NCBI GenBank assembly: GCA_012932865.1
Contig: SAXG01000011.1
Location: 868,001 to 932,000 of the forward strand
Direction of reading: 5' to 3'
Source: Amylostereum areolatum
Lineage: Eukaryota > Basidiomycota > Agaricomycetes > Russulales > Stereaceae
DNA: 64,000 bases
Shown here: positions 1 through 64,000 of the stretch, in pieces
Layout: each line of letters opens with the position of its first letter
Position numbering within the stretch: position 1 is the stretch's first letter
The notes under the pieces: model-generated
What the model was told of the DNA's origin: nothing
Databases searched by the model: none
What the model saw: only the letters and a program-made list of their open reading frames with translations
Made by a program: the position numbers and the translations under genes

Positions 1-186
1 GAATTGTCGCGGCTATGCCGGCTATGGTGGGCGCGTCGGTCTTCTGGTTGTCCGATTTGAGTGCCGCTAAGAAGACAAGTGAGAACGCAAATGCTATTGG
101 AGATTTCTTCGCGTGACCGATTGTCGAAACATGATTTCGGGATAGCTTCATGCTCACTGGACATGTTGTAGGTAGATGGTGTGCGG
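1..186. other. No feature recognised
   Basis: No reading frame, repeat or RNA gene could be supported here. The last bases (176-186, ATGGTGTGCGG) are the left copy of the direct repeat flanking the MITE that follows. Confidence 0.5.
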
Positions 187-418
187 TTGTGTCGGAAAAA
201 CGGTTTGGGACTTATCGACGTAAAGCCCCGCTGATCATTATGATTATTTCCAGAAACCATGATCATCGATTATAAGTGCCATATAATGGCCCAAAAGCGG
301 GTTCTGACGGCCCTTATGGCCCTTATATGGCCCTTATAACGGCCAATAGTGGCTTCGTGACATGATCATGATGATCAGTAAAGCTTAGCGTTAATAAGTC
401 CGAAACCGTTTTTCCGAC
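187..418. mobile_element. MITE-like non-autonomous DNA transposon
   Basis: A 232-bp element without coding capacity. Its ends form an inverted repeat: 191-215 (starting GTCGGAAAAACGG) matches the reverse complement of 394-418 at 24 of 25 positions. A looser inverted repeat rich in TGATCAT continues inward, so much of the element can fold into a hairpin. An 11-bp direct repeat, ATGGTGTGCGG, lies at 176-186 and 419-429. Four extra bases (TTGT) separate the left repeat from the inverted repeat, so the exact end is uncertain. A target duplication this long would suit a Mutator-like mobiliser; that is inference only. Confidence 0.65.
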
Positions 419-429
419 ATGGTGTGCGG

Positions 430-656
430 ACGCGAACACTCGTTCAAAGTTAACGCAGAAACTGCGAACGTCATGACTAATTTTGAACAAAATCCGCGTT
501 TTGGGGCCTACGGCAGCCCAAACTGAGTTTGGTTTCGAAGAATCTCCGGAATTTTGAATTTCCCAATTTTTGTCACTTGACAGCCTTGCCCTCGTCGCCT
601 CGACGTCCAACAGCGTCCAGCCTCTCCGCCAACACACTGTCGTCTACACCTACCCA
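430..656. other. Intergenic, no gene recognised
   Basis: Short overlapping frames on both strands show no recognisable protein signature. The stretch ends at the TTATG duplication flanking gypsy-1. Confidence 0.4.
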
Positions 657-661
657 TTATG

Positions 662-1118
662 TGTCAGCAACGACTAGTGCGACAGCACCAAGTTACGACA
701 AAGCTGACAGAGGAAGAGGACGACAGAGGGGAGCCGATCAGACACGGCGACAGACAAGGGAAAGCAAGCAAAGTCGGTAGAATTGACTAGCTCGAGATAA
801 GGAATATGTACAGCGAGAGCGAGCCTTATATACACAAGAGGAGAGAGACTTAGGTAAGCAACCAATACACGGCGATCAGTAAGCAGACCAAGTATAAGTA
901 AGCAGTCGTATGTAAAAGAGCACAGCATGAGTCAGTATCGTACAGCATGAGTCAAGAGAAAGGAGTCAGACCCGGACCGAGATGAGTCACGTGGGTCCGG
1001 GCGGGATATAGATGAGCCGGGTCCGGGCCAAGGTGGAGCCGGACCGGTGATAAGTCGATAAGTCCTAAAGCGTGTAACCGATGTAAAGTAAAAAGAAAAT
1101 TATAGACCGTTCATGACA
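662..1118 (-). repeat. gypsy-1 3' LTR
   Basis: This is the 457-bp LTR at the low-coordinate end of gypsy-1, starting TGTCAG and ending TGACA. The pol stop codon lies inside its edge. It differs from the 5' LTR at three positions, each a CpG in one copy and TpG or CpA in the other. Confidence 0.95.
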
Positions 1119-4100
1119 TCACCCCTTCCTTAGATTCGACGTCCTCGTCGTAATCAGATCCAGTTTCTTCCTCCGACAGGAGTTTCCAACGATTAAGGCG
1201 TGCAGGTTTCGGGGCACCCGGATGTTCACGGTGGAAGTCGTCAATGCGTTTCTTGGCATTCTGGAGATTGGTGAGAGGCTCCCAAGTATTGTCATTGTCT
1301 GGGTAGCCTTTCCATTTGACGAGGTACTTGAAGCCGCGACCAACCTTCTTGGAGTCTATAATCTTTTCGACCTCATAGACTTCCTCTCCTTGGACTAACT
1401 CTGGCGGTGGAGGTGTAGGTGCTTTCTGATTGTCAAAGGCGGGACCGTTGTGTGGAGATAGGAGGGACTCGTTGAAGACCGGATGTTTTCGTGACCAGGA
1501 TGTAGGGAGGCGAAGCTTGTAAGCCGATGCTCCGACTTTTTCCAGGATTTCGAAAGGACCAAAGCGCTTGTCATCTAGCTTTTGCATAGGACGTGCCGTT
1601 TTGATTACGGTTTGGCCATCTCTGGTCTTGGCTTCCAGCCAGACGAAGTCGCCAATTTTGTAATCTATTGGTTCGTCCTTCTTGCGATCGTAAAAGCGCT
1701 TTTGATCGTCCTGTGCTGCCTTTAGCGCAGAGCGGGCTTCCTCATAGATGTCTCGCATGCGTTGTGCAAACTCGTTTGCCGATGGGTTGTCTGTCTCGCG
1801 TCGAGGGTTTGTCCCCAGGTAGAGTTCCCGACCATAGTTGGCAAAGTTGGGAGACATCCCAATCGAACTATGGACCATGTTGTTGAGTGCAGTCATGGCA
1901 AGTGGGAGGTAACGTGTCCAATTGTCCTGTCGTTGATTGACGAAGATGCGAAGGTAGTTTTCCATGGTCATGTTGGAGCGTTCGGTCTGTCCGTCCGTCT
2001 GAGGGTGATACACCGTGGACGGGTTCCCTTCAATGCCTAACAGTTGGAACAATGCTGTGGTGAATTTGGAGACAAACACGCTGCCACGGTCGCTGACGAT
2101 CTTTCTAGGAATTCCATGATGGGGGACCACCTCGCGTAGGTACTCGAAGGCGAGTTCGTCTTCCGTTAGGTCTTTGGTCGTGGCCCAGAATACAACCTGC
2201 TTGGTACCCATGCAGTTCACATTGCAGATGGCGTCTTTTCCATCCGAGACTGGGAGCGGCATGACAAAGTCGATGGATACATGCTCCCAAGGCACTTGTG
2301 GCAGGTCATGTGGGTGGAGTGGAGCGGCAATGCGATCATGTCTAATCTTGGTACGTTGGCAGGTCTCACATCCTTCAACATATTTCCGGACATCGTCTCT
2401 AATGGCAGGCCACCAGTAGTTGCGCGTGATGAGCTCATGGGTCTTGTATCGTCCTGGGTGACCGACAAGCGGGCCGTCATGATGAGCTTGGATGATGTCT
2501 GCACGGAGTCCTTTGTCTCTTGGGACATAGAGTCTGTGTTGCCAGGTGATCGTTCCATCTGCGTGTTCCAGCCATCCCTTCACTTTGAGTGCTAAGGCGC
2601 GTTCTACTGCATGGTCTAGGAGTAAGGTAGCCTCCTGAATCCGCTCAATGAAGACATTGTCAGGTCCATTGGTTATAATTCCTGCATGGTTGAGGGCGCG
2701 AAAGAGTTCTGGTTTCAGGAGGACAATGTTTTCATTGTCTTTCTCCCCCTTCTCAAGGCCCGCTAGTCGGGAAATAGCATCGGGTTTACCCATTGTTTTG
2801 CCAGGCTTGTGGAGTAGCGTACAATGATACTCTTGTAGCTCCGTTAACCATCGTGCTTGTCTCCGATTTAGCTTCTGCGCCTTGCGGAAGTACGTGAGAT
2901 TGCGATGATCCGACCAGATTTCAAACTCCTGTCGTGCCCCCATGAGGTATTGTCTCCATTCCTCTAGCGCCGTCATGATAGCCAGTAATTCCTTGTCATA
3001 AATCTCATAGTTCCTCTCAGCTTCGCTGAGGGACTTTGAGAGGAAGGCGACCGGGTGCCATTTGCCATTGTCCTGTTGTTGCGAAAGTACCGCGCCCGTG
3101 GCATAGTCAGAGGAGTCCGCCTCGACACGGAACTGTCCATCGTCTGTAGGGATTGCTAGAACTGGCTGCGATGTTATACGTCGCTTGAGTTCCTCAAAAG
3201 CCTCCTGCTGTGGGGTGTCCCAGACCCATTCCGTCTTCCCAGTGAGTTTAGTCATTGGGTGAGCAATGCCACTGAAGTCCTTGATAAAGCGACGGTAGAA
3301 GTTGCAAAAGCCCAAAAATGATTGAAGTTGTTTCTTCGTTTTGGGGGCTGGCCAATTGGTGATTGCCGCGACCTTTGCTGGATCCATGCGAACCCTTCCT
3401 CCGCCGACAATCATGCCCAGGTATTCGATTTCTGCCTTCTCAAACTCGCACTTTTCTGGCTTCAGATAGAGTTTGTTTTCTCGCAGGATCCGAAGGACCT
3501 CCTTGACTATTCGACGATGTTCTTCTAGCGTATGTGTGAAGATGAGGATGTCGTCCAAATAGACGACCACGACTCCTTGGTGGATCAAGTCTTTGAACAG
3601 GTCATTCATCATGGCTTGGAACGTAGACGGGGAGTTGGTGAGTCCAAAGAACATGACCGTAGGCTCGTAGAGACCTTTGTTCGTGCGGAATGCAGCTTTC
3701 CACTCGTCCCCTTCTTTAATCCGAACATTGTTGTACCCCCATCGGACATCGAGCTTGGTAAAGTGCCGTGCTCCTTTAAGTTTGTCAACCAACTCTTGGA
3801 TGAGCGGGAGCGGGTAACGGTTCTTTATTGTCATCTCATTGAGCTTTCGATAGTCCTGCACAGGACATAGCGAGCCGTCTTTTTTCTTGATGAAGAAGAA
3901 TGGGGAGGCCATGGGTGATTTGGACGGTTGGATCCGGCCAGATCTCAGGTTCTCTTCCAGAAAGGCGTCCAGTTGCTTCTGCTCGTCCAATGTGAGGGGG
4001 TAAACTTTGCAATCAACCGGTTTGAAGTTAGGAGTGAGCTCAATGGCGTGGTCCCATGGGCGTCGCTCAGGGAGCTTGTCGAAGTCGTCTTTGTCAAAGA

Positions 4101-5286
4101 TGTCCTTGAATTCGTGGTACGCCGTTGGGACTCGCTCAGAGAAGGTCTGTTCCTTTTTCTTAGCGTGTTCTTCAATTGCAATGTCCGATGCATGGGTCCG
4201 GATGTGGTATGTCGCTTTGTAGCCATCCCAGTCGAAAGCAAACAGCTGCTCGTCCTTTTCCATGTGGACTGGCTCTTCCTCCTCCTCTTCATCCTCATCG
4301 ATATTGAGGAGGGGAGGGGGACGAGAGCAGCTGATAGGGCATCGGTCAAATTCAATTGACCCGGATTTCCAGTCGATGTGAGGGTTGTGCTTCTTTAGCC
4401 ACTCATGTCCAATGAAAAGGTCCGTATCTCCTAGATTGGAGACCGCCAGGTCAATGTTTTCTTCATGGTCTTGAATATTTAGGCGAAGTGTGACATATTC
4501 CGTAATGGGACCTCCTGTGTTGAGAGTGCCGTCTGCATTTCGTACTGGGATTGGGCGAGCAGTCCGTCGCGTGGGGATGTGATTTTCCTGCACAAACTTC
4601 GTGTTGATACACGAGCCAGTGCAACCACTGTCCAGGAGTGCGAGAGCTTTGACAATGCGTTTGGAATCTACCACCAGTTGTGTGGGAATGACCGTTTGTT
4701 CCTTGGCGCTGGCGGAGCGTATGAACTGCATAGGAGTGGCGAGCTCTAGTAGAGCTTGACATGCTAACTCGTCTCCCATGCCAGTTATTTCCTTGATGGC
4801 TTCATAAGTAGCCTCGTCACGGCGTCGGTGGTGTGTCCAGATGCGAAGGATTGCAATCGCACTTTCGGGTTTGTCTTCCCTTAAGCGACGAAGCGTCCAT
4901 TGAGCCGTTCCAGGTGCCATATAACATGATTTGGGCGCCGTGCCCCTTCCATCGCACGGCGTTGTCCCTGACTTCACAGGGTCCATATCCAAAACCGAGT
5001 CCGTATCCAAAGCCGTATCCAAAACTGAAGCCGAAACCGAAGCCATATCCAAAGCCGAAGGCTCACAAATCGAGGCCTGAGTATCTAAAATAACAACGGG
5101 ACGCGTGCCCGTACCGATAGAGTCCGTAAGAGAAGTCATAATGGGGATATCCCCCGTAGTAGTACAGTCCGAATCAACAATGCGCATATGTAAACGAGAA
5201 CCAGGCCACCGAGGCGCCACAAAACCAGACGAGCGAGAAACAGAAACTTGGGCTTCAGATGCCGTGTACATCGTCAGCCCCCTCAA
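1111..5286 (-). CDS. gypsy-1 Pol polyprotein with chromodomain
   Basis: An open frame of 1,391 codons. The first ATG is at 5271, and the frame opens at 5286, overlapping the gag stop in the -1 frame. Domains in order are: aspartic protease with LLDSGCTG near residue 218; reverse transcriptase with YLDDILIF near 575; RNase H with EADSSDYATG near 725; integrase zinc finger with HHDGPLVGHPG and CETCQRTK near 940-975; the integrase core with IDFVMPLP, SDRGSVF and HPQTDGQTER; and a C-terminal chromodomain (YLVKWKGYPDNDNTWEP near 1320). The last domain marks it as a chromovirus. The stretch after IDFVMPLP is atypical, with a possible one-residue insertion. No internal stop is present. Confidence 0.95.
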   Translation of the reverse strand: MRGLTMYTASEAQVSVSRSSGFVAPRWPGSRLHMRIVDSDCTTTGDIPIMTSLTDSIGTGTRPVVILDTQASICEPSALDMASVSASVLDTALDTDSVLDMDPVKSGTTPCDGRGTAPKSCYMAPGTAQWTLRRLREDKPESAIAILRIWTHHRRRDEATYEAIKEITGMGDELACQALLELATPMQFIRSASAKEQTVIPTQLVVDSKRIVKALALLDSGCTGSCINTKFVQENHIPTRRTARPIPVRNADGTLNTGGPITEYVTLRLNIQDHEENIDLAVSNLGDTDLFIGHEWLKKHNPHIDWKSGSIEFDRCPISCSRPPPLLNIDEDEEEEEEPVHMEKDEQLFAFDWDGYKATYHIRTHASDIAIEEHAKKKEQTFSERVPTAYHEFKDIFDKDDFDKLPERRPWDHAIELTPNFKPVDCKVYPLTLDEQKQLDAFLEENLRSGRIQPSKSPMASPFFFIKKKDGSLCPVQDYRKLNEMTIKNRYPLPLIQELVDKLKGARHFTKLDVRWGYNNVRIKEGDEWKAAFRTNKGLYEPTVMFFGLTNSPSTFQAMMNDLFKDLIHQGVVVVYLDDILIFTHTLEEHRRIVKEVLRILRENKLYLKPEKCEFEKAEIEYLGMIVGGGRVRMDPAKVAAITNWPAPKTKKQLQSFLGFCNFYRRFIKDFSGIAHPMTKLTGKTEWVWDTPQQEAFEELKRRITSQPVLAIPTDDGQFRVEADSSDYATGAVLSQQQDNGKWHPVAFLSKSLSEAERNYEIYDKELLAIMTALEEWRQYLMGARQEFEIWSDHRNLTYFRKAQKLNRRQARWLTELQEYHCTLLHKPGKTMGKPDAISRLAGLEKGEKDNENIVLLKPELFRALNHAGIITNGPDNVFIERIQEATLLLDHAVERALALKVKGWLEHADGTITWQHRLYVPRDKGLRADIIQAHHDGPLVGHPGRYKTHELITRNYWWPAIRDDVRKYVEGCETCQRTKIRHDRIAAPLHPHDLPQVPWEHVSIDFVMPLPVSDGKDAICNVNCMGTKQVVFWATTKDLTEDELAFEYLREVVPHHGIPRKIVSDRGSVFVSKFTTALFQLLGIEGNPSTVYHPQTDGQTERSNMTMENYLRIFVNQRQDNWTRYLPLAMTALNNMVHSSIGMSPNFANYGRELYLGTNPRRETDNPSANEFAQRMRDIYEEARSALKAAQDDQKRFYDRKKDEPIDYKIGDFVWLEAKTRDGQTVIKTARPMQKLDDKRFGPFEILEKVGASAYKLRLPTSWSRKHPVFNESLLSPHNGPAFDNQKAPTPPPPELVQGEEVYEVEKIIDSKKVGRGFKYLVKWKGYPDNDNTWEPLTNLQNAKKRIDDFHREHPGAPKPARLNRWKLLSEEETGSDYDEDVESKEGVMS

Positions 5287-7247
5287 AAACCCTCCTTCTT
5301 CTCCTCCACCTTCGGCTGAGCTTGAAGCGCGTCCATCACGCTTTTCCGATCTTCGGCCGATAGGCTCCTAGCCCAGGCGGTGGGCGTCTCGAACGTCTGT
5401 GCTCGAGCCTCCCGCTTTGGTGGTTCCGTGTACCGGTCCCTCCCCCACATGTCTCGGATGTTCTTCACGTCCACCCTGCAGTCCCGCACCTGGTGGCCAT
5501 TCTGTCCGCAGCGGAAGCATCGCCCCTTGATGTCGACACGGTTGACGTCCATCGGCTGACCTTTGCCACCGTGCACCGTGCCGGTTCCATCGCGGCGCCA
5601 TGGGACCTGCCCCCCTTGTTGCCCATTGGACGATCCTTGTCCTTTGGGTTTTTGGTTCTGCATGGGTCCACTGCGCTGGGTCTTAAGGTCCTCCCGCTCC
5701 TGTCACAGACCGTCGATCAGGATGATGCGCTCTTTGAGGTCCTCATATTTCTGAGGAACGTGACCGCTGTCGTAGATGGAGTCGATGGTCCGATAGTAGA
5801 CGTTGTGTTTGAGCAGCTGCATGAGGTGGATAGGGTCCTGCGCCGTGGAGTATCCTGCCTTTCTTGCGAGTTGCTCGAACTTGGCGAAGTATTCATGGGC
5901 AGTGGTACCCTTCGTCTGTTTGAACCCGTCCAGTTCGACTGCGGCACGGTGCTGCTCATTGACGTCGGTGAAGGCCCCTTTGAGTGCTTTGTGGAAGTCC
6001 ACCCAGGCGACCATGGCTCCATTGGCCAAGTGTGCATCCTCATACTCGGCCTTCCAGGTGCGTGCTGCCTCCCCCGTCATGTAGGTGAGAATGAAGAGGA
6101 CTTTGTCCTTGTCCGTCACGAGGTCATCCTCAGCAGCTCGCATGTATTCCTCGCACGACCGCATCCAGTCATTGAAGTCCTCTCGTTTCCCAGAGAAGCC
6201 TTCAGGAGTTTTCGCGTGGACTTTCTTTCGGGGGGGTCTGGCGGCGGCGGCGGCTGGGGCACTAACAGTGACCGCAGGGGGGTTGACTGTGATGGGGGGG
6301 GCCGTGACGTTGACGGTGGGGGGTGGCAGGTTGAGGGCAGCGACAAGCACGGCAGGGATGGCGACCCATTGGCCATTTACTTCCATGAGCCAGGCATCGT
6401 CGGTGCCGTTATTCATGTGTTGGATGGGAGAGCCAGTTTGGCCGATGACAATGTTCCATGTTCCACCGATTTCGGTGCAGTTGGCGAGTTCGGCGGGGAG
6501 AGGGGGTTGGGGGTCGGTGCGGATCCACTGGGCAGCCATGATTGGTTCGTCGAGGTCGGAGAAGTCTTCGTCGGTGACAGGCGGTAGGGCGGAGGCGGCG
6601 ATGAGGTTGAAGTCGGCTTCAGTGAGGTCGTCTTGGCTTTCGTTGGCGAAGTACCAACTGATGCCACTTGTTTGGGTTGCTACGAAGGCGACTTCGACAG
6701 TGGTGTCTCCGAGTTGGACAAAGAAGTCGTTTCCTCGTTCAGTGAAGCCTAGAGGGAGGGGATATATGTAGCAGTTTTCGTCCTCAACGTCGGTGTCGGA
6801 GTCAGAACTGGAGTCGGAGCCGTTGAGTCCGAACGAGGGAATTGTTTATAAGTGGGTGAGGTCGATGACCTCTGGCTGGGTGAGGTCGATGACCTCTGGC
6901 TCTGGTGTGGGGCTGGGGGTGTTGCCTGGTGTAAGGAGGCGGTGGGTGTGTCGAGTGTCTACTGGTATTTTCTCGTTGGGCGCGTAGAAGGATTTTGGGG
7001 GTTGCTCGAGTTTGTAGCGGTAGTTGACGTATGGGCAGGAGTAGACGTAGAGGTTTCCGTTTCCTTGTTCGCTTATTTTGAGGCGATAGAAGTGGATGTC
7101 TATGATGGAGTCTTCAAGTTCTTCTACACCGAGGGCGACCTTCCAATTGTGCCAGGCCCAAGGGTCTTTAGATTCGTTGATGAGGGAGATGATAGCGTCG
7201 TGGCTGATGGGGATGAATTCTTGTACTTGCGAGCGCCAATCTTCCAT
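5283..7247 (-). pseudogene. gypsy-1 Gag (two in-frame stops)
   Basis: One reading frame runs from the ATG at 7247 (an open stretch extends up to 7454) to 5283. It is interrupted only by TAA at 6848-6846 and TGA at 5705-5703. Its parts are an N-terminal region, an alanine/proline linker, a capsid-like helical domain (GFSGKREDFNDWMRSCEEYM) and a CCHC zinc knuckle (CFRCGQNGHQVRDC). The TAA could come from CAA and the TGA from CGA by C-to-T change, the latter at a CpG. Regulated readthrough is the alternative. The frame ends in TTTTTGA, where pol opens in the -1 frame. Confidence 0.75.
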
Positions 7248-7706
7248 GCACGAGCCCCCAGTCGAAATGGTTACTCTGTGCGGCAAGGGAAGATTTTGTC
7301 GAGGGAAGGTGGTTCTGTTATGAGATCGCAAGACGGTCTGCCTCAGTCTTCTCGACCTGTTGGCTGTCTCTTCGTCTAGGGGACACGAGCCCAAAGACTT
7401 CCTAAACCGCTTTCCTTTCGCCGCTTTTACTCGTTTCCTACACCAAAGGTGCACCTTCTACTGTCACCTCTGAGCTTTCAACTCCTGGTATTGGAGAGTC
7501 TCGAGTAGGTGTAACGTTTCGAGGAAACGTCAAGCCGGCACCGGTATACGTGCGCACGACCACAATGTCAGGGTAACGAGTCGCGTACTCTGGGGGCAAC
7601 GGTCTAGGGCGGCACGGGGGAAGAACAAGGTCAGTACCAGACGGGTACTACTACTACTACGCTACAGTACGTAGGGACGGTCGTAGGGTGGTGCAAGAGT
7701 AAACAG

Positions 7707-7716
7707 ATCTCGAGCT
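7707..7716 (-). promoter_or_regulatory. gypsy-1 primer-binding site (self-priming type)
   Basis: Two bases inside the 5' LTR, the minus strand reads AGCTCGAGAT. This is the exact complement of ATCTCGAGCT inside the LTR (minus strand, 7855-7846), which lies about 34 nt downstream of the TATA box, where transcripts should begin. No match to a tRNA 3' end was recognised. The pairing is the arrangement known for Tf1 self-priming. Confidence 0.6.
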
Positions 7717-7718
7717 TA

Positions 7719-8175
7719 TGTCAGCAACGACTAGTGCGACAGCACCAAGTTACGACAAAGCTGACAGAGGAAGAGGACGACAGAGGGGAGCCGATCAGAC
7801 ACGGCGACAGACGAGGGAAAGCAAGCAAAGTCGGTAGAATTGACTAGCTCGAGATAAGGAATATGTACAGCAAGAGCGAGCCTTATATACACAAGAGGAG
7901 AGAGACTTAGGTAAGCAACCAATACACGGCGATCAGTAAGCAGACCAAGTATAAGTAAGCAGTCGTATGTAAAAGAGCACAGCATGAGTCAGTATCGTAC
8001 AGCATGAGTCAAGAGAAAGGAGTCAGACCCGGACCGAGATGAGTCACGTGGGTCCGGGCGGGATATAGATGAGCCGGGTCCGGGCCAAGGTGGAGCCGGA
8101 CCGGTGATAAGTCGATAAGTCCTAAAGTGTGTAACCGATGTAAAGTAAAAAGAAAATTATAGACCGTTCATGACA
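7719..8175 (-). repeat. gypsy-1 5' LTR
   Basis: This 457-bp LTR carries the element promoter. It is flanked on the outside by TTATG at 8176-8180, identical to the duplication beside the other LTR. Confidence 0.95.
7881..7889 (-). promoter_or_regulatory. gypsy-1 LTR TATA box
   Basis: On the minus strand the LTR reads TATATAAGG. The predicted start of transcription, near 7855, is the self-priming sequence ATCTCGAGCT. The 3' LTR holds the same box. Confidence 0.65.
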
Positions 8176-8493
8176 TTATGCTTTCCTTGATCCTTTATTT
8201 TGAACGGGAATCCCTGCGCAACAAGCAATGCATCGATCACGTAATCCTCCCTAGAGCCTGAGAGCCCTTGGCGTGGCCTGACTCCTCTCTGAACGCCACG
8301 GTCTGTGCTCTCCCAGCTCCTCTCACCACCTCTTCCAGCCGACGTCGACGTCGATTTCTGCTTCAGGTTGCACGGTAAGTCTATTCCCCGATCCTTCCCG
8401 CGATTTGCAACTCAACCGCGTCTCGTGTCACCGCCGCAGCACCGCGGACCATCCTCATTTGGCGCACTCACCCACATATAAAGATCGCTCGTC

Positions 8494-9363
8494 ATGGTTA
8501 TCGTCGACGAGAAAGCAATGCTGCCTCCTCCGCCGTCGTACACTCAACAAGCCCGGCAGCGCGAACTCGACGCCCGAGCACCGCCTCCCCCGTTCACCGC
8601 CGGCACTCCCAGGCCCGCGCCGCGCCTCGGCACTCTCCCACCCCACCTTCTCCTTCTCATCGTGCACCACACCTTCCCCCAGCGTCCCAACATCGACGAA
8701 GGACGCGTGGAGCGGCAGCGCAAGACGCTGTACTGGCTGGCGATGTCGCTGCGGCTCGTCAGTCGAACGTTCTACATCGGTGAGCGGGCATTCCTCCCCG
8801 TATCCCACACTGGACTAACGAGCGCCCGATTCGCAGCGTGCATGCACGTCCTGCGATCGTCCTACCTCCCCGCCTACGATTCCCTCATCCGCCCACCCTA
8901 CACCTCGGACCCGTTCCCGCTCACCTCCTCCACCGGCACCGAGTCCACCGCCCCCACCGACCGCCTGCTGCCCTCCCTGCAGCGCGAAACGGCCGTCCTC
9001 GACCTGTTCATCGCGCTCAAGGTGCGCGAGGACGTCTGGATGGACGATTCGGAGCTCCACCTGGAGCGCGAGGAGAGCTTCCGCGACGTCTTCGACCTGA
9101 TGCAGCCGCGCGCGCGCTGCGAGGACCTCGTGCGGGCGTACGGCGAGCGGGCGGGCGTCGTCGGGGTCGGGGCCGCGGTGAAGAGCGGCCAGGTCGATTT
9201 CGACGGGCTGTCGATCATGTTTTCGCCGAGGAAAGTGGGGCTTGTGCTCGCGGCGCAGGGGAGGAAGAGGACGATCGTGGATGTGGATCGGACGAGGGAC
9301 GAGCCGCTGGAGGTCGCGACGCAGAGGCTTGTGCGTAGCCTGGGGGACTGGGTCCGTGGTTAG
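8494..9363 (+). CDS. Conserved F-box-like hypothetical protein
   Basis: Two exons, 8494-8779 and 8837-9363, give 270 aa. The 57-bp intron has GTGAGC at the donor, a CTAAC branch-like site and CAG at the acceptor. Its length is a multiple of three, so the unspliced frame also stays open. Spliced, the protein reads SRTFYIACMHVLRS across the junction. A proline-rich N-terminus is followed by LPPHLLLLIVHHTFP, an F-box-like helix. The 'RPPYTSDPFP' segment recalls conserved agaricomycete F-box-type proteins. The substrate is unknown. This looks like an ordinary host gene, unlike the elements around it; GC is high at third positions. Confidence 0.75.
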   Translation: MVIVDEKAMLPPPPSYTQQARQRELDARAPPPPFTAGTPRPAPRLGTLPPHLLLLIVHHTFPQRPNIDEGRVERQRKTLYWLAMSLRLVSRTFYIGERAFLPVSHTGLTSARFAACMHVLRSSYLPAYDSLIRPPYTSDPFPLTSSTGTESTAPTDRLLPSLQRETAVLDLFIALKVREDVWMDDSELHLEREESFRDVFDLMQPRARCEDLVRAYGERAGVVGVGAAVKSGQVDFDGLSIMFSPRKVGLVLAAQGRKRTIVDVDRTRDEPLEVATQRLVRSLGDWVRG

Positions 9364-9554
9364 GTCGGAGGGACGCTGCGTGCTGTGTTTGAGTGCGCGT
9401 CTGTGGAATGGGAAGGATGACTACGGTTGACGTGTATTCGCGTATGTACAGTGTAAATGGGATCCTACTTCTACTTGCTAATCATCTTGACGCCGTTCCG
9501 CATGACCTTCGCTCCGGTTGACCTCCAACCCCATCGATCATCCGACCAATCGAC

Positions 9555-11734
9555 ATGTCCAACGCGCAGACTATATCGCCCCCCGCCGATCTGAGGACCT
9601 ACGACGAGGTCTGCGAAAGCATATGCATGCTCACGTATATCCTGAACGGCGTTCAAATCGGATTGGCCCAAGATCGACGGGCGGGCCACTGTCTTGGTCG
9701 CGACGACGGGATTCAGGAGGCTGGCCGGGCCAGTGGCCAGGGTACGTCCATACGCAAAGCCATGCAACACATTACTACCCTCCTTGCTACGGAATCGCCC
9801 CGTTCCCCCAAAACTTCTAATTCCGCGAAGGAGTCAAATAATCCTGCCAATAGGACCATAGCCGTCACAGGCCGAATCAAGCCCAATAAGAAGACCATGG
9901 AGATCCTCACCATCCGGGACAATCGTTCGAACTACTCACGAAAGGTCATGGAGTTTAAGAAGCTGACGGCGCAAACGGATGGTGAAAACATATTGGAATC
10001 TTGGTACGAAAGAAGGTGTGTGTTTGCGGTGATGGCATTCTAGGCAGCCGCTAATCTGCAGAATTAATTATAAGCGTTGAGGATCACTTCGCCGATGTTT
10101 TCACCATGCTCGACTGCCTCCGCGTCAACGGCCGGGAAGAGGTGGTGTCAATATTCTGCGGTTCGCAACGTACATCATGAACCACGTGTACTTCAAAATC
10201 GCTGGTCGGATGGCCGAAGGCGAGCAACTGTGGAAAGTTCACCCCATCCACGCTCTGCGTCGCCGCATCCCGTCCATATCGATTCCGGACCACCTGTTAC
10301 CATTCGAACTCAAGGGTGTTCCACGTTCGGCGAGTCGACTGATCGTCAGTCGCGGTTTTCTCCCGTCCACGACCAATGGTCATCAGGTCTTCATCGCCCA
10401 CAAGGACAACCTTACCTCGTGGTTGTCGCTCCTTTGCGACGTGTACCAAGAGCTGGACGACATCCTCCTTGAACCGGAGCTGAAGGTCCCCGAAAAAACA
10501 AGAGCACCCCGGGTTAACGTGGGACCAAAAGACATTGTCGCCGTCGTGATGAACCTTCAGATTCTCCACGCCCTTCTGAAAGCACAGCTCGTGGATCTCG
10601 TCCTCGAAGATGACGAATTCTCAACCCGTCTCGAAGTGTCTTACGGTCTCGTGGCACATGACCGCCGCCAGAAGATCATCACCAACATCTGTGAGCGTGA
10701 TTTGACCTTACCGTCCGAATGCCTATACTGACTGCTTGGAACGCAAGCAGGTCGCTCCGTTGCGCCAGAACCCACTGTCGATATTGAGGAAGCGCCTGTA
10801 GCAGGTGTGTCAGCCATATGAACCCCGTATCGACCTCACCCTCGTTGAACATATTATCTGCAGTCGCCACGGAGAGTTCGCGCATGCCCGGGGAGCCGCA
10901 CTAAAAATATGTTGTGCGTTACCTCAGGAGCATTGTCGCCTGGACCGAGGCCATCTTATGGGCTGCCTCATCACGGAATCTCTCCGTCACCCTCCATCCA
11001 TACGAGCTCGTTCTCCCTTCGCACCCATTCCGAATTGAAAGACGCGATCAAATCCCGCAGTTCATACGGCGACTCCTTGGCCAGCTCGACAATCGCATCA
11101 CGGAAGACGAACTTGAACTGGTCCTGGGTCCTGATAGAGCGAAGCTGAAGGCCTCCAGTATCCGTAGCGCGCCTGTTCATGCAGAGGCGGTCCTGATGGG
11201 CGTAGCGTGTGCTTCTTGGAATACTGAGACCGCCCAGGACTCGCCTCCAGACCTTCCGATTGAGGACGAAGATACAAGGCGTTCACTGCACGACATGTTT
11301 GCAGTGAGTTTGCTTCGTTGCGTTCCGGAGATCACTCACCCCGAAGCATCGCCTTCGATCAGGTTCAAGAAGTGACGATCGGCGTTAGCAATTTATGCTG
11401 CTGGTGCTGCTGGAAGCTGCGTGCCCTGCTCAGCGAGCTGAACAGTGACAATGCTGCGGCCTGTCCCCAGTTTCTTCTCAGCGGCACTCACGCCACGATC
11501 CTCCCTTGGTACCCCCCTCCATGCGGTATACGCAGTAACATCCTGGAGACAGTGGAGACAGAACTTATCCTGGAGGTGGAGAAGCTCGTCAGACGGCGCG
11601 CTTACGATCCTGCATCCCATCAGAGCTCCACGAGTAGCGCAGACTCTCGATCGGATGATGTCGAATTGGATATTTATCTGGACGCCTGGCAGGACGAAGA
11701 AATAATCGCCGACCTCAAGCAGAAAAAGACGTAG
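9555..11734 (+). pseudogene. Deaminase-like paralogue 1 (decayed)
   Basis: This is the plus-strand paralogue of the intact gene at 12187-14315. Expected exons by alignment are about 9555-10015, 10062-10690, 10748-10804, 10864-11303 and 11363-11734. It keeps the zinc-deaminase signature (HAEAVLMGVACASW, then NLCCWCCWKL and LLSGTHATILPW). Against the intact copy it has a length change at the start of exon 2 that shifts the frame, a second frameshift near 10135-10170, and an in-frame TAA at 10902-10904 where the paralogue has serine. It is unlikely to make a full protein. The family call (OTT_1508-like deaminase) rests on motif memory only. Confidence 0.7.
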
Positions 11735-12186
11735 GTTGGATGTTTATATCACACACATGTTGTACGTATAATGCACATACGCTTATGGTTCGCCCAGTAT
11801 CTGCAATGTAATCTAAATCTTCCGGGTGTCCAAGCCACTCGAAAATGACTAATAAAATAGCCACTCTTGCCCGTCTGGGAGGCGTCAAATCCACGCTGTC
11901 GACCCATGCTATCGGTCCGCAACACCCCTCAGCAGAGCCATACTAACGCGCTGCGCTTTGGTTAGGAGTTGACGGTAGTAACAGGTGGCGACACGACTAT
12001 CTCGGTGCAGTAAGAGTGATGAACACCTTGTCAGGGTTCAAGCTCATTCTTTGGATGTAGGTTACGAGTCTGCGTTAACAAGCAGGATTACATACTACAT
12101 GGTACTGTACCGACTGCGTTGCAGACGGTTGGGCGAGTCGTAAACGTATTTAACTGTACAAATTTCGGGTGTATGGGAGACGGTAG
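11735..12186. other. Intergenic between inverted deaminase paralogues
   Basis: About 450 bp separate the 3' ends of the two convergent paralogues. No reading frame or repeat is recognised, and the stretch presumably holds both 3' ends. Confidence 0.5.
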
Positions 12187-14315
12187 CTAGTTTAAATAAT
12201 CTTCGTCACCTTCAGGCTCGGGGTATCGGTCCCGAGCCTCGCGCATACCTGGCAATCTCATGCCCTGCCCTTCGTCCACCTGGTCAGAGTCCGCGCTGCT
12301 TGGGGAGCTCTGATGAGATGCATTATCAAACGTTTGCCGTCTCGCGAGTTTCTCCACCTCCAGGATAAGCTCGTCCTCCATTGACTTCAGAACGCTCCTG
12401 GGTATACCGCAGGGAGGGGGGTACCACGGGAAAACTGTGGCATGGGTGCCACTGAGAAGAAACTGGGGGCAAGCCGCAGCATCTTCGCCGTTCAGGTCTC
12501 CCAGCAAGGCACGCAGCTTCCAGCAGCACCAACAACATAACCTGCTAACACCAATCGGGACTTCCTGAACCTGATGAAGATGATCGAGGCTGAGCAGACG
12601 TGAGAATGCACCGAAGTCAACTCACCGAAAACATGTCGCGAAGGACCCGCTTCGCACCCTTGTCTTCAATCGGCAGGGATGAAGGACCATGATCGCCCTC
12701 TGCATTCCAAGAAGCACATGCTATGGCCATCAATCCAGCCTCCGCGTGGACAGTAGCGTTGTGTATGTTGGTCGCGTTCAATTTTGCTCTATCGCGCCCA
12801 AAGAGCAGGTCAAGCTGGGCGGTTGAAACACCGTGGACTAGGCTACCAAGCCGCTGCTTAAACTGCGCGATCTGTGTTTGGTGTTGAATCCGGAATGGGT
12901 GCAAAGGGAGAAGGACTTCGTAGGCATGGAGAGTGATGGAGAGATTCCACGAAGTGTTAGCCCACATAAAGGCTTTGATCCAGGCGACAATCATCTTGAG
13001 ATAACGGACGACATATTTGCTATGCTCCTCCCCGGGCATGGGCGAACTCTCGGTTACAACTGAAAAAAAAGTGTTGGAAGTATTCACAATGGTCGATATA
13101 TGATGGACGTACCTTCCATCTGGTCTTCCACGTCAACAGGAGGGTCAAGCGCAGCGGAGCTGCCGGCTTTCGTGTCAAACAGTCGCTAGTCAGTATTTAT
13201 CCGAATGATAAGGTCGAAATTGTACTCACGGATCTTGATGGCGATCATTTTGTGGCGATCGTTTGCTGCGTCGTCGTAGGATGTTCTAAGATCGGCCAAG
13301 AATGTTTTATCTTCGAGGACGAGGTCCACAAGTCCCGATTTCAGAAGGCCATGTAAGAGGTAGAGGTTCCACGCGACAGTGTAAACGTCACGTCGTCCGA
13401 TTCTCCCATTGGGGACTCTTTTGGGCGAATCGATAAGGTTATTGTCCAGTTCTTCGTACACATCGCAAATAAGCGATAGCCACGAGGCAAGATTATCCTG
13501 GTCGATGACGAAGACAGAGTCGTCGGTCTTAGACGGGGTAAAACCACGATCCATGATGAGTTCCATCGTAAATTCAGAAAGATCCTTAAGCTCGAATGGA
13601 AGAAGAGCGTTTGGGATCGATATGGACTGGATGCGGAGATGCAGTGTGTGGATGGGATGAATCTTCCAAAGACGCTCGCCTTTGATCATGCGACCAGCGA
13701 TCTTAAAGTGCGCATGATTTACGATATATAGAGCGAATTCAAAACGTTTCTTAAAACCTGATTTATTGACGTGGAACCAGTCAAGTATAGTGAAGGTGTC
13801 GGCGAAATGGTCCTCGAAGCTGATTTCACTGCAGATCAGCATGCGTAGACACACAGAGCCGCAAGCACGAACCTTCTCTTGTTCCAAACGCGCAATATAT
13901 CTGCACCATCATCCTTTGACTTCAGCTCCTTGAGCTCCATGCTGTTCGGAGAAAACTGCATATGAGTGTTCCGGGCGGCGAGAATGTCTATAGAGTTGTC
14001 TTCGGGTCTGACCCATCCTGTGACGGCGATAACCCTGTTGGCATAATAGTTTGACATCTTCTTCGCGTTATCGAGGGTCTCAGGGACTGTGGTTGTTCCA
14101 GTAGTGAGGAGGGTAGTGATGTGCTGCATGGCCTTGAGTGGGGAGGAGCCATGGCCAGCTGAAGAGCGGCCAGAGCCAGTGCGGCGAGCCCGTCGATCTT
14201 CAGGCGATCCGATTTGAACGTCGTTGAGAACACAGGTGAGCATGCAGATGCTCTGGCAGATCTCGTCATAGGTCCTCGCATCATTGGGGGTCTGTGTAGT
14301 TGACTCGTTGGACAT
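12187..14315 (-). CDS. OTT_1508-like zinc deaminase family protein (intact paralogue)
   Basis: Five exons (14315-13873, 13828-13230, 13166-13113, 13059-12626, 12570-12187) give 637 aa, with consistent phase at all four introns (44-63 nt). The N-terminal two thirds are helical and unrecognised. The C-terminus has the deaminase zinc motifs: HAEAGLMAIACASW near residue 465, then RLCCWCCWKL near 522, followed by LLSGTHATVFPW. Histidine and the CxxC cysteines would bind zinc, and the glutamate of HAE would be catalytic. The pattern matches the fungal OTT_1508-like deaminases; the substrate is unknown. The start at 14315 is the first ATG in frame, though the frame is open slightly upstream. Two decayed paralogues lie nearby. 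Confidence 0.75.
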
Positions 14316-14556
14316 GTCGAGCTGTTGTCGGATGAAGCTGAAATCAATGCGGGCCACAACTGGGCTGCGTCAGTTTAGACATGAGGCCACGGCCCGGATA
14401 GCCGGCGATGCTGGAAATTACATTTGTTGAATAATTACGGTAAGTAGGTATCCCCAGGTATCCCCGGCGGTCGAGCTCGTCCGAGGCTTCTGCCCTTAGA
14501 TCTATTTACACCTCCCAAGATATACCTCAACCGTTGTCAAAAGCGTTCATCAAGAC

Positions 14557-15429
14557 ATGTCCAAATCCAAGGATCGCGAGGCCCTCGAGCTGATCAACAA
14601 AATAGCTGACGAGCTCGCGACACGTGCCCGCCTCTACCACCCGCTCTCCGCCGATGATCTCGACCTGGCCAAGTTTGAACTCGATCTCGACGTTGAGCTC
14701 TCTGAACCGAGCATCTCCTCAATCACCCCCGAACTCATCTACATTGCTTTCTCCGCCGTGCATCTCCCCGCCCTCGTCTCGAACCTCCGCGCGCTCTCAC
14801 CCACAACCCACCCCCGCGCGCGTTCGGCTCTGATTCAAATCCTCACACTCCTCCCCTCGCCCGAAAAAACGAACCACTACCTTCGAAAATTCATCCTCTC
14901 ACCCCTCGCCACCGGTCTCCCCAGTTTCATTGCATCTGCATTCGTCGACGAGGTCGGCATCGAATGGATGCAGCGCCACAGCGGGCCCGGCCACGTCTGC
15001 AAGCTCCTCGTCCAGATGCTTTACTGGTGCGAGCCCACGATGAGCGACGACAAGCAAGCATCGATCGATCTTCCGCTCCGCTCCGCCCTCCTACGCAAAA
15101 TCGCCGACATGCGCGCCGACAAGGACGCGTTCAAACTGCTCGACAAGTCTCAGCGCGACGAGATCACGATCCTCGAGAAGGAGCTCCAGCGGATCGACGC
15201 GTTCAGCCGGCTCACCACCGTGCAAGCGCCCCTGCTCGCCCTTCGCTCCGTGCTCGAGGAACAGATCCCGGGGGTGGCGTGGTGCGAGACGTGCATGGAT
15301 GAACCGGAGGAGGACGAGGGCGAGCTTCAGGCGTGCTCGCGGTGCAAGACGGTGAAGTATTGCGGGACGGAGTGTCAGACGAAGGCGTGGAAGAAGCACA
15401 AGTTCCATTGCTTTGCACCGACGTTTTGA
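14557..15429 (+). CDS. MYND-type zinc finger protein
   Basis: A single-exon gene of 290 aa starting at an ATG in good context. The N-terminal 240 residues are helical and resemble no enzyme I recognise. The C-terminus is a MYND finger, from about residue 243 to 286: CETC, an acidic loop, then CSRCKTVKYCGTECQTKAWKKH and a final HxxxC. MYND fingers bind proline-rich peptides in partner proteins, so a role in protein interaction is likely. It is transcribed away from the divergent deaminase gene, with about 240 bp between the starts. Confidence 0.9.
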   Translation: MSKSKDREALELINKIADELATRARLYHPLSADDLDLAKFELDLDVELSEPSISSITPELIYIAFSAVHLPALVSNLRALSPTTHPRARSALIQILTLLPSPEKTNHYLRKFILSPLATGLPSFIASAFVDEVGIEWMQRHSGPGHVCKLLVQMLYWCEPTMSDDKQASIDLPLRSALLRKIADMRADKDAFKLLDKSQRDEITILEKELQRIDAFSRLTTVQAPLLALRSVLEEQIPGVAWCETCMDEPEEDEGELQACSRCKTVKYCGTECQTKAWKKHKFHCFAPTF

Positions 15430-15828
15430 CGAGGACGGATCAGCTTCTTTCCAGCTTCACTTGAAGGTGCGCGCCCCGATCCCTTCCCTTGTTCTTCACT
15501 CAGTTCATCACGTTTCTAGGAGCCTTTCTTGGGAAGGCCTTGAATCGCGAACGTTTGAACCGTGAACCGTTTTTAGTGCGTGTATGCGCTATGACCGCGC
15601 CTGTAGCCTGTTCTTGACCCAACATGGGACCGTCTCCGGAGACGATATCATACTTCATCAGCAATTCAGCCAATGTCTGGTAGGATCTGAACATACCTGG
15701 ACAAGGCTGATCTCTCTGGTCATCTGGAAGATCCCCATCAAAATATGATCGGGCCCAGGACAGGATCCATCAGGTCCATCAGCTCGGCCCAATCTTGTCA
15801 GACCGCCAGATAAACTGGCCTCAAGTCG

Positions 15829-16599
15829 CTACCAGTCAAAGCAGTACAGTATTTCATTGCAATGTCCTAAGTACTCAGTACAACATGTAGTGTAACTTCG
15901 TATTCGCTCGTGCCATCGCGCCTCCATCGCCCGCCATACAAGCCCGTCCGCACCGTGCCCAATCTTCTTCGCCGGCGCGCAAGCGAGAATCGCGCCACCG
16001 TGCTCGGACCCGTAGTACCGCCTTGGGTTCTGTGCGTAAACGGTGTACAGTGAGGCGGGACGTGATCTGATCGTCTGATCTTGTCGCCAGTGTCGTGTCG
16101 TGGGACTGGTCACCAACGGCCTTGACGTCGTAGCCGGTCGTGTTGAGAGCGATCAGGGCGAGATGGAGGAGGTGGGGGATGCTGAGATCGAGCGGATGGA
16201 TCCTGCCATTAGCCGACTTCAGGAGTTGGGGAGGCGTCGGTGGGAGTTCGGTGGGTGAGTGGGCAGAACGAAGCGGGGGAAGAGGCGCAGGCGTGGTCGC
16301 CGCTCGGGTTGCAAGGTGCAATTGGGGAGGGCTTGGGCGAGGGCGGCGGAGGCAGCGGAGGCCAAAGAAGGGGAGAGATGCGCATGGATGCTTGGGGATG
16401 CGGAACATGGGTCTACCGTCGACGATGGTGACGCGGTCGCCGCGGGGTGGGAGGGTTGAGAGTCGGGGAGGTCGAGCAGGCTGCTGTTGAGCTTGGTCGG
16501 GACAGGTTTCGAAAGGGAGGAGTCGGTGAGGGCAAGGCTTGTGAGCTGGGAGAAATCAGGGTGGGCATGTATGAGTACTGAACAAGCCAGGACATGCAC
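15829..16599 (-). pseudogene. Possible decayed gene, function unknown
   Basis: Three overlapping minus-strand frames look protein-like in sequence. The first is about 16599-16430 (IHAHPDFSQLTSLALTDSS). The second is about 16240-16090 (LDLSIPHLLHLALIALNTTG). The third is about 16060-15850 (YYGSEHGGAILACAPAKKIG). Joining them needs frame changes without clear introns. I do not recognise the family. It may be a broken gene or one with introns I could not place. Confidence 0.3.
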
Positions 16600-17122
16600 C
16601 GCTCCTTCGGATCAAAATGCTAAACTTCCGGTCCATGTCTTTTCTCTCGTGAAAGGGGACAGCGGCCTCCTGGCGCGCGCGCGGTTCCCCTGCCTGGTGT
16701 TTGCAGGCCGGAGCGATGCTAGCCTTGTTGCGGTCAAGGGCGAGCTTGTTGTTGGGAGTGACGAGTTGCGTCTTGAGCGCGTCGAGTTTGGCGGGAGATG
16801 CAGCGGTGGCGGGAGCGTCTTTTCGACACGAGATGGAGTGCGTGGAGGTGCAAGAGGGGAAGGGGTGATGATCACGATGGAGAGCGTAACGACCTCGAAC
16901 GGAAAGCCAGGGGTCGAGTCACATGATCTTCGGGTACCCTCCGTCCTCTTGAAGCTACAGCTTCATTCTATTAAGCCTATCTCGCTAGGTGTATTTTTGT
17001 TTCATAAGTAGTCTAGTTATGTGGCCAAATCTGGAATCTTGTGCCAATACGAGTCCATTAATCGATCTTCGGAATCCAAATAGTTGCGCGGCTGCCTCAG
17101 AGCCTGAGGAGAGTATATTCCC
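16600..17122. other. Intergenic, no gene recognised
   Basis: Short frames on both strands are low-complexity or lack any signature. The promoter of the gene starting at 17123 is presumably here. Confidence 0.4.
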
Positions 17123-18406
17123 ATGCTCGCCCAAATGCGGCAACTCCTGTCTCCGCCTCTCGCAATTTTTGCTCTGTTCCCTCACTGTCCCTTCCCTTTC
17201 ATTGACGATCTCATGGGGGAAAAGCCGTACGCAATTCACCTGGGGACCGCGTGGCAGGTGCGTATTTTTGTCATCAATTTAACAAGTAAGAGACATTGAC
17301 CCGATTGACACTCGGCAGATTATCGATTGCACTCAACCCGGCGACTCGGATATCTCGTCCGCGACGGGCACGGAAGGCAGCCCTCCAGTTGCTGATCCTG
17401 AGCAAGGTATCACCGTCGCTTTTTACGGCTACGGAGTCTGCGATATTCAGCTCAATCCCGGGCTGAATCCCCAACCATTAGTATGTGTCCTCGTTTCACA
17501 GTGCAATTCAGAGTCTGAATATGCTCTTTAGCGCATTCAGATTGTTAACGGTTACCTACAACGCACATCCGAAGCCACCCCTCGCACTCCGGCCAGCAAT
17601 AACAAGCGAACACCGCCCCAAACCGGCGGTTCCGATTCGGTACCTTCGCTTCGCTATGTGTCCGACTCTGAGCCCCATCGTCTCGCCGGGATGGCACCGG
17701 GGGGGTGGGATGACGAGGGATTGGACGATGCTTGCGTCCGCGGACGTGCAGGTGCATATCTGATCCATTGCATCACTCAATATTACTAACAACAAACTGT
17801 ATCCCCATCGCGCTTTAGAGCCCGATCCCTACACCATTGCAACACCCTGTTCATCCCCCCCACCTCACCATCTCAATCCTCCTGTTCTCAAGCTGATCCC
17901 AGCTTCGCAAAGCAAGTTTGGACGCCTTCCATCCTCTGACCCTCCTGGTCCAGGGTCAATAGATGCACGGGAGTGTGGATCCGAGCGGTATGATTTCGTC
18001 GTCTCGGTCTCGTATATACTCCCTCGCTCATGCTCCTGTTAGTTCGACTTCTGACACAGATGACGATCAACTGTCTCCTCGCACCCACGCAGGAAACAGT
18101 ACCAAAAGGCAACACTCACCTCCGAGTGTCTACCGCGCCACTAAGCGACAATGTTCGCAATCGCTTCCATCGTTGCCTTCGACTCCACGGGGCCACCCTC
18201 CTGTCACCCTACCTAGCACTGCTGTCAACGCCACACCACCCCCAAACCCACCATCTCCAAGCAGCCCTCATCTTCCTCCAGCAGCCACCCAAGAGGTAGT
18301 GGATGGGACATTGTTCAACGAGCCGGGTCATAGTGCGGTATTTGAGTTCCTTGACATGATTGTGAACCCGACGCAAACTCCGGGTGCGGATTCGGCAGTA
18401 GGTTAG
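17123..18406 (+). CDS. Hypothetical protein, five exons
   Basis: Exons 17123-17257, 17319-17480, 17532-17751, 17819-17987 and 18043-18406 keep phase throughout and give 349 aa. The introns are 51-67 nt with GT/AG ends; the third contains a CTAAC branch-like site. The N-terminus is hydrophobic (LLSPPLAIFALFPHCPFPF) and could be a signal or anchor. The C-terminal half is rich in serine, proline and threonine with basic patches (STKRQHSPPSVYRATKRQ), typical of disordered nuclear proteins. I do not recognise a family. It is convergent with the Plavaka transposase, whose stop is 10 bp away, so it might belong to that element. Confidence 0.6.
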
Positions 18407-18415
18407 AGTGTTACA

Positions 18416-21400
18416 TCAAAAAGCAATCTCGTACATATGATGATCGGCAAATTTGTTAACGTAGTACGATGTGAACGAGTCCAACGAGTAAGAAAAGTGG
18501 AAATCAAATGGGATGAATCCTTCCCCAAAGACGGGGAGGAGATGTGCGCTACGAAGCACGGTGTCCAGGTGTTCAACCGATTGAACTCGCACACCGCCGT
18601 GCACCGTCTGTGGTCGAACTCTCCACATCCTGGTTAACGGATCCGGCGTGCGTCCGGTACGGGTGAAGTGGTCCAGGAAGACGCATGGATATGTAGTGCC
18701 CTCGTACTTGAATGAGAAAAATAGCTTGACACGACCAATGGCCATGCCCTTCATCCCCGGCTTCTCTTCGTCTTCCACCATAAGTACACAGTCTCGTCTC
18801 GGGCCTTGCTTGCGCCAATTGGGAGATGATCGGATGATCTCGCGACGCATGCCTTGGAGGCCGGAGACATCGCTGGGGGCATGGAAGGTGGCCGTCGCTG
18901 AGTGAAAGACTTTGATACGGGATTCAATGTCGGGTAGATGATTGTTGGGAATGGTCGTCGCACGAGGGCCGTCCGGGTGAAGTTGCTCATAGAGGAATTG
19001 GCGTAGCAAGGAGGGGAGGTCTGCGTAGTCAGGCCCCAGCATGTTGGCGAGGTTGGCAACATATGATGGGTATTGGTGCATCGGTTCTGCAGAGGCGAAT
19101 ATGGTGAGCTCAGAAGATTCAAAAAGCGACTGGGACACGCACGAGGCCGTAATGGGAGAACAACATCTGTAGGTGCTATCTCATCGACTGGACGACTCTC
19201 GTTGACCGCGTCGTATTCAGTGCGATGCTGCACTTCGTTGTCGTCTTCATTGTCTTGTTGGTTGGTGGAGGGTTCGTCTCGTGTTGAGAGATGTGAAACC
19301 AATGGTGTGAGCGCGGCATTGTGTCCAGGAAGCATTCCTCGTGCAACGAAGTCAGCGCGAGCAGCGACGAGCTTGTCCAAACGTTGATTGGTTAGAAGCA
19401 TTTGCCCAAGGGCATTGTATCGGTTGGATCGGCGCCAGGGCTTCTTGACCGCGGTTATGTGCCGTGACTCTGTGATCGACGAACAAAGGCCGCCGGGGGC
19501 ACCAAATTCTTGGATGAGAACACGGTAATGTGTCACAGCGTGTTGACGCGGAAGGGAGAATCCAGTTGGTCGAACACCGACGCGCTCAAAGACTTCGCGG
19601 TGGTGATGGAAGCGGGAGACAGCATTGTCAACGGCCTGAAGGGTGTTGGGATCGAACTCAGCCTGACGGACCAGGTAGTAGAAGTCCAGGAGAGCCGCAA
19701 TTGTTTGGACCATGTCAGCAGGCACGTAATCCACAATCGCTGGCAGATAAACCTTACGAGTCTGGATCAATACGGAAATAAAAAAAATGGGTGAGACGGA
19801 AGCGCACCTTCATCAATGCTTTTGAATCATCACCGGTCCATTGTTTGAATCGACGACCTTCAGGAAACCGTCGAAGGCCTGGAAATGGAGGTGCGGCAGC
19901 GATTCTGGAGGATATGAGCCAGGGTCGATTAGACGAGGTAAGTGCATGGCCCACCGTCGGTCAATGTCATCCATGATTTCACCCGCACGAGCCTCACCAT
20001 GGGTCATGTGAAGGTATTGGCCGACCCACTCGACCAGATGATCCTTGAACGTCCCTTTGATCACTTGGTGCAAGAGGTCGGGGGCGATCAGTTCATGGAT
20101 ATCGGCATGAGGAAAATCATGCGTGAATGGCTGTAGACGAGCATGAGACCAGTAGTGAATGAAAACCATAGGCAAAGCACATACCACCACTCCGTCATCA
20201 ATTCCGTACTCATCCCAAGCGATACGCGCTGACCACGAGGATAGGATGAGGTCTGTCCATTCCTGGGTTCGTCTACCACCCTCTCCGTCGAGGTCTTGAT
20301 TTCGGGCAGTGCATCTGTTGCGACTATCAGCATAGACGTAGAGAGAGGAAATATGCTGGTGACTCACCAAGAGCACCAGCCCTGCACAATCGCGCCAAGC
20401 ATGACCTGCTCAGGATAGTCCGCAATGATTGGTCCGAAGTCCAAGATGACGCGCCGATAATGTCCATCAGGGCACCGACGAACGACCGGGGTGTGCATTG
20501 CTGACTTGACGGACTGGAAGATGGCACTGAGAGAGGCATGGTAAAGCTGCCGTTTGAATGTGCGAAACACGGGATCCTTGTCGTATTTGCGGTCCGCTAC
20601 ACACTATAAGTGAGCATCGACGATCCCGTTAGGACAGAGAAGAACAAGCGTACATTTTGGGATGGCCAGGAAACCGATAGGGACCACGGCATTTCGATGA
20701 GCTCGGCGAGCTCCGTTATGGACGTTCCCAATTGAAAGGTATAGTGGGTGATATTCTACATGGCCTGTTGCGACAGAGACTGTCGTCTTGTCGCTTCCAG
20801 TGATGATCGACACATACATGGCACCCTTGGTCGACTCATCGGCATTGTATATTTTGTCCTGGATGGACAAGGTTAGCGAAAAGAGCGATCAGAGATAGTA
20901 GAACCGTGAACGGCGTACAGATTGCCTCCATGCGAAGTTCCCGGACATAAAGTTGTTCCAGCGACGTTGGCCAGACGAGTCCGTGAAAATATAGGGGGAA
21001 TAGTCGAACTGGTCTTTGAAGTCCGGGTTGTCGAGCAGATTGCTGATCACGGTGTCAGGGTCGCGGTACCAAACCTGGTATGTTTGTTTTTTCCACCGGG
21101 GGGCTTCGTCGGGCACCTCGCCTTGAAAAGACGTCGTAAAACACTTCCATGGAGCGTCGCCGTGTTCGATCTTGTCGATCATCTCGTAGACATGCTTGAC
21201 AGAGTCGAAGGGGCCGGTATCATCGTGTTTGGCCATGTCGAAAGCCCAGAGTTCTAATAGGTGATCGATATCGCCTGCGGACAGCTCGCCTTTGCGGAAG
21301 ACGAAGTCAGCCACTGCGAACTGGGTTTGATCGCGGAATGGGGACCAATCGCTAGACTCCTTCGTCGTGCGGAGGGGTGGTGGAGTTCCGGGAGGTAAGT

Positions 21401-21802
21401 CCTGGCCATTGATATCACATGGGCAGCCTAAAGAAGGTGTGTGAGCATCATGGTGAATGCTGTCAGAGCTAAGGAGGACAAAATCACGGAAGAAAACGAA
21501 CCTGTAAGAAACGGATGACGCTCAACTGTTCGTTGCTTTGGAGGTGTCGTATCAGCCATCTCAGCATCCCCAATGTCGTTGTACGGGACCCCTTCGGCCA
21601 TCACTACATCCTCATCGTCGACATCTTCGACGGTCACTGTTGTCCGTTGATTGGCCAGAGGGGGGGCTTGAGGAGGGACCGCAATACTGGCTGGAGCGTC
21701 GACTGGGTGTGTTGCGCGAATGTGATACGTTCGTCCATTTTGATTCTTGAAGGTCCGACTGCAGTACGGACACGGAAGGCGGTTGAGATATTGGGGCAGC
21801 AT
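18416..21802 (-). CDS. Plavaka-family transposase (intact)
   Basis: Nine exons (21802-21502, 21427-20919, 20858-20654, 20596-20368, 20323-20185, 20130-19955, 19904-19808, 19752-19143, 19086-18416) give 978 aa with phase kept at every junction. A C2H2 finger opens the protein (C11, C14, H27, H32). Family signatures follow: HPFLTGCPCD, then DYSPYIFTDSSG, SDKTTVSVATGHVEYHPLYL, YPEQVMLGAIVQGWC, DIHELIAPDLLHQVIKGTFK, RFKQWTGDDSKALMKVYLPA and the C-terminal GMRREIIRSSPNW. Most introns are 44-60 nt, and three use GTGCG donors. The product should cut and rejoin the ends of its own element. The start is 222 bp from the start of a divergent partner gene. Confidence 0.9.
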
Positions 21803-22024
21803 GTAGTAATTGGGAGAGAGTGGAGGGGATAGTACAAGTATAAGATGCGGTGCGCGAGCAGGTAATATAGGGGCCTTCAAGTGGTGGATAAGTAAACTGC
21901 CCAGTTGACGTCGGAGTTGGAACCAACCTTGTCAAAATTTACAGCACCATCCGCCGCCGTTTTCTCCCCCACCATTTATTCGGTCCCCTCCTTCTTATTC
22001 TGTCACCTTTGTCACCCCTCCAAT
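21803..22024. promoter_or_regulatory. Divergent promoter of Plavaka-1 pair
   Basis: The 222 bp between the start codons of the minus-strand transposase and the plus-strand partner must hold both promoters. No single TATA box stands out. Confidence 0.5.
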
Positions 22025-24396
22025 ATGAGCACACCCGGTCGTGCCCACCTTTCCCGCAAGAAGGCCTGTGTTCACCCTGGTGAACTCGAAGTTCAGTCAG
22101 CACCGCGCCGGACCCCTACCCAAAAAAAAGACGATGATAAGCGCACCGAGCTGGCCAAAGTCACAGCACTCGCCGCTGCTGCTGAGACAGAACAGGCAAA
22201 GGCCAAGGCCATCGCCACCCTCGAAGATCGTTATCGTCGCGAGGACATGGAAAATGTCGTTTGGCGTCGGTCGTACGCCCACATCCCATCTGTCCAGGCT
22301 AAGGTTGCTGAGCTTGCTGCCGCCAGTCATTCATCCGCGAAAGCCTCACCTGGTATGAAGAAATCGGCCGGCGGACATCTGAAAGATTCCCTCCACGAAG
22401 ATACTGCCATGAACGGTGAGTTGTTGAACGAATATACCACATAATGCTTACCTTTTTCATGTAAAAGTCGACAACGATGGCAGTGTTGAAGACGGTGCAG
22501 ACTCCCCCAGCAACGCTCCTGCATCCCTCGGCCCCTCAGGGGTCGATTCTGAAGAGTATCAGCCAGCTGAAGCTGACATGGGCTTTAGCGGCGAAGACTC
22601 AGAGAAATACGGTGAGGGGGAGGAAGAAGAAAGTGTTCTATCCTCCAAGAAGACGCCCAAGGTTCGAAATGGCTTCTTGTTCCCCACGCACCGCTTACAC
22701 AATCATTGTCGTCAGACGCCCAAGCCCAAGTTGAAGAAAACTGCCGTGGTCCAGCAAGCTCGGACCATGACGGCCGCCACTGGAACTCCGCACATCGTCA
22801 AGAAGCGCAAGGAGCCGACGGAGATGACAGTGTAAGTATCTTTCACCAATGTCCAATAATCAACACGTACCAAACATCTGACCTTCCGCACTGTAGCGTC
22901 AAGTCCGAGAAACGTACCAAAACATCGAACATGTCAGTCGCTCGCAACCTCAAGCCAACGTGGGGCAAGCAACCAACGCCCACCACTACAAGCGCGACTC
23001 ACAATGCCAAATCTCGGGCCAAGACCATACCTCCCACTGCGCTGAGCTCCAAGGATGACAATGTATCCATGGGTGTTTTTGATGATGACGAGGATCCTGG
23101 TGCGCTCGAAGCTGCACGGACTAGCAAATCGGTCATCAAGTCAGGTCCAGCCGGCGACTTGAATGTGGGCCAGAGAACCACTGCGCAGGTACGTTGATGT
23201 TGTTCCGCAGTATCCCTCGTGATGTGACGGTGTTGGTCTTACCTCGTCATTCCCAGATGGGCCTCAAGCTCGAGAACATAGAGGCCAACCGTGCGGTTGA
23301 CGAAACCCAGGCCACGTCCACCAAAAAGCCGGCAAGCAAGCTCAAGTTTAGCGACCTCCCTTTCGACACCCTCGACCCTGACGCCGTTTCGCGGTGGGAC
23401 CGTGTCGTCCGCAGTGTCCTTGAATGGGCTGGTACCTGCAACGACCCGTTTGGTACAAATGAGCATCCTGACTTCGCTATCGCTTTACAAGATGCCTGGG
23501 ATTCTGAGTTTGAGGATCTCTCGCTCGATGTCAAGGATTCAGAACACCCTGCGATTATCAAAGTGGTAAGTGTACCCTGCATTTACCCCTTCTGTCATAT
23601 CATACTCATATATTCTTCTCATGAGGCTTGTGATCGCCTCAATGACTGGCGCAGCGGTCTGGGCAAGCGGGCAGTCACCGCTGTTTCCATGAAGCTCAAC
23701 ACACCACAGTTCATCAACGATGTCGATGCTCGTGTTGCATGGGTCACATCGCAGCTCCCTACCAAGGACAGCGGCTTTGTCCCGTTCATCTGGGAGAATC
23801 CTGAGGTATGATGGATCCGTTACCTCTGTGCAATTGACAAAGTCAGGATAACTACTGATAATACATCTTTCTAGACTAAGACCGGCTCGTGGTCCTCGAG
23901 CCTTATGCGCGACGTGCTCGGGTGGCATGTCAAGCGTACGCAGAAAAGTTCGATCACATTTGGAGAGCCTGCGGGGGCTCTGGCCGCGTGCGCCTCTTCT
24001 GTGAGTGACCATTGTGTAAAGTCTGTTATCAACGGTACATGGCTCATGCATACATAGGTCGAACGTGCATTGACGCTACACCAGACGGGGCACAATGCGA
24101 AGGCGGTCTCAAAGGCGACCGAGCAGGACTCTCCGGACAATGACAACAGCAAGAAGGCCGTTGGGTCGGACGCGAAGGGGTTCAGCTTCGATGAAGACAA
24201 CTGGGGCCAAGCGACGCGCGATTACTTCAAGTCAACCAGCACCATTCCCGAGAAGAAGTGGATCAAGATCCTCACGCGTCTTTCAACTCACGAAGCAGCC
24301 CTTCAACCCGTCGTCGCTGTTGAGCGCGCATCCAAGTCCTCTGCTCGTGCAACTATCGTCATCTCGGATGATGAGGTCGAGGACAATGAGACCTAA
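22025..24396 (+). CDS. Plavaka partner protein with DUF6532-like C-terminus
   Basis: Eight exons (22025-22415, 22468-22661, 22716-22831, 22897-23188, 23257-23565, 23626-23805, 23875-24000, 24058-24396) keep phase and give 648 aa. The N-terminal half is charged, rich in lysine and acidic residues, with an alanine-rich coil near residue 50 and long disordered linkers. The C-terminal third is helical: SVLEWAGTCNDPF, GFVPFIWENPE, SWSSSLMRDVLGW, PAGALAACASSVERAL and FDEDNWGQATRDYF. The same order of motifs recurs in the partner of the second Plavaka locus and recalls the basidiomycete DUF6532 domain. It may help transposition or DNA binding; no enzyme signature is seen. Confidence 0.75.
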
Positions 24397-25295
24397 GTGC
24401 GTCGCCCCCATCATTTCAGTGTTCTAAACATCCTGACGCCGCTGTTGTAGTTTGTTTGCATCGGGGGTACATCCACTCTATCGCGGACTCGTAAGTGATA
24501 GCCATAATGTTGCGTTAAACAATCCACATTCATATTGTCTCGCTTGTTCCCCAGATTACGTTCATCTCGCACCCGTGAGTTGCACCACCGTCTCTACCAA
24601 TGTCTCTGACTCATGCCTCGTTCTCTCCCTCTTTACAGTATTACAATCTTTGCAAATTCCAAAGACCACAGTACGTCTCATGTCTGTGTCCGTCTCGTGT
24701 CTGGCCAGTGTGTCCGTGCAAAAGACATTGTCGCTAACGGCTTCCATACCTAGCTACGTGGACAATCAACTTGCCTGCCAATCCTTTCAAGCTTCTTTTA
24801 ACCGCACTCCGTCTCAATCTGTCCAACTCATATTCCGGTCCTTTCTCCGTCGTTTCGGCAAACCTCGCACCACTGCGATTGTCACCACTGTCTTTTCCGA
24901 TGATATCACTGAATCAGCTGTATGTTATCTGTCCTTCTCGTGATGTACATCTTTGTTATCGCATACGGGGGGGTACAATATATTGATATGTTTTACTGTT
25001 TTACAACCTGTCAATAACCTCGGCTCTGGGATCCTGGCTCGAGGTGTGAATCTGGCCCATATTTTCCTGTCTGGTGCCAACCTGGCATATGATCTGGAAT
25101 CGGAGGGGATATGTGGAAGGGACCAAGTCATCTGGCTCCACAGCGCCTTCTGACAGCCTGATTCCTCTGGTACCAGAGGATCCAGGTGGTAGGTCAAATT
25201 GCTGATGTTCCTATCATGATATCCATCGCATAACGGCCCTCGGCTTGAACTTGGGGCACATACGGAGGCTTCAGATAGTGTACTCAGTACTGTAT
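24397..25295. other. Intergenic; no gene supported
   Basis: Frames at 24452-24943 (+) and 24925-25299 (-) are open but carry no recognisable motif or spliced structure. The right end of the Plavaka-1 element may lie here, but no inverted repeat matching its other side was found by eye. Confidence 0.4.
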
Positions 25296-26616
25296 TCATC
25301 GCGTAGCCTGCAGCTTCGCGCGTGCGAATATCCTTTCCCTTGTGATATTTACTGGAGTAGCACTGGCAGGTGGTACTGAGCTCTCCGACTGGCTCAGCTC
25401 AACGTCGTTCTTCCTCGCAAGCTTGCCCACCTCTCGTTCAAGCTCGCCCTTCATCTTCCTCAAGACGCTCTCAGGGATACCGTACGAGGGCGGGTGCCAA
25501 GGGGATATTGTCGTGTGCGTGCCATCGAGAAGGAACTGAGGATAGGGTGTCCGTGCGCTATCCCGCGTTGAATACTCGCCCAGCAAGGTGCGGAGCCTCC
25601 AGCAACACCAGCAGGATAGCCTTCCGACACCAATGTGAATCTCATGAACCTGGGCGACAATCAACGTGGAACGGACAACGCCACGCGAAGGGCGAGTAGA
25701 AGAACTTACCGAGAAAACATCGTGAACGACGTCCCTCGCACGTTCGTCCGAGTCGTGCATCGGCAGCGGCGGACTGAAGTCGTCCTGAGAGCTGCTTTTC
25801 GTCTGCGCATTCCAGAATGTGCAGGCCACACCCATTACGCCTGCCTCTGCATGGACGACCGTGTCCCGGATCTGCTCAGCGGCCAGCTTCGATCCTGGCC
25901 GGTCGAAGACGCTGTCGAGGTTGTACCGGCCAGGGTCAAACCTGCCACGGAGTTCGCGTTTGAAGTCCTCGACCTCGGCATTGTCGACCTCGATCGCGGG
26001 GCTTGGAAGAGACACCTCATATGCACGGACAGGGTAGGAAGGTAGACGACCGGGGATAAGAAGCGAGCCAATGGCGTCGGTGTAGGCAACGATGCTCTTA
26101 GGTAGCGGACGACGTGATGACGGGGCTCCTCGTCAGTCATGCGCATGTCCTCGGCGACGACTTGACGGAAAGGTGAGCTAAGCCCTGGAAAGTGCTCGTA
26201 CAAGTTCACGCACTTTCTGTCTCATTATCGCGACCTTCAGTCTCGATCGCAGACCGTAGGTCCCCTTTGACCCCATAGTAAGCAGAGCCAAACCACGGCC
26301 GAGTGCAAGCACGGGGATCTTACCTGGCGCAGCACCGGCCCCGTGTCCTCTCCCTGGGGTGATGTAACCATCACTCAAACGGACGTCCAAGACCTTGTCG
26401 TTGAGGACGAGATCCATAAACTTCGATTTCAGCAAAGCCTGTAGTACTTCGAGGTTCATCATGGCGTCCCCGACGGCAGGGCCATCCACGCTGGTCCTTG
26501 GACATCGGGTGGTCGTGTCCGCGATGAGGCATTCTTCTAGTTTTTCGTACGCGTCGCAACAGAGCGACAGCCACGACGCGATGTTGCCCTGGTCGACGAT
26601 GAAAACCCCTCCATCG

Positions 26617-26925
26617 TATGGCGGCCCATTTAGCGCAAAAATAAATGCCCCCGTTAGAGAGCTAAGTTCCTCCGTTAGAGTCTAAGTCCCCCCGTTAGAA
26701 GGTGTGAGGTGCCCCGTTAGAAGCTAAGTACCCCCGTTAGAAAGTCCCGGGGGGTCGACGCGCCCCCGAGTGAAAGTCATCTTGCTCAGATCTGTCCGCC
26801 GGCACTTAGCGGGTTTAGATAATCGACGCTCTGGGCTTCCACGTGATGCCTTCACGTCGCGTTCGCCATCACGTCAGCAACTTGGCGCGTCGTTCCCGCC
26901 ACCAGCTCATCGCCATCCTCATTGT
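26617..26925 (+). repeat. Left TIR of foldback-like element
   Basis: This arm of about 309 bp mirrors 27206-27516 with few mismatches. The match fades after CGCCATCCTCAT. It contains the array of five CCGTTAGA motifs at 20-22 bp spacing. Confidence 0.85.
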
Positions 26926-27205
26926 TCTCTGCGTCCTCTGCCTCCCTCCACCACATTAATATGTCGGATAGCTACAAATTAAGAAGGCCTCAGACTTTCA
27001 TTCAAAATTCTCCGTGAATCCATCAAATAATCTGATTTATTTAATCAAAAGAGGGGGAGGAAACTTGACCGCAACAATGGTACATATGAGCAGTAAATTA
27101 AAAAGGAATGCTCGAGGGATGAAGTGGAGCAGGAGAAGAGATTTAGAAGGAAAGCTGAGCTCAAAAGATGATGCAGATGGAGCAGGGAGTCGGAGGGGAT
27201 GTGGA

Positions 27206-27516
27206 GGACGATGAGGATGGCGATGAGCTGGTGGCGGGAACGACGCGCCAAGTTGCTGACGTGATGGCGAACACGACGCGAAGGCATCACATGGAAGCCC
27301 AGAGCGTCGATTATCTAAACCCGCTAAGTGCCGGCGGACAGATCTGAGCAAGATGACTTTCACTCGGGGGCGCGTCGACCCCCCGGGACTTTCTAACGGG
27401 GGTACTTAGCTTCTAACGGGGCACCTCACACCTTCTAACGGGGGGACTTAGACTCTAACGGAGGAACTTAGCTCTCTAACGGGGGCATTTATTTTTGCGC
27501 TAAATGGGCCGCCATA
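27206..27516 (-). repeat. Right TIR of foldback-like element
   Basis: This is the mirror copy of the left arm, ending at CCATA followed by the CCATCG duplication. It carries the same motif array in inverse orientation (TCTAACGG). Confidence 0.85.
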
Positions 27517-28496
27517 CCATCGGAGCTAAAAGGACGAAAACCTCTGTCCGCAAACAGGGCCTGCGCAACGGTACTGCGCGTCTTGAGCTCGAATGGAAAA
27601 GCTTCATCTGGAACCGATATGAACGGAATGCGGCGTCATAGGACGCGCATCGGGTGTTCTTCCCAGAGACGCTCGCCTTTGAGCATCTGGAGGGCGATCT
27701 TGCGATGTGCGCGGTGGATAACGTATAGGGAAAGGTCGATGTAACCGTCTGAGTAAGTGTTGGTATCCAGTGAAAGCGTACGGAACTCGTCGAGCATGGT
27801 GAAGACGTCCGCGAAGTGACCGTCGTGGCTGCTCTTGCCTGTCAGCTTGTGCACAACAAGCTGCACCGAGAACGCGCACCTTCCCTCCATCCCTTTGCGG
27901 AATATGTCGCGAGGGGACGTGTCCGTTTTCAGCTCCTTGACTTCTGTGACACCCACTGGCGCTTTTGAAGTGTTCTGGGACACAAAGACGACAGCGTTCG
28001 CTAAACGGGCGGCGGGGTTCACGCGCCCAACCACGGAGATTTCCCTGTCGTTGTACCCTTCGTTATTTTCTTCTGACCGGCCGCGGGAAGTGCCAGAAGC
28101 GAGGAGAGTGGTGATGTTGTCCATGGCCTTGAGCGTAGAGTTGTCGCGGCTGGCTGTATTGCAATTGTTGGTGGATTGTACTTGAACATTGTTCAAGATG
28201 TGAGTAAGCATGAAAATGTCCTTGCAAAGCCGTTGGTAGGTGTGCTGGTCCTCGTTTACGCCGGTCATAAGTACTGAAGCTTGAAGCTTGAAGTCGTGGT
28301 TCGGACGACTGACGGCGGAAACGGGAGAGTCAGAGATCAGCACGGTTGGGCCGTTGTCCAGAAGAGATCGTACGGCCGGGGACCCTCCCTCTTCAGGACC
28401 GCCTTCCGGGCATTGCCGCGAGTCTTGCAGCTCTTGCCAGCGACTACTCATGCGGGCTACACAATAGCGATAGAAACTCGGTGAGACTACTTCCAA

Positions 28497-28828
28497 GTCT
28501 CAAATTCACACCTGAAATCTAATTTTCAGGGAGGAAATGCGCTGTTGCAGTGTAAAGCACTGTCTTGTGGCTATCCCGGCTCTAAGTTCTCATATGATCT
28601 CATTCTACGCCCACTCATCGAGGCAAGAAACTCGAGGTTCCTACGTTTCCGAGCCTTATCAGGTTTGGCAGCCACGCTCTTAGTCTATCCATCCCATCCT
28701 CTCTCGAACTTGGAAGAATGCTCAGGGTCGTCAAGGTTTTCTGTCAACGCAACATAAGCAGCAACGCACTCGACATTGCTGTAGGAGCCTCCATCCTGGC
28801 GCGTCTATCTTCCCGCTGATGGTCCCAC
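28497..28828. other. Flank of gypsy-2; possible 5' exon of the broken gene beyond it
   Basis: A plus-strand frame from the ATG at 28718 to the gypsy-2 insertion could encode an upstream exon of the gene that resumes at 55968. The gypsy-2 duplication CCCAC lies at 28824-28828. The splice donor is unclear, so the link is tentative. Confidence 0.3.
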
Positions 28829-29248
28829 TGTCATGGATCGCTCCATTTCTCTCTTCGTTTGCAGACCTCGTACACGCGACGTGTCACGGCACATGACTTT
28901 CCCTTGCATCACATGCTTCAATGACGTCATTGCCCGGACTTCCGAGCGGGGTTCCGCATCCTTATCTATGACATCACTGCTCCGGACCTTCGTCCTCCGC
29001 CCCATGACTCCTTTCCTATTGTTCCCCCCACTCGCACCACTATCGCATCACATCGCACCATCGTTCCCACTTGTATATAAGGACAGTGTTTCTCTTCCCT
29101 TTTCCCTAGACTGTCCATCTCGTCATACGGTACTGTAGCGCACGTTGCACTACCCTAGACCCCGGCACTCTCGAATCTATTTTCTTCTCGCTCCTCCCAT
29201 CATCGCGACTTAGGCGGTTCATCGGTCTCATAAACTGCGTTTCTGACA
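28829..29248 (+). repeat. gypsy-2 5' LTR
   Basis: This 420-bp LTR contains the TATA box at 29074 and the self-priming sequence at 29107-29117. It matches the LTRs at 55527 and 61322. Confidence 0.95.
29074..29082 (+). promoter_or_regulatory. gypsy-2 LTR TATA box
   Basis: TATATAAGG lies 33 nt upstream of TAGACTGTCCA (29107-29117), the expected 5' end of the transcript. The spacing matches gypsy-1. Confidence 0.65.
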
Positions 29249-29250
29249 CC

Positions 29251-29261
29251 TGGACAGTCTA
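29251..29261 (+). promoter_or_regulatory. gypsy-2 primer-binding site (self-priming type)
   Basis: TGGACAGTCTA sits two bases after the LTR and is the exact complement of TAGACTGTCCA at 29107-29117. Eleven paired bases is the number known for Tf1. Confidence 0.7.
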
Positions 29262-30581
29262 CCCCTACGCCTACCTCGCACCCCTCTCTCCATCTACCTC
29301 TGCCGTCTCTACGACGTTAAAAACTCCCACCACGGACCTCCCGAACGCACCGGTCTTCCTCCCGTTCAACGGAAAGCCAATCACCCCCCGCGACGACGCA
29401 CCACTCCCCTACCCTTGGTCCGATGCCGTCACCGTCAACTGCCTCGTCCCCGTACAGAACCTCTGCAAGAAAGATCCCTGGACCGCGCACGGCCTCAACT
29501 TCCGCATCTTCGAGTGGAGGTGGCACAAGGATCACGGTACTGTCGTCCTCGCCCTATACGTCCGGATCACTACGTGCATCAACGTAGATCTCGAACGCCT
29601 TGAATTCACCCTCCACGCCCCCACCTACCACACATACCTCATCCAAGACACCCCCAACCCGATCCTCCAAACCAGTTTCACCTCCGTCTCCCAGTTTAAC
29701 CGCCGGACCCCCGAATCCACCCCGCCACCAGTCCTCCATCCCACCATCAAGGGTAAGACCCTTCGTCGCCGCCACCACGAACATAAGATCCGCCAGGCAG
29801 TAAAAGCCGGCTACCTCACCAAGAAACTCCTCGGCCGTCGCCCCATCGCGGCAGACTTCTTCTAGACCATCATCACATCCTCCACAGCCCCTCGTCCCCC
29901 CACCCCGAACCTTCCCCCAGGCGTCTTTCGAGACTACTGTCCCGAAGAATACTACATCCTCACCTCGCAGCAGACTAAGGAATCCGTACGTTGGCTGCAC
30001 GACGAACCAAACCGGCAACGTCGAGACTGGTACTTCGACGACCGCGACGAACAACCCTACGTTGAAGAATCGGATTTTGCCACCGCTGCGGACGTTCTAC
30101 AGCGCTTCCTGAACCCCCCTCCGACCAACTCGCCCCCACCCCGTCGACGTACTGTAATTGAAGTCCCAGAAGGGATCAACCACAACGACACAACTGGGAA
30201 GTGGTACGCCTATAGACGGAACAAGAACGGAACCCCAGGACAATCAGTAGTTGAGTGGCAGCCCACTCCGTTCAGTCCCGTCCAAGATCACTGGTCGTGG
30301 CATCATAACCAGCAATTCCTCACCCCCGCCGACTTCCTTGTCGCAAAACAAGTTGAGGACAAAGTTGAAGAAGCAGAAGAACACCGACGAGAAACCCTAC
30401 ACCGCCTTGATCAAGAACTCGCCCAATCCCTCACCGTCCCCCTCCCCTTCGACAAGATGTCCGATGCCAAATCCAAACCTGCCGTCTCCAAGGGGAGATC
30501 GGCCCCAAGCCAAAGCCATTCAAAGGCGATAGACGTGACACCCTCCGGTTCTCCCTCGAGCTCCGCATGTTCCTGCGCGTT
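29251..30581 (+). pseudogene. gypsy-2 Gag, 5' part
   Basis: An open frame runs from the primer-binding site without an ATG, through KDPWTAHGLNFRIFEWRW (compare KDPWAWHNWK in gypsy-1). A TAG at 29863-29865 interrupts it, and it resumes to the ATG at 30457. After SKPAVSKG, one missing G in a short run shifts the frame into GPKPKPFKGDRRDTLRFSL. The reading stops at GCGCGTT (30575-30581), where the KDZ element is inserted. The 3' part continues in the matching frame at 50610. How translation starts without an early ATG is not clear. Confidence 0.65.
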
Positions 30582-30668
30582 GACCCCAGACAGTCAAGTA
30601 ATAAGCAGTTAACACATAATCCACGCACCAGTTAACCTGTTCTCAACACAAACCCCACGGTGGGCCCA
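30582..30668 (+). repeat. KDZ element left TIR
   Basis: It starts GACCCCAGACAGTCAA and ends in a strongly conserved inner part, CAACACAAACCCCACGG then TGGGCCCA. The outer six bases do not match the other end, while AGACAGTCAA, CAACACATAA-type and the inner block do. Confidence 0.8.
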
Positions 30669-30990
30669 AGGGGGGTCCGAGGGCCCAAGGGGACCTATCC
30701 TCCGGGGCATGCCAAGGTCATAGGTGAGGGGGTGAGAGGTGGGGTAGGGGTACCCCCGGATCCCACAGGGAATCCGGGAGGATATATTTCTAACATCCGA
30801 GGATCCCCATCCGGGCCACATCCGAGGGGGTCCAAAGGGCCTTTGGGGGGGGGGGGGGTCATCCAGGCCACATCCGGGCCACATCCGGGCCACATCCGGG
30901 GGCGGCAGGGGGTCCTGAGGGGGAGGGGGGGCACCATCCGGGACACATCTGGGATGCATCCGGGAGGCAGTGGGCTCATCCAGGGGGTCA
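30669..30990 (+). repeat. G-rich tandem repeats at KDZ left end
   Basis: Degenerate repeats fill this stretch. The clearest is an array of CACATCCGGGC at about 30869-30900. A G run of about 14 bases lies near 30845. This may be subterminal sequence recognised by the transposase; that is inference. Confidence 0.65.
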
Positions 30991-32475
30991 TCCTTATGGG
31001 GGAGAGGAGGAAGGGGTCCACAGTTGACTTAAACAATCCAAGATCACACATCACCCTGGTTTCTATTTCGGCACACAATGTATTTCTATGGATACTAGCT
31101 ACGTGATGCCACGGGTCCGAAAGGAATGGAGATAAGATTATTAAGTCGGAGATGGGATCATGAGGGGGACGTTAAGAGGGATAACAGTGGAAGGGCTTCA
31201 TCCAGTCCTTCTAGGATCTGGTGCGTGAAGGGGGTGGTACTTGGCATGTTTGGTATGTGATGGAGTGGCATCTGTCGCAGACCCGGACCTAGTGGCATCC
31301 GACCCGGACCTACGGACCCAGACCTACACCCAGAACCCTGACCCCAACTTGCCGAGGGGCCCTCACCACTGTTGGTCTCCAGACTCGGACCCAGACCTGG
31401 TCTTTGGACGAGGGGGGGAGGTGATGAAGGTGTCGAGAGGTGTCGAGAGGTGGACTGGGAATGGCAGTGGCAGGGGATGAAAGTATTGATACACGGAGTG
31501 GGAACCACTGTGAGGGGGGGGATGAAAGTGTGGAGACACGGGCTAGAGGGAGGGGGATCTTTGGCTCTACTGTCGGACCTTAACTCGGATGCATGAGGCT
31601 TGGCCATGATGACATGTCACCAAGTGCTACCTGTCGCGGACTCCGCAGTGGTGGCCAAAAGTGGTGGTCACGCCGCTTCGGTTGTGGGTTTCCACGAGCC
31701 TCATTTTAAGGTGAATGGTCGCATTGGGATGTAACCCTCCGATACCGGACCCTAGTCAATCCTCAGACACGGTGACATGGGAAGGACTAGGCCGGGGCGC
31801 ACCTTGAATATTCTCCACAACCTCTGTCATATCCTCCTCCAGATGGTGTCTCCTCTCCGTCTACCTCGATGTGTGGGGGTAGGGTGCGGCTGGTGCCAGG
31901 TCGGCCCTTCTGACGTAGCAAACATGCTGAAGAGGTGTTGTGCAGGTATCAAGGGGAAGTTGTGATGAGGTCGGGGAACGTGGGAGCGTTTCCGAAAAGC
32001 CTAGCCTGAGAGGAAAGGGCACGGTGGGTGCACAACCGTAGCTACCAGTGATGGGATATTGTGCCAGGTGGCAAGACGGGCAGTCGCCCGAACCCGAAAA
32101 ATGGCTCGTGACCGTGCAAATCCCGACCGGTACGGCTGTCGATCACGTGCCCATCTCAGGATGAAATGTCATAAGTCCACAGCTCTGCACAACTGTCTAC
32201 ATAGAACCACAGACCCAATGAACATCAAGCTGTTACATTCCAAAATGGGTCAAGTAATTCCATTACCAGTCCATGTCCATGCTACAAGCCATCCGAGCCA
32301 TCCGAGCCATCCGCACCATCCGAGCCATCCGAGCCATCTCCAATAGATTCACGAAAACAAGAAGGCTCTCCCAGCCATATGATTCATGCAAGAAATGTAC
32401 TTAAGTGTAATGAAGGTTAGGATTACCATGACCATGGGTAAGAAACATACAACATACCAATCAGTGATCATGGAG
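30991..32475. other. Non-coding left arm of KDZ element
   Basis: About 1.5 kb without a supportable gene. It contains degenerate ACCCGGACCTA-type repeats near 31275-31400, and the frames there are by-products of the repeats. Confidence 0.5.
32287..32339 (+). repeat. 9-bp minisatellite GAGCCATCC
   Basis: About six near-perfect copies of GAGCCATCC follow in tandem, with one variant unit (GCACCATCC). Confidence 0.85.
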
Positions 32476-33896
32476 CTACTTGCACCGGTCTCCACCAGCC
32501 ACATCCTCTCCACCGTAAGGGCCCTCGGATGCGTTCAGGAACGCTTCCAGCCGCGCGCTTAGCTCGGAGACTTTCTTGGCATCCCTCTTGAGGTCCGCAC
32601 ACTGCACCTCCAACCCTTTGACAACGTCAAGGAGCTCCCCATTCTCCTTGTGGATCTCGGAGATCTCGGATGTGATGACAGAGTGGGTGTCCTCGAGTAC
32701 CCCCTCAAAATCGACCCGGGCAGAGTCAATTTGACTTTTCATCGCCACACAGAACTCGTCCAAGGCCTCGATCACAATGTGTTCCAACCCGGAGCCCAAA
32801 CCAAGGTCCCTGGGTCCGACATGCTTCTTCCCTTTTCCACGCCCATACTGTCAGGACACTGTATGATAAATGAAACCAAGGAAAACCCACTTTTACGGAT
32901 GCCGTGGACACCCTTTCCCTTCCCCTTTGGATTCAGCAGCACCACACCCTCGCCGCAGGACGAGCTAGTGGCGGAGGGCACAGCACCCTTCGGACCTCCC
33001 CTGCTCGGACCTTCCTTTCCCACGCCAGACTGGCCTTCGCCCGCCGGACCCACCGAGACCTCCCATCCATCACCCTCGCTGACCTCTACCCCACCATGCC
33101 CACTCTTCTCCATCCTCCCACCAGCAATGGCTCCTTCCCCCTCCCGCGTGGTGTTGTCCGTAGCCACGATATCCTCGTTGTCGCTTTCATTGTCAAGAAC
33201 CACGCAGAAGTCCGGTGGGGGGAAGCCGCCCTCGTCCAAGGAAAGTGGGAAACCAGACTCTTGCTGACAGTCCCGCTCTGGGGACCCGAACAATGGGAGG
33301 TTGAAGTTGGGGAGGTCTTCTTCTTCAGACTCTTCATCTGCACTGCCTCCGAGACTGGACCCTCCACCCGTAGCTCCTGCCTCCGCCTCCGACTTTGGGC
33401 TCACAAGGGCGGACGTGTGGTCGGAAGGAAGAAGGGAGGATTCCACAGTGTTCCCCTCAGGTACCAGTAAATCTAAGTCATTGTTAAAAAGACGTAGAGA
33501 TGAACAACATCCCCAACACGCACCTGGGTTCTCCCACCACCGGCTCACGGACCGTTCCAGGGCATCCGGGATCACAATATCACCCACCAGAATTGCCTCA
33601 TTCATAGCGTCCTCGTCTGGCATGCCCAGAACTTCGTGGAACCAGTTCATATGTCCTCGGAACGGACGGTTGCTGAGGCCGACTTCCCGGGCATATGTTT
33701 TCCGTGCTACCGCCTGGTACAAAGGTCAAATGATGACGGACATATGACCGGCCGGATGGTCACGCACGAATTCCGCCCAAAACATGTCCCACCACTCAGT
33801 CGTCGGCCACCGGTCAACCGCGAGTTTATCCTGCAGGAACAGGACTGCGTGACGCAGGTGGAGCTCCGTGTCAATCGCATCCATTGACGTATTCAT
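32476..33896 (-). CDS. KDZ cargo gene i: WW-motif family, no cysteine cluster
   Basis: Four exons (33896-33768, 33713-33524, 33472-32891, 32831-32476) keep phase and give 418 aa. Exon 1 ends in TTEWWDMFWAEF, and exon 2 ends in SRWWENP. Both tryptophan pairs and the intron after exon 1 (donor GTGCGT, phase 0) are shared with cargo genes ii, iii and vi. The middle is a long acidic, glycine-rich linker. The C-terminus is a probable coiled coil (HKENGELLDVVKGLEVQCAD) closely similar to the end of gene ii. It lacks the six-cysteine cluster of genes ii and iii. The acceptor of the last intron is a best guess. Family and function are unknown. Confidence 0.65.
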
Positions 33897-34366
33897 AGAT
33901 GGCCAGATATGTGGTGTGGAAAAGATTCCGGGGAGAGTGGTGGTGGTAGAGAGAGAAAAGTCCAGATTGATGAAAAATGACGTCGGATGACGTGGTGACA
34001 CCACGGCAAATGCCAGATGTCACATGACCTCTGAGCGCCATGTACAGTCTTAATCTTTAAGTCTTCTGGCATTATATCAAGGATTCATCCAATTACACTT
34101 CAGTTGGGCATGAAAACACAATAGCAAAGTCTAATTACATCCTGTGGCAGGTGATATTATGTACATGCAAAAGCAGGCCGGACCCACAGAGAGGTCCGGA
34201 CCTCCGAAACGGCCAAACGCATAAGTATTGAGAGAGAAAAGAAGCATATGTCAATGGCAGGTATGATACACTGTTACGACTGGTCAGTCGGAGGCAGAGG
34301 AGAATACAGTTTGACAAATGTACCAAGAAGGGCAAACTAAGCCATTGAGCTGGGGTCGGCGGCGGG

Positions 34367-36248
34367 CTAGTCCTCACTCCCGGACCCACGGTGCGCCTCG
34401 GACGTCCGAAGGAAGGCCTCAAGGCGCGCACTCACCTCGGACACCTTCTGGGCATCCTTCTTGAGGTCGGTGCACCTCAGCTCCAAGGACTTCACGACGT
34501 CGAGGAGCTCCACATTTTGCTTGTGGATATCAGAGATATGCGCCATGACGACCGTGTTTGCGTCCTGAAGATCGCCCTGGAACTTGATCCTGGAGGACTC
34601 CATCTGCGCCTTGATTGCGATGCAGAATTTGTCGAGAGCCTCGACGATGACACCGTGTAGGTGACTCTGCTTCCCGAGCGCGGCAGGTCCTACCCGTTTC
34701 TTCCCTTTGTCTGCAGGTGAACCATTAACCTGACCGGATGTCTAAGTACGAAGGAAACATACCTTCACTCCCAATCCCAAGGCCTGCCTTGCCCTTACCC
34801 TTCGGATCCTTCGCTCCCACGCCGACGGATGCACCATCACCAGTGGAGGAGCTAGCCTTGGAGGCTACAGCCCTGCTCGGACCCACCTTTGGACCTGCCC
34901 TTGCCGCATCCTTGACGACCTTGCCATCCGGAATGTACTTGGGCAGCCGGCGAGCCTGACCTTCCTTCAGGAGGCTGAGGCACTCCGCGTTCGGGGTCAT
35001 CATACCCTTTTGGTGGTGGCTGCAGGTCGACTTCTTATCGTAGCACCGGAGGCAGGTGTCGCCCTTGGGTTTCGCCCAGCACGGTGCGTGGGCTTTCCCG
35101 CATTGCGCGCAGTCAACCTGGTGGAGATCAACGTGAGAGATTTTTAACAAGAAGATGGACTTCACGCACCATGTTCGGCCAGTACTCGCCATCGGACGAG
35201 TACACGATCTCAAAGTCATTTTCGTCCAGGGGCGGACCCTCCGGACCCTCCGATCCATCTTCCCCCCTCCCTCTCTCGTCTTGTCCTCCCCCCTCGCCAT
35301 CGTCGCCCTGCCCTCGGTCACCATCGACCGCCACGTCCCCTCCCTCAGCCACACCGACACCGCCCATCCCATCTTCACCATCCATACCTCCCCCACTACC
35401 TTGCCCGACCTCGCCCTCATTCCGACCATCGACTGTGTTGTCGTCCTCGTCATCCATGACCATGCTGAACTCAGGGGGTTCGAACTCGGGGGATCCGAAC
35501 TCAGGGGGTTCGAACCCGGGGGGTCCGACGTCCGCGGGTCCGCTCGCCGGGACGTCCACATCCATCACATCTCCGGATGGCATGCGCTCAGATCCTTCGT
35601 CAGGGAAGTCGAAGGAGGGGAGGTCGAAGGCGGGCAGAGACTCTTCATCAGAGTCTTCGTCCATGGCGCCACCGGACTCCCCACCTGGGCCGACCACCTG
35701 CACGTCCGGATTACCGTCCACTATCGCCTCCGGGTATTGGTTGTCCTCGTCAGGAAGCGTAAACGTGGGGGGCCACGGGTTTGAATTGGGAATGAGAAAT
35801 TCTAAGGGAGAGAAGTTAGAAGGAATGACTGGCACGAAGCGATGACAGGCGCACGTTCTTCCTCCCACCATCGCTCCTCCTGTGGTAGCGTGCCCGGCGC
35901 AGGGCTCACGTCACGCATCCATACCAGTGTGTTCTTGACCATGGCCATTTCGTCGTCCGGGAGGGCCATGACTCGCTCCCAGAAGGTCATGTACCCTCGG
36001 TCCGGATGTTGACCGAGCTCAGCCTCCGCGGCGTAGGCCCGCTGCGCCATTATCTACAAGCACACTATAGTTAGTTTAGTCTTCGCGCAAAAGCAGCCGC
36101 GACGCACCAGTTCATAACCAAAACCAGTCCACCACTCCCCCGTCGGAAGACGGCCAGACGTAATTTTGCCTTTGAGGTGCAGCCACGCGGTCCGGAGGCA
36201 ACGTTCCCTTTCACGAGCATCAGGATAGATGTGTTCGCTGTCGCTCAT
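34367..36248 (-). CDS. KDZ cargo gene ii: WW-motif family with six-cysteine cluster
   Basis: Five exons (36248-36108, 36053-35855, 35801-35170, 35117-34763, 34710-34367) give 556 aa. Exon 1 ends in TGEWWTGFGYEL, and exon 2 holds ERWWEEE. A long acidic region follows, with repeats of PPEFGSPEFEPPEF type. Exon 4 opens with a cysteine cluster, CAQCGKAHAPCW...CLRCYDKKSTCSHH, spaced like a Zn2Cys6-type DNA-binding cluster but with a longer central gap. The C-terminus is a coiled coil (HKQNVELLDVVKSLELRC) like that of gene i. A DNA- or chromatin-binding role is plausible but inferred. Three of its introns begin GTGCG. Confidence 0.7.
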
Positions 36249-36480
36249 GGTGGAGGGGAGTTGTGTGCAGAGGGTTAGCGAAGGGACCGTTGAGATGGTG
36301 GTGGAAGGAAAGGAAAAAGCAACGAGACCGGCGAAGTGACATTGTGACAAGACATATCCGGTCGGCAAATGCCGCAGATCACGTGGCCAACGGACTCGAC
36401 GCGTAATCGCGGACAAGTCTGATCTCTCTTTTGCCATCCACCATCTCCTTGTAAACAACCTCCTTATCACCACTTTCACA

Positions 36481-38169
36481 ATGTCTATGACTTCGGCACC
36501 GCCCTCTCACGGAATGGACGTCAACACGTACATATTCTCTGAGGAAGTCCTCAAGCTCGAAGCCCGGCTGCTGTGCGCCATGGACACGCTGCAAACGAGA
36601 CCTGAGAGGGCAAATGTAATGTGGTGGAATCTATTTAAGCGGACATTAGTGCGTAATCCCCACCTCTTCCCTAGATTTTACTCACTGAGATTTTCCTGTA
36701 GAAACGCCTTATCAACGTCTACGTCCCGGAGGCCCGGCACCTTGGCATCACGGCATATCCCAGGAGCATCACGGAGTTCATCTGGGTTCAAAACATGGTC
36801 GAACGGCGGGATGATCGCGCTCGGGACGGCCCACCTGCTGACACCCTGACAGGACGTGACTGGTGTTCGGAGGCCGAGAGAACAGGCCATAAGGGTGAGT
36901 CCGACGCCTTGCCTCCCACATCCGAGATAACATCCGGACCCCAACAGGATTCTGGCTGAAGAACATCGTATACGATGAACCTGCATCAGAGCACTCCCAC
37001 GACTCGGATCATCCAACGTGGTGGACGAATATGGTGGGTGGCGTACCTTATATATGACACTTTTTTGTGCTGAGCATCGTTTAGAACAAGTGCATCCGCT
37101 GCATGAGCAGAAATCTTGGATGCTGGAACACGGGCAATATTCGGTCCTGCGTCCTCTGCACGCAGGCGAACATCAAGTGCTCGCACAAGACTAAGGGAAC
37201 ACTAAGGACGACCAAGGTGCAGTGGAATCAGTTTCGAAAAGAGGGCGATGCCGGTCGTCAGCAGCGCATCCGGCCGCCGCGCGTTCCTGCCTCGGTGCCG
37301 ACAACCCTGCCTCAGACCCCCCCTCTACCCACGCGTACTGTCCTCTCCCCCGTTCGTCCATGTCCAGAACGCCAGGCCGCCAAGCTTGCGGCACGGAAAC
37401 TAGAGAGGCAGGGAGACATCATCGCCAGCGACAACAATGGAGATAGTGATGAAGACGGTTATGAGGCTGGACATGATTCGGATGAGGAGGATCATCGTGT
37501 GTTTCTCTTTTATCATCCGGGTTAACTTGATCTGACTCTGATACTTTAGCGGAGGTGAAAGCTGGGCTAGACCAGCTTCTTACCCTCCTTGGCACCAGGA
37601 CCGGACCTGCGCTCAAGGAGGCTATATCCGTCAATGATGAGGCGCTCCGTACTACCCTCCGTGTCCACCTCGATGATGCAAAGAAGCAGCTCGCTTACGA
37701 GCTCATCCTCCATCAGGCTCTCCAGGCCATTGTCTCCGATCTCCAGGCGGAGGTCGTCACCGCTGGAGAGGCCCTTAGAGCTGCCAAGAAAAAGCAGGAT
37801 TCAGCGACCGAGCTTCTCATCCGCCGGATGGGGACCCTGACCTTGGCCGGATCCGCCGAGCCCGGACCCACCGAGCCTGGACCCACCGAGCCCGGACCCA
37901 CCGAGGAGGAATCCGAGAGTCGCAGCCATCGTGGCAGTGACACTGCATCGGACACGTCGGACCTTCCGCCAATCGTGGCTTCGCAGGATAAGGTGATGTG
38001 GGAGACCCGTGCTGATGATGACGACTTGCATTCAGAGGATTTGGGTGACGACGAGGACAAGGAAGACGAGGAGGAAGAAGGGGGAGAAGAAGAAGAAGAA
38101 GATGATGTTGAGTTTGTTCTGGATTCGCAGGAAGGGGTGACGTTCACCGACGACGATTACAATGAGTAG
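36481..38169 (+). CDS. KDZ cargo gene iii: WW-motif family with six-cysteine cluster
   Basis: Five exons (36481-36648, 36702-36894, 36948-37033, 37085-37496, 37550-38169) give 492 aa. It is divergent from gene ii, with starts 232 bp apart. Exon 1 ends in NVMWWNLFKRTL before a GTGCGT intron of phase 0. Exon 3 ends in HPTWWTNM. Exon 4 opens with CIRCMSRNLGCW...CVLCTQANIKCSHK, the same cluster as gene ii. Then come a proline-rich linker, a helical stretch, EPGPT repeats near residue 390 and a very acidic tail (EEEEGGEEEEEDD). Function is unknown. Confidence 0.7.
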
Positions 38170-38368
38170 GTCGACCTGTGCAACTTTTTGATCGTGCGTG
38201 TATGTTACATCTTGTACCTCCGGACCCTCCTTGCCTTGTGTCGTCGAAAATGTATCTTGTGCCAGTCATCCGGCCCGATCATCCGGCGAAAAGGTGAGTG
38301 CCGGACACGTGGTATGATACACATTGTGTGATAAGCTGGCACTCCTTTCGTCTTGCCATCACGTCTAA

Positions 38369-41300
38369 ATGTTCAAGGACGAGCAATCCGACAACCAATT
38401 CCCATCGTGGGACGATCCCGACGCTGATGGCACGCTCCTTGATCAGGATGTACCGGACGATCAGCCGCGTGAACTTCCCCCCCTCCTCCCCGGCGAGCAA
38501 GACTGGATCACCGATCACCTCGAGGAGTTTAAGAAACTCACGTACACGGACAAAGGGCGTTGGGTCACGAAGATGCGAGTTATATTTTTTGCAGACGTTC
38601 ACCAAGGCAAGTTGTACCCTCCCGATCGCCCTCCGACAAAGAAGAAAGATGCAGCCTTCCATGAGCGAACTGAAGTAAGGCGCTCGGATGCTTGTATATG
38701 GATACCCTCCTCACTCCAGTGTCCATAGGTGTTCCGCTGGCATATGTTCGAACAAGGTCGTGTCCGATGACCTCGGGACTGGGTTATGCACGATAAAGGC
38801 TTCAACTTCCACGTTGCCTTCCGGATGATGTTCGAGAAGGAGATTCTCCAGCGCCGCGATGAGCTCGTGAACGCAATGACGCCAGAGGAGCGAGCGAGGA
38901 GTAAGAACCCAGAGCTGCAATGCTTTCAACCAGCACTTTCCGAAATACTCAGGGGGCTGACGGAGAAAAATCGGGCGGATATTGAGAAGTACCGGGTCGA
39001 ACTCAATATGGGAGGGCTTCCGGAGCCATTGAAGAGAATGTACGTCCGACCGGATCCCCTCCGAAGGCTGACAGTTGACCTCCACTACAGCAACGCACAA
39101 ACCCTACTTCCTAGAATCTTGTTTGAGACTCAGAGGAAGGTGTGAAGACTCTGTGGGGTCCCGCTCGTCACATTTGGGGCCATTCCTGGCAAGCTGCCCG
39201 GCTCCTTCAAAGTGGAAGTGTATGACTACACTTTCCCTTCCATAATCGATGCTGACTCCACGACAGGTTCGAATACGGCATCGCATGCAACTATCTCGAC
39301 AAGCCATTCACCGAGATGTTTCCGAACTGGGGATGGGAGCCTCTCGACGATAATCTCCCGGAATGGGCACGTGCCTGCAAAAGTATGTCTTCCGGACCCT
39401 AAACTACATGCCCTCCGACTGACCTGTGGCAGCCTTCCGTCCGGACCCAAATAAGCCACATAAGGTGACAAAGTCTGGAAATGTTAAGAAGCCGTGGCCG
39501 AAGATCATTCACAAGGATGGCATTCCTCAGCCTCCGGATGTTCCGTGGACGGCCACTCAGCCGCCGGTTGGGGATAAGCGTCTCTGGTGCCGTGCCTATC
39601 TCACTGCTGAACTCCGCATGTCCTCTTTCTTTCTGTGATCAACATCAAGCTAACCTTGCACCAGGCATCGACTTGGATCGTGGAAATGCACACGTATTCT
39701 GGGGCGCCATCCTAGACGAGGCGATTGGAACATTTTTCAACATGTCTCAGCTTCCACCCCACTGGAATAGGCTGTCCGATCCCGGCAAGTGGAGTCACGA
39801 GCAATGTGGAGACTTTCGCGAGGCAGTGGAGCGTAATCTCGCCGCGTCCGGACGTGGCTTCCACTTTCACCATGTCAAGACCTCAGCAGGAATACAACCC
39901 GTGGTCCCGGCCGCTGACCGTACCTGGTCTCCAGAGCAAGCCGAGAAGGAGGCGGAAGACCGGGCTGATGAGGCGGACGAGGATGAAGCAGAAGCCGAGA
40001 ATCTGACCCCAGCTCGTCGAAAGAGGAAGACGAAGCGAACAAATGCACCCTCTCGTTCAAGGAAGAAATCTACAGCGACCGTCGAACCACCGAGTCAAGC
40101 TCCGACACCGAGACGATCCAAAAAAAACGGCCCCAAAAAGAGGTGCAAAAGGGAAACGTGCTAGCAAGGCCGTAGTAGAATCGTCTGACGAAGCGGAAAG
40201 TAGTGCGGAGCAGGGTCTTGCAACCGGGTCGTCGGACCCTCAGTATCGAAGTGCGAGACAGGAGATGATTGCTGCGGGGGAGGATTCGGAAGATAAACGT
40301 GACAATTGTGTTCCTGTTGCGCGGTGGCCCCACCCAGCATGGCCTGGAACTGCCCCCGACACGGTTGCGCAAGAACCGCAGGCACAGTTCACCTACCTCC
40401 GGACGCTGTCGGACAAGGATCCTTATGTCCGTCTAGTAGATCTGGTCTCTTGTATTCTGGTACATCATCTCAATACCCGTCCCAAGACAATGTGAGCTAA
40501 CCTCTCCTCCTCACACGTAGGCAGCACAGGCAGATCTCAGACTCCCCAAAAACGCACCAAAATGTGGGCTGTGGGATTGGCCCAAGCGATGGATTGGGTC
40601 CGAGCAGCACGAATTTGAGCCAGCGATGATCGAGCTCCGGAACTGCGTCGCGGACTTTAACAACGAACCCCCAACATTTCTGTGGCAAGGGGAAGACAGA
40701 TCATGGGCTGGAAGGGATCGCGCGTCTGCAGCCTTATTGCTCCTTGGGCTATACGATCACGACACAGTGTTCTGGGAAGCAATGAAGAGCAACTCGGCCC
40801 TGTGGAAGGAGTCTACGCTGGCCCCGGATGGTGTGTCCTCAAGAGGAACAATTATGACCTCTTGCATTGGCAAGCTTCCCAAGTATGCACAGAGTGGCAG
40901 GGAAGGAAGCTGGTGGTGGTTGGAGGCAGTGAAGGCCATGACCCTGGCCGCACAGAAAGAAATCGCGAACACAGAGGCTGCAGGCATTCCAGCCAATACA
41001 TCCACGTCCGGCATCCGAAGGAATCCCACTCGCAAGGCACAGCCTCCTCGCGGCTCTATCCATATTCCCCGGTCCGATGAAGAATTTGCAGGCGTACAGT
41101 TAGACAGTACACCATCTCGTAGGATTCCCGTTCATGTTTGTGTGTCTTGTGGGCTGACCACCACAATATATAGGTCCAAGGCCAAAGCCGCGTCCGACAG
41201 CCACTGGCCCCAATACCACGCCCGGCAGGCGAACTGACATGGATGCACTAGCGGAGATGGACACTGACCTTTTCCCTCCTCCAACATTCGACACAGATAT

Positions 41301-41749
41301 ACTGTCCGATGAAGATGAGGGAGAATCTACCTCTCCAGATGTGTTTGGCTCCTCCATTGTCCCAGAACCGTTCGAGGCCCCCGTCTTCATGGCGATCTCT
41401 GACTTGGAGGATGACAAAACCCCTTCGGACGATGACATATCCCACCATGTTCATTTTGTATGGAATCCATGTTCCTCGTCGATGGATGTTCGCTCATGTA
41501 TATTATTCTCAGACACCACCGGCGGCAGATGGGGAGAATCCCGAGAAGCGTCCACAGCGTCGCCAAAAGCCTCCATCAAGAGCAGATTCCCTATATCCCC
41601 CTCCTGAGTTGACAAAGCCCGCAAATTACAAGAAGAAACGCAAGTCGACGAAGGGAGCAGTTCAGTCGGAGGTAGGCCTCGGCGAGGCTGGACCCTCTTC
41701 GAGAGTTGCATTACAGGGGACTGACGTTCCTGACGATGGACGAAAGTGA
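38369..41749 (+). pseudogene. KDZ cargo gene iv: large hypothetical protein, decayed
   Basis: Clear first exons are 38369-38674, 38729-39039, 39091-39219, 39267-39382 and one starting 39433. Coding sequence of the same character continues to 41749. The sequence (DWITDHLEEFKKLTYTDKGRW, VTFGAIPGKLPGS, FPNWGWEPLDD) resembles large hypothetical proteins common in agaricomycete genomes, with no known function. Two in-frame TGA codons, at 38768-38770 and 39143-39145, both fit CGA-to-TGA change at CpG. The exon join near 39620-39670 could not be resolved. The basic stretch PARRKRKTKRTN near 40010 looks like a nuclear signal. The gene may be recently dead. Confidence 0.5.
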
Positions 41750-42250
41750 TTGAGTAGTGTGGTAAACACACCGAGGAAGGGGACAGGAAAGAGGAGAACA
41801 TGAGGATTGCATTGTGGGTGGGGTGTGCGTCGATACGGAGGAGTGTCGGATAGGCAGAAGGTATCAGACAGAGCATTGTGCCATACTGTGAAATCCACCA
41901 CATATTCAGTACCGTAACCGTCCCAGCCACTATACAGACGATTCCTGAATGAAGAATTGATGTATGTGAGAGGAATGCAAAGGTTGACAGATAGAGAGCG
42001 TACCACATCCGAGGTATCCGGAGGCTGGATCTGGGCCCACTGTGTCTCAATAACTTCACCATCCGTGGCGGGAAATCTAACCAGGATCAGTGTCGCCAAG
42101 GGCTGTGTAGAACTGGTATTGTCACCTAGGGAGCCTGTGTGGATCCTGGGTGCTCATGTAATGTACAGCATACATCGCGGAGGTCGGTGGAGTGTGTCGA
42201 GGAGGAGAAAGAGCAGGGTGGGAGACTGGGTGTGACTTGGGTATGCTCAT
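41662..42250 (-). CDS. KDZ cargo gene v: small hypothetical protein
   Basis: Two exons (42250-42126 and 42076-41662) give 179 aa. It starts MSIPKSHPVSHP, has TQWAQIQPPDTSDV and GWDGYGTEYVVDFTVWH, and resembles nothing I know. Its 3' end overlaps that of gene iv by about 90 bp on the other strand, so one of the two ends may be mis-set. The N-terminal 40 residues recur in a second copy starting at 43233. Confidence 0.45.
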
Positions 42251-42469
42251 GGTTCTTCTGAAGTATGATCGATGAGGATCAGAAGGAGTCCTTGGGTCCT
42301 TTTATACTCACTCGGGAGTTCCCACAATGATATCTCACATGACCGGAGGACTTAGATAATCAGAGATGAATTAATTGATGGCGCCCATCCGGCGGACCCT
42401 CCGGGTGCGCGGTGTCAAATGTTTCTCAAGGGGGTGGGCTCAGGTGAGGAAAGCAATGTGATAGCGACT

Positions 42470-42747
42470 AACGAGTACATTCAAGATAAAGTAAATAAAC
42501 GGACCTCCGGCGGACCTTCCAGTGATGGTGCGCCATGCGCCGGGCTAAAAGGAGATGTGGATGGCGAGGATGGATGTACCAGTGGAAGGGAGGACCGAAC
42601 AGACAGAAGGATCGGGGTTCGGTCCTCCCTTCCACTGGTACATCCATCCTCGCCATCCACATCTCCTTTTAGCCTGGCGCATGGCGCACCATCGCTGGAA
42701 GGTCCGCCGGAGGTCCGTTTATTTACTTTATCTTGAATGTACTCGTT
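42470..42747. repeat. Near-perfect 131-bp inverted repeat (hairpin)
   Basis: Arms 42470-42600 and 42617-42747 are reverse complements at about 129 of 131 positions, with a 16-nt loop. The outer ends are AACGAGTACATTCAAG and its complement. Transcribed from either side it would form a long RNA stem. It lies between the two copies of the gene v start. Confidence 0.9.
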
Positions 42748-42759
42748 ACATAGTGAGAT

Positions 42760-43233
42760 GTGACCTAAAATTCCTACCCTTCCCTCATGTTCCCCGGCCC
42801 CTACCTGAACTATCTCAGCCAAATGTTCAACGAGACCGTCAAAGTGCACACGGTCCCGAGCGGCAACTCGGACACGGACAGTACTTTCGACACGCACTCC
42901 CACCAAGCGCAGGCGGGTCTCCAGCTCGTCCGCGACCGACCCCCCTTCGTCCACGGTGTCCTATTCCTCCTTTGGGCACCGTCGCATCCGTCCAGCAATA
43001 ACAGCAACAGCAACAACTTGTCTATCGGCGGGGTCGGTGCCGGATACCAGATCGATCTGTACTGTACACTCCACCCCATCCTACCTCCTATGATGGCGAT
43101 CTTCATACCTATGTGACCACCAGGGGTTCCGGATGTTTTGATGGTGCACAGCATACATCACATAGGTGGGAGGAATGGATTGAGTCGGTGAAGGGGAAGG
43201 ACAGGGCACTGGGTTTGACTTGGGGATGCTCAT
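42760..43233 (-). pseudogene. Partial second copy of cargo gene v
   Basis: An ATG at 43233 opens MSIPKSNPVPCP, then MYAVHHQNIRNPWW, matching the start of gene v. In-frame stops follow. A later frame (VADELETRLRLVGVRVE) reads like protein but cannot be joined with confidence. It is probably a duplicated and decayed copy. Confidence 0.4.
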
Positions 43234-43406
43234 GTCTTCTGTGCTATTGATGAAGATGAGATGTGATCTTTGCTCATTTTTATCCTTCTTCAGATGTTGC
43301 CGGATTCACACATCACATGACGAAAGCGATGCGATAGCAGACATGGTGCGACTAGGTACATTCAAGATATTTTTCAAAAGTCCGGACCCTCCGGCGATGC
43401 GCTACC

Positions 43407-45218
43407 TCACTTCTCGCCCTGCTGAAACTTCCGCATGAGGGCCATGAACGGCGCGAGCTTCTCATCAAGCTTGCGATCGATGAGGGCGCTGATGGAATCA
43501 GCAGTGGTGGTGTCCAACCCACCATCCACCTGCATCGGCTCCACCGCCTCCGGCGCGGCCTTCCCCTTCCCCTTCCCTGCACCAAGCGCCGCCGCCAACC
43601 CTCCCTCCTCCTCTGCCAACATGGGGACCAGCTCCGGTGCGAGCAGGACGTGTCCTCCGCTGGACGCGGCCTTGCGGTACCACACCTCGGACGACTCGGG
43701 GTGGGGGGTCCAGACGGTGTCGTTCAGGTTCTTCAGCTGCGCGAGGGGTTCCTGCACGAGGGTGACAATCTCCGCCGCGATCCGGGTGGAGATGCGATCC
43801 TCGAGGACGCGCATTGCGGCCTCAAGTCCGAGGCCATCTAGATGATGAATGTCAGTATCCTGCGACATAAGACAAGACACACATTGGACTTACCGTAGAT
43901 GTTGCCACCGTCGGAGGCACCCTCCGACGACTCTCCCTCCTGGCGTCGACGCTTGTGGGGGGGGGCCTCTTCTGCTGGGGGGGCCAAATCCGCTCCGGCT
44001 TCTTCAACTGACTTCCTCTTCAACATCGGCGAGTCAGTGGCGATCCCCATCGCAGGGTTGAGGGGGGCCGAGGGCGACGGCGTCGGGGGTCCAGTGGGAG
44101 GGGAGGGGGATCCATGTTGGATCACGTCCGCGTTGTCCAGTGCCTTTGCAGCCAACGTTGACGGCTGCACGGAAGCGGGAGCCGCGGGGGGGGGGCAGGC
44201 TGAGCGGTGGCAGGAGGTGTGGGAGGCGGAGACTGAGCAGGGGCGGGAGCCGTGGGGGGGGCAGGCTGAGCGGGGGCGGGAGCCGTGGGGGGGGCAGGCT
44301 GAGCGGGGGCGGGAGCTGCGGGGGTGGGAGCTGCAGGGGGGGAAGGCTGAGCGGGGGTGGGAGTCGCCGCGGGGGGGGCGCGCTCGGAGGTGGGAGCCAG
44401 AGGGGGGGCGTGCTCGGAGGCGGGAGCCGGAGGGGGGGCGTGCATGGGCGGTGGAGGCGGAGGCGGGGTCTTCTGTGCCACGGAGGCCTTGGCCTTGGCC
44501 TTCGGCTTTGGCTTGGCCGTGGTTTCCTTCTTAGAAGTCGACGCAGTGGGAGGGGGGGCCTTCTTTGTCTCGGATGGAGACACAGGGGGGGGGTGGGCAC
44601 CTTTTTCTCGGACGCGGACGCAGACGGCACAGCCTTCTTGGGGGGGGGTTTAGTTGCCGAGGTTGTAGATGTGGGAGGGGGGAAAATCTTCTGGGCAGAA
44701 GAGGAGGCCGGAGGTGGTGCATCCGGGGCCGGGGTCGGAGCGTTCTTTTTCTTCTTGGCGGTCCAAACATCTAAAGTGATGTCAGTATATGGACCTGGTG
44801 AGTCAAGGGGCACGTACCTTCCTCCAGCCACCACCGAGGGCCAATGTCCCCCACCCACTTCCGTGCGTAAAGGTCCGTGTCGACCGCGTTGACCTCCTGG
44901 AGCCACAGGTGACGGTCTTTGCCTTTCATCGCCTTGTAGATGGCGCCGACAAAGTCCGGGTACTTGTTGATGCCGAGGGCGGCACCCTTCTTGTGCATGT
45001 CCATGGCGAGGGGTTTCTGCCAAAATGCTAGTAAAGGAGGGAGATGGAAAGGTCAGTCAACGCACCAGAACCTCGTAAAACCTGGTCCAAAATACCACCC
45101 CGGGAACCACCTTGCGCCTGTGCAGCTCGCACACGACCTCGTGCAGGATCCGCTCCAAGCGCATCACATCATCGCTGTAGGTGGCGACGTCGGTGTTGAT
45201 GTCTACCGTGGACGACAT
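43407..45218 (-). pseudogene. KDZ cargo gene vi: WW-motif family, frame broken in C runs
   Basis: Four exons (45218-45066, 45016-44818, 44770-43894, 43837-43407). Exon 1 ends in VVFWTRFYEVL before a GTGCGT intron of phase 0. Exon 2 ends in GPRWWLEE. Exon 3 is a long lysine/alanine/proline region with tandem AQPAPPTAPAP repeats. Within it the frame is lost twice, at a run of nine C (minus strand, near 44584-44592) and a run of ten C (near 44186-44195). Both runs are easily miscounted in sequencing, so the gene may be intact in reality. Exon 4 is helical and acidic (LIDRKLDEKLAPFMALMRKF). No cysteine cluster is present. Confidence 0.6.
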
Positions 45219-45483
45219 TTGAGGAGGATGGCAGAGGGACGAAGCGGGAGAGTGTGAGGTCGGTGAGGTGAGGTAAGAGACAAGAGAAGAAAAGAGAAGC
45301 GAAGTTGACTTTCCCGCGCCGATGACAAATATGCTTCCACGATCACGTGGTCGACGCGTCACCTTTGTTCGCAAGTCGTTCCTTCCTCCTTAACATTTAC
45401 CACCATCACGCAGGTAAGGATTACTTTGGAGGATGTAATCTTTTGGGATGACTAACTTTGAATGAGGTTTGCTATTGCAAAAT

Positions 45484-46107
45484 ATGGACAGGACATCCGG
45501 ACATACCGAAGACCGCAATGTCGTGCGCACGTCATTCAGCATGATAGCCCAGTATGGGTCGGAGAGTAGTCAAGCGGGAGGCCAATCCGAACGGCAATGT
45601 AAGGCTTTTTTTAATGAGATAAACTTTTGATCTGCTGACACGGGTGATCCAGCTGAAGAGACCCCGGACATTTCGCTCCTGAGTGAGGCCGGACCCTCCG
45701 GCAGGTTGGCATCCGGACCTCCGAGTCCTCTCACGGACCCTGTGGGGTCCGACAGTGAGGACGATGAGCCTGTGCCAATGACTCTTCCTAGGCTCCAAGA
45801 CGGAGCTCCCGACGTCATGGTTCACCCATGGCAGGTGGAACCGCTTGTGCTGCGTGAGCTGCGTGAGATGCGTGAGCTGAGAGCATCGCGGACAGAGCCA
45901 CTTCCCTATTTCATGGGTGGCCCAGGGTCCCAGGGTCCGGCCGTGCTGCGTCAGCGGAATAACAAGCGGTTGCGAACCAGTCCTGATGGAAAGGGGAAGA
46001 AGCGTGCGCGATCCGGTGAGTACCTCGGTCAGTGTTGGGCTGCTGATGACTGATTATATCATCTTGTAGATATTTCATCCGGGCAAGGTGAGGAAACAAC
46101 GGAGTAG
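45484..46107 (+). CDS. KDZ cargo gene vii: small hypothetical protein
   Basis: Three exons (45484-45598, 45653-46015, 46070-46107) keep phase and give 171 aa. The protein is hydrophilic, with an acidic patch (GSDSEDDEPVP), a charged helix (LRELREMRELRASR) and a basic stretch (KGKKRARS) that could be a nuclear signal. No family is recognised. Its stop is 34 bp from the stop of the convergent KDZ transposase. Confidence 0.55.
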
Positions 46108-46141
46108 TAACTTTTTGTGGGAGGGTACAATGTAAATAATA

Positions 46142-49100
46142 TTACACTGTCACATTGTACTTCCAGAATATCGCCTGAGCTTCCTGCCTTAACGTCGTCC
46201 AGGTTTCTATCTGACGGGAGTCATAGCAAGCTGCTCCAATATCCCCACATCCTAGGTCCGTGTTCCGGATGTTGGACCATTCGGATACCTTTCTGTTGTG
46301 GAACCGGAGCGTGTTCCCCATCTGAGCACGGACACGTCCGATCTGTTCTTTCGTCCGGTCTAGGTTTGCCTTCGCGCGAAGAAGATTGACCCGAAGGACT
46401 GTACAAGAGTGAGCAGGTATCAGAAGGGGTTAGGATGACAACTTCTCACACTCATCCTTCCACGTCGGATTCGAAGAGTCCGCCTCCGACGGGCGATCCA
46501 TTGTCCAAAACCACGTGAGTTGAGCGCGGACGGTGTGTGGGTTGGACGGGTCAATAATAGTGGTGCTTGCTTTGAGGTCTTGTTTGGTGAGGGGTTTGAA
46601 ACGGTCAAGGACAGTCGGATCTGCGTGAAGTCGGCCCAGTGCTTTCCGAGAGTCCATGTAGACTTGTACATGCTGCCGAAGGGTACCGAGGGTCCCCGTG
46701 ACGGCCGCCGAATATGCACGGGTTACCTGGCATTGAGTGGAAGCTGGCCGGACCCCCGTCCGGTACTGAAACGAGAGAATTCCAACACTGTTACGGATCT
46801 CCCCAAGGGCATCATTGGCGACACCGATCCACAGCTGAGTCTCCTCCTCCATGACAGGGCAGTTGGTTTTGCTGCCTCGCCATGTTTCAGACATGGAGGA
46901 TGGAAGCATGATTGGTAGGCACTCTGCTGGAATTTGAGTTGACGTTTTCTTTGCAGGGGAATCTGCAACGGGAAGAAGTTCGATCTCGCCAACCTCGTCC
47001 AACTGGGGAATAAAGTCTGAAGCGGCTCGGACCCCGGACCATCCGAGCTGCTTGCGTATAGCACCGTTGAAGGACATGATTTGTTGCTTCAATTTTGACT
47101 GGCGTCCGGCAATTGTCAATGAGTCCTGACTCGGCCGCCTCTTTTCTGCCTGTAGAGATAGTCTATAGAGAATGTTACAGTGGGATGAGAAGGCAGGTGG
47201 GGAAACTCACTGTGCCCCCCGGAGGCGGATTCCACTTGCCAGCCATTTCACGCGGACCCCTCCCCCAAGAGCCTTTTCCTTCTCTATTAATCGCATCTGT
47301 AGCTCCTTATTCCCCGGAGCTAGGACTTGGTGAGTATGGAGATGATATGGATGGGATGTTGTCGTACCAAGCTCAAGGCGGACATCGAAAATGGTCATTT
47401 TCTCACGATCTGTCTCTCGACAGTTGAGTGCCTCGTCCATCTCGGACAGCCACCCTTCCACCTGTTCTTCTGTCGCTTGGGCTTTGAGCTCCTTATAATA
47501 CTTGTCTCGGTCTGGGAGGTCGGTCTGGGCTTCGCGGAGGCGGCGGTCCAACATTGCGGCTGGATGGAAATTAAGTAGATTCCGGATGTGAGGGTTGTGG
47601 ACGCACACATTCCGATGGCCTTCCTCCAGTTTGTGTTAAATATATGCCAGTTGAGATGCTCTTCACGAGCTGCGGGTGTCATGGCCTGAGCATTTCGGGA
47701 GGCGGCGTTGAGGATCAACCAAAGTGTTTCCACGATCTCGCCATCGATGTATCCTATTCCAGGGATATAAACCGGTGCAAACTTGGCGAAGCAGTCATCC
47801 ACATGTCTGTGGATGTGAAAGACACTGACGCCCTGTTTTATCTTGAGGCCCGGAGGGAGTTCGAGATACATGCTGCCATCGACTCGGCGCCGGAGGTGGA
47901 TTCCGTACTTACACATAATGTCGTACGATACCATAACTTCTTCAATACCTCCGAGACTGTGCTGGAGTGCGCTGCACAATGCATAATCAACATTCGCCTG
48001 CCTAGAGCGGGGTACATAGTCAGTGATACGCATGCAGGGAGGATATGGATGGTGACGGACTTTTCTCCCTTCTGCAAGTTGACGGTTCCAACAGGGAGCC
48101 AGCATCCATGGTCTGCACATGCCACAGAGACTATACCGGACACATCCCTTCCTTTGTGTTCCAAGTCAGCCTGCAACACTGCACGGTGGTTGACACACTT
48201 CACTCTGGTGGTCTGAAAATTAATAAGTTCAACATTTACATTACGAAGGACAAGATATCCGGACCTTGGTCTCCACCGCATTCGCAAGATGGGTTTGGTA
48301 ACGCGCTTCCGGGACAAAATACCCAGTTCCATGACCCAATCGGACTTCCTTTTTCTGCGGGGTTGCGGACGCGAGATGTTGTGCGCTGTAGTTTCCATCT
48401 AGGACGACGGTGGCAATGCACTTGAACCTAGAGCAAGGATATGTCAGTACTTGCAAAGGGACGTGGGAAGCTGGTGCACTTGTCTGGATCATCCTTCCAA
48501 TTCACCTCCAGATTGACACCAGGTTGAGGACAGGTTATGCATCCAAGTGTTAGTTGTCCTGGGGCCAGTGTAGGGGAGTCGGATGCGTGAAATCGTTTCA
48601 GCAACGTCAAATAGCGATATTGTCGATTTGTTCGGCGGAGTTCCTGGTAGCGAGTCTGGATTTTGTCAGTGCCATTGTTAGGGGTCCGTACGGTGTCCGA
48701 AGTGGATAGGGACGTACCGGTGTTTTCCCAGGGGACCTTCGGTACGATTTCACTGTCACCTGTTGAAAATATGAGCTGAGTGTTGTGTGGGATATGATAT
48801 TTTGGTCGCAAGCATCATCCAATGCAGAAAATGTAAACGCAGACTTGGGAGTCTTGACGCTTGCCGGATACAATCCCAGTTTGAGTAGCTGTAGGTCATC
48901 GGCAGCAGCTTCTTCGCATTTGCAGAAATGGACCCCTATGCGATGAGCACCTGTTGAATGGACGACCACCATGATCCTGTTGTTGAATGGATCTACGAAG
49001 ACGGGTTGATCGGATGCGGGAGATGGGAGGGGTGGGATGGGTGTAGTCGGGGTGGATGGGACAGAGGTGGATGGGACAGGGGTGGAAGGTCTTGATGGTG

Positions 49101-50028
49101 TTGGTGTAGTGAGTACTGGTGGAGGATGGGGTTGGGGGGTGGAAATGGACTCCGGTGGTGGCGTCGGGTCAGGTGTGGGCATCGTGGGAGCGACAAAATG
49201 ATTGGACGTAGGGGGCGCTGACTGGGGTGGTGGTGTGGGCTCCGGGGTATAAACCAGAGGTGGGAGATGATCGTGAGCGTCGGGAGGAGGGGTCGGATGT
49301 ATCGGAGGAGGGGTTGGATGGATGGATGGATGAGTTGATTGTTTGCTTCCAATGGGAGCCGCGTGTCCGAGAGTGATACTAGATGTTGATGGGCATGGCT
49401 GTCCTCCGTGTCCAAGATGAATGATCACACCCACATCATGTAACCAGGCATCAGTGAAGTGCCCTCCAGTCCACCGTTGGACACGATGGAAAGGATGACG
49501 GAGGTGGCCCTTGCGGAGGCACTCTGCACAAACATTCGGAGAGCCGAAGCACTGCTTGCACCGCCAATTCCCATCCTCAACCCCACAATCAATGCACTTG
49601 ACAGACGTCGGACCCTCCCGGCCATGCATAACGGAAGTGTACTGGGGGATCCTTGCCTTCCACTCCTTCATGAAGGTATTTTGAGACTGGACATCGGATG
49701 GTATGAGGTGATTTGGTGAGATCCAAAAGGTCGACAGACTCACCTTGCCAGCCATCCGTTTGGTTGGAAGTTGAAGGACGGGAGGGGGCACGAACGGTAG
49801 GTGGTCATCGTGGTCATCGTCGTGTGTGAAGTCGTCCTGAGGGGGATCGCCGTCGTCCAGCCATTGATCCTGGGCCTGTTCTAGTCTCTGCTTGGCTAGT
49901 GGGCTGAGTACTCTGTTCTTGACCAGGTCTCCCATTGCTCGTGCTTGAAATTTGATTTTGCCATACCAATTCCGTTTAGCCTTGTTCTGGGTGACTCTTG
50001 ACTCCGAATACACAGTTTTCCTGCCCAT
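46142..50028 (-). CDS. KDZ-family transposase with CxC2 cysteine cluster (intact)
   Basis: Eight exons (50028-48718, 48655-48480, 48427-48265, 48212-48061, 48001-47607, 47559-47211, 47162-46450, 46398-46142) keep phase throughout and give 1,171 aa. It starts MGRKTVYSES. The CxC2 cluster (CIDCGVEDGNWRCKQC...CAECLRKGHLRHPFH) spans about residues 144-205, followed by a proline-rich linker. Next come VVVHSTGAHRIGVHFCKCEE near 346 and GCITCPQPGVNL near 475. The transposase core holds VVLDGNYSAQHL, SYDIMCKYG and IDGEIVETLW; their acidic residues are candidates for an RNase H-fold active site. The C-terminus is helical. It should mobilise the surrounding 20-kb element. Confidence 0.92.
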
Positions 50029-50514
50029 GGGGTATGAAGGGGCACAGATAGCAGTGGGTAGAGATGGGGATTTATGAGGAAGGGGGATTGACACGTATGG
50101 TCGATGGGAAGACACACATGCTGAGATTATTGGATCGAAGGGAGACCACGTGGAATCAGTACCTTTCTAATATAATTCATCTAACTTAGTGCCTCGGATG
50201 GATCGGACGGATGAACTAGAGACAATGTGGGATATTATCAGACATGGTATGTGGAATGTGTGCAAAAGGGTGGGTAATCAGGTAGTAGACAGAGTGGAGG
50301 TAGATATTGAAGCCTCCGACATTTGCTAGAGGGTCCAAAGAGGTCCGAGAGTCCGAGGGTCCAAGGGTCCGAGGGTCCGAACTGTCACTGAGGGTCCGGG
50401 ACATTTCTGCAGTGTCCGAGGAGCCCTGGACAGTGGAGGAGGGGGCAAGGGGAAGTATCTGAGGTGGTATCATAGGTGGACCCCACATGGGCCCATGTGT
50501 ACCTTGGGGTACCG
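50029..50514. other. Right subterminal region of KDZ element
   Basis: It holds the transposase promoter and, at about 50330-50410, degenerate GGTCCGAGGGTCC repeats. No gene is seen. Confidence 0.5.
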
Positions 50515-50602
50515 TGGGCCCACCGTGGGGTTTGTGTTGATAACGGACTAACAGACGCGTGGGTTATGTGTTGACAACAGCACTAATTGACTGTCTTATG
50601 TG
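50515..50602 (-). repeat. KDZ element right TIR
   Basis: Read inward on the minus strand it has AGACAGTCAA, CAACACATAACCCACGC and CAACACAAACCCCACGG in the same order as the left TIR. GCGCGTT follows at 50603-50609. Confidence 0.8.
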
Positions 50603-51506
50603 GCGCGTTAACAAGGATGTTTATGCCACAGATGACGCCAAGATGATGCTCCTCCTCAGCCTGATGGAGGACGACACGGCGAAAGCCTGGGCCACACATC
50701 GCCGCATGGAACTCTTCGCTGACGAAGACGAGAAGGAAGACGCCGACACCCTCGACCCCACGCCCCCAACACTCCACTATAGCTCCTACAAAGAGCTCTT
50801 CGAGAGGTTTGGCAAAGACTTCGTGCCCGTCGATCCGAAGATAGAGGCTCAGCGTAAGATCAATGAGCTCGCAATGACCACCCGGGACGTCACTGACTTC
50901 ATCACCGAGTTTGAGATGCTGGCAACCATGTCAGCGTACGACAACGAGGCGCTAATCCACTTTTTCAAGAAGGGACTTCAGCGTGACCTCGGCAAGCAGG
51001 TGGCCCGGTCGTACCTGTTCCCCACCAAGCTCGCGGAGTGGAAGGAGCGCGCCCGCCGCATCAACCACCAGTGGCTCAAAGAGAACCCGGAGAGGAAGAG
51101 CAGTCAGTCCAAGGGGGCTGCCGCGCTCACCTCGAACGGTTCGACCAACGACTCCTCGCGCCGAGTCGGCGCCTTCACCAACACCTCGACCTGCCCTGCA
51201 AAGCTGACGGACAATTAGCGCGCAAAGATGATGCGCGAAGGCAAGTGCTTCATGTGTCGACAAGCCGGTCACGTCTCTCGCGACTGCCCCAACCGTGACT
51301 CGAGCGCACGATGGGTGGGCGCAGTAGAGACTGGGTCCAAGGCCCCTCCCCTGCCGACGAACACGGCTCCGTCCACTGCGAAAGCAGCTCCCGACCCATC
51401 CAAAACCATCGCGGCGATCACTCGCCAGCTGAAGGATCTGGACGCGGAAGGCAAGGAGCAGGCAGTAGCGCTGTTGAAGGACATCCTGGAATTGCAGGAT
51501 TTTTGA
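50603..51506 (+). pseudogene. gypsy-2 Gag, 3' part (capsid and zinc knuckle)
   Basis: This continues the gag frame interrupted at 30581: RVNKDVYATDDAKMMLLLS, a capsid-like helical domain to about 51130, then a CCHC knuckle (CFMCRQAGHVSRDC). A TAG at 51216-51218 separates the two in the same frame, at the same relative place as the TGA in gypsy-1. CAG-to-TAG change would explain it. The frame ends in TTTTTGA at 51500-51506, where pol opens in the -1 frame. Confidence 0.7.
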
Positions 51507-54500
51507 AATGCCCCCCAGTCGCGTCGTCTGGTGGAGGCAAAGGACTTTTGGTATCATCGTCGAATCGTTTCGCTGTATTATCATCCATGCATACCTGTGA
51601 GCAATCGTATCCCCCGTGTTTGTATCTGTCTACTGTCACCAAGAACAGGCAAACACCATCGATCACGCTCAAAGTCAAGCTGATCGGACGAGTTACCAAA
51701 AGAGAAATCGACGCAGACGCGCTGCTTGATAGCGGCGCAGAAGGAATTATCCTGAACCGAAGCTTCGTTGAACGCAAGAAGCTTACCACAAGAAAACTAG
51801 AAAACCCGTTCCCCGTGCGTAATGTGGACGGCACCAAGAACATCATGGGCTGGGTACGCGACACAACGACCCAGCGGATCCGGATATACTCGCAAGATTC
51901 AAAGGCGTACCATGAGGAAGAAGCTGAGTTCTTCATCACCGACATCGGCGATCATGACATGATCCTTGGAACAGACTGGCTCGACGAGCACAATCCCACC
52001 ATAGACTGGCAACGAGACCGTGTTGACATGCTCCGCTGCCCTCCCTCGTGTACTCTGTCCAAACCTCCTGTGACGAACCTCGCAACCAAGCCACGGAAAC
52101 CATCATCGGTCCAATCACAGCGTAAGGTCGAAGCAGGTAAAACCCCGAGGACACCTCTCGTCGTGGACGATCCCTTCCCAGAGCCGACATATGTGTCCTG
52201 GACCCCAGTCCCCACTTATGTTATTCCTGCACGCAGAGTCAAAGGTGTTCGCGTCCGCACGGTCCATCGCTCCCCTCTACCCGCACGACTCTTCACTGAA
52301 GACGACGATGAGCGGCCCATGGTATTCCGAGACTGGGAGATCAATGGACTACGCCGCGCCGGAATCCTCCCTGAAACCGATGGTCCTAATCCAGATGCAA
52401 TACCCATCCGCGCGGGCTTTACAAAAGCGCAGGAGCTTGCAGAGCATTCAAAAGAGAACGCACGCCCGCAAACCTTTGAAGACTTAGTCCCCCCGCCGTA
52501 CCGCGACTTTGCACCTGTATTCGACAAGAAAACCTCCGAGCGACTTCCTGACCGACGGCCATGGGACCATGCTATCGACATGAAAGACGGCTTTGAACCC
52601 AAACCGTGCAAGATCTACCCCCTCTCACCTTCCGAGCAGATCGAACTCGACACCTTCCTCGACGACCACCTGAAGAAGGGCTATATCCGCCCTTCGAAGT
52701 CACCTCAGGCGAGTCCGTTCTTCTTTGTGAAGAAAAAGGATGGAAAGCTGCGTCCCGTACAGGACTATCGAGAATTAAACAAGGGCACTGTCAAGAATGA
52801 ATACCCCTTGCCACTGATCTCTGAAATTGTCGACCGCCTCAAAGGTGCAAAGATCTTCTCCAAGATGGATGTTCGCTGGGGCTACAACAATGTCCGCATC
52901 AAGGAAGGCGACGAGTGGAAGGCTGCGTTCAAGACGAATCGCGGTCTCTTCGAACCTACGGTGATGTTTTTCGGGCTTATGAACTCCCCTGCGACATTTC
53001 AGGCAATGATGAATGAACTGTTCAAGGATCTCATCGACTCGGGCAAGGTCATCATCTACATGGACGACATCTTGGTGTTCACTCGCACCATGGACGAACA
53101 CCGTGCCATAGTGCGGCAGGTTCTGCAGCGTTTGCAAGACAACGACCTCTTCCTCAAGCCGGAGAAATGCATCTTTGAGCAAGACTCTGTCGAATACCTC
53201 GGACTCATCATCTCGCACGACAAGATCGCTATGGACCCCGTCAAGGTAGCAGGTATTCAGGACTGGCCGACACCACGAACGGTCAAAGATGTGCAATCCT
53301 TCCTCGGCTTTGGCAACTTCTACCGACGTTTCATCAAGGACTTCTCCAAGGTGGCACGGCCCCTATTTGATCTGACAAAGAAGGACTGCACATGGGACTG
53401 GTCGACGGACTGCCAAACTGCGTTTGACGCACTGAAAGCTGCGTTTACTTCCTCCCCCGTCTTGGTCATGCCTGACCCAAAGAAGCCTTACCTCGTTGAA
53501 GTCGATGCCTCGGACTTTGCTACTGGAGGTATACTCTCGCAGAAAGGCGACGACGGTCACTGGCATCCAGTGGTGTATCTGTCCAAGGCCCTATCGGAAC
53601 CGGAACGGAACTACGACATCTACGACAAGGAGCTGCTTGCGATCATCCGTGCACTTGAAGCCTGGCGCCACTACCTCGAAGGCGCCCCCGACACCGTCGA
53701 AATCTGGACAGATCACAAGAACCTGGAGCACTTCAAGACGGCACAGAAGCTGAGCCGCCGACAGGCACGTTGGGCTCTATTCCTCACTCGATTTGACTTC
53801 TCGCTCGTTCATAAACCAGGAATTTCCCACCGCCCGGATCCAATGTCTCGACGACCCGATCACAAGAATGGTGTTGAAAATGACAACAAGGAGCGCGTCT
53901 TGCTTGACCCCAAGTACTTCCAAGTACGCGCAACAAGGCCAGGAGCAGTAACCTCCCTCGGTGATGTCGAACTCCGACGACGTATCCGTGACTGCAAAAC
54001 CAAGGACATCGAGGTCGTTCAAGCCCTGGACACCATCTTACGAAACGGACCACGTACACTCGTCAAGAACCTTCAAGAGTGGAACTACGAAGAAGGCCTG
54101 GTCCTGTTTAGAGGAAAGGTATACGTCCCTGCGGATGACGAGTTGCGACGCGACATTGTCAAAATGTACCATGAATCGCCCCTGGCTGGACACCCCGGTC
54201 GCTTCAAGACTTACGAGCTTGTGAGTCGTGAATATTGGTGGCCTGGCATGTCTGTCTTTGTCCGCGACTTTGTAGCAGGATGCGCAACCTGCCAGTCGAC
54301 GAAGACACAGAGCAGCCGACCCCACGTCGACATGATCCCAAACGAAGTACCCGATCGACCATTTGGTGTCATCTCCACTGACTTCATTGTTGAACTCCCT
54401 GACTGCGAAGGCTATAACGCCGTCAATGTCGTGGTCGATCGCCTCACCAAGATGGTGGTTACCACCCCATGTACAACGAAGATCACCAGCGATGGCACGG

Positions 54501-55594
54501 CCGACATTCTCTTCAATAAGGTATACCGACACTACGGCTTAGCAGACAAGATCATCTCGGATCGTGGACCCCAATTTGCTGGACAGGTGATGCGTACACT
54601 CAACGAGAAGCTCGGGATCAAGTCCGCCCTCAGCACAGCATATCACCCACAGACAGACGGCCAAACCGAACGCGAGAACCAGAACCTCGAGCAGTTTCTG
54701 CGAGTATTCTGCAACTACCGTCAAGACGACTGGGTGAAGTGGTTGCCCTTCTTCGAGTTTTCTCACAACTCTCGCACCCATGCAGCTACTGGAAAGGCTC
54801 CCTTTGAAGTCCTCTACGGCTTCCTCCCCAAGATGTACCCATCCGTAAACCCGTCCTCAAAGGTCCCTGCAGTTGAAGAACGCCTCCGTCAACTTGAAGA
54901 AGTCCGACAAGAGATCAAAGCCAGCCTTGTCCTCACATCGGACTTAATGAAGCACTACAATGGTGACACGATCAGCAAATCGACACTGTTCGCCATTGGA
55001 GACAAGGTCTGGCTCGAAGGCAAAAACCTGAAGACGACGAGGCCCAAAGCTAAGCTTGCTGCCAAACGATTTGGACCCTTCGAGATCGTTGACGTCATTA
55101 GCCCAGTGAACTACTGCCTGAAGCTGCCGAAGATGTGGAGAATCCACCCAGTCTTCCATGCTTCGCTGCTCACCGCGTACAAGGAGACAACGGCACATGG
55201 TCCAAACTATGAACAACCGCCGCCTGACCTCGTTGATGACGAAGAAGAATATGACGTTGAAGACATCATCGACTCGAAGCCGACCCGCAACAAGAAAGGC
55301 ATACAATACCTCGTCAAGTGTGCAGGCTATCCTGACTCCGAGAATACCTGGCTCCCTCGCTCCTCGCTCTCAAAGGTCACCGACATGATCGACGCCTTCC
55401 ACAAACACCATCCAAACGCGCCCCGCCCTGTGCGTTCCCTCGGCATCTCCTTTGACGATTTTCTCGCATCTACCCTTGCAGATGACATCGCGCTCCAGGC
55501 GAAAGCGCGTCTTGAAGGGGGGGTAATGTCACGGATCGCTCCATTTCTCTCTTCATTTGCAGACCTCATACACGCGACGTGTCACGGCACATGA
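51503..55594 (+). CDS. gypsy-2 Pol polyprotein with chromodomain
   Basis: The frame is open well upstream of the gag stop, and the first ATG beyond the junction is at 51587. From that ATG the domains are: protease (LLDSGAEG near residue 47); reverse transcriptase (YMDDILVF near 491); RNase H (EVDASDFATG near 640); integrase zinc finger (YHESPLAGHPG, CATCQSTK near 860-895) and core (STDFIVELP, SDRGPQF, HPQTDGQTERE); and a C-terminal chromodomain (YLVKCAGYPDSENTWLP near 1250). No stop interrupts it until 55594, inside the 3' LTR. It is likely expressed by -1 frameshifting from gag or by reinitiation. Confidence 0.93.
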   Translation: MKCPPVASSGGGKGLLVSSSNRFAVLSSMHTCEQSYPPCLYLSTVTKNRQTPSITLKVKLIGRVTKREIDADALLDSGAEGIILNRSFVERKKLTTRKLENPFPVRNVDGTKNIMGWVRDTTTQRIRIYSQDSKAYHEEEAEFFITDIGDHDMILGTDWLDEHNPTIDWQRDRVDMLRCPPSCTLSKPPVTNLATKPRKPSSVQSQRKVEAGKTPRTPLVVDDPFPEPTYVSWTPVPTYVIPARRVKGVRVRTVHRSPLPARLFTEDDDERPMVFRDWEINGLRRAGILPETDGPNPDAIPIRAGFTKAQELAEHSKENARPQTFEDLVPPPYRDFAPVFDKKTSERLPDRRPWDHAIDMKDGFEPKPCKIYPLSPSEQIELDTFLDDHLKKGYIRPSKSPQASPFFFVKKKDGKLRPVQDYRELNKGTVKNEYPLPLISEIVDRLKGAKIFSKMDVRWGYNNVRIKEGDEWKAAFKTNRGLFEPTVMFFGLMNSPATFQAMMNELFKDLIDSGKVIIYMDDILVFTRTMDEHRAIVRQVLQRLQDNDLFLKPEKCIFEQDSVEYLGLIISHDKIAMDPVKVAGIQDWPTPRTVKDVQSFLGFGNFYRRFIKDFSKVARPLFDLTKKDCTWDWSTDCQTAFDALKAAFTSSPVLVMPDPKKPYLVEVDASDFATGGILSQKGDDGHWHPVVYLSKALSEPERNYDIYDKELLAIIRALEAWRHYLEGAPDTVEIWTDHKNLEHFKTAQKLSRRQARWALFLTRFDFSLVHKPGISHRPDPMSRRPDHKNGVENDNKERVLLDPKYFQVRATRPGAVTSLGDVELRRRIRDCKTKDIEVVQALDTILRNGPRTLVKNLQEWNYEEGLVLFRGKVYVPADDELRRDIVKMYHESPLAGHPGRFKTYELVSREYWWPGMSVFVRDFVAGCATCQSTKTQSSRPHVDMIPNEVPDRPFGVISTDFIVELPDCEGYNAVNVVVDRLTKMVVTTPCTTKITSDGTADILFNKVYRHYGLADKIISDRGPQFAGQVMRTLNEKLGIKSALSTAYHPQTDGQTERENQNLEQFLRVFCNYRQDDWVKWLPFFEFSHNSRTHAATGKAPFEVLYGFLPKMYPSVNPSSKVPAVEERLRQLEEVRQEIKASLVLTSDLMKHYNGDTISKSTLFAIGDKVWLEGKNLKTTRPKAKLAAKRFGPFEIVDVISPVNYCLKLPKMWRIHPVFHASLLTAYKETTAHGPNYEQPPPDLVDDEEEYDVEDIIDSKPTRNKKGIQYLVKCAGYPDSENTWLPRSSLSKVTDMIDAFHKHHPNAPRPVRSLGISFDDFLASTLADDIALQAKARLEGGVMSRIAPFLSSFADLIHATCHGT
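55514..55523 (+). promoter_or_regulatory. gypsy-2 polypurine tract
   Basis: GAAGGGGGGG lies three bases before the 3' LTR, the usual place for the plus-strand primer. Gypsy-1 has a comparable AAGGAAGGGG before its 3' LTR. Confidence 0.7.
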
Positions 55595-55946
55595 CTTTTC
55601 CTTGCATCACATGCTTCAATGATGTCATTGCCCGGACTTCTGAGCGGGGTTCCTCATCCTTATCTATGACATCACTGCTCCGGACCTTCGTCCTCCACCC
55701 CATGACTCCTTTCCTATTGTTCCCCCCGCTCGCACCACTATCGCATCGCATCGCACCATCGTTCCCACTTGTATATAAGGACAGTGTTTCTCTTCCCTTT
55801 TCCCTAGACTGTCCATCTCGTCATACGGTACTGTAGCGCACGTTGCACTACCCTAGACCCCGGCACTCTCAAATCTATTTTCTTCTCGCTCCTCCCATCA
55901 TCGCGACTTAGGCGGTTCATCGGTCTCATAAACTGCGTTTCTGACA
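55527..55946 (+). repeat. gypsy-2 3' LTR
   Basis: This 420-bp LTR is followed by the CCCAC duplication at 55947-55951. Compared with the 5' LTR it has changed mainly at CpG sites. Confidence 0.95.
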
Positions 55947-55967
55947 CCCACTACTGATTGACGGTAG

Positions 55968-56936
55968 GAGGTCAAGACGAATAAGGAGCAATGCAAAAGA
56001 CTTGCTCGCCGGGCGAAGGAAGCACTGATCGATATCGATAAATGCATGGAGGGTAAATGGGAAGCGGTGCCTCAAGGGCTCCTCGACAATGTGATGAAAC
56101 TCATAGAGTGTGTACCCCCTGCTTTGCCTTCTCTCGTGCGCTAACATGGAGGAAAGGGCGCTGGATTGAATCCATAGTTTTATGGTTAAACTCACGGAGA
56201 AGAGGTGGCTGAAACGGTTCATGTCGAAGGATGCCATCGAGAGTGAGCTCACGGAGTATACCCAACGCCTTGAGGACGTGAAGCAACGGTTTCTAGTGCG
56301 TTCTCGTTCCAGTTTTCCTGTTACGATCATCGTCCAGAAGTGACATTCGGATTTCGCACAGATTTCCGGGACGATCACGATGCAACTGACGATCGCCTCG
56401 ATGCCGAGTACCACCGCCACTTCCGCCCGCATCGACCCTGACAATGACACGTATGGAGACGACGGGTATCCCAAGCTCGCTCAGCACGAAGTCCCCCTTC
56501 TCCGGGAAAGCCACGGGATGGAAGGATAGTTTCAGGGGATAATCGAGGGCGAATTTAAGGGGAAGAGTGTGATGGTAAAACAGTACGAGGGAAAGAACGC
56601 GCGTCAAGTGGTGCGTATCTCCTACTGCGATTTCTGTCTGTTCTTTCGTCACTGAAGTCTTGAGTGTAAAGTCACCCGAACCTGCCACATCTAATGAGCT
56701 ATTGGAATGGCAAGACCGCGGTGCCTTTTATCGTCCTTCAGATCGGTGCGCGCGCGGTCACCTTTTCCTTGTTGTCACAAGCTGACGGAGAGACGTCAAT
56801 ACGTTGCTTCAGGATATTCTCGCGTTATCCGGCCAAAAATGTTCCTATGGAAATATATTGTTGGCACAGATCCCTCCTTCCATATCAGCGCCGAGGATTT
56901 AGTGGGTATGCCAACTGACAAACTGCAGCAAATCGT
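55968..56936 (+). pseudogene. Broken host-type gene beside gypsy-2 (kinase-linked N-terminal domain?)
   Basis: Exons 55968-56107, 56178-56295 and 56362-56610 keep phase; a further exon starts about 56672. The helical N-terminus (QCKRLARRAKEALIDIDKC, KLTEKRWLKRFMSKDAIESE) and the later HPNLPHLMSYWNGKTAVPF recall agaricomycete proteins in which such a domain precedes a kinase-like part; this is memory of the family, not proof. A TAG at 56527-56529 stops the third exon where tryptophan would suit. Any exon upstream of 55968 is cut off by the gypsy-2 insertion, whose duplication lies 16 bp away, probably in an intron. The 3' part beyond 56936 is not recognised. Confidence 0.45.
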
Positions 56937-58244
56937 AAGTGGGTAATACAATCTTTGCAATTCTCTGGATTCACGGCCAAAATCTCAAGGCATTGGACCT
57001 CTACGTAGTCAGCGTTGCAGCACATGCATATACACTTCCCCCTGACTATGAACAAGGTCAAAAGGTTGCTTAACGTGCGTCAATCACTGCGTTCAGGCCG
57101 TTTCTGCGCAGAGTCTGAGTAGCTGACCTAATCAGAGCTACTCGGAATCCCCGAAAAGGTGGTTTTCCCGGACGCGAGGTGGTCTGAGAAGGGACTTGTT
57201 CCATAGTGTATTAGATAGCTAGTTAGATTCTGAATAGACGAATGCACAGATGTATTCAGTTCCGGAGTAGTGTGAGACCCGCCACTTGATCAACAAGATT
57301 TTTCACTCAAGTCAGTTACTCTTTCGCGTCTCACCCCCATCACGTCTCCCCCCTCCGCCCCTTCCGCTAGCTCATTTCTCCCTTGGGTTCTTGCCGTCTA
57401 TCATACCTGCAGCAAACAAGAAAGTGTCGTTGAGCGCGCGCGGTGGCTGAGAAGTTCTTCTGGTGTGCACTTGCTTGACATGAGTCAAAACGAACCCCGG
57501 CGGGTGTACGATACCTCGGTGGAAGGCGGAGAATCACGCTGCAAGAGATGCTGAGCGCGCACGCCAGCCTGGAGCCAACATTCAAGCAGGCCCTTCATCT
57601 AGCGGGATTCGAGTTCGGAGGAGACGGCTGAGTGATGACGCGTCGGTACCACAGCAAAAAAGGGGGCGTTCAGGCGGAGAGGGTGGCTCGGAGGTGCGTA
57701 GTTTTTCTTTTCTTTTTATCACTCATGTGCTGAAGCACTTACAGGAATTTTCACCATCTGAGCTCCCAGTGGACATCTCAGGGAAAACCCTCCATGCAAA
57801 TCCGTGCAAATCCCCCGCAGATTTGGGGGTTTAGCGCTTTTGCAGATTAGCTAGGTCCCCTGCATATTTGGCACTCACTTAGCGCATATTTTGGTCCCTC
57901 CTTCACTATTAGTGCTGTGTTAAGAGGCGGCCTCATTAGTACGTAGTTCGTGCAAATTTAGCAGCCCTTCGCATATATGTCACAGGCATGGAAACCCTTG
58001 CACATTATTGGTTTGTTCTTGGCTTCAGGTTGGTACGAGTTGCGCACACATTTAACGTGAAGTTAGTGCAAACGTCCACGGAGGGCATGCATTGCATAGC
58101 AAAATTAGTGCAAAACGCGTACAAGATATGAGCTAAGGTAGTGCAAACGAGAACGAAAGCCGGAGAGCGGAGTACATGAGCGAAAACAATACGACAAGTG
58201 TGTACCAAGCAAATTAAGAGAACCTAGTAAGTGCGAATAGAGAA
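56937..58244. other. Intergenic; GTGCAAA repeats near one end
   Basis: No gene is supported. From about 57795 to 58150 the motif GTGCAAA recurs at least five times, with TTGCAC once on the other strand, together with a short palindrome around CCCCCGCAGATTTGGGGG. This may be the left subterminal region of the second Plavaka element. Confidence 0.4.
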
Positions 58245-60709
58245 TCAGCAATCATCAACATCCATGGCATCCCAGTCTATGGAAGCCGTGGCAATAGCAA
58301 CTTTGTGGGGAGTCGGCGAAGGAGTCTGAGCGGATCTACAGGAAAGTCAGCTCACAAGCACGACCGACAACGGGTGAGCTGAGATACTCACGAAACTTTC
58401 TTGTACATCCCGTGCAACACCTTGTGAAGGCCTGCGTCGCCTCGCTTGTCCTTGATCCTTCCCAGTGTTCCGAGGTGCCCTTCGTAGACATCGCTGAAGT
58501 TTGCGGCCGAGAAGTCTGTTTTTTCAGACTTGACCTTTTTGCCTTCCTTGCGTATCTTCACAAGCGGGGCGCTGGTGGCCTTGGACTTGTCGAGAAGAGA
58601 AGCGTACACCTGCAACAATAGAGTGGGTGTTAGCCTAAATCATATGCGGAGATGGATCTCATACCGAAGTGTATCCCAAGGCAACAAGGTCAGGCGTAAG
58701 TTCATACTCGCGCTCTTGTGTTGTAGGATTGACTGTACTAGGGAAAAGGTGGTCGTTTTCTTTGACAAAAGAGCTGTCGGAAAAGACGACTTGTCGAATA
58801 ACTTCGAGCCCAATGTCGTGCGTGTAAGGCATGTGTCGGTGCACGACGCCGCGCTGATCCGGGATTCAGCAAACGACGCAGAGGGAGCTATGAGATAGTA
58901 GACAAACCTCGGAACGGCAAAAGATGTACGTATAGTTCAGCAGTTCCTCGGCGGCCTTGCTTCGGAACTCGTCATTTATTTCGTGTCCAAGGCCATACCC
59001 CGCGGCTACTAGACTATCGCTAACTTTCTTGAAATCCAGGCGATAGTGACCGATACGGGTTGAAACCTGGGGGCTTCGTATCATGGAGTCGAGAAAATGA
59101 CAAGATGGAGAACGTACTATGGGTTCAAGGGCCGTCAAGTAGACAGGTTGAGCTATCATGCGGCGGTACATTTCCTGGGTATTTGGATTGTTCTTGGCAC
59201 CGGAAAGTAAAGCCTTCTTTGCCCACTTGACAGACATCGGTTTGTCCGGAAACCCTTTCCGAAACACAACGTTCACGCGCATGATGCCAAACGCCGCTTG
59301 AATGACGGTTTGCACGGTGACCGTCTGGGACTTCTTGCACATACGGCCTGTTGCTGGCATCTTCAGGTTAGTGTCAGAGGAGAACGTCGGAGCGTCTTCG
59401 ATTGGGGTTGGAGAACGCGAAGCTTCAGCGGCGATGAATCCATCCGATGGCACGTAGGGATCCTCTTCAACAAGTTTGTCACTGAGTGCGGGAGGCGAGG
59501 AGCGTAGATCAGATGGTGCGGGAGGCGAGGAGCGTAGATCAAACTGGTCGGGTGATGCACGAACAACCTGAAGTAGGGATCAGGTTTCCAACATGGGTTT
59601 CTAACATGGGATATACATACCTGGATATCCTGGGAAGGAGATGGAGGATCCGCCGGGATAGACGCTCTTGAGACACGCGCAACGACTAAAGGGTTGTTAG
59701 GGGTGGCGTTGGGAGTTTTCTGGATGGCCTGAGGAGGCGGAGTGAAACGAGGGATGGTTTGTCGGTTGATGGCTGTTACGACGGTGGAAGGTCGCTAAGA
59801 TGTGATTGTACGGCATGAGCTTGATTCAGAGTACTACAGGACTTGATACACACCTCCAATGCCATAGATTGTTGAAACTTCGTTGGACTCCTCTTCGCGA
59901 GGGCACAAAGCCGTTCTTCATCCTTTTGAGCCTCGGTGTCGTCCTCTTCCTCATCAGATAAATCGGAGTCAACGTCGGACGGAAGGATTCTCGCTCCATC
60001 ATCCTAATACTTGGCAGTACGTATGAGCACTCGAGAATTAATTCGAATGTGCTTACGTCGACGGGGGTGGCAGGGCGTGATTGTCGCACTGCGGCTGCCT
60101 GAGTCTTGTCACTAGAGAGCTGGGGAATAGGCTCGGGAGAGCGGGTAGTGGGCTCCTCCATGTTGCCGAGGTTCAACACCGGAGGGCGCGTACGACGACT
60201 CGGAGTGGGATTTGGAGCTGGCATAGAGGATGGTAGCAAGGTTGATGGTGAGCGACGGTGAGTGAGTCAAAATGGAGTCGTGAGAACAAAGTACCACTGT
60301 TGGCCTTGGGCTTTTTCGCAACGGGTCCTTGCGCGTCGTCCGGCTCTTTCGTCTCTGAGCTACGAGTCCGACGTTTACCTTGTCGAGACGGCACAGAAAC
60401 ATCTGATACGAAGAAAATGAACCTTCGGTATGTGGGTTTTAACCTCCTATAAATTGTGCTTACCTGTTGACTGGCCCGTGATAGCGAGTGGCGACTCGGA
60501 TGCTACTAAGTAGACGTGAGTAAGTATGGCTCAGATTAATGACAGGATAACTTACCAGCTGCTTTAGTGGCTGCGTCTTTCTCGGCCTTCTTGAGTGCCC
60601 GAGTATGTACTCCGCGTTCGCCAGATGACAAGAGCGACCTGTCATAGACGCGAAGTTCCGCCAGGGTAAGGTTGTTCAGGTTCATCTTGGACCCCTTCTG
60701 ATTTTGCAT
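58245..60709 (-). CDS. Plavaka-2 partner protein with DUF6532-like C-terminus
   Basis: Eleven exons (60709-60556, 60505-60464, 60402-60298, 60217-60057, 60003-59854, 59794-59621, 59567-59118, 59066-58908, 58853-58665, 58609-58392, 58335-58245) keep phase and give 630 aa. The N-terminal half is charged and disordered, with a tandem LRSSPPAPSD repeat. The C-terminal half is helical: VTVQTVIQAAFGIMRV, HYRLDFKKVSDSLVAAGYGL, HDIGLEVIRQVVFSDS, ELTPDLVALGYTSVYASLL and DFSAANFSDVYEGHLGTL. This matches my memory of DUF6532 and the motif order in the partner at 22025. It is divergent from the Plavaka-2 transposase, 329 bp between starts. No breaks were seen. Confidence 0.75.
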
Positions 60710-61038
60710 GGTGCACAGCGCAGGCAAGAACAAGGGAATAATTCACGAAAGGAAGGACAAGGGGAAGACCAGAAATAATAAGATGGGGGGAGGAAGGTGA
60801 GAGTTCCGCGAATCCGTGTCGTGTCAGGCTCAAACTTTGGACTCGTCACATTTGTGAAGGTTTCACAAAAACGTGATCTCTCGCAGGCCGAGCCGCACGC
60901 CGTAGGTATACACGTCGTCGTGCTCCTTGTATTCACACGCTTGCCTTCTATCCGATAAGGTGAGACTTGCCACTCTCAACTTGTCGTCTTCATCAACCTC
61001 AACCTCACTCCCCGTCTCTCCCAGTCACTAAACTTGCC
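60710..61038. promoter_or_regulatory. Divergent promoter of Plavaka-2 pair
   Basis: The 329 bp between the two start codons must serve both genes. No single motif stands out. Confidence 0.5.
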
Positions 61039-64000
61039 ATGTCCTCCGACTCAATATGCCCGGGCTGTTCCAAGACATTCTCACGTCAAGGAATCTCACA
61101 CCACTGGTCCCAAACGCAAAATGCCAACTGCCAGCGCGCATATCAGAGTCTGCTCGCTGATACCTTCGACGACGAGGGTTCCGACGACAAGGAAGCGACA
61201 ACAAATCCAGAAACTTGCACCGAGCAATCTCCCACCTTCGCAGTCGATCGGTTTGGGGCAGACTACTCTACAGAAGATTTCGAAATGGCCGCCGGAAACA
61301 ATCCCGACGACGATAGGCTTGTGTCACGGATCGCTCCATTTCTCTCTTCGTTTGCAGACCTCGTACACGCGACGTGTCACGGCACATGACTTTCCCTTGC
61401 ATCACATGCTTCAATGACGTCATTGCCCGGACTTCCGAGCGGGGTTCCGCATCCTTATCTATGACATCACTGCTCCGGACCTTCATCCTCCGCCCCATGA
61501 CTCCTTTCCTATTGTTCCCCCCGCTCGCACCACTATCGCATCGCATCGCACCATCGTTCCCACTTGTATATAAGGACAGTGTTTCTCTTCCCTTTTCCCT
61601 AGACTGTCCATCTCGTCATACGGTACTGTAGCGCACGTTGCACTACCCTAGACCCCGGCACTCTCAAATCTATTGTTTCTTCTCGCTCCTCCCATCGTCG
61701 CGACTTAGGCGGTTTCATCGGTCTCATAAACTGCGTTTCTGACAGCTTGCAGACGAGGGAGGCGAGGGAGACAAGGACGAGATGGACTGGGCGGACGAAC
61801 AGGACGAACAGGACGTGCGCGAAGAAGAAGAGATGGACGAGGTGGAGGCGTATGCGGATGAAGATGCACGCATCCTCGAGGAGTTGATGGCAGCTGTTCA
61901 TTGGGAGGCTATTGATGTGCCCATACTACCTCCAGCCTCCGTTTCTGTGATGGCCGCTGCCCCCGAGCCAACAGTGCCACCACTTCCCGCCTTTCTTAAT
62001 CCACCAGCTATGAATTTCAATGACGACTTTGGCCCCGAGCAGCTGCAAACCGCGCACCGTTCTCCCTACGAGATCCACCCTATCATCCACAAGTATCCAG
62101 GTCCGGCAGGAGCGGAGATCGGCACTGGTGGTGCGACTAGCGCATACGAGAAATCTCGAGTGGATATGGACGCCCATCAGCCGCACAACGTCTGGGCACC
62201 CTTTCATTCCAAACTCGATTGGAAGATGGCTTACTGGGCAAAGACACGAGGGCCCACGTCGTCGGCCGTCACCGAGCTCTTGCAGATGGATGAGGTCAGT
62301 CTCGTTCGCAGGTCTATTGGTATATGATCTGATAGACGAGTAGGTGTCAGATCGGCTAGGATTATCGTACAAGAATGTTACACAGCTGAACAAGATCATC
62401 GACGAGCAGTTGCCCGATCGTCCTACCTTTCGCAAGGAAGAAATCAGACTAGGTGGAGAAACATATGATCTCTACCTACGAGACGTTATTCCCTGCATCC
62501 GTGCCCTCTTTGGAGATCCCGAGTTTGCCAAGGACCTTGCGCTGGCGCCTGAACGACATTATAAGGATGAAGATATGACAATCCCGATCTACAATGAAAT
62601 GCACACGGGTCGATGGTGGTGGAGCGTCCAGGTATGTTTTCAGTTGCATCGGAATATCATATTTACTGACTTACATCTAGAAATCTATCGAGAGCATCTA
62701 CCCGGGGGCAACAATCATCCCATTGATCTTCTCGTCGGACAAAACTCAGCTCACGATGTTTCGCAACAAAGCGGCCTACCCCGTATACATGACAATAGGG
62801 AATATCACAAAGGACTCGCGACACAAACCATCACGTCGAGCCCAAGTACTTGTAGGCTACCTTCTGACGGCCAAGCTCGACCAGATCACCAACAAGGCTG
62901 CGCACTGCCGCGCACTTTCAAACCTCTTTCACGAATGCATGCGGCGTATTTTGGCACCTGTCAAGGCCTGCGGCGAGGCGGGAATAGCCATGACAAGTGG
63001 TGACGGGAAATGGCATCACTGCCACCCAATCTACGCTACGTTCGTAGGCGACTACCCAGAACAGGTTCTCGTCTCGTGCACGCTTACGGGCGACTGCCCG
63101 AAATGCCACACTCCCCACAACGAACTTGGGGAGTACATCCTAAACCCGGAGCTCCGTGATCGCGAGGCGGTCCTGGATGTCTTTGATCTCCAAGACGGCG
63201 ATCCCACAACCTTCCACGCTGCATGCCGCGAAGCGCGCCTGAAGCCAACCTTCCACCCTTTCTAGGAGGATCTTCCATATGCAGACGTGTTTGTCGCGAT
63301 CACACCAGACATCTTACACCAGATGTACCAAGGAGTTGTCAAGCACGTCATCTCATGGGTAACGGAGCCAGGAGTGTTCGGGGCGGAGGAGATAGATGCG
63401 CGCTGTCGTCGTATGCCTCCAAACCACAACCTCCGAATCTTTACAAACGGCATATCAACACTTTCTCGAGTTTCGGGAACCGAGCATAAGCAGATGTGCC
63501 GAGTGTTAATGGGACTTATCGTCGACTTGCCTCTCCCGAACAACATGAATCCTTCACGTCTCATCAATGCTGTCCGTGCTCTCTTAGATTTCCTCTACAT
63601 AGCCCAATTCCCATCACACACATCCAAAACTCTGGATGACCTCGACGATGCACTCCGCCGCTTCCATGAAAACAAGGAGATCTTCGTCGACTTGGGCATA
63701 CGAGAACACTTCAATCTTCCAAAGATACATGCAATGTGCCACTACCGCCCCAGCATCGAGCTCTTCGGAACGACCGATAACTACAACACGGAGCAGTCCG
63801 AACGTCTTCACATCGATTTTGCGAAGGATGCATACCGCGCAAGCAACCGTAAAGATGAGTACCCGCAAATGACAACATGGCTCGAGCGCAGGGAGAAAAT
63901 CCAGAGGCATGCAGTGTTTATCGCTTGGCGTCTCGCTGGGCATCCTGAGCCTTCCAAATTCCAAACCCCTGATACACCATTGCGTCCATGCATTGTCATG
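61039..64000 (+). pseudogene. Plavaka-family transposase 2, broken, runs off the window
   Basis: Exon 1 is 61039-62294 and contains the solo LTR at 61322-61744. Exon 2 is 62344-62631; exon 3 starts at 62681 and runs to the window edge. A zinc finger opens it (C7, C10, H22, C31). Family motifs follow: IPCIRALFGDPEFAKDLALA, FSSDKTQLTMFRNKAAYPVY, MTIGNITKDSRHKPSRRAQ, TPDILHQMYQGVVKHVI and LLDFLYIAQFPSHTSKTLDD. A TAG at 63263-63265 replaces the tryptophan expected in HPFWEDLPY. The frame is continuous across the LTR when it and one duplication copy are disregarded. With both lesions it cannot make transposase. The 3' end lies beyond the window. Confidence 0.88.
61322..61744 (+). repeat. Solo LTR of the gypsy-2 family
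   Basis: A 423-bp LTR with TGTCA...TGACA ends and no internal element. It is flanked by GCTTG at 61317-61321 and 61745-61749. It interrupts exon 1 of Plavaka-2. It arose by recombination between the two LTRs of an earlier full insertion. Confidence 0.95.

Follow-up and report, generated by a model that had tools for sequence, protein, structure and literature searches.

A 20-kb KDZ transposon with a conserved multi-gene module, inserted into a Gypsy retrotransposon of Amylostereum areolatum

The window, by which we mean the whole 64 kb stretch analysed here, harbors a single KDZ-superfamily transposon inserted into the gag region of a Gypsy LTR retrotransposon with duplication of 7 bp. Besides its transposase (T), the element contains five modelled genes on both strands. 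The features are as follows (strand is given where it applies):

28824-28828 and 55947-55951: 5-bp duplication CCCAC flanking the host Gypsy element
28829..55946, plus strand: host Gypsy LTR retrotransposon, with the KDZ element inside
28829-29248 and 55527-55946: LTRs of the host Gypsy element
30575..30581: left target-site duplication GCGCGTT, 7 bp
30582..50602: KDZ transposon, 20,021 bp, termini 5'-GACCCC...TATGTG-3'
30582..30671, plus strand: left terminal region, whose bp 7-90 are an imperfect inverted repeat of the right end
30654..30668, plus strand: subterminal near-palindrome CCCACGGTGGGCCCA, about 72 bp inside the left end
32476..33896, minus strand: gene C', model of 435 aa, by sequence a paralogue of C
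34251..36248, minus strand: gene C, model of about 520 aa counted from an inner ATG, with a Zn2Cys6-spaced cluster
35022..35111, minus strand: Zn2Cys6-spaced cluster of gene C
36481..38169, plus strand: gene A, model of 492 aa in 5 exons, with a Zn2Cys6-spaced cluster and an acidic tail
37091..37180, plus strand: Zn2Cys6-spaced cluster of gene A, from the pattern search
38369..41749, plus strand: gene B, model of 943 aa in 10 exons
43407..45218, possibly to 42545, minus strand: gene D, model, with an N-terminal domain common to A
46142..50028, minus strand: KDZ transposase T, model of 1,184 aa in 7 exons, with a CxC2 cluster and a KDZ domain
50513..50602, minus strand: right terminal region, repeating the left end in inverse orientation
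50515..50529, minus strand: the same subterminal motif, inverted, about 72 bp inside the right end
50603..50609: right target-site duplication GCGCGTT, 7 bp

The limits and the 7-bp duplication proposed in the initial annotation are exact, and the other copies of families I and II (see below) have the same end bases. Duplications of 7 or 8 bp are a feature of the KDZ superfamily. Nesting within gag also stands: LTR comparison, flanks and insert-free copies delimit the Gypsy host, whose LTRs are identical at 411 of 422 positions, and the suggested search for empty gag sites found three in the genome (two on contig C150, one on C34), each reading a single GCGCGTT uninterrupted and without insert. 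The claim of terminal inverted repeats holds for bp 7-90, which match the opposite end at approximately 80%, but not for the outermost 7 bp, which differ between the ends (GACCCCA versus CACATAA, both read inwards). Just inside, the motif CCCAYGGTGGGCCCA has only two matches on both strands of the whole window, one per end, and families III and IV have related forms of this near-palindrome at each end. Single hexamers are also clustered near the ends, e.g., GTCCGA, which occurs 6 times in the right 700 bp of family I, where 0.26 occurrences would be expected. TCCG/CGGA was rejected as a candidate end binding site, since its 7 to 17 occurrences per 700 bp at the ends of families I-III straddle the whole-element 9.9 to 12.2.

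KDZ transposases work by cut-and-paste. The window's transposase splices, as a computed model, into an open frame of 1,184 aa, matching the KDZ domain PF18758 (E 2.4e-26, 93.2 bits over a cut-off of 26.6) and the CxC2 cluster PF18803 (E 5.2e-21, 75.3 bits over a cut-off of 27). The initial description of it as intact needs qualifying: it carries two private changes, HIHGH to HIHRH and ETLWSILN to ETLWLILN, which replace a G and an S retained in the other aligned B-carrying transposases that cover these positions.

All gene models were computed rather than derived from transcripts. Where the initial annotation counted at least seven cargo genes, we model five (C', C, A, B and D), a count that partly depends on having divided the element into six stretches and forced long models; under default settings, the predictor breaks up B (two pieces), the transposase (three) and D (two), misses C' and adds a 39-aa frame facing A on the other strand. 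Between families I and II, dN/dS is 0.16-0.56 in B, 0.26-0.46 in A and 0.17-0.43 in the transposase, the output being restricted to frames with a ratio under 0.6. Some frames on the opposite strands are equally low (0.13 at 36510-36677, minus; 0.17 at 47324-47575, plus); therefore, the ratio by itself does not settle genes or strand. The N-terminal domains support kinship of A with D (z 9.2) and of C with C' (z 23.4), and on this comparison we take both pairs to be paralogues. C-D is marginal (z 3.2), and a common origin of these domains found no support for A-C, A-C' or C'-D. Scans of the A-D frames and models found neither a transposon domain nor a host-type domain. Gene B has no Pfam match, and AlphaFold gave no usable model of its best-conserved exon from eight sequences (pLDDT 42.8). 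By eye, the C-terminal part of C looks coiled-coil-like.

Zn2Cys6 clusters are defined by the spacing C-x2-C-x6-C-x5-12-C-x2-C-x6-8-C. Genes A and C both present this spacing; the pattern occurs twice in the element, nowhere in the remaining window and nowhere in 200 shuffles of the element, and the same search did not find it in the C' model. An alignment of nine such proteins shows six Cys, one W and one H to be invariant; gene C of C118, in which a stop replaces this W, is not among the nine. Five of six peptides match Pfam Zn_clus, all below its cut-off (best 18.5 versus 21 bits; E < 0.1 in three), and one of the five scores higher with a different family; the sixth, the window's gene C, gives no Zn_clus match. 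No solved structure was a good match. Since the Zn_clus matches stay under the cut-off, we call A and C only Zn2Cys6-like.

Related ends occur at other 7-bp duplications in this genome and form four families (I to IV). Perfect duplications flank 12 one-contig elements, two of which are short derivatives, and five split pairs with ends separated by assembly or rearrangement; C56 and C140 have crossed duplications, either from a true translocation or from an assembly join. The duplication matches over 8 bp in a further short element and has one mismatch in each of three more pairs. Family IV provides a complete, separately bounded element of 16,368 bp with the module order kept. The order C (minus), A (plus), B (plus) and transposase (minus) is kept in all four families; A and B of families II-IV are about 29-80% identical to those of family I. 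D is present in families I, II and IV and was looked for but not found in family III, where the C-A pair is duplicated. The search for copies with the same cargo was thus productive within this genome, and the ends recur together in other copies, which the initial annotation had made a test of its proposal. That the cargo might occur elsewhere without KDZ applies to a few cases: the matches found for A, B and C lie mostly at elements of this KDZ clade, but C109 has C and A with neither a B nor a KDZ listed, and C179:88731 is a lone C match. The proposal of a single large KDZ transposon within a retrotransposon is upheld.

At 21 of 32 gene B loci, the nearest KDZ transposase lies 5.6-14.6 kb downstream on the opposite strand, converging with B. 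Positions within 15 kb of a listed KDZ make up no more than 5.5% of the genome. In a tree of 34 sampled transposases, the 13 accompanied by B cluster together (support 94/93), and all 21 others fall outside this group. Its examined members have a module in common, in the order C, A, B, D and transposase, with A and B on the plus strand and the rest on the minus strand; D was not found in family III. As first noted, the window has no TET/JBP match; as a positive control, the same search returned 27 matches in other parts of the genome, of which 13 exceed the Pfam cut-off. B (within 10 kb) and TET/JBP (within 5 kb) co-occur at none of 104 KDZ loci.

Because the extra genes stand mostly in the same order in related elements, they look like working transposon parts. 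We infer that this is probably a multi-gene KDZ lineage that encodes DNA-binding accessory proteins of its own. The transposase, with its CxC2 zinc region, would cut and join the ends. A and C would bind specific element DNA as dimers, in all likelihood with the near-palindrome near each end among their targets, and would either assist the pairing of ends 16-20 kb apart or regulate expression of the element. B may be an additional nuclear accessory protein. With such roles, the module would work for the transposon rather than for the host.

An anti-silencing kit that replaces TET/JBP, blocking DNA methylation of the element or recruiting activators, is the strongest alternative, although we consider it unlikely. 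That B and TET/JBP occur together at none of the 104 KDZ loci fits it, and Zn2Cys6 proteins are classic activators. Of 315 private substitutions in four family-I copies, 272 are of the C-to-T type, 227 of these at CpG; such an excess indicates that these elements are under methylation-like pressure. On the other hand, family-I copies are still decaying at CpG, and the excess extends to a TET-carrying KDZ family, where CpG accounts for 77 of 137 C-to-T changes, and to the window's Gypsy host, where it accounts for 15 of 17. As all compared elements share it, the sequence holds no readable protective effect. CpG decay was discarded as a discriminator between the TET-carrying family and this one, since it affects both families and the TET-carrying copies are older.

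Less probable still is that the extra genes are captured passengers of the Starship kind, kept for a host-directed benefit. Starships are driven by a tyrosine recombinase and carry variable host-type cargo. Like them, the window element is a large fungal mobile element with several genes, here on both strands, and the lack of transposon domains in A-D would suit passengers; unlike them, it has a KDZ transposase and a fixed module. Gene content and order are largely alike in four diverged families, most of the matches found for A, B and C lie at these elements, with C109 and C179:88731 as exceptions, no host-type domain emerged from the scans, and DUF3435, the captain recombinase that marks Starships, has no match in the window and five elsewhere in the genome. 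The element was at first compared in size with giant fungal elements; rather than diverse captured cargo, its extra genes form a conserved, mostly syntenic module of one KDZ group with the apparent paralogues A/D and C/C'. A composite of adjacent repeats with common ends, the transposase acting on unrelated neighbours, is scarcely tenable: families I and II are indeed mosaic in Ks (0.06-0.09 in the transposase core, 0.79-1.04 in A, 0.25-1.19 in B), but independent full-length insertions already contradict it, complete units of 18-20 kb having identical borders and lying between perfect duplications at several sites.

The multi-gene KDZ lineage that we favor has partial counterparts in the literature, compared here on portions of the cited papers. 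TET-carrying Kyakuja elements of Agaricomycotina have 7-bp rather than 8-bp duplications and 5'-CA..TG-3' termini, and no inverted repeats are reported for two Laccaria families in the portion concerned (Kojima 2025, PMC12730594). The window element resembles them in its KDZ transposase, 7-bp duplication, right terminus (...TG-3') and possession of extra genes beside the transposase; unlike them, it lacks TET/JBP, has about five other genes, begins with GA rather than CA (5'-GA..TG-3') and has imperfect inverted repeats at bp 7-90. It is, therefore, only Kyakuja-like. KDZ1-KDZ3 of Cryptococcus neoformans (PMC12810828) share a KDZ transposase with a CxC zinc region and terminal inverted repeats, but they measure about 9.2-11 kb, with 8-bp or 4-8-bp duplications and CxC1, against 20,021 bp, 7 bp and CxC2 here; that paper's description, in the part consulted, mentions no accessory gene module. 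Pleurotus ostreatus KDZ elements likewise have intact transposases behind a CxC2 cluster, and no such module appears in the corresponding section (PMC7641404). Chondrus crispus En/Spm elements, mentioned in PMC6431247 as 16-20 kb long with 4-5 ORFs, are DNA transposons of similar size enlarged by extra ORFs, but they belong to another transposase superfamily and to a red alga. The extra gene discussed in the relevant parts of the cited KDZ papers is TET/JBP, and the Marasmius oreades genome paper, in its passage on these elements, terms KDZ and Plavaka understudied (PMC8290104). Among the papers listed by searches on accessory genes of KDZ elements, on zinc clusters and on giant transposons of basidiomycetes, we recognised no description of the module, although Iyer et al. 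2014 may mention some of the genes.

More tentatively, and with more doubt than conviction, we suggest that a eukaryotic DNA transposon lineage may have evolved a multi-protein apparatus, i.e., a KDZ transposase, self-encoded Zn2Cys6-like proteins that bind a palindrome at both ends and the large, conserved B, inherited en bloc in place of the TET/JBP strategy found in sister KDZ lineages. Annotation may otherwise break this family up into unrelated hypothetical genes; its exact ends, its empty sites and models of its genes are now available. With a module of about five genes conserved in a second KDZ group of this genome, it becomes possible to test whether large DNA transposons depend on helper proteins to bring distant ends together, and whether different KDZ lineages counter host methylation in different ways.

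The KDZ transposon at 30582-50602 (20,021 bp) within the gag gene of a Gypsy retrotransposon is confirmed as a real unit with exact borders, as the initial annotation had proposed. GCGCGTT stands on both sides, and a search for empty gag sites found three, a pair on contig C150 and one on C34 (C with a number denotes a contig; bare C and C' are genes), each with a single uninterrupted GCGCGTT. The host Gypsy has a 5-bp duplication, CCCAC, and an LTR identity of 411/422.

Features of the insertion (positions in the window)
28829-29248 and 55527-55946: LTRs of the host Gypsy, from LTR comparison
30575-30581 and 50603-50609: 7-bp duplication GCGCGTT, immediate flanks of the element

Identity between the two element ends is about 80% across bp 7-90, while their outermost 7 bp are unlike. 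The motif CCCACGGTGGGCCCA, 72-73 bp inward from the ends, occurs exactly twice in a scan of the 64-kb window, once at 30654 and once in inverted orientation at 50515; related forms are found at both ends in families III and IV, and it is a natural candidate for the putative site of a dimeric binder. No consistent enrichment of TCCG/CGGA cores was found near the element ends.

Related elements in the genome (57.1 Mb, 182 contigs searched, the window being C13:868001-932000) were assigned to four families, I (that of the window copy), II, III and IV, and their paired ends recur at further 7-bp duplications across all four, as a single transposon had been predicted to do. A full-length copy of family I, 20,113 bp long with about 98% identity, lies on C115; the one on C34 is stretched to 45.5 kb by a pair of inserts, one of which includes the same Gypsy, and C150 has a further copy in two parts whose order is disturbed. 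Family II elements measure 18.6 kb (C139) and 18.1 kb (C53). The target duplications are unlike between copies: twelve elements have perfect 7-bp pairs with both ends on a single contig, and five perfect pairs have split ends.

Perfect 7-bp duplications in families I-IV
Family I, one contig: window GCGCGTT; C115 GCCTTGC; C34 GCTCATG
Family II, one contig: C139 ACGACAG; C53 TGTCACG
Family III, one contig: C128 ATGATGT; C126 CTGGTCC; C172 GTACACC
Family III short derivatives, one contig: C102 AACTGGT; C27 GAAAGTG
Family IV, one contig: C34 CCTCATG; C2 CAGTGGT
Split: C150 (two parts) TGTGTGG; C138/C146 CATTCCT; C66/C130 TGCATCA
Split, crosswise: C140/C56 CTGGCTA and CCTCAAT

Three duplications have one mismatch (C114 and the short C104 element, family III; C1, family II, whose ends lie in opposite orientations), and the short C168 element has an 8-bp match, GTTTTCAC. 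These counts leave out partnerless ends of families I-III (C4, C84, C7, C96 with three ends, C142) and IV (C179, C150, C114, C85). The lengths on C126 (48.2 kb) and C128 (81.8 kb) imply further inserts. Two family III elements, C140:196584-215336 and C56:899998-918744, have their duplications swapped crosswise, as might be seen if copies on two contigs had crossed over or if the contigs had been misjoined in assembly. C102, C27, C168 and C104 have short elements (about 5.3-6.5 kb) bounded by family III ends; the one at C102:274364-280520 (6.16 kb, perfect AACTGGT), with neither KDZ nor module among the matches listed, is a non-autonomous derivative. Within C114:309903-374036, a family IV element appears to enclose one of family III (321438-342160). 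Right ends at C150:1293037 and C96:86227, and at C96:561822 and C142:269179, share outer flanks in pairs and would thus be carried by duplications of larger segments or by host repeats common to both members.

Gene models came from our own small spliced-gene predictor and conservation against C139. Six genes were modelled, in the order C', C, A, B, D and transposase (T); A and B are on the plus strand and the other four on the minus strand. This count depends on splitting the element into six stretches and on a high penalty for new starts; with defaults, B falls into two pieces, T into three and D into two, C' is absent and an extra 39-aa frame appears opposite A. The five extra genes are therefore a best model only, and the "at least seven" cargo genes first annotated are unsupported. 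The transposase, described as intact, does have its CxC2 (E 5.2e-21) and KDZ (E 2.4e-26) domains; as a caveat to intactness, the window copy has two private changes, both at conserved positions. Between families I and II, dN/dS was 0.16-0.56 for B (nine frames), 0.26-0.46 for A (five) and 0.17-0.43 for T (seven); since only ratios below 0.6 were listed and some opposite-strand frames are equally low, selection is supported for the region more than for any single frame.

The N-termini of A and D have a domain in common (z 9.2), and C' is a paralogue of C (z 23.4); N-terminal similarity of A to C was not significant (z 0.4). Gene B gave no Pfam match and no usable predicted fold. The pattern C-x2-C-x6-C-x8-C-x2-C-x6-C is present once in A and once in C; a six-frame scan of the 64-kb window gave no others, and 200 shuffled versions of the element gave none. 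In an alignment of nine A and C proteins covering families I-IV, six Cys, one W and one H are invariant; a tenth protein (C118 gene C), which has a stop at this W, was not included. Five of six peptides match Pfam Zn_clus below its cut-off, three of them with E < 0.1; the window gene C peptide had no match.

The extra genes are, as we read their recurrence, a module and not passengers. B has at least 132 own-genome matches, condensed by hand to at least 32 loci with same-gene rows dropped, and the KDZ family at least 155, condensed to at least 104. A listed KDZ lies on the same contig at 31/32 B loci, within 30 kb at 29 and within 15 kb at 22; at 21 of these 22 it is downstream of B on the opposite strand, 5.6-14.6 kb away. 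Gene order is C, A, C, A, B, T in family III (C140), where D gave chance-level matches only (E up to 10), and C, A, B, D, T in family IV (C118; the complete C34 element). Nearly all listed gene C matches are on stretches that also have A, B or ends of these families, C179:88731 being an exception; on C109 only C and A are listed.

By domain and duplication the element belongs to KDZ; a Starship is ruled out by the absence of a DUF3435 match in the window. Kyakuja is nearest by its 7-bp duplication, in a comparison by published description (Kojima 2025, PMC12730594), and the element's left terminus and inverted repeats do not fit that description. In the portions of the KDZ literature available (Iyer et al. 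2014 outside the comparison), we found no description of a conserved multi-gene KDZ module.

A tree of KDZ half-domains sampled 42 of the at least 104 loci and used 34 rows, after eight had been dropped as short, off-target or near-duplicate. All 13 rows with B (B+; C130 was so classed by its family IV end repeat, without a B match) form one group, support 94/93. TET/JBP has 27 genome matches, 13 above the cut-off, and 20 of the 27 have a KDZ locus within 5 kb, at distances of 1.3-4.1 kb. Among the 104 KDZ loci listed, B is within 10 kb at 19 and TET within 5 kb at 20, with both at none; the TET/JBP genes adjoining KDZ evidently mark a separate, TET+ population.

The four family I copies, compared over window 35447-42641 and 45056-49434, have 315 private substitutions, of which 272 are C-to-T changes; CpG sites, which hold about 23-26% of C and G, account for 227 of the latter. 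This divergence has the signature of methylation-type decay. A TET+ KDZ family is also CpG-rich in decay (77/137 C-to-T changes), and the Gypsy host has a CpG excess too (window copy 15/17; C34 copy, which is older, 24/58). At non-CpG positions, 14 changes in about 7.2 kb are private to the window copy, so that the spread is recent. Between families I and II (window versus C139), Ks is 0.06-0.09 in the T core (46433-48427) and much higher in A (0.79-1.04) and B (0.25-1.19), a disparity that, at the level of sequence, points to exchange of segments between the two subfamilies.
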